Assembly (NCBI GenBank): GCA_018343915.1
Contig: JABRWF010000002.1
Span: 806,001-870,000, forward strand
Length of the DNA stretch: 64,000 bases
Origin: Agroathelia rolfsii
Taxonomy: Eukaryota > Basidiomycota > Agaricomycetes > Amylocorticiales > Amylocorticiaceae
Direction of reading: 5' to 3'
Both the position numbers and the translations under genes were made by a program. This document shows positions 1 to 64,000 of this stretch, piece after piece; positions within the stretch are counted from its first letter, which is position 1; each line of letters starts with the position of its first letter. The notes beneath the pieces are model-generated. The model saw only the letters and a list, made by a program, of their open reading frames with translations. It ran no database searches and was not told the DNA's origin.

Positions 1-1697
1 CAAGTTGCCTATCGAGCGCCGAGGAACTGAGAAGGTACTACGTTGGAACCCTGCCAGTGACCGGGACTACTGGAAAGCGCACATTTCGCTAGTAGCGCCA
101 TCTCAGGCTGATGCGTAGTGACCTTGTGATCGTTCAGCGCATGGTCTATTGTAAAATAAAAATATGAACACAGGTGTACCTTCCCGGAAGTCTATCATGA
201 CAGACTCATGCCATAGAAGAAGGAAAGAAAGATAGGAAAAGGGAGCGGACACGAATTGCCGCCTTTGATTATATTCCCCCGATAACCAACACTGCCTACT
301 AGCACATTGTGCCAGGGACCAAACAGAACGTTCTCCACTAGTTCCGGCAAACGTTGATCTGGATCCTGCATGATAGTTCAGCAAAAAGAACGCTGCATGA
401 CGAAGATTATTTTACACACCGAACTAGGGATCAGGGTCTCAGAGGGAAAGTACACCTCTGTAAAACTCCTGACTTCGTTTGGTTCAGCACTGAACTATCT
501 CGGGACAGACGGCACACCAATGAGTCGAATGAAGGCGATAAAACGGAGCCATCCGGCCCAGCCAGGATATACCGTGCAAATATTCTGTCCTTGTCTCATC
601 ACTTCTACGCTGTCTTCAGACATGTCATAGCGGCGACAGGCATGAGCCTCTGGCTACCATAATGCTCATCGAGGAGATCAAATAGAAGGGAGCATGCTTC
701 ATTGTCACTCCTACATGTGGAAACTTGCCGGTGGGGTGGATATGCAGGTAGGTGTATGCAAAGAACGTGTCTCAGAAATTAACACAGAAGCGGAAGTGTG
801 GAGACTTGAGAGCACTTCGAAGTAAGAGAAGGACTTCTCCCATGGAGATATGTTGTTGGAGACCAGGCAAGGGAAGTACAAACTCGGAGCCGTGAGGAAT
901 CAGGATTGACGAAATTTTGACATTCGCGTCCTCTGGCATACGATTGTGCAAAGGTCAGATATTTAAAGAGCATTTAATTTCACTTATTAAAGTGCCTAAA
1001 TGATTATTGTAGACAATGTCGGGAGCGAATCTCGTTGAGAATAGTAGTCCAAATTATTACGAAAACGATTACCACTCACTATCGTCCGGATCTTGTTTGA
1101 AGTCCTGGGTATACACCGTCTTGCCTACTCAGGCTGTTCACTTTACCTGTCGCCCAGTTTTGGATCCCGCAACATCACAAATGTAGTGCATTCGAGAGTT
1201 TGATGAAACACGAGTTGGAATAAGGTACCGAATATTTGTTCCATGCTGACTCGTCAACTCAGAGTACAGTCAAAAAGTGACTTGGACATGGGTCTTTTTG
1301 GCTTGTTCGATTATCAATAATGTACAGCCTGAGAGTAATGTTTACGCTGCCCAATCAAGAAATACTGCCAGACGAATAGAATTCACTTCGAGCTTCGGTT
1401 CAAGATGACATCGTCCTATCGTGCTCCATTTACGTTACGTAACTGCTGACTAATCAATATGGCTGTTTACTGGGTGGCAAAGTGGCATACTCTTCTCTCA
1501 GATGTTGATATCTACTAGTAGTCGCACCCCTGGATATTTTCCTGGTGGACTAGCATATTCGTGTAGCTATCGTTTTCAAATCTTTCAACATCTTCCCTAT
1601 CCCTCATGTATTTCCCTAACAGCTCCGTCCACGCGATCCAGGCTGATACGTAATGACACGAGTGCCATGACAATCCCTTGATCCAATACATGCACTG
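1..1697. other. Left-end non-coding stretch
   Basis: I see no supportable gene here. Open frames are short and lack protein-like composition. A short string resembling caggctgat-cgta-tgac occurs near 106 and again near 1639, which could be chance or remains of a repeat. The part just below 1698 is the 3' flank of the minus-strand gene that follows. Confidence 0.4.
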
Positions 1698-4082
1698 TTA
1701 GGAAATAGTGAGAATGTTTCGCAATGCCACTTCAATTACTCCACCAAAGGCAGTGAAAGGAACAGAGGGATAAGAAATGCGGACTGAGATGACAATCCGA
1801 GTCAGCTTACCATCTTCGCCATCTTCATCTGGCAGCCATAGAGCTAGTGCATTGCGCAATGGATGAAGCAGAATCCTTTCTATAAACTCTAGAGAGCGTT
1901 GACCTCGGACTCCACTCTAAAATAATATGTCAACATGTATGATGATTAACTCGGAGTTACACATACCATATTACTCATATCCCGGCGCAGAAGCACATAA
2001 TAGAAAGATAATACCTCTGTCAGCCGAGAGGGCTCCCTTGACTCGATCTGCACGAAGCGCTCGCGCGCACCGGACGCCTCAGGTGCGATGAATATATCGG
2101 ACGGATGAGGGTGAAAGATTTCGCCTAGATGAGTCATCAAATCCGGTTCGAAGAGCGCTTCACGGAGTTCCTCGACCTCCATATCGCTCTCGTTTCCACT
2201 TAATGCACGAAGTATATTTTCTTTGAGCAGGCCTACCCCTGCAATACGCATGGGGGGTAAGGTTTCCTCAGAGAAGAGTATGCTTTTAAGCAATATGATG
2301 CGCATTTGTACCCGCATGTGCTGCAAGCTCATCGAGATCAAGCGAAAGACGATATGCCGCGTGGCAGCATCTGGATGGCTGCTTGCGAGTGGAACGAGTA
2401 AATGGGTAAGCGGCAGTAGAAACGCGTCGCAGAAATCGGTTGAGTAAGCGGATGTCCCGGAAAAGATTCGCAAGAGTAGGGAGAGTGTTTCATCAAGGGC
2501 GAGATTGTTGTATATCGAGTTAATGAAAAGAGGGAAGAGTTGTGAGATTTCGTGCTCTTGTAAACTCTGCTGTGGCATTTGATGAGCGAGGAGAATAACT
2601 GATGTAATCGTGGGCTTATTAAAATCAATGAGAGAGTCCGATGGATTTAATAGTCGTGCTGCCTCCTATTTGATAAGGACAAATTTGTATTACAAAAATG
2701 TACCATCGTACGAATAGACATACCACAGCTGTAAGTGCACATGATTCATGCTCTTTCCAGTCGTAGGATGTTGTTTGGCGCACGACAAAACGAGGGAAGA
2801 TAAACTCAAAACAGCGTTGAGCTAATGATGAGTTGATGCAATTGGCATTGAGGGTGATTATCGTATCTAGCATGTTCCATAGAGCTTCCTGGAAACGCCA
2901 TATCAGTATGTATCATACGATCAAGAATGAAATACAATGAGAAAAACCTTGAGAGCCTTGTCTTTAGCATCTGTGCCATCATCATCCCCTGATATTGCTA
3001 TCGCATCCCGTACTGAATGATAGATCTTCAAAACCAAGTCCGCAGCATTGGAGATTTGTTGCCTTCCTGCGTCCGCCCTGGGTGTTGAAGTAGTATTAAT
3101 GGCCCGAGCAGCGGCGGAGATACCCTCCATGTTCTGTTGGATAATTTCTATGATTGATTTCTTGCGGGAGTGTAATCGCGGTATGCCTACAAAAGATAAA
3201 TTATGAGCAATCAAGTAATGATATCCAACTGGCTGATTTACATAGCGCATAAATATGAATGCACGTCGCGAGCTGAATCGCAGGTGAGGCTATGGGTTTC
3301 TCTTCTTCCTCCTCCTCCACCTCGTCTTCGTCTTCGGATAATGCATCCAAGTTGGCCAAGACTTCAACGTGCTCTTGGAGTGACATCATTGTCTCGCGTG
3401 CGCTTGATTTTTCACCAATAATATCCAGAATTTCAAGAGCAGCACTTGAACTGTTTCTGATTAGGTCTCGGATAACACTTAAAGGATCCTATATATGTGC
3501 ATTTATATCGCAAAGATGTATCGCGTTGCTGTTTCAGCTTACTAGGAAGGAGGCAACATAACCATCGTCTTCTTTAAGGACCCGTGCAATCTCATCTATT
3601 TTTCGAAGCACTGGATGATCCAACCTCGGGTGATGGGAGGTAGCGCTACATATCACGGTTGAGAGTTTATCTGATATCTATACAAGCATGGCAAACATAA
3701 TGACACGGAAAGTCGAGGATGCCGAGAAATAAGAGAACATATTGACGAAGACAGATCAAGAAGCTACTTCTACTTTGTCATGATCCGAATCGGATAGATC
3801 TTCGGGGAGCTCAAGGAGAATCAATAGCCTGGGTAGATTGTTTGTCATTTCACTGATTGAGACGACTTGGTTGGAGGACTTGGCCAAGGTGGGAGAATCG
3901 CGCAGGTCAACCAAAGTCTACACTGCTGTCACAAAAGAATTGATTGTGACTGAGTGGCCCAAACTGAATGCCATGAGTTCTAAACACTCAATAACCTCGT
4001 TACCGTATTCAGCACTAAGCCACAAGTTCAAGTTGATCTGAGTAGCTGAAGCTTGAGGTTGGTTTAGATTCCGACGTCGCAT
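1698..4082 (-). CDS. Glomulin/ALF4/Yap-binding-type helical-repeat protein
   Basis: Multi-exon gene. The start ATG at 4080-4082 opens MRRRNLNQPQASATQ; the last exon follows an intron ending just before 1918 and reads to a TAA at 1698. The C-terminal half is the clearest: an all-helical stretch of hydrophobic repeats including FLLPLTHLLVPLASSHPD, then AATRHIVFRLISMSL, then LPPMRIAGVGLLKENIL. Spacing and wording match my knowledge of the fungal YAP-binding/ALF4/glomulin family (HEAT-like scaffolds; yeast Ybp1 supports Yap1 oxidation, glomulin binds the RBX1 RING). A very acidic EDEDEVEEEEEEK stretch lies near 3300-3350 in the middle of the protein. Internal exon borders are approximate; one intron near 3920-3950 would be only about 33 nt under the simplest model, so that junction is unsure. 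No catalytic motif is expected or seen. Confidence 0.62.
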
Positions 4083-5134
4083 TTTGCTAATCCGTTTGGT
4101 TGATTATGTAATGAACCACTGGCACCGCCATCAAAGACCACTTTCATCTCGTTCAAGTTGCCTACTTGCGCTAGCGGCAGTGCTTGAACTTAAATTGTAC
4201 CACCGATGCTAACATAATTATGATGACTGCTGCTCTACTACTCCGTATTTTATTGATACCGGGGATTTGTGACATTTTTGCTTGACGTTAATGCAACAGA
4301 CATACTGGTACTGACTGCTCAATGGGTCGACTAAAATGATCCGTGCCTTCCTGCTTTCCCTCAGACTATTCCCTAGTTTGTGGGGAGAAGAGTTTCATCC
4401 GCTCCTATCGCTCCTGAATTAAATGGAGGTCAATCTATGCTATGTGAGGCCCGAGTATTATATCTATTTTAAATCAAAGTCTGTCGGTGTGCTGGAGCTA
4501 AGCCATTCACTTGCTCCGAGGCTATTCTAATTATATTGGATGAAGGGCCATTTTTGATGCAACCAAACATTACGGCGATTAATCGAATATGAGTTGCACA
4601 GTGCTAGCACAGAGCCACGCGTTGTTTTATCGCCTCGGTCTTCAAAACGAAGGCATGTATGGAAGTTCAGTGTGCGCATTTGAAGTTGTGACTGGATTTA
4701 TATCAATGAACATTGCTACTTGTCATAACTCACTCTGAATGCTCCGTTCTCTACGATTTCAATACTTGCTCACGTCTCGCCAAGACACCACGGAAGAATG
4801 GTATTCGCATCGGTGTAGCATTGCACTGGTATTCATGAATAGGTGCTTCCGATAGTTCGTACACGTAAGCTCATTCTAGTTGATCCGACTCGATACTAGG
4901 ATTAACGGCGAAGGCGTGTGATAATAAATACGAACGGCAGTCCCTCATACCATTCTAATTTACTATCCGGACTGATAACATTTTATTTTTCCTGTGTCCG
5001 ATGCACATCAGCCGCATGCATCACTCCAGTAAGCTTCGTAAACGTACCATTCGTAAGATACGCTTACGAGCTATTCGACTTGGTCCGATAGGAAAGCTTC
5101 CAGCAATATTGATTAGCTTAACAACCGCTCTTAC
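4083..5134. other. Intergenic region upstream of UGT copy 1
   Basis: About 1 kb of AT-rich sequence between the divergently oriented glomulin-like gene and the first UGT. No gene was recognised. The part from about 4980 onward resembles the upstream regions of UGT copies 2 and 3 (shared ttcctgt-tcc and catgcatcactcca-taa blocks), so it is probably a promoter that was copied together with the coding sequence. Confidence 0.45.
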
Positions 5135-5142
5135 TATATAAT
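5135..5142 (+). promoter_or_regulatory. TATA-like box of UGT copy 1
   Basis: The sequence tatataat lies about 80 nt before the start codon. The same ctatataat block precedes UGT copy 2 at the corresponding place and is changed to ctacataat in the decayed copy 3. Conservation between paralogous promoters is the main support. Confidence 0.4.
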
Positions 5143-5214
5143 CACCAGTATCCCCCCTAGAAAATTTTCTCATCAGCCACTAGTAATCCCCAAAGACCTC
5201 CTCTTATACAGGAC

Positions 5215-7219
5215 ATGAGCGCCGTCAATCATAAGAATCTATACGAAAAGCATGTATTGCTAACGGCAGCACCAACATGGAGTTAGTATTCACGAGAAGA
5301 TCACATAATTAGGAGACTGATCCAAAGCGTCTCAATATCAAGGTCATTTCCGTACTGTTTGCGTTCTCGCAGCGAAGTTTGCTGCTGAGAGGCCAATCGT
5401 CGTGACATTACTTGTGCCACACTACCAGGGTACATTTGAAAGGTCGCAGAAAGAAGTAGCCCGTTGCCTCTCCGACGTCCAATCGCCCTCGGGCACCATT
5501 CGGTATGTTAGAGTTCGGCTATATATGCAAACATGGACATGTCCCATTAATAAAGCTCACTGTAGGATCATTGCGATGGGACAGCTTGCGTCGGACATGG
5601 CTGCTTTCTTGGAACCTGATATACCGGCCTTCCAAGATTTCTGGAACAGATGTCTTCACAGCTTACCGATTACATGCTCTGCCACTGGGAAAGAGTATCC
5701 CGGTGTCGTAAAGCCCTCGGTGTTCTTCATAGACAGTATGCAGCACGATCTGCTCACCCATGTCCGGACTATAGATACATATCCGAAAACGACCGTCCTA
5801 ACCTGGATGATGGCATTCGTGGGTACAATGATCACTATAGGATTCCCGAGCAAATATGGTGGCTCTTCCGAGGTCTTGGTACCCGAGTTTACACCGGAGG
5901 AGATGACCAATGGAAGACTTTTCAAATCTGGAGAGATTAGACGCGTCCATGGGCTACCAGACATGTATGATTGGGAGGACTTCCCACAGGACCTTTCTAA
6001 TATTCCGATGCTCAATGATACCAACAATATGAGTTATGCTTTTCATAAAATTGCAAGGCAGGTCATTCTATTATGTCCAAGCACTAAGTATTGAGCTTGC
6101 TTTGGTTTTGATAGAACAATCTGTGAGTCGGACGGAGTAGCTACAGCCAGTGCGGTAGGATATCATGGAGAAGAGCTTTCGGGTGTTATACACCAATGGG
6201 CCACAGAGAACAAGAAATTATCCTTTCATTTGGGCCCAGCACTACCACTGAAACCGGGAACAAGTGAATTTACACAGAGTATACTTGACGCCGAAATGGC
6301 TGCTGCGCCTCCAGGCATTGGTGAAAAAGTGCAAAACTTCTTGGACAGCATGCTCAAGCAACGAGGGGAGAAAAGCGTCATCTATATATGCTTTGGCACA
6401 AATTTCTGGTATGTCTTTGTCATTGTTCTTTCACGACCTCTGAAAAACCGCGCCTTGTCAGGCCTACGAATCCTGATCATCTCTGGTTGCTTCTGGACAC
6501 TCTTTCGAAAAGAGATATCCCCTTCGTAAGCTTCGCCCATCCTGCCCCCTGACTCTTTAAGATGCCGATTATCACTCCAGATTCTGTCGCATTCATCACC
6601 AGTGGCACAAGTCCCAGAGCATATAAAAGAGCGCTTCTCTAGTATTCCCGGAAATCTTCTTATTCCATGGGCACCACAGCAAACCATATTGGCGCACAAG
6701 GTAAGTGGAATACGGAAATTGAGAACGTCGAATGCTAAGAAAATTATGTTCAGGCCATAGGGTGGTTTGTCACGCATGGAGGAGCAGGAGGCACCATGGA
6801 TGCATTGACTCAGGGCGTCCCAATGTACGTCTCTACTCAATTTACATTTACTTCTTTTGTCAAAGACTGATATTCATCAATTTACCATCTACAATAGGAT
6901 TGGATGGCCATTCATGGCAGATCAGCCAGGCAACATCGCCCATCTGGTACATACGATGGATGTCGCTTTTGAATTCATCGAGGTTCGTACAGGTCAGAAT
7001 GGATTGAAGCCTATCTATCAAACGGGCAAGACACCGAGGGGTACTCTTGAGGCTTTTGGCGAGGAGCTCAATGAAGTCTTGGACAACTTAACGTCCGAGG
7101 TCGGACTGAGAAAGAGAGCAAACGCAAAGAAGCAGCAGAAGATACTAGCCGCCTCTTGGGCGCCAGGCGGTCCAACGCGCGTCTCATTCGATTCACTTGT
7201 TCAGAAATTCGGTTTTTGA
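5215..7219 (+). CDS. UDP-glycosyltransferase, tandem copy 1 (intact)
   Basis: Family-1 UGT of the fungal type, predicted to move a sugar from a UDP-sugar to a small hydrophobic acceptor; the acceptor is unknown. Eight exons: 5215-5281, 5343-5502, 5566-6057, 6115-6408, 6462-6525, 6581-6700, 6754-6824 and 6898-7219, giving 529 aa. N-terminal AAPTWSHFRTV holds the likely catalytic His (about residue 24). The donor-sugar site reads WAPQQTILAHKAIGW, then FVTHGGAGGTMDALTQGVPM, then IGWPFMADQPGN, the fungal equivalent of the plant PSPG box ending in D-Q. No transmembrane tail is evident. Exon lengths match copies 2 and 4 almost exactly. Intron 3 (6058-6114) must use a GC donor (AG|GCAGGT), because the nearby GT choices break the frame or leave a 27-nt intron. 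First of four tandem paralogues. The start is set by alignment with copies 2 and 4. Confidence 0.9.
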
Positions 7220-7984
7220 TTCGGATCATCATAGATAAGCAGAAGTTATTTAATTCAAATGATTGCTTGCTATTCAATAATATTCACGATCAGACAATGA
7301 GCATTGCTGGACGTACATATATTCCCTGCACTGTACGTGCATGTAGTACTCTTGCTCATCTTGGCACGAGTCACCCAATGATTCCATAATTCAGTTTTGG
7401 TTGTCTTGCCGAGACTTCAGTGCCGAGAACAGTGATGATAATCAATCGGTGGCATTCTACCGATGCTGATCACTGACGGCCTCTAGCTGTGTGCATACTA
7501 TATGAGCTGATTATATACTTAAATTAACGGCAAAGGTAAATGATGGTGCTAGAATATGGTCACATGTTTCTCTTTATATTTACGGTAGTTTTCCTTATCG
7601 ATCGCTATCTGTTTGACTACGTATAACGATGTGCAAGTAGATAGGCGGAGTTTACTTCTTTGTGTCGACCGCTTCTCGTCGTCGTCGCTCGTCGTATTTT
7701 AAAAGATGGTACATGGGATCAACAGCCCTGGGCTGCATAATTGTCCTCAGGGTATTCTGATTTATTACGTGTATGAATCGATAGGGTGAAATCTTCCTGT
7801 ATCCAATATAACAATCATCAGCCTCATGCCAATGCATCACTCCAATATAATTCGCAATGACTCGACGAGCTTCATAAGCCTTGTCGTAAGCGTACCACTG
7901 GCAAACAATGCTTTAAATATCCGATTTAGCTTGATATAGAAACCTTCTCAGCTAAGCGTTTGTAAGCTGAGAATTCCCTTGTAC

Positions 7985-7992
7985 TATATAAT
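7985..7992 (+). promoter_or_regulatory. TATA-like box of UGT copy 2
   Basis: The sequence tatataat lies about 100 nt before the ATG at 8092, inside a block of upstream sequence shared with copies 1 and 3. Support comes only from position and conservation between the paralogues. Confidence 0.4.
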
Positions 7993-8091
7993 GTTTGACA
8001 TCCTCGTCACTAAAAAAGCTTTCCTATCGATATCGCTCCCCGACACGCAGAATCACCAACCATTTCCGAGATCACCTCTAAGATTTGATAC

Positions 8092-10082
8092 ATGAGTGTT
8101 ATAAGCTCTACGTCTACATACGAAAAGCATGTGCTACTAACGGCGGCACCAACATGGAGTTAGTGGCCACGACGAAAGTACATCGTTGAGAAACTCATGC
8201 AAAGCCCACTGATGATGTTAAGGTCATTTCCGTTCCGTTTGTGTTCTCGCAGCAAAGTTTGCTGCTGAGAGGCCGATCGTCGTGACATTACTTGTGCCAC
8301 ACTACCAAAATACATTTGAAAGGTCGCAGCAAGAAGTAGCCCGTTGCCTCTCTGACGTCCAATCGCCCGCAGGCATCATTCGGTATGCTAGAGTTCGGCT
8401 ATATATACAAGTGTATCCGACTAACCAAACTCATCATAGGATCATTGCTATGGGACAGCTTGAAACTGACATGTCTGCTGTCATGCAGCCCAATGTACAG
8501 GCCTTCCAAGATTTCTGGAACAGGTGTCTTCACAGTTTGCCAATTACATGTTCTGTCACTGGGAAAGAGTTTCCCGGCGTAGCAAAGCCTTCGCTGTTTT
8601 TTATAGACAGTATGCAGTATGATCTGCTCACTCACGTCCGGGCTACGGATACATCTCCGCCAACGACTATCCTAACCTGGATGATGGCGTTTTTAGGTGC
8701 AATGATCACTATGGCATTCCCAAGCAAATATGGTGGCTCTTCGGAAATCATGCTATCTGAGTTTACACCAGAGGAGATTGCTAATGGAAAGCTTATGAAA
8801 CCCTATGGGGAGATTAAACATATTCGTGGGCTTCCAGACATGTACAACTGGGAGGTTTATCCACAGATTTTGAATATCCCTATGCTTAAGGATCAAGATT
8901 ATATCAATTAGGCATTCCATAAGTTTACAAAGTAAGCTGTACAACTCTGCTAAACACCAAGTTGTACATTCCTTAACACCCTGATAGAGCGTTCGTTGAA
9001 TCGGACGGAGTAGCTACGGCTAGTACAGTAGGATACCACGGAGAAGAGCTTTCAAACGTCGTGCACGAATGGGCCACAGAAGCCGAGAAATTATCCTTCC
9101 ATTTAGGCCCAATGCTACCATTGAAACCAGGGACAAGTGAATTCGCACAAAGTACGCTTGACGCTGAAATGGCTGCTGCGCCTCCAGGCATTGGTGACAA
9201 AGTGCGAAACTTCCTGGACGATATGCACAAGCAACGAGGAGAGGATAGCGTCATCTATATATGTTTTGGCACAAGTTTTTGGTTTGTCGTTCTCGTGATC
9301 CTTCTGTGGTTTCTAACAAACCGCGTTCTATTAGGCCTACGAACCCCGGTCATCTTTGGCAGCTGCTGGACACTCTTTCGAAAAGAGACATACCTTTCGT
9401 AAGCCTTCTCGCATCTCATTGATTCCAAGGGTTTTGATTGTTCTAGATCCTATCTCATGCGTCACCAATGGCGCAAGTTCCGGAAAATATAAAGGAGCGT
9501 TTTTCTGATACCCCCGGGAGTCTTCTCATTCCATGGGCACCACAGCAAACTATACTAGCGCACAAGGTAAGCAAGACCTGGGCGGTTGAGAGATCGAGTA
9601 ATGAACATCGTTATCTTTAGGCCATAGGGTGGTTTGTTACGCATGGGGGAGCAGGAGGTACCATGGATGCATTGACTCAGGGTGTCCCAATGTATGCCTC
9701 TATATATCATGCTTCGATTTTTTTAAAAACTGATGTTCCTCGATTTACCATCTGCAATAGGATTGGATGGCCATTCATGGGTGATCAGCCAAGTAATATC
9801 GCATATCTTGTACATATGCTGGATGTTGCTTTTGAATTCATTGAAGTCCGCACCGGCCAGAATGGATTGAAGCCTATCTATCGAACGGACAAGACACCGA
9901 GGGGTACTCTTGAGGCTTTTGTCGAGGAGCTCAATGAAGTCTTGGACAACTTGACGTCCGAGGTCGGACTGAGAAAGAGAGCGAACGCAAAGAAGCAGCA
10001 GAAGATCTTGGCTGCCGCTTGGGCGCCAGACGGTCCAACGCGCGTCTCGTTCGATTCTCTGATTAAGAAGTTTAGTCTTTGA
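8092..10082 (+). pseudogene. UDP-glycosyltransferase, tandem copy 2 (one nonsense codon)
   Basis: Same family and structure as copy 1. Exons 8092-8158, 8223-8382, 8440-8931, 8988-9281, 9335-9398, 9447-9566, 9621-9691 and 9761-10082 have lengths identical to copy 1, and all splice borders are GT/AG. The only lesion seen is TAG at 8909-8911, codon 233, where copies 1 and 3 have TAT (Tyr) in the context N-Y-A-F. Everything downstream, including the WAPQQTILAHK and GGAGGTMDALTQGVP sugar-site motifs and the DQ, is intact. This implies a recent or allelic nonsense change, a base-call error, or rescue by splicing: the TAG is the last three bases of a possible 57-nt in-frame GTTTAT...TTAG segment that would remove 19 codons without shifting frame. 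If translated normally, the product would be a 232-residue N-terminal fragment without the donor-binding domain. Confidence 0.75.
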
Positions 10083-11735
10083 TTTTGTTCATTGTAGATC
10101 AGGAGAAGATGCTATGTGTTGTTTACTAATGAATCGATCCCCACAATATACAGGAGATGCAATTCTTAGACGGTGGTTGCTATTAGCTTACCACTAAAGG
10201 ATAAGACTGAGTACGGGAAGGTGGCACAGCCACTAGTGCAAGGGGTGTCTACCGATTATGCGGCAGCCATAACACTGTCTCAATGCACATAGAATTGAGA
10301 TGTGAATTATTGCACAGTTATTATATCCTTTCACCAGGCACAATGCAAAGCCCAGAGTGCACAGGCACGGGCAAGAAATGGTAATTTAGCCATAGTATGA
10401 AATACCGGGCACACACTCAGCAGCAGCAGAAGCCCAGCGATAAATGCATGGGTAGGAATTGCAGTGTAGCCATGACATGGAATAACATAGGCACAAGCCT
10501 GGGAATAATGAGGGAACGCAAGCATGGTAGTGTTGGCGCAAAAACAGCAGTAGCAGCACCCAGATTTGGGCATAAATAAGAGGCAACACAAATGCCTCAT
10601 CACACATAGTAATTTTCAAGTGTATTCTGGTATCTCAAGCTCAAGGTGCGAGTGCGTTAAGCCAGCGGGGAATACTGGCGGCGACTCCACGTCCCTCTCT
10701 CCAGAACCGCCAGCCCTGACGGGAGGTCAGGCCTGCGCTGCAACGGCAAGAGAAACAGGTATGGAGCATCGAGAAGGTATCTCGACACCCCCCTGACTAA
10801 CTGCCTGCGCTAATGTACCCACTAGGGGGGTGGGTGGGTCGAGCACAACTCACCGCTGACTGTATGCGCTACGTACGCTCTTAGCTGCCAGTGTCAGAGA
10901 ACAAGCCGCAAACTGTGCAGCAGCTAAGCTGTGCGGGCAAACTCCGCAAAGCGAAGTTTGGTGTCTCTGGCCCGTCCTCCCAATGCCGAATCCTCAACCT
11001 CGCAAGCTCGGAGTCGGATTCGGCGAAACCGCATGCCAAAGACACCACTTAATATCCCAGTGTCTTGCCTCCTTCGGCAGAAAGCATTCAAATATTCGAA
11101 TATTCAAACCCCACTGCCTGGCAACTACCATCCAATTCAAACTTAGAGCGGGGCTTGAAGGTGGCATAATCGTCAAGCGCCCGAGTACAAGGCTAACCAT
11201 TGTCTTGTAGCTTGCTGACGGTTGCAACTACAATGAATCCAAGTGAAGTCATAAATTCTCTTGTGAATACCTTCTGAGGAGCACCAACAAGTATACTGGT
11301 GATGAGAGGCTTCGTGAGGGCCGCGGCATTTGAAGTGGAGATCAATTGATATTTCCTTTTCAACCTATATCACCACAAAGATGTAGTAAGATGTAATTAA
11401 TATAGATGTAAACACTCTGCGAATGACATTCACTCCTTCCTGTTTTAGCAGCAAGAGAGTCGATCAAATGCTAGTCGCCGAGACGCCAGGACATTGTAAG
11501 GCCTCGGGTAAGCTACTTTTGATCTTGCTTACACAAGTTTTGCCGGCCCCTAAAAAGATTCGAGGCTGCAAATTTTCATTTATAAAAAGAAAACATAACA
11601 TGATCAGGATTGTAATACTGCCCACACAATAAGCATATGCTCGGACACTCGGATGTAGCCTCTAATCTTTCGGGCAGGGGCCTGACGTGTATACATCAAT
11701 GATGTATGAGTAAAAAAAATTCTTCCTGCGTCCAA
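10083..11735. other. Long spacer between UGT copies 2 and 3
   Basis: No coding gene was recognised. The first few hundred bases are 3' flank. From about 10330 to 11220 the DNA is noticeably richer in G+C than its surroundings and contains a fold-back structure (see separate entry), which suggests a fragment of inserted repetitive DNA. From about 11340 it becomes AT-rich again and leads into the promoter of copy 3. Confidence 0.4.
10959..11048. repeat. Imperfect fold-back (inverted repeat) in GC-rich island
   Basis: Left-arm blocks tggtgtctctgg and gccgaatcc face right-arm blocks ggattcggc and ccaaagacacca around a short centre. The 9-base gccgaatcc/ggattcggc pair is perfect and the outer blocks match with about one mismatch. 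The surrounding GC-rich island differs in composition from the AT-rich flanks. It could be a transposon remnant or a structured RNA-coding piece; no target duplication could be identified. Confidence 0.4.
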
Positions 11736-11943
11736 TACTCGTGGGTATCAAAAATATCTACAGTTCCACACTTTTGTAATTCAGTCACTTCCACACCTTT
11801 TCTCTTCAATTTTTCCTCAAGACTATCTGAATGCCCATGCCCTATAGATAGTCTCATAGGAATTTCTACTTAAAGAAAAACAGTGTGGAAGCGACTGAAT
11901 CATAAGAATGAGGAACTACGGATGCTTTTGATATCCGTGAGTA
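11736..11943. mobile_element. Miniature inverted-repeat element with TA duplication (promoter of UGT copy 3)
   Basis: A 204-bp non-coding element occupies 11738-11941 with TA at 11736-11737 and again at 11942-11943. The ends are ctcgtgggtatcaaaaatat and, read inward from the right, ctcacggatatcaaaagcat. The inverted arms run about 60 bp with roughly three quarters identity, and a second small palindrome (gactatct/agatagtc) sits in the centre. The homologous promoter of UGT copy 2 carries the empty site: ccaaTAtaacaatca at 7803-7817 corresponds to ccaaTA + element + TAtaacaatca here. TA duplication and terminal inverted repeats fit a non-autonomous Tc1/mariner-type element; no transposase is present. 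Confidence 0.88.
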
Positions 11944-12219
11944 TAACAATCAGTGCTAGTCTTGTGTATTACCCTGATATTTGCAATGACTCAGCGGGCA
12001 TTGTAAACCTTGTTCTAACCACACTACTAGCAACACTTTAAAGATATCCGACTTGGCCTGATATAGAAATCTTCTGAGCAGCGTTTATAAGCTGGAAAGA
12101 TTGCCTTTACTACATAATCTTCAACATCCTTGTCTTCAGAGAATTTCCCATTGATATTGCTCCATAATACTACAGAACCACCAACAATCTCCAAAGAGCT
12201 CTTCTTCACAAAGCAAGAC

Positions 12220-14183
12220 ATAAGTGTTACAAATCCTACGACTGTGTACAAGAAGCATGTGCTATTAACGGCAGCACCAACATGGAGTTAGTGGTCACAA
12301 CAAAAGCGTATTGTTAAAAAAACTCATGCAAACCCAACTACCGGCGTCAAGATCATTTTCGCTCTGTCTGTGTTCCGGCAGCAAATTTTGCTGCTGAGAG
12401 GCCAATTGTCGTGACATTGCTTGTGCCACACTACCAAAATACATTTGAAAGGTCGCAGCAAGAAGTAGCCCGTTGCATATCCGACGTCCAATCACCCGCG
12501 GGCATCATTCGGTATGTTAGAGCGTGGCTATATGTGCAAGTATATCCCACTAACCAAGCTCATCATCATGATAGGGTCATTGCTATGGGACAGCTTGAAA
12601 CTGACATTTTTGCTGTCGCACAGCCCAATGTACAGGCCTTCCAAGATTTCTGGAACAAGTGTCTTCACAGTTTACAGATTAAATGTTCTGTCACTGGGAA
12701 AGAGTTTATAGGTGTTGCAAAGCCTTCGCTGTTCTTCATGGACGATACGCAGTATGATCTGCTCACCTGCATCCGGGCTACGGATACATCGCCTCCAACG
12801 ACTGTCCTAACCTGGATGATGGCGTTTTTAGGTGCAATAATTGCTATGGCATTCCCGAGCAAATATGGTGGCTTTTCCGAGATCATGTTACCCGAGTTTA
12901 CATCAGAGGAGATGGCCAATGGAAGGCTCATGAAACCTTGCGGGAAAATTAGACACATTCGAGGGCTCCCGGATATGTATGATTGTGAGGCTGATCCACA
13001 GCTTCTAGATATCCCTATGCTTAAAGATCAAGATCATCTCAATTATGCTTTCCAGAAGTTTATAAAGCTATACAATTCTACTAAACACTAAGTTGAATAT
13101 CTTGATAGAATGTTCATTGAGTCGGACGGAGTAGCTACAGCTAGTGCCATAGGGTACCATGGCAAAGAGCTCTCTAGTGTTGTGCACGGATGGGCTGCAG
13201 AAAATGGAAAATTGACCTATCATTTAGGCCCAATGCTGCCATTGAAACCAGGGACAAGTGAGTTCGCACAAAGTATGCTTGACGCTGAAATGGCTGCTGC
13301 GCCTCCAGGCATTGGTGACAGTGTAAAAAACTTCTTGGACAATATGCTCAAGATACGGGGAGAGGATAGCATTATCTACATATGTTTTGGGACGAGTTTC
13401 TGGTTTGTTCTTCTCTTGATTCTTTTCCCGTTGCTCATGAACCGTATTCCATCGGGCCTACAAATCCCGATCATCTCTGGCTACTGCTGAATACCCTTTC
13501 AAAAAAAGATATACCTTTTGTAAGCTTTCTCGTACTCCATTGGATGCAAAGGTGTTGATTTTTTTAGATCCTGTCGCATGCATCGCCGATGGCACAAGTT
13601 CCGGAAAATATAAAGGAGCGTTTTTCTGATACCCCCGGGAGTCTTCTCATTCCATGGGCACCACAGCAAACTATACTAGCGCACAAGGTAAGCGAGACCT
13701 GGGCGGTTGGGAGACTGAGATTGAGTAATGAAAAATGTTATATTTAGGCCATAGGGTGGTTTGTTATGCATGGAGGAGCAGGAGGTACCATGGATGCATT
13801 GATTCAAGGTGTTCCAATGTATGCATGCTTTTATCTTTCAAATATTGATGTTTCTCAACTATCATCTACAGCCGTTCACGGCAGATCAGCCAGGCAACAT
13901 TGCATATCTTGTACATATGTTGGATGTTGCTTTTGAGTTTATTGAGGTTCGCACCGGCCAGAATGGACTGAACCCCATCTATTGGACGGGAAAGACACCG
14001 AAGGGCACTCTTGAGGCTTTTAGCGAGGAACTGAATGAGGTCTTGGATAATTTGACGTCCGAGGTTGGATTGAGAAAGAGGGTAAATGCAAAGAAGCGGC
14101 AGAAGATCCTAGCTGGAGCCTGGGCACCAGATGGCCCGACGCATACCTCCTTCGATGCTCTCCTTCAGAGATTTAGTCTTTGA
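12220..14183 (+). pseudogene. UDP-glycosyltransferase, tandem copy 3 (multiply inactivated)
   Basis: Recognisable over its whole length as a UGT, closest to copy 2. Comparison of the eight exon equivalents shows five lesions. (1) The start codon is ATA at 12220-12222. (2) The donor of intron 3 after 13066 is gone: gtaa present in copy 2 is deleted, leaving aaagctat. (3) The acceptor before exon 5 is GG instead of AG at 13454-13455. (4) Exon 8 begins at 13872 after loss of 10 nt that encoded the I-G-W of the sugar-binding site, which shifts the frame. (5) The TATA-like box is changed. Reading through the missing donor reaches a TAA at 13089-13091. The threonine of the VTHGG motif is also replaced (VMHGG). 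A small transposon lies about 280 bp upstream. I regard this as a dead gene; a short N-terminal product from an internal ATG cannot be excluded. Confidence 0.92.
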
Positions 14184-15528
14184 TTTACATTGTGCTAGAT
14201 ATAGAGGATAAAGATGTGATCATATAAATGTCAGACCTTCATTCGGACAATATCTTGAGCCTCTTATGTAGCTTCGCTTATGAGAATGCAAGAGTGAAGT
14301 ATAATAACAAAGCATATGAAATCCTCAGGCTCTCCTATCAGCGAGTCCGTATCGCCCCTCATCTCCGAGTCGGTTTGGAATCTATTAGGTCAGAAAAATT
14401 GTAATCAATTTGGTTTATTGATCCAATAAGAAGCCTGACTCGAAACAAATGCTTGTCAGATAACCAAAATTCCAGTGACGGTGGGCTGCAAGTCAGCCCA
14501 GAGTAGTGGAGATAAGTGAATGCTTCCAATGATTGCCAGTGTGGCCAGTCATCGTACACAAAAGCAAAGTAGTTTGGCACCGAGAACCTACTGACAGCAA
14601 GACCCGAGGCTTCCAAGTTTGTTTCAAGTCTGGCTTCATTCTGGATTGAAAGAGCTAGGCGTTAATCGTTCAGCGCTTAGCATTTGCTTATTAATTTCAG
14701 AATTCAATATTCAATGCTCAGTCAGATTGGTACTATTAGTGGCAGAGTACGGCCGTAATGATGGCCCTGCTGCGATCTCCGACTCCCCTGGCAGAGCTTC
14801 ATCATTATTATCATCATGATCATGATCATTGAAACGACTACGATCGTTATTGACAGCACAAACTGAACCTTGTCATTCTTGGCATCATGTATTAGATAAT
14901 GATCTCCACTGCTATCCTTTAGCCTCCTGTAAGCAGAGTTTGATGGTTCGCTGCGTTCAATTGGACTGGAGCTATCCTTTCAAGTTTAATCATAGCCATC
15001 CCTTTGGCAATGTTGAAAGTAAAAGCAATGATAAGCACCACTCTCTCCTTTGTGGTATCCTCGTCTCAAACCCATTGTTAGCAACTTAAAACACACAATA
15101 TAGTATGTATGCATGAAGACCACCCAACCTTTAATCCAACAAAACAGACTAGCAAATGGAAACAATCAAGTAATTTAATTCAATGGTCATCCTAGTCAAT
15201 CAAAAAACTCATTATGCCAAGCACATCAAGTGATCTTATTCTAGATAGTATCAGCGGGTAATGTATGTAATTGGGAGAATGTTCGTTGGTGGCACCTCTA
15301 ACCAAGATCCACCCTACTGATGTCTCCAATCAATGGCATCATCTAGAAACGTGGGGACCAATAAATACATGTCCTCGCAGCACTGGCATCTATGCCACAG
15401 AGACCGGGAATCAAGCTCCCCTTCCCAACCACATTCCCGCTAAGATATCCCAGAATTGGTCCCATTTTATAAACAGCGCTGCAGTGGCTGGTCCTTGCCG
15501 TTCGCTTCATACTAGTAAACTTTGCAGA
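14184..15528. other. Spacer between UGT copy 3 and the DUF6533-type gene
   Basis: AT-rich sequence of about 1.3 kb with no supportable gene. It contains short simple repeats such as alternating atcat/atgatc near 14805-14830 and no clear transposon ends. Confidence 0.35.
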
Positions 15529-17197
15529 ATGTCAGCATATAAACTTCCTGTCTCAGTGGATACCGCTTGTATGCATAATTCGATAACCTGTATTCCACTG
15601 ACAAAGCCTAACCGAATATTCTATCTTCAGTGATTACTGGCAAGTATTCCAGAATAGGAGCGCTTGCACTTCTGGCTTATGATCATTGTGCGTTAATCTA
15701 TTTTAATTGATTTAACTTGAGTAGACTTTGATTGATAAGGCTTATGTGGTTTTATTTCAAGTGTTAACATTCAACACTGAGGTATGAAAGGAGCTAGATG
15801 TTGGTATCTGCAGAAGTCCTTACCTTTAGAATAAATGTAAAGGTATCTCATATATGGGGTAGCGGCTCCAAGATTGTCAATTGCTTGTATTTTATTGTAC
15901 ATATGCCTTTTTTGACTTAAGGGTATTGACTCATAGCTTTGTGTCAATAGAATCGCTGGCTTTCACTTGTCTGGCTTATCATTGACTCCAGCAAGTTTCA
16001 TATCCCTGCTCTTGTTTTTATTCTCATCCAACATTCTTAATAGTTCCAATGACTGGTACCGGCGTTGTTTCATCGCAGGTACACTCTTCATTTGATGTCC
16101 AAATAACATCTAGCACATTGGCTCATTATTCTCAAGATGTAATTTGATCTAGCTTCTAATATAGGCTAAATTAAAATGCCAATTTACTACAGCTGTATAC
16201 TCTATTTAATCCTGGATGATACTATGTATGTCTCTAGATTTGACTCGAAGTTATTCATATCATTTAACAAGCGCTTAGGACACTTCTATCGACTTTGATG
16301 GTGCAATGTAAGCTTTTTGAAATCGAAATATCCTACTGAGTTACACCTATTAGTATACCCATAGGTATCTTACAGATGCGGGTAAATCCATTTGGCTTTC
16401 TTATCAGAAACTCGTTTGACACTGACATAGATATATGCCATATGGAAATGTGACCGCCGTATACTACGCTTCATGGTGGTAGCAACTTTGTTAGAAGTTA
16501 TTGCAATGGCAATTCTCATTATTATCACAATGGTTCGCATATCAGGTATACTACCCACTGGTGCTTCCGTGGATTAGGAAAATAACGTCGCCTAATACCA
16601 TACAGATCTTCCGATCGTTTCTACCCCTACAGGATGCTCTTATTCGGGTTTGATACATACTTCGGCTCTGTTCTGGACACCCGCCCTTGTTGTTGAGCCT
16701 ATGCTTTGTGGCCTTGTACTCATCAAAACACGTCCGCTTCGGAATATATTCTGGTTGATTGAACCTAAGTCCCTCCCGGCAATATTGGGACGCGATAGTC
16801 TACTATATTGTGTGGTGTACGTGACTGCCTTGATCAAATCGATAGTGGATACACCAACGTGCTTTCTGATATTTATTCTCCTTTATACAGGATATTCTCT
16901 GAACTACTTGTGACAACTAATATATGGATACATGCGCCTGAATACATGAATATCGTCAACCCGTAGGTGCCAAACAATAGTTATGCATATATGCACTTGA
17001 TTTGATAAGAAAAATATCGATTCAGGTGGTCTATTGCATTGCCATCCATCTTGGGCTCCAGACTGCTCCTGCATCTCAAAGAACGCGCGCCCGAAGTCAA
17101 GGCCATGACATTAGCTATGAACAGTACTCAGCTCCACTCTGCACTGGTATTTAATGGATCGGAAGGGGTTGGGTCCTACTCAACATACGATGCATGA
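15529..17197 (+). CDS. Multi-pass membrane protein, DUF6533 type (model partial)
   Basis: Hidden in many short exons. The start MSAYKLPVSVDTA (ATG 15529) splices to LITGKYSRIGALALLAYDH, then LLTFNTE, then VSHIWGSGSKIVNCLYFI. This reproduces the N-terminal DUF6533 pattern of basidiomycete seven-helix proteins (Y-D-x-L-T followed by E-V-x-x-I-W). Later exons give VATLLEVIAMAILIIITMVR, then SALFWTPALVVEPMLCGLVL, a GRDSLLYCVV segment, and a final exon WSIALPSILGSRLLLHLKER ending at TGA 17195-17197. These match the typical C-terminal half (a cytosolic loop and R-D-S-x-L-Y helix, then GSRLLL-N/H-L). I could not resolve the exons between about 15960 and 16440, so a defect there cannot be excluded. 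Function unknown; membrane location expected. Its place inside the UGT array may be chance. Confidence 0.6.
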
Positions 17198-18178
17198 GCA
17201 GTAGCCATAGGCTCAGGAATCAAAGTTGTAGTGTGAGATCAAGAAATCACTCATTTCTTAAATATGCTACTAGTAGGCTTGTTACACGTGAGTTGTCTCA
17301 GAATGCATACTGTTAGTATGTATACATGTATGCAACTGCTTTTCAATATACGAAAATCTACACAAGCAAAAAATGAGTCGCAGTCAGCAAACTGTACATA
17401 GAAATAGGGGGAGGGGAATGGCTCACTTTTCTCATGTAAGGGCTGAGGCAGATAGATTACAATGACTTGGACCTCAGTATAAGGGAGGACCTGAGAGTGT
17501 CGTTTATAGGTCCAGGTGGCGGTGGCGCAAAACTGCGTCTGCAGAGACGCAGCCACTGACCCGGGGGCCACAGCGCCTATCCGTGCCTGAGTAGCTAGCA
17601 TTACTCATCACTTTCTCGATTCTCGAAGCTCAAGTTCCCTGCGCACGACATGCACTGGTGTTAGTCTGTAATGATACTGGACAGTACATCTGTATTGGAT
17701 AGCTTGATAAGGCCGACATATATTGATGGCTTGGCAAAGCGAGCAGAATCTTTAGCTGCCAGGCTTTCCATGATACCAGTATGGCTCAACAGGATGCTAT
17801 TGACTCTACCCTGCTACGAAAGCCTTTCCGGCTGCTTGTTAATACTTTGTCTTGCATACTTTCGACATAAGCCGCGTAATTAAGCTATCAAGGCATGCAA
17901 TTTATTGTAGCTCAAAGCAGTCATCACATTGTAATATGGTTGCTAAGTTGAAGTTAAGCGACGGGTATCTATTCAATGCATCAACATCTATGCCGAACGT
18001 ATTACGAGTCTCATCATTGATTCTATTGCTAGTGTGGTGTATTCACGTACTTGACCCACGGTACCTCACCCGAGCCGAGCGAACACGCAAGAGCTGTGTA
18101 TGCCTCAATGACTGATTTGACCAAGATTAGTAACATTTAACAGCTTCTTGATCCGATCGGAAGAAAAGTTTAGAGGCC
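17198..18178. other. Spacer upstream of UGT copy 4
   Basis: No gene was recognised. Two open frames (17251-17601 minus, 17671-17883 plus) have no features that convince me. The last part should carry the promoter of UGT copy 4, but it shows no clear similarity to the promoters of copies 1 to 3. Confidence 0.35.
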
Positions 18179-18283
18179 ATGAAATTATTTAGTCTCCGTT
18201 TTCTGTCGAGTTCTCACCCCAACAGACCATTGTATCTTTCCGAGTATCATTCTCATTCAACACGATTAGCCTCCGAATCGATA

Positions 18284-20277
18284 ATGAGCTCCGCAAACAG
18301 CTCCCTTGTAACAAAGAAGCATATATTACTGACAGCAGCACCTACATGGAGTAAGTGTCTATTTTGCTCATAAAAAATTAATACAGATCTTTTTTAAACA
18401 AACCATAGGTCACTTTCGTAGCGTCTGTTTTATAGCAGCAACATTTGCTGCTGAGAGACCAATCACTGTAACCCTGCTTGTGCCTTACTACCAAAAAACG
18501 TTCCAGCAGGCCCAGCAAGAAGTAGATCGATGCCTCGCAGACGTGAAATCGCCTCCTGGTGTTGTTCGGTAAGAACAAAGTGTAATGGCGCTCCAGTTCT
18601 TAGTTTTATAATTGATCGATGTTCAGGATAATTGCGTTTGGGGAGCATTCAAGCGATCTTCTATCAGGAATCCGGCCGAATATTCCTGCCTTCGAAGAGT
18701 TTTGGAGAAGGACTCTACATAGCTCGGCCATAACCTGCTCTGCCACGGGAAAAGAATACCCGGGTGTTGCAAAGCCGTCATTCGTCTTCGTGGATCCTTT
18801 TCAATACGATATCATGGTTCACATCCGTAGCATCCACTCGCCTGCTCCTATTCCTGTATTCGCATGGGTCACAGGTTTTACTGGAATGATAATCTCATGG
18901 CTATTTCCGAAGAAGTATGGTGGACTTGCGGACTTCATCCTACCCGAGTACACCCAGGAAGAAATTGCAAAAGGGAGATATTTGCCAACTACCGGCGAAG
19001 TCCGACATGTTCGAGGGACTCCAGATATGTATGATTGGGAGACCTATCCGCAGGATATCGGAAATCTTCCCTTTCCTAGCATGCAAGACGGTATCCCCTT
19101 CTTCTTGCATACAGCTACCAAGTACGTCTAGGTAAACGAGGACAACATAAAACCAATTTTTAATCTTGCAATTTCTCATAGAATGATACAAGAAGCTGAT
19201 GGCTTGGCTACCGCCAGCACGGTTGGCTATGATGGTGAACAGCTTTTGTCTGTTGTGGACGAGTGGGTGAACGAGAATGGAAGGACTTCGTTCCATCTTG
19301 GCCCCGTTCTACCTCTCAAACCCGGCACGAGCGAATTTTCTCAGGCTCAACTTGACGCCGAAATAGCTGCCGCTCCTCCAGGCATTGGAGATCGGGTTAT
19401 CAACTTTTTAGATGAGGCATTAAAATCAAATGGGGAACATAGCGTCATTTATATTTGCTTCGGAACAAATTTCTGGTAGGTCACAGTGACTGGTATTGTA
19501 AGGATCTACAATACTGATTTCATTAATCTTTAGGCCAACTAACCCTGACCATCTTTGGACCTTGTTGGAAATAATTTCTGACAGAGGCATACCATTCGTA
19601 AGCCATGTCAACTTTTCTTCTATCAATTTTCAATTGTTACTGAATGGGTTTAGATTCTATCACACGCGTCACCAGTAGCACAAGTGCCAGACCACATCAA
19701 AGAAAAATATTCCAATTCTCCTAACGGTCTACTGGTCTCATGGGCGCCGCAGCAGACTATCTTGGCACATAAGGTAATCTCAATCAAACATTTCAAAGAT
19801 ACAATGATGCGAGATGTTTTTCAGTCAATAGGCTGGTTTGTTACACACGGTGGAGCGGGAGGAACTATGGATGCGCTGACTCAGGGCGTCCCTATGTATG
19901 TCTAAATTCTCTCGCCCTGGTGGAGGGGATACTTAATACTCACCACCTAATACAGGATTGGATGGCCATTTTCTGCCGATCAGCCTAACAATATCGCTCA
20001 TCTTGTTCACACACTCGACGTTGCTTTTGAGTTCATCGAAGTGCGCACTGGTAAATTTGGCTTAAAACCCATCTACCTCACAGGGAAAACGCCAAAAGGA
20101 ACTCTTGATGCTTTCAGAGAAGAGGTTAAAAGCATTTTGGATGAGCTCTCTTTCGAAGCTGGTCGTAGAAAGAGAGCAAACGCACAGAAGCAGCAGAAGA
20201 TATTGGCTCAAGCTTGGGCACCGGGTGGAGCAACCTATGCTTCATTCCAGAGACTCGTCCAGAAGTTCGATCTTTAA
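18284..20277 (+). CDS. UDP-glycosyltransferase, tandem copy 4 (intact, diverged)
   Basis: Family-1 UGT of 530 aa. Exons 18284-18350, 18409-18568, 18627-19121, 19182-19475, 19534-19597, 19654-19773, 19825-19895 and 19956-20277 match copy 1 in length except exon 3, which is one codon longer. All introns are GT/AG. The catalytic-His region reads AAPTWSHFRSV; the sugar-donor site reads WAPQQTILAHKSIGW, FVTHGGAGGTMDALTQGVPM and IGWPFSADQPNN. It is the most diverged member of the array, for example KPSFVFVDPFQYDIMVHIRS where the others have FFIDSMQ. An upstream in-frame ATG at 18179 would add 35 residues (MKLFSLRFLSSSHPNRPLYL...) that look like a basic leader; I prefer 18284 because it aligns with the starts of copies 1 and 2. 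Acceptor substrate unknown. Confidence 0.9.
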
Positions 20278-20482
20278 TAATGTGAAATTTTGACACAATA
20301 TATATAGATAGTAATATGAAATATAAATGGGACGAGATTTAAGACATACAACGAGTCCCCTTATAGATTGTCGATGATCTCTACTGGATATTTTTCCGAT
20401 CACAAGTAGATGTACCAGTACAGGGGTGTTCCCGTATCATTTACGATCTAAGTCATGATTTAAAATGCATTATCGTTACATC

Positions 20483-21787
20483 CTACCATCGTTCTGTGTA
20501 ACTCGTCGGATTCAGAGTTGCCAGGTTTGCACACTTGATTTTCCCTTCCAAAACTAGCTCGCTGATAGCTTTTCCAGTACCTGGGGCATTACAAATACCC
20601 TACAAAAACCATTATTTGTAAGATTAAAACCATACTTATGCAAAATGAAGAAAAACACGTACCCAGCATGTGTGGCCAGTCGCAATATACAACCCATCGG
20701 CTATTTTAGGTACTTTGCCTACTAGCGGACCACCACCGGACCTTACTATAGGCAAGAAGCAGGCTTGTTTCCTCTCCACGACGCCCTCCCTTAATTGAAA
20801 TGATATGCTGCTGACATGTTTCTGAATGCTCTCACATGCCGCTTCATCAACCTCGACCTGATCCACGGTCTCCGGTAATGGCGAATCATCACCCGGTCCA
20901 CAACAGTACACCTCGTTGGTTGGGCGGGCATATATCTCGGGGCTTGCTCTCCTCATGCCTGGTAGAGAGATCTCCGTAAAGAGGACGTATGGTGTGACGG
21001 GGTGATCCTTTGCCTGAGGCGTGATGGTGATACTATGAGCCCTGGTTCCGGATATAGGTAAAGTAGGTACTAAGTAGGGTGACCATGCCCCTGCTGATAA
21101 AACGACGTCCGTTGCACTCAAGGTCTGTTTCTCGCCACTAGCTTTAACATAAGTGACCCCTGTAACCTTGCCATCCTCCTTCTCGATACTGGTTGCCCTG
21201 CCGATGATCAATTCAACGCCCTTTTCTTGGGCAAACTCCAGCATGACCTTGGTAAAAAGATATGGGTGGACTTGGGCAGTGTGTCCGGCAGGCGCCATAG
21301 GTGCGTATGAGGCTGTAAGGTCTTCTCTGATCCAGTCTAAATCATCAGGAAGGCCCAGATCGCGACGTGTCGGCGCAGTCGATTTTTGACTACCTTCAAG
21401 CCCGTTCGTCTTTTCTAAGCTGACCGGCTTCCCTCCTTCGCCTACGCCAGATCCGCTTTCTGCCGTTTCAGATGCATCTCCTTTACCCTCCCAGCTACCA
21501 CATTCAACAAACCTCCAACCGTAGCGTCCAGCCCCATTGTGTTCTTCCGCGAGCTTGACATGCTCTCGGAAGCTGACGTCCACGAGCGGTTTTGGGTACG
21601 CCCATTTAGCGACTAGACCTCCAGCTTTTCCAGAGGCCCCTTGGGCGACACCATGCGTAGATGCCTCCAAGATGGTAATTTTGATGTTCGATGGCTGATA
21701 TGATGCATGCCGAGTCAGGTAGTATGCAATTGTGCATCCAATGATACCACCTCCGATGATAACAATCTTTCTGTTATCTTCAGACAT
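20483..21787 (-). CDS. DAO-type FAD-dependent oxidoreductase (Tda3-like)
   Basis: Two exons, 20663-21787 and 20483-20599, give 413 aa. The N-terminus KIVIIGGGIIGCTIAYYLTR is a textbook FAD-binding Rossmann motif (G-x-G-x-x-G), followed by the acidic ribose contact ILEAS and the glycine-rich QGASGKAGGLVAKW typical of the glycine/D-amino-acid oxidase (DAO) family. The end GLYIATGHTCWGICNAPGTG is the second dinucleotide contact. Layout and wording resemble the yeast/fungal Tda3-type group, whose substrate is not established; sarcosine- or D-amino-acid-like oxidation is possible but unproven. An acidic insert (about residues 100-140) is rich in Gly, Ser and Glu. It lies tail to tail with UGT copy 4, about 200 bp apart. 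Confidence 0.85.
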
Positions 21788-22108
21788 GGCGCTGACGTTG
21801 AAAATCTAACACTAGGAGCGTAACACCGTAGATATGATGCACTAGGCCCGATGAAGTTAGTCAAAGTCAGAATTCGAGACAGTACAAATTGTACAATCAT
21901 GCAGCATGCTGGCTCATGATAGACGTCATTATCAAGTTCCAGCGGCCCGGGATCTCCGTCGAAGACACGATCACGTGCAAGGACTGATCGATCCACCCGA
22001 AACCCGTCTGGATCGTTTGGTATAAGCTTCTCAAGTCATAGTACAAGGAACTCCATATTTCATCATGCAACTTGCCTTGCACGCACTTGCCTGAGAACAC
22101 GTATCACT

Positions 22109-22970
22109 ATGGTGCTGCTCGAAAGGTTTATATCGGATGATGAAACCCATATCGCAGAATTAAAACGACAAAGGGAAATCTGTGGATGGGGATACGAAGA
22201 TGAAACGATCAACAAATGGCGAACCGACAACGACGCAGGCGACAAGGTTTGGCAGCCCTTAGGTTTGAACGTCTTCATGGCGATAGACCCATAAACCCAC
22301 ACCAGGCCCTATTTTGGATTTGGCTGGACAGCGGAAACGTTCAACTTGGCGACGGACAACACGAAGAATACAGCTTCTATCCTGGCATCGCCCCCCTCCC
22401 CCCAAACCCAAATTTTCAGCCAGTTGGCCATATCGCCCTCGACTGGAAGGATGAGCGCGGTGATGAAACTCTTGCATCGCGCGAAGATGGAACAATTTTG
22501 ATAACAACGTTTTTCATCTTGACTAGCCACCAAAGCAAGGGAATAGGACGGGAGGCCATGGATCTAATAGAAGCCAAGGCAGCATCACCTGAATTTGGGG
22601 CTAATGCCATTACATTGAATACAATGCCAGCAAAAGATGCGACAAGCCCTGCATTTTGGGCCAGCCTTGGACTCGAATATGATCCATCGAAAAGAGTCAT
22701 GTCAGTTATTTTTATAATAAATCATGAATATATTTTAGGTGCTAAATTGAGACTTGATGATCCCTCCTACATGGTTGTATATGTAGGGAACATTGGTACG
22801 CCCGTAGAGGGTATATCACGTATAAAATGGAGCCCGTTTTTAAAGCCAAACTTCCAAATGGAGAAGATGCCATGATGGATATTGTCGTAAGTACTTTGTG
22901 GCATTCCCAATCCGACTATGTAACTAACGCGTTTGTGAAACAGTTCATGCGAAAACAATTAGATCAGTAA
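22109..22970 (+). CDS. GNAT-family N-acetyltransferase
   Basis: Four exons (22109-22246, 22306-22700, 22787-22886, 22944-22970) give 219 aa. The first exon encodes MVLLERFISDDETHIAELKR and an REICGWGYE motif; the second gives LFWIWLDSGN, GHIALDW and the acetyl-CoA loop HQSKGIGREAMDLIE, which fits the GNAT signature Q/R-x-x-G-x-G/A. The C-terminal EHWYARRGYITYK is the usual last strand, followed by KLPNGEDAMMDIVFMRKQLD. Substrate unknown; small-molecule or protein N-acetylation is possible. Exon borders were chosen to keep these motifs in one frame; the 91-98 nt third-exon junction is the least certain. The gene starts about 320 bp from the divergent FAD oxidoreductase gene, so a shared promoter is plausible. 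Confidence 0.82.
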
Positions 22971-23494
22971 TATCTAGTGCTTAAACTCTACAACTTTGAA
23001 ATCATTATATCACCAACCTGAACCATGTCAAAATCAGAAGCACAATATATCAATGTAACTTTGATGCACAATTATCGACATTCATTAAACGCAGTGTATG
23101 TAAAATCATGAATGAGCATCGTTGCGTTTGCGACATCATAGTAGTAGCGTTTAAGGTTAACGATTTTGGCCCATTTGGAATCATTATCTTTATAGCTTGT
23201 CATGAAAAAGTTGTAGGACGAAGGAAAGGATGGTTCCGCTTGCGATTTTTTGATTCTGATTTTGATAACAAATCGACTCGAGAGTCGATTTTCGCTCGAT
23301 TTGTGTGCCGCTTTCTTCACGGGAGTTGCGTTGCGAGAATCGATCCCGAAAATCGTCGGAAATCGCGATTTGGCATGCTTCTGAATTGGCAACTTTTGAA
23401 CACTATTATCCGGCAGAAAGTCGGATTTAATAGAAATCGATCCTTGATATGTAAGAGCAAATACGATGACTATACACTATTCAAAAGACGCTTT

Positions 23495-26822
<3,328 letters not shown>

Positions 26823-29279
26823 GATGATGATCTAGACGAGATACTCCGAGTTGAGTATTAGGAAGAGCCTGAGATGCAGCAGCAGCGCGTGCATGTGACA
26901 GACCGCGTCAAATTCTGTGACATACCGTGTTTGGGGTGTAACGCCGCTTGAGCAAAAGCCTGACTCTGCAAAATGCGAGGACCTTGATCGAATACTAAGC
27001 GTTAATTTGCGGGAAATTCCCTTTCATATAAATACGCAGCTATGCAGATGATCAATCAAAGAAGAGGAGGCCGGTATGATTGTATCAGAATAAAGCAGCT
27101 TAGGCTCACATGTTATTTACCGTGAACGGGAGCACCCTCAGTTGTGGGCAAGCATGGATTGGAGCAGCGTGGAACCTACCGCACAGCACATCAAAGTTTG
27201 GTATTCGAGGATTGATACAATCTGCCGGTAAATTGTCTATCTTTTATTACATCCGAAGTACAATTCTAAGATACATTGCACGTAACAAGCACAGAAGTGG
27301 GGGAGATATAGCATCACTGTGAATGCGTATTGCCCAGCATCAACTTGGGCACCTACAAAAGTGTGCCAACAAGTTATTAAAGCCGGCTCTAGCATTTTTC
27401 TTACGATCCGATCGTTTTTCATAGCAGATTTTTTGGGATCCAACGTTGATTTGCTCATGAGCTGATGGAAAATGTGTATAAACTTGGAATTTTTGCTTCA
27501 GGTATGGTATTTTAACTGACTAATACTAATATTTGAACTAAACAAACTATGCGTATACAATCGACTGCTCTTCATCACATAGGGGAGCCCCATGACATTG
27601 CCGACACCGTTTCGTTTTTGATATCGAAGGAATGCAGTTTCATAACTGGAAAAAAACGTGAATCATTTTGATTCATGATCAGGAGTGAAATAGTGCGGGA
27701 CTGACTACAAATATGCGCATATGAGTAGATAAATATTGATGGCGGCTTTGTATTTAACTAGCTTAAATAAACAATAACCAGACAACAATCTGCGGCTATA
27801 GCAAAAGAAATGACAAGACCGAGCGCGTAGCACCAGTAACAAACAGGTAAGACCAAAGTCATTGTTACTATCAGAAGGGAAATAGAAGTGCTAAATTACC
27901 AATCGCCAAATACTTCGTGTCGCCGTATCTTTCTAGCCTCTTTTTTAATGTCGCACGTCTCGTAATTTAGAACATCCAGCTTTAAGTAAGACGCATCCGG
28001 GTGTAGGGTTGAACGAGAAATGAGCAGAAGCGGTTTGATAGAATATAGTGAACAACCTTAGGGCTCAAGTTCTGCCTGCAAAAGACGTTTTATAGGAGTT
28101 CGGACGGCAATTTAGTTGCAAAGTGATGGTCTAAATTAAGACCATGGGAATATAAAGACGGAAGCTCAAGTGAGCGACAGATTTGCAATGCGGTTCAAGA
28201 TATGAAAGTGAGCTCTGTGTAGTTGAAACTAACTAAAGATAAAGGTTTTCAAGCTCTAGAAGTAACGAGATAGTACATTTTAAGCTCTTGTAGACAATAA
28301 AACCGGAATGAGAAAGCTTGATACATGGGAGTTAAGAGTTTTTCATAACATAAGCGCTTTCTTACAAACGGATCCGGAAGTAGTCAAATATAACTAGCCT
28401 AGCACCTGCACTACAAAATTCGATAAGAAATACATCTTCGATTGTACGGATGCAGAGGAATGGCTCGCTTGTCAACCGCCGGGGAATATGGAAAGGAAGT
28501 AAATGCAGTATTAGAGATCTTTATGATCACCAGAGACATAGAAATGAGATAAATATAAATGTATGAACCTTCATACTTTAAAAGTGGTACTAATATTCTT
28601 TATTGGATGGTATCAAGTAAACCAGAGATTACGTAGCGGCAATATCACCAAGTGCAGCATACAGTCATCATGTGGGAGAGTGTCAGAACTAGAAATATAG
28701 AGATAACTCTGGGCCATTCCATCATAAGCAGCGAAATTCCAAGAATCTTATGATCCCAGTCGAGATAACAGTGTGAGGTGATGCAAAGCACCAGCAAGTC
28801 GGGTTCAAGTTGTCCGCTGTTACTGGAGGCTTTAGTCGGGAGTTTTTAAAGCGTACAGTTGGATGCTTTTTGCTACAGTGTTTCGATATATTACACACAA
28901 TGTTTTTGCACAGCAGTAAGTATAGCAGACAGAAAAACTGCTACCATCCATAAGGTTTATCAGTACGCGGGCGGTACATTGCAGGTTGTGGTCGCGGTGG
29001 GATTCATTGAAACTTGTGGCTGGCGCGCTGGTGGCAATTGTGGCAACACTCGCACCATTAGTCACTGGCACTTCTTCCTATTTCATCATTGGTATCTGCA
29101 TCGCGACTAGATTTCCAGCGAAGATCCTGGACAGAACGTATTGTAAACTCTCATGGAAGATCTTGAGGAGGCAATTGACACTTCTTCGTATATCGTACTA
29201 CCTAGGCTGACTGCTCTGTACCTAGACGGTTGTTTACATACCATACACTCCTGCCAATACAGGTACGCCTGTACCGCCT
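26823..29279. other. Large gap between MCM4 and ORC3
   Basis: Almost 2.5 kb of mostly AT-rich sequence between two divergently transcribed replication genes. I see no gene that I can support. The best open frame is 28986-29210 (plus) with one hydrophobic stretch (LVAGALVAIVATLAPLVTGT), which resembles a membrane segment but has no recognisable partners. The region probably holds both promoters. Confidence 0.4.
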
Positions 29280-31851
29280 ATGGATGAAGTCCTAGACTCT
29301 CAATATACGTCCTATTCAGATTCAAAAGCGGGCCAAAACGATTATTCTAATATAAGATATGCTGCTTATGAACTGACATGGTCTCGATGCCATAAACTTA
29401 TCCAAGTAACTTTACATCCAGCACTCGTCCATCTGCCTTTCTGAAGCCGCGACTTTTTCGTAGGATATTCTCCAATCGATACAAGATCCCATTGTAAATA
29501 ATATAGAACAAGAAGTGAACACATCTTACTCGCCCGAAGACACACTCCCTGGGCTTCCCCATCCCGAAATGCCCTTCATCACTTTGGCAGATGCAAGTCC
29601 GTCCCTGCTCCAACAAGTTGCAGCGAAATTATTACAGAACGACGGCGCGGATGAAGAAGAGGGGGGAGGGCGTTATGTAGTAAATCTTCATCCTGCGGAC
29701 TGTACCACTGTTATGGGTGCAATGCGTGCTCTCATAGGGGGGGTTCTGAATTCAGAGAGAACAAGACTAGGCGCGTACGTCCTTCTGATAATGCCAACAA
29801 AGTTAATTTTCACTAAAACTATTTCTCTTGTTAGAGAACACCAAGCGCAGACAAGCATTCAATGCCGTGGAAAACTATGATATAAATGCTTTGGTAGAAT
29901 GGTTTCAGGCCAATTGTGATGGTCAATCACCACTCTTTTCGTGTCTTAAAGAAAAAAACCAACGCATTTTATCTTCTCCAGCTCGCCGAACACGCCTCGT
30001 AGTGTTGCTTCACGGCTTTGAAGGATTCGATCAGTCTGTTATGCAAGATTTACTCTATATCTGCAGGTATTCCCTTAGCCTGAGCCTCGCTGTGTTGTTT
30101 TTTTATGGGTATAATAGCTTGCATATCCCCCGCCTACCCCTGGTTTTCTTGGCGTGCATGTCCTCGCCCCTGTCAGTTTCGTATTTGCACGCGACATATC
30201 CTCGTTCCACACTTGCATTGCTCAAAGTAACTCACGTTGGTACTAATACGGCGAGAGGACCAGAATTGATGCAAGAAATCATTTACAAAGTTTGCAAGTG
30301 TCTCCTGATCTTAAAATCATTTTTCTTATGAGTTTGCATGTATCATCTCTTAGACGTTTTTTGATGAATCATCGATTAGACACCAACTCCTTTTACCAGG
30401 TCCTGCAGCACTCACATACTTGCAAGATTTCAGTCGACGATATGACGGCTCACCATCGAGTCTCATCAATATCTTGCAGATTGTCCATCTCAAGCACTTT
30501 TCGGAGCAAAATCCTCTGACATCGCTCTATTTTGACTCTCTCCTTGGGTCGCCATCGAATAAAGCTGCTGCCAAGAAGCTCGAGGACGATGTCGTGGCAT
30601 TTCCACTCTTTGACAACCTACTTTTACGTATGGAACCCCCTTCACTCGCATCAAAACTTCTCCAGCAATCCAAATCAAAGGGGAAGCGCACCGCCCTGGA
30701 GCTGCTGATTGCAATGGATACCGCACGCCAAACGTTCCACGGGTGTGAAAGAAAACTGAAGTGTGGGTTAACTATCTTCAGGGCTCTTTGGGCCTTCTTC
30801 ATTCATAGGGAACGAAAGACGGTTGTTGCAGGCAGATCGTCAGAACGCATTGGTGGAGTGGTCAATAAGCGTAGAAAAGGACCCTGGGAGAGTATTAATC
30901 TCATCGAAGTGGCGGTCGCTAGCATGCGGGGTCGCTTTTCGACTAAAGAAATTGACATGGTTCACGAAGGGTTAATGTGCGAAGCATGTCCTTCTATGGT
31001 GCTAAAATCTGCATGGGCTAACAAGGAAGGTCTAATAGGACGCTAGACGACGATTCATTGCGTGTGGTGTTACAAGAGATAACTGATGTCCTTAGCAATT
31101 GGCCAAAGCTCGTGGACCAAGAAGACGATGACGTTGCACGTTTCTCGGCGGAACTTACGGCATTGTTACAAAATGAAGACAGCGAGCGAGAATTAATTAG
31201 TACATTACTCACGGAGTTTTTACAGTGGGTACCGTCTCTGTGTTCATTCGGGATGGCGCATTCATTGACTTTTCGGCTTCTCAAGAGCTTCGGCTGTTGA
31301 CCTTAGTTCGATGCCTCTTGCGGACGTGTGGTATACAGCAATGACGCCATTCCCGTCTGAGGTAAGCTCTTCGTTCTCACATTTCTTCCTTTCTTCCCTG
31401 CATCATGTACTAATAATATTGCTAGCTCCTAAATCCTTCCGTGCGCGCCTCGGTTATAACAGGGCTATTGCATCCAGAAGCGTATTCGCTAGGTCAAGCT
31501 GTGTCATCAAGCCAAACTGCCCCTAAGCACGAGGCGGCACCATTACGCATGCATAGCGACACGTCGATCGCCTTTTCTCGCTTTTTGGACGCGGGACGAT
31601 TAGTCAATGTCTATGACTGGTTCGAGAGCTTTGCCGGAGTACTGGAAGAAAGCAAGCAGCAACAACAACGAAAGTCCACTGATGGCGCCGACGGCGAAGA
31701 CGAAGAGGTGGAAGAATATTGGAAGATAGAACTACAGGCACGCTTTATGCGTGCCTTGCATGAGCTCGACTACATGGGTTTCATCAAGCACACGGGCCGT
31801 AGACCGGGACATGTCGCCAAGACGGTATACGAGCTCCCTGAGGAGACATAA
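29280..31851 (+). CDS. ORC3: Origin recognition complex subunit 3
   Basis: About nine exons. The start MDEVLDSQYTSYSDSK (29280) runs into RYAAYELTWSRCHKLIQ, which splices to DILQSIQDPIVNN. Further exons give NLHPADCTTVMGAMRALIG, then RRTRLVVLLHGFEGFDQSVM followed by LPLVFLACMSSP, the AAA+-like core where ORC3 has a degenerate nucleotide site (LHGFE in place of a working Walker A). Next come TFFDESSIRHQLLLPGPAAL, YLQDFSRRYDGSPSSLINIL, and SLRVVLQEITDVLSNWPKLV. The C-terminal winged-helix-like part ends ALHELDYMGFIKHTGRRPGH and VYELPEET. ORC3 binds ORC2 and supports MCM loading, so it acts in the same process as the neighbouring MCM4. The exact borders of the second and sixth introns and the possibility of an extra 5' exon are unresolved. 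Confidence 0.87.
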
Positions 31852-32171
31852 AACAATTGTTTCTAGTATGTCAATGGCCTTGTGATATTACAATACAGTA
31901 TGCCGTTTATACACCTAATATTTGGGGGCTGAAGTGAGACCAACTGTCGTGAGGACGGCGGCTAAATGTACATGATTATCCGTGCTGGTTAGTGACATTT
32001 TGCTGCCGAGAGATTTGCGATTGGAACTCCGCCACTGTGCTTAAGAGCGTCCGCCGTGATGGTAATTGCGTTTCTTATCCTTCTGCATTCGCCCTCACCA
32101 GCACTCCCTGTTGTCTTAGGCAACCCCCACACTCGCTTTACCAAACCCTTCCGCTCGCTACCTTCACAACC

Positions 32172-33009
32172 ATGTTTGCCGCTGCATTTGTTACTCTTGC
32201 TCTTTCTGCTTCGGCTCTTGCCAATGTTTATGTGTGTATATTGGCCTGTTACCATTTATCTATAATGAACTCAATAGTCAACCTTTGTACCCTTACTGGA
32301 TTTTCTAGATTACCAATCCGGTTGCCTCTACTATTTGGACTGCTGGTCAGACAGTCAACGTCACCTGGCAGGACGACGGCCAGTCGCCCAGCCTTGCCTC
32401 GTTCGGCCCTGCCACAATTTCTGTCTACGTCGGCAATGCACAACAACAGACCTCCGTTCATACCATCGCTACCAACACCGATGTCTCCAAGACTAACGCC
32501 GTCTCTTTTGTCCCCGACCCAAGCATGGGCCCCGTTTCGAACGACTAGTAAGCTTCTTCTGCATGCATGGATTATTAGTTGAGTCTAACACCTTAGACCA
32601 GTTTCATCCGTATCGAGTCTGTCGGCCTCAAATCCGGCCAATACAATGCCATGGCTTTCTCTGCGAAGTTTGGGTTAGCATACCAACCTTGTGCAACATT
32701 TTCTCTTGATCACTAATGCGATTTTCTATTTTTAGCATGACGGGTATGACCGGCACCTTCAACTCCGCCGAGCTTGCTCAGATCGCTGGCCAAAGCACTG
32801 CTCCTCTTGCCAGCCAAAGCACTACTGTGTCTCTACCTACTAACAGCGCAACTGGGGCCGCGACTAATGGCGCTTCCAAGAGCGCGGCAAGCTTGGCTGC
32901 CTCCGCCACCTCCACCTCGACGAGTGGCGCTCGTGGCACCGCTGCCGTCTCTGGCCTCGCCGCCATCGCTGGTGTGGCTGTCGCTATGGTCGGCTCTGGC
33001 CTTTTATAA
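32172..33009 (+). CDS. KRE9/KNH-like GPI-anchored Ser/Thr-rich cell-wall protein 1
   Basis: Four exons (32172-32231, 32309-32547, 32602-32673, 32736-33009) give 214 aa. The signal peptide MFAAAFVTLALSASALA is followed by a single domain: ITNPVASTIWTAGQTVNVTW, then SLASFGPATISVYVG, then YFIRIESVGLKSGQYNAMAF. This is the KRE9/KNH1 N-terminal fold found in many small secreted basidiomycete proteins linked to cell-wall beta-1,6-glucan assembly. A Ser/Thr/Ala-rich stalk (about residues 130-185) should be heavily O-glycosylated, and the C-terminus VSGLAAIAGVAVAMVGSGLL is a GPI-attachment tail with the likely anchor site in SGARG. A paralogue lies at 46554-47603 on the other strand. Confidence 0.85.
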
Positions 33010-35121
33010 GAGCCGATCTGTCACTCTTGATTTACCCTTGTCGCGCCTCACTCATACTCGTCGCTCTTTATACTCTGGCCTCCTTGCTTTAAACCCGGGC
33101 ACCTCTTATTCCTCCTTATTAGCTCTCTCGTCTCTTTTAGCAACCCTCTCCTCTTTCGGATTATTCGCTCTGGACCAGACCTAGTCTCTATTCTACGCAT
33201 CTTTTGGATATATTACTCATTTTAACTTGATATGTATCTACACTTCACGTTATGATGATGATGACACCATTTTTCTTCCATCTTATATTCACCCGTGCGC
33301 CATGGACTGATGCGGATAAGACTGTACCTTACATTCTTTTTTTTTTTTTAACAGACGAATTGAATAATTTCCTAGAGGGGACCTTCGTAGGCTTGTGAAA
33401 ATTTCCCCCGCATTGCTACCTCTGCGGTTTTTGTGCAATTTACTTGGAGGAAGTCGGGTGCGACGCGTATTTGCCGCGCTGACGTTCTTCCGTGTTGATT
33501 GATTTGAGGTTCAATTGCGTTGCTTGAATTAAAAGTGTAGGATGCACCTTGACCACAATTTCTCTATTTAGATTGTCAAACATCTTGACAACTGATGATT
33601 CATTGATTCATCATAGGGGAGGGGAAGGGGATAAAAACTCTTGACTGTTACAAGTGGCAAATCACGACTACCGATACAAAGCCGCCCACCAATTTTGTTA
33701 CTGCCCTGATGCTGCCCTTTTTTTTCATATTGTATCACTGACATCTTTTGATTATCATCGAAGATTGCTGTGAGATTGAAACTCGAAGACGGATGTCAGT
33801 GCATAGTAGGGTAGACGCAGCCTAGATATGGCTGATTGCCAACAGTCTTGATATATGATCCTGCGTGTAGAACCTTCTCAATTTTCGGTCTATTGCGTCT
33901 TGTCCTTTATCCAACTTCAATCTACGAAATTTGATGAACAATTAAATCAACACGTAATCACAAAACTACGCTTTCATGCAGAGAAGTCGTTGATAGAAGT
34001 CAAGAAATAGAGAATGCTATGTACTGGATAATCAGATACTGCAGCAGCTAACTCCGCACGGTCAACAAAGCGTCTATACCTGTGGTATGTTCGACTCTCG
34101 TAAAAGCGCGCAGATGCAGTTACTTTTGTATATCGCCGGCACCCCTCTTTGGGATCATCTATTCAAGCGGTATGCACAGCCTACCAGAAATGGATGTAGT
34201 TGACGTCCAGCGTGGGTTCGGGTTTATCAGTTAGGAAAAAAAAAAACAAGGAAGAAGAACGAATGGTACATGAGGCTTACCATCCAAATTTAAAGAGAAG
34301 TCGATTCAGCCAATATTGCTTATCTGTGAAAAATAACATATTCATACATCCAATACCAACATTAAGACCCTTGTTCTGATAATCGAGGAAATATATGAAT
34401 TATTTGCCACGTTCGTTCGTATACCGCAATTAATCGATGTGAACCTTTAAAGCTTTCATATGTCAGTGTGGACAAAATAATAATGCCTTTTCTGTACCGC
34501 TCAAAGGCCACGGAGGATGCGAGCATGAACACGGACACGCGAACTCGAAAAAGCCAAGACCGCCACTGGAGGCTATGTTGATCCTCATGTAAGGGTTAGA
34601 GGCTCCGTTTAATAGTTGACGTGTTGGTACCCCGGCCGGGACTTTAGAAGTGAGCTGGGAAGTATATGTGTCTGTCTGATAACTGGATAGGTGTACAGCA
34701 GATACCAATATTTTATGTAGGCGAGTGATGAGTGCTAATGAACTTCAAGCTTGACGTTCGAGTTCTTACCTTTTTCATGATATTCAGCCATTCACGGCAC
34801 GTTATCCGGTGCCTTGCCTTGTTGGCAGACCAATCGGTGACCTGGATCATTTCTGCGTTATCGGACCGTCGCTATTCGAGCTCGAGTGATCTCATGACTC
34901 GAAAAACTCAATGCGGGGTAACGGAACAAGGACGTCAGAGCCCTCGTTTATTTTCTGCCCCGCACCTTACCTTTTTCTCACTGCCCGGCCTCTCGCTTCA
35001 TACCCCCGTTCGCGTACCTATAATAAGGTCCCAGGCGCGCCCAACTTATATCCCACGATCCACTGGTTCGTGATCCCCAGACCATCGACACTCTCTGCCA
35101 GTGCCAGTGGTAGTGCCAACC
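33010..35121. other. Intergenic region with homopolymer tract
   Basis: About 2.1 kb without a supportable gene. It includes a T-tract at about 33340-33350, the GPI-protein 3' flank, and the promoter of the MFS gene. A minus-strand frame at 34463-34708 is cysteine- and proline-rich but has no recognisable pattern and no splice partners that I could find. Confidence 0.4.
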
Positions 35122-37916
35122 ATGCAGCCCTCTTCCTCATCGTCAGGCAATCGCATCGCCGACGCCAATCTGGATCCTGAGAAAACAGCCCGGACGGCAG
35201 TAGAGGACAACAGTCTATACGAGGGAACGTATCATCAACGCCAACTGGGGTCCAAGGCGCGCAGAAAGACCATATTCTCTCCCCTCGACCATGAATATGC
35301 CGAAGCAGTAAATCGTGATGCGGAGACAGTGGAGTTTACAGAAGCAGAGGAGGTGTGTATGCACAAGGTCAAGTAAACAAAAGCATGCTTACACTGATTT
35401 TACTCAGAAAAAAGTGCGGAAAAAGATCAACACTAGAGTGTTGACAATTGTCGTTGGCAGGTGTGCCCGTCTCTTATTCTTGATAATTCAATTGTGCTCA
35501 TCTTCATCTCCCCCCAGTTACTTGTGTAAGATTTTTCAATCTTAAACGATATAGGTTTTTTTTTCACTATTTACTGAATGGTTGCCTTGTTCGTCTAGTC
35601 AATCAGTTTGGTGAGTGTTTTGCCATATTCCTCTTACATTTCAATTTAACTTTTGATACAGACCGGACCAACATTGGAAATGCGCATACACTTACCTCCT
35701 TCAACCAAAACTTTGTGAATAAGTCACCTATTATCGCACGTTTGCTCGGTCTCATTGCTTCCATAGGACATCATCAACAATAATCGCTGGACCTTGGGCC
35801 TGAGTATTTTCTACGTTGGCTATTGCTTGCTCGAAATGCCGGCCAATGGTGAGCAGGTTTTCCTCAAATCCAGTTCATCCTCCTTTGTCTCATAAACTTC
35901 TTAGTCCTCCAGCGAAGAATTGGTGCAAACCGATTGTATGTCCAAGTCTTGCAATGTCTGCTTCAAATAATATCTCATTAAGGGTATTTCAGCTTCTTCA
36001 TGTCCCTCCTGTTTTGGGGCCTATCCTCCCTATCATTTGTCTACGCCAAGGGATACACGGCATTCCTCATCCTCCGGTCCGTCGATTTGTTTCTAACCGA
36101 CTCCGCCGAGAGGCCCTTCAGCTAATGTTTGCTTCTTTTTCGCTCTGTAGAGTATTGCTCGGCATTGGAGAGGCTGGCTATTACGCTGGCATGATCTATT
36201 ATTTATCTTTCTGGTAAGTTGCTGTTGGTACTCGAGAGAACCGCTCATCGATCAGAGACTCACACGGTTTGTGGTCTAGGTATAAAAAGTAAGCTATCAT
36301 TCATCCCGTCCCGGAGATGACGGTATGCTAATGTGACTTCTCTTCTCAAGGCACGAATTGGCCATGAGGATCAGGCATGTGGTCATCTATCTTTTTTTAT
36401 ATCAACCGGGTCTGACTATTTTCTGTAATTCAGTTTGTGTATGACTGGGACCTATCCTGGCGCTATTGGAGTATGTTCTATGGAAAATGCAAGATTGCGT
36501 TCTCGAGTTGATATGTGTGGCTTAGGGCTTGATCGCTTTCGGATTGGTGCGAGCCAAGACGTCGCTACTTGATGGGTAAATATATGCCTTTCAACATGAT
36601 CATAAACGAACATGCGTACTAATATTTTTAATTAGATGGCAATTCCTCTACCTGGTATGTGACGATAATAAAAAGTAAAAGTACTCACCTCTCACCTTAT
36701 TCTAACATACGGCTTCATCTAGATTGAGGCAATTCCTACCATTATTATGGCCGTTTGCATCCTATTCTTCTTGCCCTCGTTCCCGTTCACGGCAACGTTC
36801 CTTACTCCTCGTGAGCGTGCCATTGCCCAGGCAAGGCTGAACAAAGACCATAAGCCGACCTCGCACGGTGGTATGACGGGATGGCAAGGCTTTGTCGCCG
36901 TCGTCACTGATATCAATGCATGGTTGTTTATGTTTATTTATGCGAGTTGTGAGTATACACATTCTTTGCCAAATTACCTCCAACGATTTACTGATTTCGT
37001 ATGTAAATGCATATAGTCAACGTTGGCGTGGTAGGTTTTTTCTGTCCCCGTATCCATTTACCTATCGCTGATTGCCCCTTCTAGGTTACAATTTCCAACT
37101 TCCTCCCTACCCTCATCAAAGACCTCGGATATTCCTCGATTAACGCGCAAGGCATGACCGTCGCGCCGTACGTCGTCGGCTGGTTCATGGTCTTTTTCCA
37201 AGCCGTGCACTCAGATCGCACGCGCGAGCGGGGTTACCACATCATGCTTTCGTGCGCCGTCAGCTTTATTGGCTATGTTATCCTCGCCACCTGCGTCGAG
37301 AAGAGCGTCGGTGCTGCGTACTTTGCACTGTTCTTGGTCGTAGGAGCGAATTATTCGTTATTCCCATTAGTAATGTGAGTCATCAATTATTCTTAGTAAA
37401 TACTGCTATTTTTGATATTGATAAAAAAAAAAAAAAAAACTCTTGTTTCGGATTCCCAGGAGCTGGGCAGCCAACGCGTTCTCGCCCACAAGTAAGCGGG
37501 GTGTTGGTACGGCATTCATCGTGTCCATCTCAAACTGCGTGTCCATGCAAGTTGTTCATCATTTGTAACCTTGAAACCATTCCATATTAACATAATTTTT
37601 TTTTCTTCCTTGGCAGTGCTTCACCACAGATATATTTCGACCCGCAAGACAAGTATCGTAAAGGTCATGCTATCTCTGCCGCGTAAGCCTGCCTCTAGTT
37701 CCAAAAAATTCCTCTTTACCACATGTTGAACTACTTGTTCTTAGATGTCTCTTGGTTGCGTTCCTTGCCGCGCTGGTACTCAAAATTCGTCTCACGCGTA
37801 TCAATGCAAGTCATAGGGAGATCATGGAGAACATGAGCGAAGAGGACAAAGAGAAGCTCGCTGAGAGTACAGAAGAGATTGCGGATACGGATCCGAGATA
37901 TGTGTTCATGACGTAA
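35122..37916 (+). CDS. MFS transporter, allantoate permease (Dal5/TNA1) type
   Basis: Anion:cation symporter family member, expected in the plasma membrane to import an organic anion such as a vitamin, allantoate or carboxylate; the substrate is not predictable. The acidic cytosolic N-terminus begins MQPSSSSSGNRIADANLDPE. TM1 ends SYLFNQFDRTNIGNAHTLTS, the family's F-L/F-N-x-x-D-R-x-N-I-G-N motif. Later landmarks are RVLLGIGEAGYYAGMIYYLS, KKHELAMRISLCMTGTYPGA, LIEAIPTIIMAVCILFFLP, DINAWLFMFIYASFNVGVV, RGVGTAFIVSISNC and a C-terminus SEEDKEKLAESTEEIADTDP. About 15 exons, several of them tiny: 35518-35525 (8 nt), 35599-35610 (12 nt) and 36280-36288 (9 nt) are needed to keep the TM1 motif and the YYLSFWYKKHELA segment. 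One intron starting at 36375 appears to use a GC donor. Exon borders elsewhere are approximate. Confidence 0.85.
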
Positions 37917-38814
37917 CTAGGAAGTTACTGAATGTCACTAAGAAGCGGTAAGGGATAGAGGGGAAGTAGAAGGCTTCAATAATGAAAGGCATTCGCGATG
38001 TAATTTACGAGATAAAGTTCATGTATCAATATATTCGTACGACATCCTAACCAGGTTTTTTCCATTCACATGTTGATAGTACAGTCGATAGTCGTGCGTC
38101 TGCTGCTGGAAATATGTTCCACTACCACGGGTCTTTGCTCGCTCAACGCTCAACTAGCACCCGCCCTTAGAAGCCATAGAGCTATGTGAGTGATAAAATT
38201 ACATGGAAATTAGAAGTGCGGGAACGTTGGAATTGTGAGTAGAATTTAGTCTGCGACAGTAAAGTGGATCATCCAGGCCGCCCGAGATTATCGATCATGC
38301 ATCATGAAAAGTGTTCAAAGCGTCATCAAGAGTACTCTTCGACGAAGAGTGCTCAAGTTTCGACGACTCAGCAGTGGCGTCAACTTTGAAATTCTAAAGC
38401 TCAAGCTTTTTCTTTATGATAACAGTTTACTTTAATAGTAAGTATCATGCTTTTCACTTCGAACTTAGACAGCAGGTGTACTAGTACAAGCAAATACTGG
38501 TGACCGGCAACCGGCCCCCGTTCTTTGTGCAGGTCTTACCTGGTTTCATCACGTTTTTGGATTTGTAATAGTTCGCACATGAAAGCGCGTATGAATATAA
38601 TATCAGGAATCATAACTGGTATGTACATCACTAGCAATACATGTCATACCACAGAAAAAAACAGAGGAATAAAAGCATAGATCCGAATTTGTATCTGTCA
38701 AAAATACAAATACTCGTATCAACAGCGATTTACCTGTTCACTGTAATAAAAACACCCCCAAGTTCGCAAGGTGAGAAGCATGACCAGCCTTCATGGCTTG
38801 ATTCAGTTCGCTGC
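37917..38814. other. Intergenic region between convergent genes
   Basis: No gene was recognised. It contains a near-perfect short palindrome at about 38331-38354 (gagtactcttcg/cgaagagtgctc, 11 of 12 pairs with almost no loop), which is probably a fold-back or chance rather than a bacterial-type terminator. Confidence 0.35.
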
Positions 38815-40311
38815 TTAGACCTGAGCGACAGATTCTTGTGGCTCCGGATCCCGGCTTCCTCTACGCGTTTCATCTTCATTATCCCCATCGTTGATGAGGG
38901 TAACGTCAATGGCCACCTCGGTCAAAAATTCCGCCATGCCCCCATCTTTAATCTCTTTTCTCAACTTAGGGAAATTTTCATTTATTTTCTCCTTGAAGCC
39001 TTTGCGCATAAAACCGAGCAGACCCAAGAGACCGACAGGTGATAGCGATCATCCGCCTAAAGGACGATAGTGACGATCAGTTTACTGCATGTTGAAACAG
39101 AGAAAAACTGATACAAACCAGTAATAATGACCAAAAGCTCTCTTCCGAAGACCACTGAAAAGATACCACTAACAACAGTGAAAACACCACCAAGACTGCC
39201 GACAACTTGGAATGCTTGAAGAACCAAGCCACTCTTGAATTTATGTTTGAGGAACAACGTCTGATAAGGATCGAGCACAAGAGTAAGGGTTGACGATAAC
39301 GTTGCGTTTGTAGTTACCGTGACGGTAGGGCGCTCTGCATCAATCCCATTCGTACTGATTAAAGTTCATAAAATAAAGGATAACATACCGATACTGTAAC
39401 TGGCCCATCTGTCAGTTCCATACTCCAGAACACCCAGAGATACCAGAGCAGAACTATTAAAATCTGGTGGTAGCTTATATGCATTGTGCGCTGATAGTTG
39501 CATTTGGACCTCTGCTACCCTATGCCGGATTGTCTAGCTTGTTGGCGAGGACAAAAGCCAAATAGCAAGCGAAGAATGTATGTCATTAGCACTTGTATTG
39601 GATGGATACCCGTTGTAGGATATATGCAACTCCATTATATGACTCCCAGGATTCAATGATTCTATCAACAATATTAATCAATATTTATGCGTTTCATCGA
39701 CTGGTCCTCTTTACCTCGGTCCTGGTGTGAACTAAAGTTGCAATTCAGAAGCATGATATTATCTGCTTGAAATGTGCTTGATAGAGATGAATCCCATGAT
39801 TGACAGGTTGCTAATGGGAACATTAGACGAAACCCCAAAATAATAAATGAAACTGCTTACAATTACTGCCATCCGCTGCAAAAGCTCTGGCATATAAACT
39901 ACTTGGAAGGGACCTTGTGCTGTTCTGAAGGTAATTGAGCGTATAATGAGGAATTAGTTGTGTCTAGAGGAGATACAGTTGGTTAGTGTGAAATATTTAA
40001 GAATTATAAACTTATATTACAGCAGCAATAGTAAAATTTCCGAAACCAAGTGTAGGTGCATGATCATAAGTGGACACAGCAATTTCCGCACCGGAATCAA
40101 TAGTAGAATAAGAATTTTCGGCAAGATAAAGGGCTAAACCTATTGCGGCATAAATAGCAAGGGTACCGCGTACTTATTGATAACTCCAAGTGTTCAAATC
40201 TAAGGCAAAGCTCAATTTGACAAACATGTAATATGGGAATGTGTATGTCGACACTTACACATGTTTACGGAAAGCAGTGCAAAGATGCAAGAATTGCATG
40301 AAATCGTCCAT
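38815..40311 (-). pseudogene. Large secreted-face membrane protein gene with two in-frame stops
   Basis: Exons joined by GT/AG splicing read: LNTWSYQ, stop, VRGTLAIYAAIGLALYLAEN (membrane helix), a non-cytosolic region with several N-glycosylation sites (FGNFTIAA, TLNYLQNSTRSLPSS, NCNFSSH, DFNSSALVSLGVLEYGTDRW, TVTVTTNATLSST), then a second helix region SLGGVFTVVSGIFSVVFG and a charged tail LLGFMRKGFKEKINENFPKL. The stops are TAA at 40174-40176, between Q and V of the first helix region, and TGA at 39049-39051, where S-L-S-P-V-G-L-L-G continues in frame immediately after. A CGA-to-TGA change would explain the second. I recognise the layout as a basidiomycete membrane family without a name or known function. 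Decay is the simplest reading; sequencing error or an unseen splice pattern are alternatives. The 5' end (ATG 40309-40311 or an upstream exon) is uncertain. Confidence 0.6.
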
Positions 40312-41075
40312 GAGTGCTTACCATCTTCATCATAACGTTTCGGACCAAGAAAGGATGATATCCAGAAATCGCCGATTCGATCAATCAGGGTTGGCATGCT
40401 GGCAGACGTAGATTCCTTGATGTATTCGGAGTCATCGACAAGTATATATCCCTTTACGTTTTTGCGCTTCTTGGTCTGGTCAGACTTTTTGGTATTCATG
40501 TTGCCAAAATGCGCATTCCATTTTTCGGACCGAAATAATGCCCAGAACGAAAATAGAATGAGCATCAGACACGTCCAGGAGACTCCAACGGCAAGGTACA
40601 ATGCAACGTCGAATATTATAAATGCATTCTCGAAAGCATTAGGGGCCAAGCTATTTTCCGAAAAGTATGTCGGATCTTTTGTAATTTGTGAATGCGAGCG
40701 ATAAAAAGAACTTACAAATAGCATACCTGTGTATGGACCATATTTTAAAAGGACTAAATTGGACGATCCCAGAGCGAGCATAGTGAAGACTTCAAAGATG
40801 GCCCAAGCCCCATGAATTTGGCGCTTAAATGTAACAAGATCGCTAAAAACCCGTCGGAATGAGATTTTATAAAAATTTAAAGTCGGAACCTACATGAAAA
40901 TCCAGAAGAATACTACGACGGTATAGACAGCGGTGGAAATGCCAGTATAGAGCCGTCCATGTGGGTCCTCTTCAATGAAGACGAATATAGTGGAAATAAT
41001 CCAAGGCACCCAAAGCAATGCTAGGACATAGTGGAGAAGGAGCCGTACGTGGAATACAAAGTATTTCCCTGGCAT
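40212..41075 (-). CDS. Four-TM membrane protein, unnamed (possible fragment)
   Basis: ATG at 41073-41075 opens MPGKYFVFHVRLLLHYVLAL, with four hydrophobic helices: VLALLWVPWIISTIFVFI, ISTAVYTVVVFFWIFI, IFEVFTMLALGSSNLVLL and FDVALYLAVGVSWTCLMLIL. A basic cytosolic segment (KSDQTKKRKNVKG) follows, and the tail ends near SFLGPKRYDED. One intron near 40850-40890 joins WIFI to DLVTFKRQIHGAW. The four-helix layout resembles fungal MARVEL-type proteins, but I cannot assign the family firmly. Upstream, at 41463-41530 on the same strand, another reading frame encodes FWRFNFSLGYSTPFFAPEAG and looks like an exon, but I could not connect it. The 3' end overlaps the start of the decayed gene next door, so the two may originally have been one gene. 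Confidence 0.45.
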
Positions 41076-41248
41076 AGCAAGCGATGATTGGTAGAAAGGT
41101 GTGTGAAGAAGCCATCATAGCTGAAGACACGTCTTCAAATACACTGTAACTCGTTGAATGAGCGTGGTATGGTTGAGGCGTTGAGACATCAAGTTGAGCA
41201 GCTGGGCCGTTGGCGCCTCGAGAATGGTCGAATAGAGCCCGGCACGTG

Positions 41249-41367
41249 TGAAGTGGTTGGAATACTGGAAGCGCCATTAAATTGGGCGGCCGAAGAGTTA
41301 GTGCCTCAAATATGTATAGATAGTCATGAAATGGTCGGAGACTGGAAGCGCCGTCAAATCAGGCGGC
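41249..41367. repeat. Imperfect direct repeat with shared agcgcc core
   Basis: Copy 1 at 41249-41290 and copy 2 at 41327-41367 share the pattern tgaa-tggt-gga--ctggaagcgcc--taaat--ggcggc, with 78 bp between their starts. Shorter relatives containing aagcgcc occur near 41506 and 41597. The repeats lie in non-coding sequence upstream of the four-TM gene. Confidence 0.5.
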
Positions 41368-41894
41368 TTACATGTTGACAATTTAAAAAGTGATTACGTA
41401 TACTGGGCAGGAAATATAACTGCAAAAGGATGTAAGCAAACCACTTACTCACATCGAAACCTGCCTCTGGTGCAAAGAATGGTGTGGAGTACCCAAGGCT
41501 GAAGTTGAAGCGCCAAAAGGCAGAACGTATGGTCTTAGATAATAGTTGAACTGGGCTGGATCCTTCATGATGGAATGAAATGAATCATGATAAGAAGAAG
41601 CGCCGTTAATAATTTATTGATAATTATCGTATCACTAGATGAAGGACTCCTGTGTACTCCGGCAATCCGGATCACGGTAATGTCAGGTCCGGTATTTAAT
41701 ATTTAACCCCAGTAAACGTTGTTTCGTGTCATATCGGCGAAATTGGGCATTGTTCACTCACCAGAAATCTTAAATGGGAAATCACGAACAAAATGTGAAG
41801 CAGTGGCAAAGAGCACAGATATTTACTCGGAGTACAATTATCTAGATTCATGCGTGAGAATAAAATAAAAAGGCATCAGATGACCTGCTTCTGT

Positions 41895-43741
41895 TCATCC
41901 ACTCCCCCGAGATACGCCTGTCCCCGAGCCGCCACGACCACGGCCACCTCCACGCCCTCTTCTACCACCGCGACCAGCGCCTTCATTGGTAGTAGGTGGT
42001 GGCGCTGGAACAGCACCACCACCACTACCATCTGCCGCTGCCGTAGGTCGGGGCATGATCTTGGAGATTTTTTCCTTCTCCTTCTCCGCACTGAGAGCAG
42101 AGGATTTATCTTTCTCCGTCGTCGTTGTCGATGTTGTTGGGATCGATGCTCCTTCGCTAGCGGGAGTAGTCCCACTGCCGCGCTCGCGCCGGGACCGCGG
42201 ACCACTGGCACCAACGCCGCTGAGCGCAGCTTCAAAATGGCGAGAGGCAAGCCCGAGCATGGGTCGACCACGACTGCGGGATGAAGAAGATCCTACTGTG
42301 CCAGAGGCTAATACATCTTTACTATCTTTGCCATCGGCAACACCTTCAGATGAAGAAGGCGATTTGACAGCGGTGGCAGGTGGCGCTGGATTTAATATGG
42401 AGGGAGGTGTAGGTTGTTGGTGGGCAGGAGGTTTGGCAATCGTAGGGACAGGAGGCGCCGAGGCCTGCTGAGCAGCCTTTTGGCGAGACGATCGGGAGGC
42501 CTTGGGAGATGAAGGTGTGGGCTGCCCTGGGGTAGAAGACACTTTTGAGCCGGCAGGCGTAGGTGCGGCTGTTGATGAATTTGCTGTCATAGCATTTGAT
42601 TTGTTCGCCTCGGCCTTGGCTGCTGCCTTTTCCTTCTTACTCTTCTTCGAACTTGAGGCTGCTATGCTTTGCTTGCTATCTTTGCCCTTCTTGGATTCGT
42701 CTTTCTCCTTGTTCTTGCCCTTGTCTTTGCCTTTCTCTTTCTCCTTTTCCTTCTTGTCTTTTTCCTTATCTTTATCTCTGTCTTTTTCCTTCTCTTTTTC
42801 CTTGTCTTTCTCCTTTTCCTTTCCTTTCTCTTTCTTCATCAAAATCACTTGTCCATCGCGATAATGCGCGTGATTGCGCATCACAGACTCCTTGTCCTTC
42901 TGTGCAGCGCGCTTTGCTATTAGTGCCTCCAGAAGAGGGGTTGTCTTTGGAGCTTCTATAGGTTGCACAGTAGACACTAGGTTTGCGCTTCAATAAACCA
43001 TAACAATATTGATGAGAAATAGGCATTGAAATGAACTTACAAAGTGATTCGATCGTAGGTGCTTCTTCGGTCGATGAAGCTTCAAGGGACTTGACAAAAG
43101 AAATATAATCTTCGTCTTTAGAAGGCGTAAATATGCAATTAGATTCTCACGAGGCACGATATACTTACCTTTCTCAATCGTATTGATGCGCGCATCATGT
43201 TTCTTCTTCTCGGTAGGTAGCTTTTGATAAGGAGCAAACTCAACGACCGCGTAGCTTTCGTTACCTTTAATAGCTTTAAGTGACCATAACGTCATAGTTT
43301 GGCGTAACTCATCGCACCTGTTTTGTCTCTGAATAAATGCCCGTTATACTCCGCGCTGAACCTAGCCACCTGCTCCGTGCTCTTAAATACAATATATGCG
43401 CGAGAAGGCACATTCTCCTTGTTTATCCTGCAGGATATTCTGATCAGATGCACACTACATCCTCTTTTAATATGTTTGAACCCACTTCTTCCTGAACTTG
43501 CCTTGGCTGTAAGACTTGAAGGAGACGGTCTCCTCAGACACCCATGGTGCAACGCTTTGCCAAAATACGTCCTCTGGGAGATTCCCAGGAAGTCTACGCA
43601 CGACGGTTTTGAGGCGCTCGGGCGCAGCAGCTGTGTTTGTAGTTTTAGATCAAGATTCTGCCATATATACTTTTTGGTGTGTGCATTTTCACCATTCGAG
43701 AGGCTGCCCGAACTAGCTGATTTTATAGGTCCAGATGCCAT
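41895..43741 (-). CDS. UPF3: UPF3/Smg4 nonsense-mediated decay factor
   Basis: After a short first exon (MASGPIKSASSGSLSN), a 62-nt intron leads to AAAPERLKTVVRRLPGNLPE, followed by DVFWQSV, the diagnostic start of the Smg4/UPF3 RRM-like domain. Further exons give INKENVPSRAYIVFKSTEQV, FSAEYNGHLFRDK, then GNESYAVVEFAPYQKLPTEK, the RNP-like strands of this fold that bind UPF2. The C-terminal half (about 350 residues) is low complexity: a long K/E/D tract (KEKGKEKEKDKEKEKEKDRD type, 42700-42840), Ala/Ser/Pro-rich linkers and a final RGG-like end, GRGGRRGRGGGRGRGGSG. UPF3 links exon junction complexes to UPF2/UPF1 and shuttles between nucleus and cytoplasm. An upstream in-frame ATG at 43799-43801 would add 20 residues. 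The family call is secure; exact internal borders are approximate. Confidence 0.9.
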
Positions 43742-44564
43742 TACAGTTGCCCGAGTCGTCAGGTTACTTCTTGGAGGACTCTGTGTTCTTGGACCAGCCA
43801 CTCAGAGATGGTGAACCACCTGTTCTTTCGGAGTTTGAACCTGGCAGTATAAGAACAGTCGGAAGCATTGCTGGGTTCGTCGCCCTTTTTCAATTTTCTA
43901 CTGGCATCTCCAGCTCGAGGCTCGTTCACGAATCGCGGTTTCCCTTTGCAATTGGTGAGCCCTTTCCCCATCTTAGCCACTCCTTGATTCTTTCACATAC
44001 ACGATGAACAAAATATCACATTCAAGCTCAACAGTCTTATGGGCTCTAAGCCCATCTGCTGATCTTTACTTCTGCAATTCTGAAGTTTTCTTTCTCACCT
44101 TCCTATACGTCTTACACTCCTTTCCTGACTTGGTACTAATCATTTGAATTTTCGCAGATGTATTAAGACTTAATCAAATATAGACAACAATGATATTCAG
44201 TAGAATTAATGTATGTCAGATATTGTCTGTGAAAATCAAGATGTGATTCATGCTTGAACCCGTCTATGTGAATGCGTGTCACAAACCTCGGGTAGCTTCA
44301 ATAATTAGTTGCACACCTTATCATGCCTATAAGAATATACCATGCAACAATACCATCCTGGGCATGAATGGTATTTTGGGCTCGGCGCGCTTGTAAGACA
44401 TATCTAGCCAACGAAAAAGCACCTCAATTCAGTTTGAGCTTAACCATTATAGGCTCCCTGAACGATGCAAGGAGGGTATACATAAATCTACTGTCCAATA
44501 AAAGTACATACGCAAGTCACAAAAACATGAAAAGATCGCACAAAAGGGAAAACATTGTACATCA
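43742..44564. other. Intergenic region between UPF3 and SYF2
   Basis: About 0.8 kb. It holds the UPF3 promoter and the 3' flank of SYF2, which is transcribed in the same direction. Open frames here (43735-44007 and others) are antisense shadows or lack protein character. Confidence 0.4.
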
Positions 44565-45950
44565 TCAGAGAGCAGTCCCACGTTCGAAACTGGCACGGAT
44601 CTCTGCTGTATATTTGTCGTAGTATCGGGCAATCTGAAGAAGGAAGAAAAAATATAAATGGGGAGGCATATGAATAGAGGACTGCTACACACCTTTTTGT
44701 TGAACACACGATTGCGTTCGTTGATGTATGTGATGTCGCCTTCGGTCTCGTTAAGACGCCTACGGGAGAACTTGCCCTTCTTGTCCAAACTATAGGACAT
44801 GTAAGAGAAAATATAGTTGGAAGAAAGGGAGGAAACGCACTCGTTGTTAATCTTGCCAACAACACGGTCAATAGCCTCCTCGCTGGGCTTATTGTCACCA
44901 TAGATGAGAGTGTTGGCATCCCGATAGAGGCTTTCGGCGGCCAGTTGTTGTTCTTGAGTTGGTATTAACTGAAAGTGGTCGGGTCAGCTTGTTTCAGGAG
45001 CTCTTACTAACATACATACCGATGACCCCGATGCGTCGAATTGGGTCAATGCACTCGAGGCGCTGCCCAATGCGAGTGCTCCAGGCGCCAAGCCCAGCGC
45101 AAGTTCTTTTTGTTTATTATACGCAGAAAGGTCGGGCTTGATGAGATCCAAGTCCTTCTTGTACCGTCTTCGTGCAGCATGTGCATCATCTAGTCGAGGC
45201 TAGTCGTAAGCAAGCAGGTATCATAGTGTAAGAGGGCGTGAATGCGCGTACCGTGGAACTCATAATCAGCACGCCTCTTCTTTCTTTTCAGCTTCTCCTC
45301 CCACTTGTCATTTTCTTCAATGGTCCACTCCCAGTTCTTGGCCCGCTCGACGTCTTCGCCGCGCTCTTCAGCATCAGCCTTGGCACGTAACGTCTCAGCC
45401 AATTTGCGCTGCTTCTCGAGCCTTGCTGCCTCACGAGCGGTGACTTTGGAAGCAGTATGTTCTGCTACGACGGATGCACGATTTGCTAGTGCGCCGGAGT
45501 GCTAAAATATGGCGAATTTTGTAAGACTATATATCAAAGGGAGAGGGACAGATGCGTTACCATCTTCTCTCGCAGTTGCCTAAGCTTCTCCTTGCGCTCT
45601 TCCATCGTCATTTTTTTCTCCTCTGGGACAGGGATAGCTTCCTCCTCTTTCTCTTCCATAGGCTCATCTCTGTGACCATTTGCCTTTACTACTGCCGCCG
45701 CTGCCTCATTCTCCCCTAGCGTAGCATCACCCTCCATTGATGCGTCTTGCGCATCCCCAGATTCCGGTGCTACATTGTCTACGTCTTGAGCCAGTTTGGA
45801 TACAGCTCCGGCGACGTCTGAAATAGCGCTAGGCAGCGAAGTAGTCTGTTCCTCAGCAGCAGGAGCCTCATCAACGACTGTAGCCTCATTTGCAGTTGCG
45901 GCTGCCTTTCCCTTTTTGCTGGAACGTGTCGATTTCCTTTGAGCGGGCAT
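44565..45950 (-). CDS. SYF2: Pre-mRNA-splicing factor SYF2
   Basis: Five to six exons. The N-terminal exon MPAQRKSTRSSKKGKAAATA runs through an acidic Ala/Glu-rich leader to TMEERKEKLRQLREKM. Downstream exons read RASVVAEHTASKVTAREAAR, then AKNWEWTIEENDKWEEKLKR, then KKRRADYEFH joined to DDAHAARRRYKKDLDLIKPD. They continue with LSAYNKQKELALGLAPGALA, TQEQQLAAESLYRDANTLIY, GDNKPSEEAIDRVVGKINNE and KKGKFSRRRLNETEGDITYI, ending NERNRVFNKK and IARYYDKYTAEIRASFERGT. These are the canonical SYF2 domain blocks (N-W-x-W-T-I-E-x-N, Y-N-x-Q-K, F-S-R-R-R, D-I-T-Y-I-N-E-R-N). SYF2 belongs to the NTC/Prp19-associated complex in the spliceosome. Stop TGA at 44565-44567. Confidence 0.93.
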
Positions 45951-46553
45951 TGAAGGGTAGACCTGAAGAAGACGAGCTCTTGTAGGTTATAGATGAGTTC
46001 AGTGGTTCAAAGGTGTAGTAGATTCAGTCTTCTTTTTGGAGTCAGGATGTCCAACGGCGGCGGTGGCGGACGGCTTGGAGTGAAGTAAGCAGTGCTATCG
46101 GAGTTCAAATTTGCACAGGTGACAAACTGTTGCATTGCGTACATTCCAAGTCAGACTGACTTGTCAACCTGGATTCTTCATCCCACAGCTACTCTAAATC
46201 TGAATGACCATCCAACTCAAGCACGTATGTGTGTGTGCCAAAAATCAGCGGCAAAAGCCTTTAATTGTATAAGGGTCAAATGTAGCTAATAACTATGGCC
46301 TGCATATGTAAGCAGTGGAAAAACTGTTCTGAAGTAAGAAAGAGCATGAAAGAGTTCATAGTGGTCTACTCAGGCTATACTGGGTATCGCTATATGACAG
46401 AGGGAAGAATAATTTTTCTTCAATAAAGAAAGAAAAGAAAAAAGAAAGAAAAAAAAGAAGAAGAAGAAGAAGAGAATATAAAACAAGAACAAATGGGTAT
46501 CATACAAAAAAGCTTAAAAGCGGGAAGGAAGTATGTTAGGTAAAATAGGGGGG
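45951..46553. other. Intergenic region with purine-rich microsatellite
   Basis: Between SYF2 and the second GPI-protein gene. A strongly strand-biased purine tract (gaaa/gaag repeats) runs from about 46424 to 46475. No gene was recognised. Confidence 0.5.
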
Positions 46554-47603
46554 TCAGAGCGCAGAGTATAAAAATAGTCCGGGAAGCAAAAGAGTGTGCA
46601 ACGACGGTCGAGCAAAAAACAGCGACAAAGCGGAGCTGGTTGCTGAGGTAGTAGAATGCGCTGCAGAGCTGGCGGACGCCGAGCCAGTAGCCGTGACGGA
46701 AGTAGAGAATCCGGAGCTTGTCGAGGAGCGAGCCGCCGAAGAGGGAGCAGCAGAAGAGGGGGCAGCAGAAGATTGGAAACTGGAAGAGGAGGGGGTAAAA
46801 GACGGGAAGATTGACGATGCAGCCGAGCTTGGGGTGCCGATGAAGGTGGTTGACAGGGACGTTTGAGTGACAGCATCAGACACAGTTGAAGGAACAGGGA
46901 TGGTAGATGTATCAGATGCCACAACGGACGAGAAGGAACCTTGCATGTTAGCCAGGCTGAAAAGGGGATTAATTTAAAGCTAGCTTGAACAATGATGAAT
47001 CATACGTGAAAGTGTGCGAGTACGCCTGGTACGCAGCTCCATCAGCATCCGTCGCATTCAAAGACGTGAACACAATGTAGCTGTGGAACCGTTTAGCTCA
47101 ATCAAAGGAGACAGTAATCAAAACAACATACTAGGTATCCGAGTTAGGTCCTGCATTGGCATCGGGCTATTTTCTTTGTTGTGAGATCGGCTTTGACAGC
47201 AAAGATTGGCAAGTGTATGGTGACTTACAGTAAACTCCAAAGAATGTGTGGTAGAAACGTCGACTGGTTCAATGCTCTGAACCAGTTGCTGTTGTGAATA
47301 TATTAGTTACAGAGTCCGAAGCTGTTAAGCCCAATTCTCACCACTTCCCCCGAGTACAGTCCAACGGTGGAAACTCCCATCTCGCTTAATGATGGCGTTT
47401 CCCCATCATCTAGCCATTGAACAGTGCAAGACTGTCCGCCATAGCAGGTGGTGTCGCTGACAGGCTGGGTCATCTTTGACAGATTCCAACAAAATCAGAG
47501 GAAAGTTTAAAATGAAATCAAATTTACATACATAAAGAGATGCGAATGCAGTAGAGGCATTGAGAAGCAAGAGTAAAGCGGAAGAAGTGAGAATATAAGA
47601 CAT
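46554..47603 (-). CDS. KRE9/KNH-like GPI-anchored Ser/Thr-rich cell-wall protein 2
   Basis: Same architecture as the gene at 32172-33009. The signal peptide MSYILTSSALLLLLNASTAF splices into MTQPVSDTTCYGGQSCTVQW, then LDDGETPSLSEMGVSTVGLY, and later exons give YYIVFTSLNATDADGAAYQA, YSHTFSLANM. The shared W-x-D-D-G-x-(T/S)-P-S-L pattern ties the two paralogues together. A long Ser/Thr/Ala stalk (for example SSAAPSSAAPSSAARSST) precedes a hydrophobic GPI-type tail, LHTLLLPGLFLYSAL. Unlike the first copy, this domain has a Cys pair (TCYGGQSC). The product should be secreted, O-mannosylated and wall- or membrane-anchored. Several introns of about 50-60 nt; exact borders in the middle exons are approximate. 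Confidence 0.82.
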
Positions 47604-47875
47604 GTTGCTGCTCTCTAGTTGGGAAATTCACAGGTGAAGAGCGAGTTTAGATACAAAAGAGTGGACGCTGGCGCGAATGCCGATGGAGAAGAAAAAAAGT
47701 GTGGTTTTGTAGAGAGATGAGACTGGTCGACGACTTTGGGCTTATATGGAGATCGTCAAGGTCATAAGATTTCGTTGCTGTACCGACGGCCGTAATATAG
47801 GGGTTTGATGCAATATTGATGTTGGAAAGTTGCAACAAGCGGAGTTCCAACCGACGTCATAGCCCAGCTTTCGCC

Positions 47876-49245
47876 ATGTCCAGTCGCAGTGCAGCCGCCC
47901 GTCTGTGGTCTATATACGGTCATTGCACACGACGTCCACTGTTATCATCACGAAATCTCCAGAAGAAACTAATCTCTGCTGCTGCACCATCCTCGGGCAC
48001 TGCTCCTGCCTCTGAACCTCCTGTTCCTCCAAAACATGACTTTCCTGTTTCCCCCGTGCCTAAGAATCCATTGGGTGACGGCAACTACATCAAAACAGCG
48101 GCCGCTCTCATCATCGGGTACATACAGCTCATACGAACTGATTATCTGGAATATTTTTTTGATCATGCTAAGCAAGAGATGAGATTCTCAACGGCAAAAC
48201 GCTTGACCGTAACTCGAATTACTTTGCACGATTCTGCTTCGAACAAGGCATTGACTTGTCTGTATCCGCTTTTACCGTACCCGTGACCCTTTGTTCCTGA
48301 CAACCGTAAACGAGATATCTAGGAAACGAGTGGAAGTGATTCCAGACGACGTGGATGAAATGTGCGCGACCAATGTGTTATGATCCCGCATCACTTGCCC
48401 TTAATAATGATTGTTTTGTATGATCCGTCAGTGTCGAGGCCAGTCGGCGGATGGTTAACAAATATGATTTTGTGATTACATCTGGTGGCATTGGTCCAAC
48501 TCATGACGGTAAGTGTCATTGATGTGATATATCATCCTCCATATTCACTATGTGTTTGTACAGATATTACATATGAATCCCTTGCCAAGGCATTCAACCA
48601 ACCTCTAGTGCATCACCAGGAGACACTGACACGTATGGCAGCCATCAGCGGGCGACGTTTTGAAAACCAGACAGAAGAGCAGAAGACTGCCAGGAACCGC
48701 ATGGCCTTGTTCCCCGCTCAAGCTGAGGTCTTGTACATTGCCAGTGACATCTGGGTGGTATTTAGGATTTCTTACTTTAAACTTCTTTGTAATTTTTTTG
48801 CTCAGCACTGTGAAATCTTAGCCCGTAGTACGCCTGCAAGGTAAATTATGCGTCTTTCCCGGAATACCGACATTGTTCCAGAAGATGCTAGACGGTCTAG
48901 CGCCTTTGCTGCCTCTTCCACCCGCCAGCGCTAGGCCAACACGCATACAGATATTCACGCCGTAAGCCCATCGGATCGTATTGCCACAGCAAATCATTTT
49001 TTCTCAATGATGTCCCCAGTTTACCTGAGTCGTCTATTGCGCCAATCCTTACCACACTACAAAAACGAGTATCAGGTGAAGGCGTCCGAGTGGGGTCATA
49101 CCCAGTTTTGCAGCATGGAGTATATGTCTCGCTCATAGGGTATGGTGCGGAGAAGGTACGAGGGCTCGCCGAGGAGCTTCAAAAGGAGATCCAAGGCACC
49201 GTTGTAACTGACGAAGAAGCCCGAGCGAGAAAGGGGGCGGAATAA
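47876..49245 (+). CDS. Molybdopterin-binding-domain (MoCF/CinA-like) protein, probably mitochondrial
   Basis: The start MSSRSAAARLWSIYGHCTRR is a basic, acid-free leader of mitochondrial presequence type; an upstream in-frame ATG at 47819 would lengthen it. The single domain begins AAALIIGDEILNGKTLDRNS, then NYFARFCFEQGIDL and KRVEVIPDDVDEI, with the signature [20 protein letters not shown] (T-S-G-G-x-G-x-T-x-D-D), the pterin-binding loop shared by MoaB/Mog, CinA and eukaryotic FAD-synthase N-terminal domains. Later parts are FPAQAEVLYIASDIW, LCVFPGIPTLFQKMLDGLAP and VSGEGVRVGSYPVLQHGVYV. There is no fused PAPS-reductase/FAD-synthetase half. The likely role is in flavin or molybdopterin nucleotide metabolism or repair; the real substrate is unknown. 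About six exons, all GT/AG. Confidence 0.85.
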
Positions 49246-49452
49246 AGGACTTGGTTACATTCTCTATGACTATTTGTGAAGTATCTTATTTTCCTGCTAG
49301 TATCCCACATCGTCTTGTAGCATGCCTCGGATCTGTTTCATGCTTTCGTAGTTACTCATGTTCACAAACAAATTCTTTTGCATGTCAAATGAAGGACGCA
49401 TGGAGATAATTATTTTGTAGTGATATATACATAATCCCAGTTATATAGCAAC

Positions 49453-49538
49453 CTCAGAATAGCTCAGTTGGAAGAGCGTCAGACTGTAATGGGTATCCTG
49501 TCATCTGAATGTCGCTGGTTCGAACCCGGCTTCTGAGA
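49453..49538 (+). tRNA. tRNA-Tyr (GTA) with 13-nt intron
   Basis: A cloverleaf folds by eye. Acceptor ctcagaa pairs with ttctgag plus discriminator A at 49538. The D-arm is gctc/gagc; the anticodon stem tcaga pairs with tctga across the intron; the T-arm gctgg-ttcgaac-ccggc carries the B-box. The anticodon GTA is at 49486-49488. A 13-nt intron (tgggtatcctgtc, 49490-49502) sits one base 3' of the anticodon, the position cut by eukaryotic tRNA endonuclease; tRNA-Tyr genes normally carry introns in fungi. T-runs shortly after the 3' end (tttta, then cttttttgc) could stop RNA polymerase III. Confidence 0.95.
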
Positions 49539-49628
49539 TTTTATTTACGTCTTTTTTGCTTCTTCCGATGATGAAAGGCTGTATAGATACCGAATTTTTG
49601 ATTGCGCCCTGAGTACAATAAATTGTGA

Positions 49629-49947
49629 TACAGTCAAACTTGCCTAAAGTCCTACTTGCTCAAAGTCCTATCCGCTTTGAAACCACGCTTCTTTTCATTT
49701 CCCAAAATTTTTTGTGGAGTGAGGAATATCGCTGAGCCCCTGCGAAGTCACTGCCTTACAAAGTAAGAGCGCCGCTACTTCTACTATGTCAGGCTACATT
49801 TGTCTCAATCCGGCAACGGTCTCTTCTACATATAGATAGCTCTCCGGTCTCGGAAGCCCAACTTTATTTTTATCGAAGTCGGCATAAAGTCCTATTCCCC
49901 TTTGCTTGGCACTACGGATCATAGGACCTTACACAAGTTTGACTGTA
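49629..49947. mobile_element. MITE with TACAGTCAAACTTG ends and TA duplication
   Basis: A 315-bp element at 49631-49945 flanked by TA on both sides (49629-49630 and 49946-49947). The left end is cagtcaaacttgcctaaagt; the right end read inward is cagtcaaacttgtgtaaggt, giving about 24 bp with few mismatches (blocks cagtcaaacttg and taa-gtccta). A gtccta motif repeats inside the left arm (near 49649 and 49665). No transposase frame is present. The cagtcaaa terminus and TA target are typical of pogo/Fot1/Tc1-mariner families, so this is a non-autonomous member. It lies about 90 bp downstream of the tRNA-Tyr gene and differs from the element at 11738-11941. Confidence 0.88.
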
Positions 49948-50233
49948 CTTGTAAAGCCCCAAATATCAAATGTGTCAGTCTCTTTCCTTAGTCTCAGGTT
50001 CTCGCCCTGATCGGCATATACAATTAAACGACTCATAATTATAAATTGAGTTGCGAATACATTGACAAGCTGTCGCTAAATGTATCACATACAAGTTATT
50101 ACATGTTGAAAAATTAAATGAATAGTAAACAGATATATGCCATATGCCATTTTACGATGTCAACAGTTATTATCAACACGCAAGCTACTGGTGACTAGAA
50201 ATCCCCGGTAGAAAACCAAGGCCAGCCCCATTA

Positions 50234-52259
50234 CTATGTCTGATCACGAGCTACACCCAAACGACCCCACTTGACCCACCAATCTTCGGCCGTCTCAGTG
50301 GCATCATGTGTAAAGAAGGTGCCAAGACTCTCCCAGTGCGCCCTTAGTTCTTCCTCTGTTTGCTCTCGACCAAGATCAAGCTCGGCTCGCATCATCTGGG
50401 CGTCGCGAACGTCGCGCTCCGGGCCGGGGGGCAAGCACAACGACTCAAACCATGTCATCTCGACGATAGAAGTTTTGTCGCACGTCGGCTGGCGAATTTC
50501 CTGGAATCCCGTGAGCATGGCGGGAAGCGAAGACAGGCTTGATATATGTGAGAACAGAACGCCCAATGCATTGGCGTCTTCAACGCCTAACGAGACCGCG
50601 GATAGCACGAAGGGCTTTTTGGAGAAAATAACATGATGGAATACAACATCATGATCAGGAATTATACACATTGATTAAGTCAAAACAAACTCACAGGGAG
50701 AGGGTGGGCAGAGCCTCCAATGGCCACGATTTGACCAAGGTCATTCGTCCACTCTGATAGTGACTCTTTCCTGGCCAAAAGTGGGGTTCGTTGCAGAGAA
50801 GTAACGAGTTTCAATAATTTACCCATTCTAATGAATGCATGCATATTCAGCTCCATTATGATCTGATATAATAGATAAGTCGGAACACTGACATCGGTGT
50901 GCAGCCACTGAAGTCAATTGCGTCAGGGGACCAATCAATCCATCGAGTACCCGCGCTCGATGGCCACGGCTGCGCAAGATTATCAGGCCAGAAGATCTCA
51001 AGTACGTACGCTGTGTTCTGTTTCTGTGGGCGGAATACTGTTAAATATCATGAAACTGATTTTAAAAAAAGGGGAAACGAACAATGGGATAGCCTCCAGA
51101 CATGTTATACATCAGAACTTGATAAATGGTGGTGATTCTTTCATGGGATGCTACTTACTGAGAACGAATCGTTTTGATCCCATCCAACATGGCCACTAAG
51201 AAGAGGAATGGTTGAAATCTCAGCTATCGTGATAATAACAACAAAGAGATCATTCACATCTTGATGATCGTTCAAAAGTTTGTTCAATTCCGGATCTGAC
51301 TGCATTTTTTCTCCGGGAATAATTGCACTGAAAAGGATTCGGGGAAACAAGTGAGTGATAAAAAACTCAAGAGTTATACGGTATGCAGTATGGGTTGTCA
51401 CTAACGTATATGTACTCAACCCAGTTGGTCTCCAATCGTTCATGGATTCAAGTCCTGAAGATATGTTGGCGAGGCTGGCCGTACCAGCAGCATTTATGAT
51501 GAGATCTGCCTCTATTCTCCTTCCGCCTTCTAAAACAACGGCAGGTTTGTCTTGCGAAGTAAGCGACGAATATGCTACCACTTTATGTCCATAAGAAATC
51601 TCGGCTCCGTATCGTACAGCCAGGTCGTACATTAGGCGCAACACGTCCTCAAACTGTAGGTGCCAAGAGATCGGTGAACATGTGCATTTTTGGGGAGAAA
51701 TGTGTTTAAAGTACTCACAGTACCTACAAGCATATCTCCGCCTGTAGATTTCATCACTGGATCTTCCCAGCGGAGATGACCCATGATTTCGCCCGTTTCA
51801 ACTGCAACAAATCGTTAGTCAGTCATCTGATTACGACTGGCACCCGATCCTCTTGAACGATAGAAGCAAAGTTGCGCTCCGACTCACGCGAGACAAATTC
51901 TGTTCTCCTTATAGGGTGCGTAACAGAAGCAAGCGCATCACCGAGGCCCCAGGATCTCAATATCCGAGTAAAGTTGGGCCCCATCTTGATTCCAGGCGTT
52001 TTCTGGTCGATACAAAAATATTAAATATTTCAGGTGAGTACAACTCACGAGTATTATCGGCAATGGATACTAATAACACTGACATAATTCCCAAATCGTG
52101 GCTGCTGGTCTAGAACATGTACTCTGTGTCCTGATTTCCCGATTGTAATGGCAGCAGCAAGCCCAGAAGGACCTACATTAAAATTAAAATTAAATTAGAG
52201 GAGCTTGGAAATGAAATCAGGTGAAAGAACAAACCAGCGCCGACAATAAGTACGTCCAT
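50234..52259 (-). CDS. FAD-dependent monooxygenase (salicylate-hydroxylase/PHBH type)
   Basis: The first exon MDVLIVGAG splices to PSGLAAAITIGKSGHRVHVL, then DQQPRFG, giving the complete G-x-G-x-x-G FAD motif and acidic ribose contact of group A flavoprotein monooxygenases. Next comes IKMGPNFTRILRSWGLGDAL (the N-x-x-R-I-L-x-x-W-G-L-G block of fungal salicylate-hydroxylase relatives), then LRLMYDLAVRYGAEISYGHK, EADLIINAAGTASLANIS, RPTGLSTYT and AIIPGEKMQSDPELNKLL. The second FAD contact is degenerate (QIVAIGGSAHPLP instead of G-D-A-A-H). The tail ESLCLPPGPERDVRDAQMMR to WWVKWGRLGVARDQT is normal. It should hydroxylate a small aromatic or polyketide-like compound with NAD(P)H and O2; substrate unknown. 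It stands alone with no obvious biosynthetic cluster. About ten exons; borders approximate. Confidence 0.85.
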
Positions 52260-53872
52260 AGTACACGGGGGACGCCCCGAACCGATAGCTGACATAGTTA
52301 ATTAACTATAATCGACAATAGGTGATAGGAATCAGTTAGAGCAAATAAAGCCCTATTATTTAAACTTGGAGAGGATGCAGATGTCCTCGCCGTCTAGTTG
52401 GAGTCTGAGGAAGGAACATTTACGCAATTCTGAATAAGATCCGGCTTATATCGTGAGCTGAGGCCCACAGTTATATTATTTCGAAGGGCAGGCGATCACC
52501 CAGAGCGCTTAGGCTCCTGGCCAGGTTTGAATTCCTGAGAGGCTGGGCATCAGGCATTTGTAATGCTCTCGGTGAAGGATTAGAACCTGCTGCATCATGG
52601 CCGCAGTAAGGCAAACGGGCAGTGACAACGTGCGTGTAGAATCATGATCATGATACTGTTTGAGGCTTCCATACATAACGCGCCAACGCGTGAACAATAG
52701 CCCCATAAATAGGCCATATACAAAATGGAATCAGCAGGACTGCAATAGCTTCAATCCTAGACATTACCATTACTTCCTTGCTTAGTCGTACCCCCTACTA
52801 TACTATGTCACTGATATGTCCGGTCACGTTTTAGTTTGAATCAATGCAGATCTGTGTGGAACTGTTTCGAGCTCTAGACTGATGTGAATCATATGATGGT
52901 TTTTCCATGAGAAAATGCGAATGTTAGTAGAGATATCTTAGCAATAAGTGCCCGTTCACAGTTCGGCCTTGGCCCATCACCATGATGTTAACTTGGTGTG
53001 TCCAGGCCTTCCTGGAATGTAAGGTCATGATTGAACGGACTCAATCAGCGACATCCGTGGCCCCGACATTCTATTGTTCTATGGCCACTTGTATGTACTC
53101 AAATTTCCCCGTGTAGTGTACCATAGAACGTTTGATTCACATTCACATTCTTTATGACCAGTAGATCACTCAAGATACTGTTTCTGTTTTGAAAGCGTGC
53201 CTTGGTGTCAGGAAACCACATTTGCATCTGTTCCTGTCCCGATTATATAATAGTTTGAGCTTCAAGTTTCCTCATCCAAGCTTGTCGTGTTACTCGACAG
53301 TGTTGCTCCCATATGCATACGTATTTTACACTATGCTACTTCTGCATGAAATATCAACACTTCTCTATGGCTGCTCCGGCCATCATCCTTCCTCATTGCT
53401 CTCAGGCTAGTGATGTTCACTCATGATCTTGCCCTCTTTCACTAGCAATATCACTTGGACATATATTGTGATAGTCTTTGGTGTCTATTGGGACTGATCG
53501 AATAATGGTTAAAGGATCATTGAGGCTTCTCAGGACTTGGGACTGTTGTGAGACAAGCAACGACAACTGGGCGCTGGCAGGTTCAGTTCCGCCGGGATAA
53601 GAGAGCAGACTGAGCTATACAGCCGGGGATAGAAATACCCAAGTCATGTACAATTGCGGAGCACAATGGAGCTTGCAGTCTGAAGCAATCAAGAGTCCAA
53701 TTGCCTCTCTATTTGACTTTATTTGGCAAGTATTGGGACCCACAGAGCCAAATAAGACCAACACCTTCCATAAAAGGTCATTCTCCCAGGCAATTGCCTG
53801 TCCTCCTATATATCTCGACCTGTTGAGCGCACCCACAGTTGATTCACATCTTGTCCTTATCCCCCTTCCACA
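52260..53872. other. Intergenic region upstream of Clp1-like gene 1
   Basis: About 1.6 kb with no gene recognised. It contains small palindromes such as atcatgatcatgat near 52640-52660. The last 60-70 bases before the ATG at 53873 (ctatatatctcgacc near 53807) look like a core promoter. Confidence 0.4.
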
Positions 53873-55186
53873 ATGTCCCCTTCTCTTCAGTGGTCACAAC
53901 GCCGAACAGTCTCCAATGCGGAGAATGCACCTCCTTTGCGTAATAAACAATCGAAGCTGGTGTCATACAGCCGCAATCTCCAGGCAACCGCCAGTAGGCG
54001 GCGTGCACGGGTGGTTAGCGGCCACAAGCCTTACCAGATTGTCGAGCCAACCAAACGCAGAAAGCTCTCCAAGGCTAAGCCTCTTACCGACGCCCGCCCG
54101 GACACGGGCAGGAAATTGAAGTTTGAGATACAGGATGTTTCCGTCGAGGAGAAGCCTTTCTCGACCCCCATGAACCCAGCACCTGTTCCGCCCATCCCTT
54201 CATCCGTATCGTTGCCCCGATGGCTTGCTCGTCCTGAGCTCAAGGCGATCTCTATGCAAGATATCTTCCGCAACGCAGACATTAGTGTTCCTGAGACGGA
54301 TACCACCATGCAGCCTGCATACTTCCGTGAACTCCTGAGAGAAGTCGGACCAAGGTATATAGTTACGCATATATTGAAGTCTTTCTACGTCTAACGTCTC
54401 TTTCTTAGCTGTTTGAAGGTCCTTTCTGGTGTGAGAACGTCACCCGTCCACGAGGCGCTCCCATCGGAGCTCTCAGTAACACTCCAGGATTTCGGCTCGG
54501 AAGGCACCAGCCGCGGCGCTATGCCCCCAACACATGTGCTGGCACTTTACTCACGCAACCCATCTCCAACATGCCGCAAGCGTGTTATGCTATATCCCAT
54601 CCACTCCGTCATGATGGCCGCACACTGTGCAAATCTGCAAGCATTTCCACCATCCACCATCTCTTCTGTCGAGCCTCCTAAGGCTGGTGAAGCCTTTTCA
54701 CTGCCCGTCGTTCCTCTCTGTATTCCATCGCCAGAGATGTGGACCCCCCTTGCCTCATACCTTTACACCAAGCGCGTCGATCTGCTGTTACCGCACCTTC
54801 TTCGTGCTACACCTCCTCCCCAAGCAATGGCACTGTTGGCATCACTTCGCGCCGTGGACGAGGATGATGAGAAGAGTGTTCTCATCCGACAAACGATTAT
54901 GCAGCGATATGCCGCCCAGCTATCGTCACAGCTTTCTCCCAAATCACTTCTTGTTCAAGTCATGGCCGTCAATGGCCTCTGGCGCAACGCGTGTGCACTA
55001 GGCATTTGCGACGAGGACCTATGGGCCGCCATGGATCTCGCCTGGGAGGTTCTGCTCGGCGCCCTGGGCATGCTAACAGGACAGAACATCTGGTCGTCTG
55101 CTGACGACGAGCCAGAAGTAAAGCCCCAGGTTCCCAGACGGGTCTCATGTGCCCGCAAACCTATTCCTGAGGTTAACTCGCACTGA
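53873..55186 (+). CDS. Clp1-like (clampless) protein 1
   Basis: Two exons, 53873-54354 and 54409-55186, give 419 aa. The N-terminal 120 residues are basic and Ser/Pro-rich (ATASRRRARVVSGHKPYQIV, EPTKRRKLSKAK), with nuclear-localisation-type clusters. The conserved core starts at LPRWLARPELKAIS, then MPPTHVLALYSRNPSP, then RKRVMLYPIHSVMMAAHCAN, VVPLCIPSPEMWTPLASYLY, TKRVDLLLPHLL and GLWRNACALGICDEDLWAAM, DLAWEVLLGALG. This order resembles, as I remember it, the Clp1 family of basidiomycetes, which in Coprinopsis and Ustilago acts downstream of mating-type genes in clamp formation. I have no alignment, so the family name is moderately supported. A second member lies at 58925-59512. Confidence 0.6.
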
Positions 55187-55898
55187 TCGTGTATGAGTTT
55201 GTTTATCTCATTTTCTCTGTTCTCTCATCTTTTGGCATTCTTTAAGTGTACAAAGTAAAATGGTTCTGGGATTATACTGCTGTAGCTCTTTAGTGATATC
55301 ATTATTACATTCGCTTATACTTCGCATACTCATATTTTCCTTTCTTTTCTCATTCCATCTCACGCGAACTGTCAATATGTAATATAGGAGACCTTATGCT
55401 AGCTATGCACCTCGATTATGCATATACATGCCAATACATCATTTTTGTTCATTTTTATAACTGTTATGAGTGTGAAGTTTGCATAGATAGGAAACCCAGG
55501 ATAGATAGATATAGATAGATATAGCGAATGTGACCGTGCAACGCCTCCCGTAAATTACTGCTCCGATGATGTATTGATTGCATTCTTTCCATTGCCCGTT
55601 CTTGGCGAGAAGAATTCAGGAGAGAAGGATAAGTAACAGCTTTGCAAGAAAAATATATAGTTGCTGATACTTGAATACGCCAGTGTGTTGGATGTGAATG
55701 CAATAACCATACTGTAGAATAGCATATACAAGGTAGGAGTACACCGCAATGTCACAGTAAAAATAAAAATAAAAAAACATATAAAATCAGTCCTCCCAGC
55801 TATTAAAAAGAGTGTATCCTAGAAAACCAAACGAAATAATGATAATTGAACACTCTTATAATGAAGGTAAAGAAGAAGAAAAGGTAGAGCTTTCAGTG
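55187..55898. other. Convergent 3' region
   Basis: Tail-to-tail spacer between Clp1-like gene 1 and the minus-strand gene that follows. It contains a short agat/atag microsatellite at 55496-55522. No gene was recognised. Confidence 0.4.
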
Positions 55899-57229
55899 TC
55901 AAAGTATCAATACCCCCCTTGAACGCTCGTCCAAAAGCACAAGCGAGCATCCTTTTAAGATACGGGCCTGTTGTTGTCCCGGCGGCTTCCAGGCATCCAG
56001 CACAGTGCGGAGCTGCATCGTCTGCGAGACATCGTGGTATATTTTAATGTAATCCATCGCAAGAAGGGATATCGTAGCGGGTTGATCATCAGCGGAAGAC
56101 GAGGTTATAGCGGCAAAAGGGAGGGTAGCAGCAGATGCGGCGGCAGAAGAATTGCGGGAAAGGTGTTGAAGGTTATGCTCATCTACGGATGATGATGACA
56201 GTGGTGGTGGTGCAACAGCGAAATGATATGACAATCCTATTGGTCCTAGCTTCCCACGTTGTCTGATAGTCAACAGATCGTTCCAAAAAACGGTAACCGC
56301 CTCAGGAAACCAGTGTATGCATGTAGTAATCCCCCTAGGAAGCATTAATGATGCCTCTTCATGAGAAGAGCCACTAGTAGAAACAAAGGCTTGAGAGGAG
56401 CCTGGGTATATGACACAACCGAAAGTCCGGATTGGGATCAGCCATGCCGAGCGAGAAAAAGGAGAAGATAGATATGCGGTGACTTCATCCCGTGAATAGG
56501 GGGGAATAGGTATGGGGTTAGATTTACGAAAGAAGGCACCGGTAATCTTCTTGCTGACATAGTTCTGAGTGCTACTCGTTGGTGATGGATAAAAATGCGG
56601 CTAGAGAGAAGAACAAAAAAAGCCTCTGAAATGTTGTATTATATAAACGGGTAACCAAATGTTACATACCTGAGGTATCAAGTCGTGAGTCGAGAAAAGT
56701 GCGGCGTCTTTACCCTCAGATATGGCGTCTGAACGTCTGATAGAATCGCCATCCCATTTTGATGCATCCCGAACATCAAACTCAAGAAACAGATTGGAGC
56801 AAACAAATTCGGGGAGTTTTTCCAATGATTCTGGTACTTCTTCGACAAGACCTTCGCCCCACTCAGGTAAGATCCCCTGGTGACCGCATCCGGCTATCGA
56901 TGGCGGACAAAGAGAGTATTCATAGACAACTTTCCCTGGAGTTTTACGGTTTGCGAGTTGGGCATCACAATAAGGAAGAAACACGGACCTGGACCGGGTC
57001 TGTAATATTTCGATTTTTGGTTAGGAGTGCGAACATGAGTCCAGTTTGATGTGGACGTTGCCGCCTTAACATTACGATAGGCATCTTCCACAATGATAGG
57101 ATCTATATTTGATGGTAAGAACGGCTCTCTGTCACTATCAGCTGTTCTTGGTGAGAGCACGAAATGGTGTATATTCATGATGGCACTGCCGCCGCCGCCT
57201 CTGGAGGTGATATCAGGACTAAAAAGCAT
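55899..57229 (-). CDS. Unrecognised protein between the two Clp1-like genes
   Basis: Three exons read through cleanly. The start MLFSPDITSRGGGGSAIMNI (an inner ATG at MNIHHFVLSPRTADSD is also possible) leads to KSKYYRPGPG. A 50-nt intron then joins KVVYEYSLCPPSIAGCGHQG, ILPEWGEGLVEEVPESL, LEFDVRDASKWDGDSIRRSD. The last exon starts PHFYPSPTSSTQNYVSKKIT and continues to LMLPRGITTCIHWFPEAVTV, RQRGKLGPIGLSYHFAV and KPPGQQQARILKGCSLVLLD. The frame stays open across both introns with ordinary composition, so it is a real gene of about 400 aa. I do not recognise the family; there is no signal peptide, membrane helix or catalytic motif. A Ser/Ala-rich linker (SRNSSAAASAATLPFAAITS) splits the C-terminal half. 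Confidence 0.7.
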
Positions 57230-58924
57230 CGGATTGCTATAGCCATTCAGATCAAATAGAAAGATTATGGGCCGGGATGGGAAAATAAAACGATGAGGAT
57301 ATTGCTTTTGGTTCTGGCCCAAAAAGCATGAGCGGATCAGAATCAATGTCGTAGTAACAAAAAAACACGGCCACGTGACGCGAAGGCTTGGTTGCAAATT
57401 GCGCGCATTTTCAAGTTACTCTTTGGATACTCGCCAGTATATGCACCTAAGCTATGTACGCTTAGGAAATAGTAGTCGCTACCTCGGCAGTTGTGTTTCC
57501 ACTTTCATCCTAGTCCATCAAAGCAGTATGAATATAGAATTTAATGTCGTCGCTCAGTTCTCTTATGCGATCTGATGCTAGTTCGTGCCGACGGTACCGC
57601 GATCGCAGGTAATTTGTCACCTGAAACAGCCATAAGACCAAGACGATGGACGCTTGGGCAGCTTTTATCAGTAGTCGTTATAGGTCATGAACATTTTTAA
57701 TGGCCACATTCTCTCCAAGTTGCTAACTAAAACATGGTATCTTTGACTTTGATGTTATTTTACTCAGTGTAGCATATATATATTACGGCAACATATTATA
57801 AGTACTCATAGCGCACCGTATGCATGTTTGGTTACTAGTGAACTGGTCCCGATCGTGATGGTGGCTCGGACGGATTTCTACTCAGTGGTCCAGGGGCCTT
57901 CAGCCTCGCTCTGACGCCATAACGTAAGTTCATCGTGCGGTGAAACATCTTCATAAGATCCGACGCCTTGTCTGGAACAGCCATGAAAACAGTGAAAGCA
58001 GAATATTAATATAACTCAAACAACTATTTTAAGCACTGGCATATTATCCCGGAAGAACTTGAAGGGGAGATAATGCTCCTGTTTTCCTTGAAACAGTAGC
58101 CATATTATCGTTTATCCGTATTCTCATACCTGAGGCGGCTGTCCTAGCCGATAGGCTAATACTTACTCGTTATTGGTGCCAATTAGCTTGATTCATGTCA
58201 ACGCACGAGAATTGGATCCCGTATCAGGGAGACAAGGAATCCTTTCCAAGTAAAGAGGGAGGCTACTACCTACGGCGTCTTCCCGATCTATCATTGGTAT
58301 GTACATATCCAAAAAAAATGGCGCTGTGGGAAGAATGACTGGGTCGGCAACGGCTATCCAAAAATGCGCCTAGTGCCGCGCACATTCATCATGCGTTTTC
58401 CGTCCCACGACATCAGCGTATGCGTCGCCTTTTAAGTCCCAACAACTTCCACGTCAGGTCTTTAGCTCTTCCTTTCAATTTTCGGTCCCTTGTATCGATA
58501 CCGGGTCACAAAATACCCCACAATCAGGTGGTCCTGGCTATCCCGCTATTCCTGTCATTTATTTGTATTTTCATATATGCTAGTGCGCATACCCTAAAAT
58601 TGGACAAGAAAACCATGTACGTACTGGCCTACAATGACGCTCAAGATGCTTAATTCCGCGGGATGCCGCGATCCCCATTTTAGCAAAACACATTGGTGCT
58701 GCACATTGCTACACTTCCTTGCCTTTTAGACGTTATCATATTTGTGCTCCCTTGTCCCGGGCGCGTCGGCTTGTAGAATGTCTAGCTATGCTCAGGCAGG
58801 TATCGATTCACTAAGGCAAGTAATATAATCGGACAATTAGAGCTTTGTTATTTATCCATTACAACCCAGAGCCCTTTATACTTATTACAACGTTGAGAGC
58901 CCAGCTTCTTTATCTCAGACTCCC
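57230..58924. other. Intergenic region between divergent genes
   Basis: About 1.7 kb separating the minus-strand unknown gene from Clp1-like gene 2. No gene is supportable; a plus-strand frame at 58420-58653 with one hydrophobic stretch (VVLAIPLFLSFICIFIYASA) is probably chance. The last 80 bases (ttatacttattacaacg) could be a promoter for the gene at 58925. Confidence 0.4.
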
Positions 58925-59512
58925 ATGCCCGAGACAATCCGATTGAACCGCATCATCCAAAGAAATGCAAACGGTATCGTTCTAGATGGCGTTTTCCCAA
59001 CCCATGTTCTCTTGCTACAAGATTCATCCGATTTAAATCCCGTATGGGTACCAGTCGATTGCCGTACTCTAGCATCTAAATTTCGCATAACTGGTCTTCC
59101 AACTCGATTGCTACCACCCCATCCTGTCGCTTCAAGAATCACTGTCCCTTTACATCCCCTAGAAGTTCCCCATCTGCCATCGGCTGCGCTTCTATTCCTC
59201 CATGCACTTTTATGTGAACAGCACCCGGCGAATCAAATGGCTATGCAAGTTCTCCCACCAGAAGTTGTAGAGGAGTTCCCGGCATGCGGTCCTATGTTCG
59301 ACATCTTGTCAAAATATTCTGATGATGACCTGCGGGACATGGCTCTGTTCAATCAAGGTCTCTGGAAGAACGTCCTCGCTACGGGGTGTACGGATGCCAC
59401 CATACTCAAAACGGTGCGAACAGCCTGGACCATCGTCGCTGAAGCCAGAAAGATGAAACGGAGCAAACCATCGACACCATCCGGAGAAGTGTCGGATTCT
59501 ACACCATCATGA
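58925..59512 (+). CDS. Clp1-like protein 2, short intronless paralogue
   Basis: A single 195-aa frame, MPETIRLNRIIQRNANGIVL. It keeps the core landmarks of the gene at 53873 but lacks its long basic N-terminus: FPTHVLLLQDSSDLNPVWVP aligns with PTHVLALYSRN; VPLHPLEVPHLPSAALLFLH, ALLCEQHP with VVPLCIPSPEMWTPLASYLY; and FNQGLWKNVLATGCTDATIL, TVRTAWTIVAEA with VNGLWRNACALGICDEDLW...AWEVLLGA. I infer common descent from this shared order. The tail RKMKRSKPSTPSGEVSDSTP is Ser/Thr-Pro rich. Function is unknown; if the family call is right it may act in clamp or dikaryon development. Confidence 0.65.
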   Translation: MPETIRLNRIIQRNANGIVLDGVFPTHVLLLQDSSDLNPVWVPVDCRTLASKFRITGLPTRLLPPHPVASRITVPLHPLEVPHLPSAALLFLHALLCEQHPANQMAMQVLPPEVVEEFPACGPMFDILSKYSDDDLRDMALFNQGLWKNVLATGCTDATILKTVRTAWTIVAEARKMKRSKPSTPSGEVSDSTPS

Positions 59513-60899
59513 CACCCCCATCTCACGCCAGATGACGAAGACGATACGAAGATTTATTGTTGTCCATGACATAGACGTCTTGCACATATACCCTTCGACA
59601 TTTGCGCACCTACACTTACGCATATGCTTAAATGTTTCCTACAATGCTTGCTGCACCTCCCACTGCTTTTTTCTTTGGCTCTTCTTTTAGCCCAACATTC
59701 TACTATAGATTTGGCGTTTTAATACTGTATTGGTCCCCATCCCCTTCATTTAGCCTCTAGTCTCGCATTCCATTTATACCTAGTCCCCTTTTGTTTGTAT
59801 CCGCTTTCAACACCCCTACTGAACATTCAACATTCATATTCTCTGTTTCTTCAATGATGACTGGGGAGCGACAGCTGACCTGCTTGCTCTACTCCTTAGG
59901 CCTGGACATTAGGCTGGTTAGCGCTACTAAAAGATCGCATAACCATGGTCTTCCCGTGACCCGGATTCCTAATGTGCCAAGTATGTCTCCTACACACCCT
60001 GTTCGGCTATTTGCGAGTTGTGCTATTATTCAAAGATAGTGTTGATTGCTTCTATCTCTACATTATCGGGTGCGGATATAATAGGCGCTTACATAAATCC
60101 GGGTCCGTCTCATCATGAGCCCAGGACCGCTATTTGGGTTTCAACCGTATACAGTGAATGATGAATCCATGTGCCCAAGCGAAAGAGACGCGACTAGTGA
60201 GGAATACTATAGATCGGTCCCAAGCTTCTAGTTACATGTAATTTGGCACCACGGATGGTGGCATATCAATATGCGAAGTAAATGAAAGTGGGTCGAGACT
60301 CAGTACACCGGTAGTGTCTAGGGAAAAAAAAAAAGGAAGCATAGATTATGGAGTGATTGAGCCACTGGGAAAGTGATATTGATCCATCTGACCGATTTAT
60401 CAATTATAGCACCCGAACCACGAGGCGCCACATTAATCCGTGTATGGATCATTGTAAAAGCGTACACGGCAGAATAATGTTCAGATTTGCAAGCATGTCT
60501 ATAAAACAAAATAGACAGACCATTACAGATTTCAAACAGATCCAAGTGCTAGGTAAATACGTTGTTGAATGAAAAAAAGAGTGGACACGTCTTAATGTCT
60601 ATTCAAAACAGTTTGATGGCGTGTTCACGTGAATAACCTAGTAAAGTCATCGATATATAAGTATAGAGCATCATGTGAGATCAATATCAGGGTTGTGGTG
60701 CTCTATACCTCACGATACGATTATATACAACGACATCTTATTCAGAGGGAAATCCTGATAACTTTGATTTAGGGGATCAAGACTAATATGGGAAAAGTGG
60801 GTTTTGAAGGCAGTACGCATTCACAACCAAGACTGGTTAGACAGTGTTCAGATACTCCTCTATACCAAATTAGGGTAGTAAGTAATCCCATCACGGAAT
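59513..60899. other. Intergenic region between convergent genes
   Basis: The 3' flanks of Clp1-like gene 2 and the BTB gene. An A-run lies at about 60322-60335. No gene was recognised in about 1.4 kb. Confidence 0.4.
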
Positions 60900-62092
60900 T
60901 CAAGATCGATAAAAGGGGTTACGTACCGATACATTAAGCCAGGATGACACGACTTCCGTAACGCGATGTGCCAAGAGATCCTTACAGAGAGTACACGTGA
61001 CATCCTGTCTGAGCCGTGATAAAACTTCTTGAATGCGTTCTACTGGAATGTCTACATGATGTGTCAAAAAAAAAAAGCGCTTCTTCGAAGCCCCAAAAAG
61101 AGGGTACAATACCTGCTTTATCTTCCCAGATCAAATATGCTGCCGCTAAAGCATAGGAGCGAGCAAGATCCTGTTGCATCTCCGACGTGCAGCCCCGTAG
61201 AACAGGATGGGTCGCTGGCCCTGGAAGGAGCACACTCTAGCAACATAGAATGAAAATCGATTGCTATCAAGGACATCGATATGCAATACGGATAATAATC
61301 TTACCTTGAGCGCACTTACGCGACGAAGTTGAAGCAATCCGAGGCGCTTAACGTACACACCACCGATTCGGTCTAGCATATGTGCCGGAATGGAGAGAAG
61401 TGGCGTTTCCAACAGATGGATGGACGCTGCAGCTGCCAACGCATAATTGTCTTGCTCGGCAGCAATAGTGTATAGTTCTAGAGGGTGCTGGGAAGCATAA
61501 GTCGCCAGTAGATTAAATAGATGGCTACCAGGCCTTATAGAAGTTTCTGGGAGTAACCCATAACGGTGCAGGCATTCCACAAGCGCCAGGAGCGACTTAA
61601 ATGGTGTCGATGCATTTGGAAGCATTAATTTGTAGACAGAACATAGCATCGCGTGGAGAATCTCTGAGTGCTCGGATAGATACAATACGAGAGGTTCGCG
61701 CTGGGATGTTGTTGTCTGTCGAGGGATGCGGCCGCCAAACTCGTTCTCGGACGCAGCAAGAACTGTAGAGTGCGCATAGAAAAGCCTCATGTCTGATGAG
61801 TACAGTACGATGTCTGCGGATGCCTGGTTGTGAGTCCGATCCAAGGTAAACACATCGGATAAGCTGTAGTAGTCTGGCAGAGGGTGAAATATGTGGGAAA
61901 TGGGCGAGATTTGCAAGCTTGGCCTTTGGGCTCACTTGTCAGCTCCTGGGGTTGGGGCTGGATCCCTTGTTGGAGTGGATGAGATATTGTAGAAGCCATA
62001 TTTTGAGCTTCTCCGGATCCCGCCTCCACAGAGGCATCTTGTTCCATGGGTCCGTAATGAGAATCGATCGGAAACTCGCCTGGAGGGCTCAT
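60900..62092 (-). CDS. BTB/POZ-type domain protein, basidiomycete family
   Basis: The start MSPPGEFPIDSHYGPMEQDA has an acidic, unstructured leader ending QQGIQPQPQELT. A 63-nt intron joins NYYSLSDVFTLDRTHNQASA, then DIVLYSSDMRLFYAHSTVLA, ASENEFGG, the opening strands of a BTB domain (D-I-x-L-x-S-S-D, H-x-x-V-L-A). Next are EPLVLYLSEHSEILHAMLCS, VYKLMLP and LLALVECLHRYGLLP, helices typical of fungal BTB proteins. The C-terminal helical part includes SHLFNLLATYASQHPLELYT, AAAASIHLLETPLLSIPAHM and, after an intron, GPATHPVLRGCTSEMQQDLA. The last exon has CTLCKDLLAHRVTEVVSSWL and ends VRNPFYRS at 60900; a further intron at GTACGT could extend it. Such proteins usually mediate protein-protein contacts; the partner is unknown. 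Confidence 0.65.
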
Positions 62093-62440
62093 TCACCAAG
62101 TAAGATGATGTCTAGAGTTAAGTGTCAGAAGGCATAGGGTGTGACATATCTCTCCTTCCTGGCTTTTGTAAGTCCATCGGCTTTGAGTTGTTCCTGGAAC
62201 ACCTGTCCTTCTCCTACTCGTATGACATAGTTACCGCATCTACAGAGGCATTCTGTTCCATAGTCCCACATGAAAATTGATTGGGAACCCGCTTGGATGG
62301 TTCATCCACCAAGTGAGATGATATCCGGAGCTGAGTGACATTAAGAGACATGGAGTGCGATATATTCCCCGCCGCCGCTAGCCTTCGTAAGTCTACCGGC
62401 TCTGAGTTATTCCTCGGACATCTTTCTCTCTCCCACCCGC
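62024..62440. repeat. Diverged tandem duplication of the BTB gene 5' end and promoter
   Basis: Copy 1 (62024-62215) covers the first coding codons and upstream sequence of the BTB gene; copy 2 (62234-62440) repeats it in the same orientation with roughly 70-75 percent identity by eye. Shared blocks include acagaggcat-ttgttccat, tcaccaagt-agatgat and gtaagtc-a-cggct-tgagtt. Read on the minus strand, copy 2 starts MNHPSGFPINFHVG, matching MSPPGEFPIDSHYG, then shifts frame and stops, although E-Q-N-A-S-V-D-A follows in another frame. It looks like the leftover first exon of a lost paralogue. Confidence 0.72.
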
Positions 62441-64000
62441 ATAGACGTATTTCTCAATGCTGTGAGTCAGGCGTACGGCTTGACATGACCCCAGAAGGAA
62501 AACTTCGGACCGTTCGGCGTGTTCTTTCCAGGGGTAAACGATGTAAAAAAAACAGCGCCAGCGACGGAAAATTTTTGCACCGCTCTAGGGAGCAGGACGG
62601 GCCCTGAAGTATCCTCATTGTACCATTCACCTCGACTTCGACTTCGAATGAACTGCACGTCTGCTCCTGAGGTCATTCACAGTACCTAGAGGCAAGTATA
62701 AGCACATTTAGAATGCTTACATGTTCGAAGAATGTAATGCTCATGTATCAAATCCCATGCTTCTGTTGGACAGGTACAATAGATGGGAGTCGCAGCATTG
62801 ATTACAATCACGTACCAGAGAGGATCTCCAAGCTCCGCGACAGTTCCGAGCGGCCGTAATTCAAGAACTCCAAGAGAATATCGGCACAGCTGTAGTGATT
62901 CTTGAAGCCTGGAGGCTTGAGAATCTTGATTAAACCACCGCATAAGGACAGTACATTGAATGTGAGGATTCCTAGTTTTCTAGACAGTCCAGAAGCTTTC
63001 TGTGACTTATGAGACTCTGGACGAGGTGGTCAATGGCAACAGAAGCCTCGAGAGTCTTCATGCGCTTTGGAGAGATGATTAATCAAATGGGGCGTGTATA
63101 GTAAAAGGCAATGATGACGCCCCGCAGAATGCTCCATTGCTCTGCCACAACGATCCAATACGTCAGGTTTGTCCAGGATTTGAATATAGCTATGTTGCCA
63201 TATTTTGACAGTTATATTACCCCCTCCTTGTCGCCCCCTGCGGAGTCAGCCGTCTGAAGGCCAGGATCTGTGTTTCCAGCTGCAAGTCGTCAAGAGATTG
63301 ATGTGTGGTCAACGATCTCTGCGAACAGAGAGAACAGGTAAAGAGTGGACTTTAACACCCCACCTGGCCCACTGACCTCATGCGGTGTAACGAGGCGAGG
63401 AAAACAACGAATGGCCAGAGTTGAGCAAGGCTGGTGGTGATGTGTGATGACAGGGTTCTGAAGTCCGACCCGCGTTCAAGCATAATGTCGCACTCAGTGT
63501 TTGCTAGCCGCCATCTTGGTCTTTAGTTGGCTTTCTACGCTCCCCTTATTATACTGTCCTCCTGGCTAATAGTACCTTGCTTCTGTCTTCGAACCAGTCT
63601 TTCGCTATTGGCTTTGCATATTTGAATGTCGAGGAAACTATCGACAGCCCTGGTCGTGGTTCAACTTCAAGCTCGGACTCACAAGCATCCTTAAAAGTAC
63701 CCCTTGCCACCAGAACTGTTCCTATAAGCTTCCCTGGGTGCCATCTGATACGAACACCTGGAAATTACTATTGTAGGAAACATTTTTTATTATTACCTTC
63801 GTTCATAGCAAGACATCCTGCAAATCGTCCTTTGGCTGCTCCTTCGGGCGGCCCTTGCTGCAAGTTTCAGGCACTGGACGGCGCTTGGGCTTTGCTGTGG
63901 AGATGAAGGGATTAAAAGTAGGCCGTTGTCACACTCTTGCACCACTTCGGGTACTTTGGATATATGATGAGAAGTATTACACCGCCTTCTTTCCACGATT
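62441..64000. other. Right-end region without a recognised gene
   Basis: About 1.5 kb. The best frames (62686-62943 minus, 63577-63906 plus) have plausible composition but no recognisable motif or splice partners, so I do not annotate them as genes. The right edge may cut a gene that continues beyond the window. Confidence 0.35.

What the first reader, a model, noticed from the sequence alone, without database searches (positions are those of the whole stretch)
5215..20277. Tandem UGT array caught at different stages of birth and death
Four UGT copies share eight exons of almost identical length, yet range from intact (copies 1 and 4) through one nonsense codon (copy 2) to five separate lesions (copy 3). 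Copies 1-3 also share upstream sequence, so promoter and gene were copied together; copy 4 is the oldest branch. Such arrays are usually tied to changing chemical exposure (detoxification or glycosylation of metabolites), which is inference.
Basis: partly seen in the sequence, partly recalled or inferred. Interest (0 to 1): 0.75.

Follow-up and report, generated by a model that had tools for sequence, protein, structure and literature searches.

The report
Decaying tandem glycosyltransferase array in fungus
Four neighbouring copies of a fungal sugar-attaching enzyme gene, two open and two broken, have a matching set on another contig of the same assembly, so one can read how copies were swapped, fused and lost separately in each set; the process is a familiar kind of gene-family turnover.

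Summary
Window 5215-20277 carries four GT1 (UDPGT, PF00201) genes of eight exons. Copies 1 and 4 are open (copy 1 needs a GC-AG intron 3). Copy 2 has one in-frame TAG. Copy 3 has four inactivating lesions by my count and no stop or net indel inside exons 1-7. The host looks like an Agaricomycete.

New: contig C8 of the same assembly carries the region again, inverted and collinear, at 82-91% identity (two long probes, did not show it). C8 holds partners of copy 1 (U8c) and copy 4 (U8a), and one open gene (U8b) that is copy-2-like at its 5' side and copy-3-like at its 3' end. So the array looks older than the C2/C8 split, and each contig was remodelled separately: gene conversion and a probable unequal crossover on C8, inactivation of copies 2 and 3 on C2. 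Terminal omega of both broken copies is 0.18-0.34, so they probably died recently. Whether copy 4 belongs to the same duplication series as copies 1-3 is unresolved. This is ordinary birth-and-death evolution, unusually well resolved. Substrate and exposure claims remain inference.

The parts
5215..7219 (+). UGT copy 1 (c1), open; exons 5215-5281, 5343-5502, 5566-6057, 6115-6408, 6462-6525, 6581-6700, 6754-6824, 6898-7219; intron 3 is GC-AG
   Evidence: (PF00201 E 6e-18); partner U8c on C8
8092..10082 (+). UGT copy 2 (c2), one in-frame TAG at 8909-8911 in exon 3, otherwise open with seven GT-AG introns
12220..14183 (+). UGT copy 3 (c3), pseudogene: start codon lost, intron 3 donor deleted (about 13065), intron 4 acceptor AG to GG (13454-13455), 13-nt deletion at 13871/13872 across acceptor 7 and exon 8
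18284..20277 (+). UGT copy 4 (c4), open, all seven introns GT-AG; partner U8a on C8
   Evidence: (PF00201 E 3.8e-19)
11979..12205 (+). upstream segment of copy 3 shared with copy 2 (offsets -241 to -15 from the start position; 73% identity)
9474..9572 (+). 99-bp stretch of copy 2 identical to copy 3 (exon 6 and first bases of intron 6): putative conversion tract
   Evidence: the segment tree over 9428-9600 does not group c2 with c3
9834..10013 (+). exon 8 stretch of copy 2 that is 92-94% identical to copy 1: possible conversion tract, weaker evidence
   Evidence: (c1+c2 88% over 9834-10000); the c1/c2 run (p about 0.05) lies elsewhere, at 10031-10046
7551..7739 (.). repeat in the copy 1 - copy 2 spacer, absent at the matching place on C8
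10133..11093 (.). dispersed repeat sequence in the copy 2 - copy 3 spacer, matching many places in the genome

Best explanation
A birth-and-death array of GT1 UDP-glycosyltransferase genes in an Agaricomycete whose assembly holds two diverged copies of this region (C2, the window, and C8). The lineages c1, c2, c3 and c4 existed before C2 and C8 diverged. Afterwards each contig was remodelled on its own. On C8, U8b and U8c exchanged sequence by conversion in exons 2-3, and an unequal crossover in exon 8 fused the c2 and c3 lineages into one open gene, U8b. On C2, copies 2 and 3 may have exchanged a short tract, and both lost their function recently. The intact products (c1, c4, U8a, U8b, U8c) are inferred to move a sugar from a UDP-sugar to a small hydroxylated molecule. 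Shown: anatomy, lesions, two-contig collinearity, conflicting segment trees, codon-model omega. Inferred: crossover and conversion as mechanisms, recency of death, enzyme activity, substrate class.
Against: Of seven DNA searches of the own genome with stretches of the window, two long ones (44100-64000; 32000-47000) showed no collinear C8 match, and only 1167 of 4001 bases matched. Duplication on C2 after the split explains the flanks as well; only dS and segment trees speak against it, and both are disturbed by conversion. The body outside tracts gives c2+U8b only 78; the whole gene gives c2+c3 99; the putative c2/c3 tract region (9428-9600) gives c2+U8b 65; the segment 9137-9280 gives c2+c3 75 and U8b+c1 38. 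The permutation test ignores rate differences between exons and introns. The codon model used a fixed topology without recombination. No RNA or protein evidence.
Confidence: 0.78

Rival explanations
1. Copies 2 and 3 come from a tandem duplication on C2 only, after C2 and C8 diverged, and U8b is the unduplicated state.
For: c2 would then keep the old 5' flank and c3 the old 3' flank, which is what U8b shares with each. Whole-gene tree groups c2+c3 at 99, protein tree 98/96.
Against: dS c2/c3 0.50 and c3/U8b 0.53 exceed c2/U8b 0.36; the body outside tracts groups c2+U8b, though only at 78; c2's 3' flank carries no copy of the 3' flank that c3 and U8b share, but that spacer also holds a repeat.
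Confidence: 0.15
2. The lesions in copies 2 and 3 are sequencing or assembly errors, and all four genes work.
For: No reads could be examined. Exons 1-7 of copy 3 and all but one codon of copy 2 are open, and both branches show constraint.
Against: Copy 3 has four lesions of different types, including a 13-nt deletion; 10 of 10 full-length loci modelled outside the window show no stop or frameshift in the modelled exons, though the models of U4a and U5a are doubtful around exons 6-7.
Confidence: 0.05
3. On the nature of the second set: the two contigs are the two nuclear haplotypes of a dikaryon, so c2 and U8b are alleles in descent, rather than homeologues of a hybrid or an old genome doubling. 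This can hold together with the best explanation.
For: Three short probes each find one partner besides themselves; loci also pair on C6/C7 and C4/C5 and, by matching scores, on C1/C2.
Against: Pair dS of 0.24-0.46 is high for alleles (judged from general knowledge); C3 loci were single in 3 of 3 tests.
Confidence: 0.45

Closest known systems
Tandem UGT arrays of plants and animals (GT1; birth-and-death with conversion and pseudogenes; recalled, from no call)
   Same: Head-to-tail GT1 genes with shared exon structure, pseudogenes among intact copies, exchange of sequence among neighbours.
   Different: Here in a fungus, with a second collinear copy of the array in the same assembly; the closest database proteins found are 47-48% identical to copy 4.
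EriJ of Hericium erinaceus (UDP-xylosyltransferase of erinacine biosynthesis)
   Same: Basidiomycete UDP-glycosyltransferase among the hits (28% identity over 96%) with the His and donor box. Reported to xylosylate and glucosylate cyathane diterpenes (PMC10830979, passages seen).
   Different: Distant; it belongs to a diterpene gene cluster, whereas no such cluster was recognised near this array in a partial scan.
Exidia glandulosa UDP-glycosyltransferases (P0002, P0003, P0006)
   Same: Closest named homologues, 44-47% identity to copy 4.
   Different: No function named in the listing; each is listed with a contig of 465180 bases, but their arrangement was not examined.

Membership tests
GT1 UDP-glycosyltransferase (Pfam UDPGT PF00201) | Pfam UDPGT match over the curated cut-off | tested here: met
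   two proteins given: copy 4 E 3.8e-19, 69.3 bits; copy 1 E 6e-18, 65.4 bits; cut-off 19.5
GT1 UDP-glycosyltransferase (Pfam UDPGT PF00201) | N-terminal His and C-terminal donor-binding box (WAPQ...HGG...GVPM...DQ) | tested here: met
   His (copy 4 residue 24) in 27 of 27 rows; box recognisable in all four copies, shortened in copy 3 by its deletion. That this His is the catalytic base, and the box the donor site, is recalled from plant UGTs.
GT1 UDP-glycosyltransferase (Pfam UDPGT PF00201) | Fold of known UGTs (GT-B) | tested here: met
GT1 UDP-glycosyltransferase (Pfam UDPGT PF00201) | Transfers sugar from a UDP-sugar to an acceptor | not testable with these tools
   no assay
Birth-and-death tandem array | Copies monophyletic relative to the rest of the family | tested here: inconclusive
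   copies 1-3 with U8b and U8c 100/100; adding copy 4 neither supported nor rejected (AU p 0.25)
Birth-and-death tandem array | Open and inactivated copies side by side | tested here: met
Biosynthetic gene cluster | Co-located core biosynthetic enzymes | tested here: inconclusive
   20 of the 58 open frames of 130 aa or more scanned; 12 of 20 had no family; the rest include a DAO oxidoreductase beside copy 4, GNAT, ORC, UPF3, SYF2 and weak matches

The most novel reading that the evidence does not exclude
The two contigs are the two nuclear genomes of one dikaryon or hybrid cell, and the array decays in a complementary way: one genome reduces the c2/c3 pair by inactivation, the other by fusion into one working gene, so the partner's intact copy permits the loss. 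Relaxed selection between nuclei of one cell would then drive family turnover.
Probability: 0.2. Interest if true: 0.6.

Novelty: new member of a known kind. Interest (0 to 1): 0.38.

Why it matters
Having the same array twice in one assembly gives an internal control: one can separate what is old (copy number), what is exchange inside each contig, and what is recent loss. The genes are distant from every protein found (48% or less), so their substrates are open.

Tried and rejected
Whole-gene codon tree as dating tool: set aside after segment trees disagreed. Copy 4 as root of the array: undecided (of the five trees none is rejected by AU, p 0.10-0.73, but the c4 + C6/C7-b grouping is excluded by the bp-RELL and c-ELW columns). 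A second U8b/U8c conversion tract in exon 4 (9137-9280) looked likely from identity but its segment tree does not group U8b with U8c, so it is not claimed.

UGT loci outside the window: 14 modelled, 10 full-length and 4 fragments (U8d, U4b, U5b, U3b). Six of the ten full-length models (U7a, U7b, U6a, U6b, U4a, U5a) do not begin at ATG; exons 6-7 of U4a and exon 6 of U5a are doubtful, and U7a's first exon is split in the model. The PF00201 hit at C3:306946 was fetched but not modelled.

Rescue of copy 3 by other splice sites was judged by eye's alignment only: an in-frame weak donor lies near intron 3; I saw none for intron 4 and exon 8. Duplication by the 7551-7739 repeat: the repeat is absent at the matching C8 place, so it is probably younger than the duplications. 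Species: the MCM4 search (120 of 2667 hits listed) gave names that I recognise as Agaricomycetes, up to 77% identity over about 70% of the query, no close relative.

Long DNA probes dropped candidates (38 of 129 scored; 2 of 4); stretches 32000-47000 and 44100-64000 showed no collinear partner until short probes were used. Papers: searches listed 6, 1 and 3 papers, seen as listings only; none was on UGT arrays with conversion in Agaricomycetes, and the library is partial. Passages of PMC9187340 on Schizophyllum commune diversity were seen but gave no figure used here; two searches were listings.

Full report
What is there. The window is G000:C2:806001-870000 of a 37.67-Mb, 8-contig assembly. 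An MCM4 query from the window finds Agaricomycetes (class recalled from the names) at up to 77% identity, with no close relative among the 120 hits listed. Four GT1 genes lie head to tail at 5215-7219, 8092-10082, 12220-14183 and 18284-20277. Exon lengths are identical for copies 1 and 2 and for exons 1-7 of copy 3; copy 4 has one extra codon in exon 3. Copies 1 and 4 match Pfam UDPGT over the cut-off.

Lesions. Copy 2 has one TAG (8909-8911). Copy 3 has four lesions: ATA at the start position, loss of the intron 3 donor, GG at the intron 4 acceptor, and a 13-nt deletion across the intron 7 acceptor and exon 8 that breaks the frame. Exons 1-7 of copy 3 contain no stop and no net length change. 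Copy 1 has a GC donor in intron 3; U8c and the fragment U3b have the same, and U8a (intron 1) and U8c (intron 7) have further GC donors, so GC-AG introns seem normal in this family.

A second array. A search of the own genome with copy 4 gave 88 pieces. Models gave 10 full-length loci and 4 fragments outside the window. On C8, U8c, U8b, the fragment U8d and U8a follow each other; U8c, U8b and U8a lie in the order of c1, c2/c3 and c4. DNA of the window matches C8, inverted and in order, at 82-91% in five of seven genome searches and in a comparison with fetched loci. The two long probes showed no collinear match; one search found related genes at 68% and only 35-bp matches. Short probes inside those stretches did match C8, over only 1167 of 4001 bases. 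Between the matches of window 17164 and 17688, C8 has about 29 kb instead of 0.5 kb (positions); I did not read most of its inside. Other UGT loci pair on C6/C7 and C4/C5. For MCM, 4 of 5 distinct genes look paired by their matching scores (C1/C2, C6/C7, C2/C8 twice) and one on C3 is single; for the Rpb2 domain, one pair C1/C2 and one single on C3; a C3 flank probe found only itself. So the held assembly is partly doubled. Whether this is a dikaryon, a hybrid or an old doubling is not decided.

Ages. Pair dS (Nei-Gojobori): c4/U8a 0.271, U7a/U6a 0.244, U7b/U6b 0.275, U4a/U5a 0.321, c2/U8b 0.355, c1/U8c 0.464. Within the array: c2/c3 0.503, c1/c2 0.550, c1/c3 0.711; copies 1-3 against copy 4 are saturated. 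The copies therefore look older than the contig split. In the protein tree c1, c2, c3, U8b and U8c form one clade (100/100) and c4+U8a another (100/100); their links to each other and to the C6/C7 genes are weak (66/44, 84/50). AU tests reject none of four constrained arrangements (p 0.10-0.73).

Exchange among copies. Along the gene U8b/U8c are 93-100% identical over copy-2 coordinates 8255-8782, with a 184-bp identical run that spans intron 2, and 69-82% in much of the rest. c2/c3 have a 99-bp identical run at 9474-9572. Permuting 672 variable sites gives p <= 2e-4 for these two of ten pairs; c1/c2 has p 0.05 and the other seven are above 0.06. Segment trees: c1+U8c 100 and c2+U8b 96 in the 5' flank; c1+U8c 100 and c2+U8b 78 in the body outside tracts; U8b+U8c 100 and c2+c3 96 in 8255-8730; U8b+c1 38 and c2+c3 75 in 9137-9280; c1+U8c 100 and c2+U8b 65 in 9428-9600; c1+c2 88 and U8b+U8c 63 in 9834-10000; c1+U8c 89 and U8b+c3 99 in the last 128 columns; c1+U8c 100 and c2+c3 99 for the whole gene. 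The U8b/U8c tract in exons 2-3 is therefore firm; the c2/c3 and c1/c2 tracts are less so, and the exon 4 tract is not claimed.

Fusion on C8. U8b's 5' flank matches c2 at 169 of 202 informative sites; over the last coding bases and the 3' flank c3-like sites prevail (27 of 39 at 10083-10200, 59 of 91 beyond), and blocks align in order to window 14181-14555, 14622-14802 and 16964-17203. The simplest reading is an unequal crossover in exon 8 that removed the interval between c2 and c3 on C8. Duplication on C2 after the split explains the flanks too, but not dS c2/c3 above c2/U8b.

Selection. A codon model (own implementation, five genes, fixed topology) gives one omega of 0.25. Terminal omega is 0.19 (531 codons) or 0.34 (219 codons, tracts masked) for copy 2, and 0.27 or 0.18 for copy 3. 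No foreground differs from background (p 0.19 or more) and all reject 1 (copy 2 masked p 0.015; copy 3 p < 1e-8). Under neutrality over its whole branch copy 3 should hold about 10 nonsense codons; it has none, so it was free of constraint for at most about 30% of that branch. Conversion from a working copy could also have removed stops. Both broken copies were probably useful until recently.

Verdict. Ordinary in kind.

Noticed in passing
C3:885301-886486 (locus L040): Degenerate fragment of a copy-1-type gene with its upstream flank (matches window 4711-5441 and 5911-6416 at 76%), with an internal deletion and the GC donor of intron 3: a dispersed copy.
   Followed up: partly
window 7551-7739 and 10133-11093: Dispersed repeats sit in both spacers between copies 1, 2 and 3; pieces of the two occur side by side elsewhere (C8:1929399-1930020, C4:3812690-3813386), so they may be parts of one element. 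One match (C7:559575) lies 285 bp after U7b.
   Followed up: partly
C8:2664364-2693471: About 29 kb on C8 where C2 has 0.5 kb (between window 17164 and 17688); contents not read apart from the ends.
   Followed up: no
G000 contigs C1, C2, C3, C4/C5, C6/C7, C8: Assembly is doubled at many tested places, with C2 pairing partly with C8 and partly with C1, and C3 single in three tests: hints at a translocation and an incomplete second set.
   Followed up: partly
window 50216-52174: A gene family (long matches at 66-68% DNA identity) with several members at C2:888-902 kb and C8:2592-2602 kb; the stretch overlaps an open frame with a weak DAO match.
   Followed up: no
window 11735-11944: Inverted repeat with 75-nt arms (76% complementary) in the spacer upstream of copy 3.
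   Followed up: no
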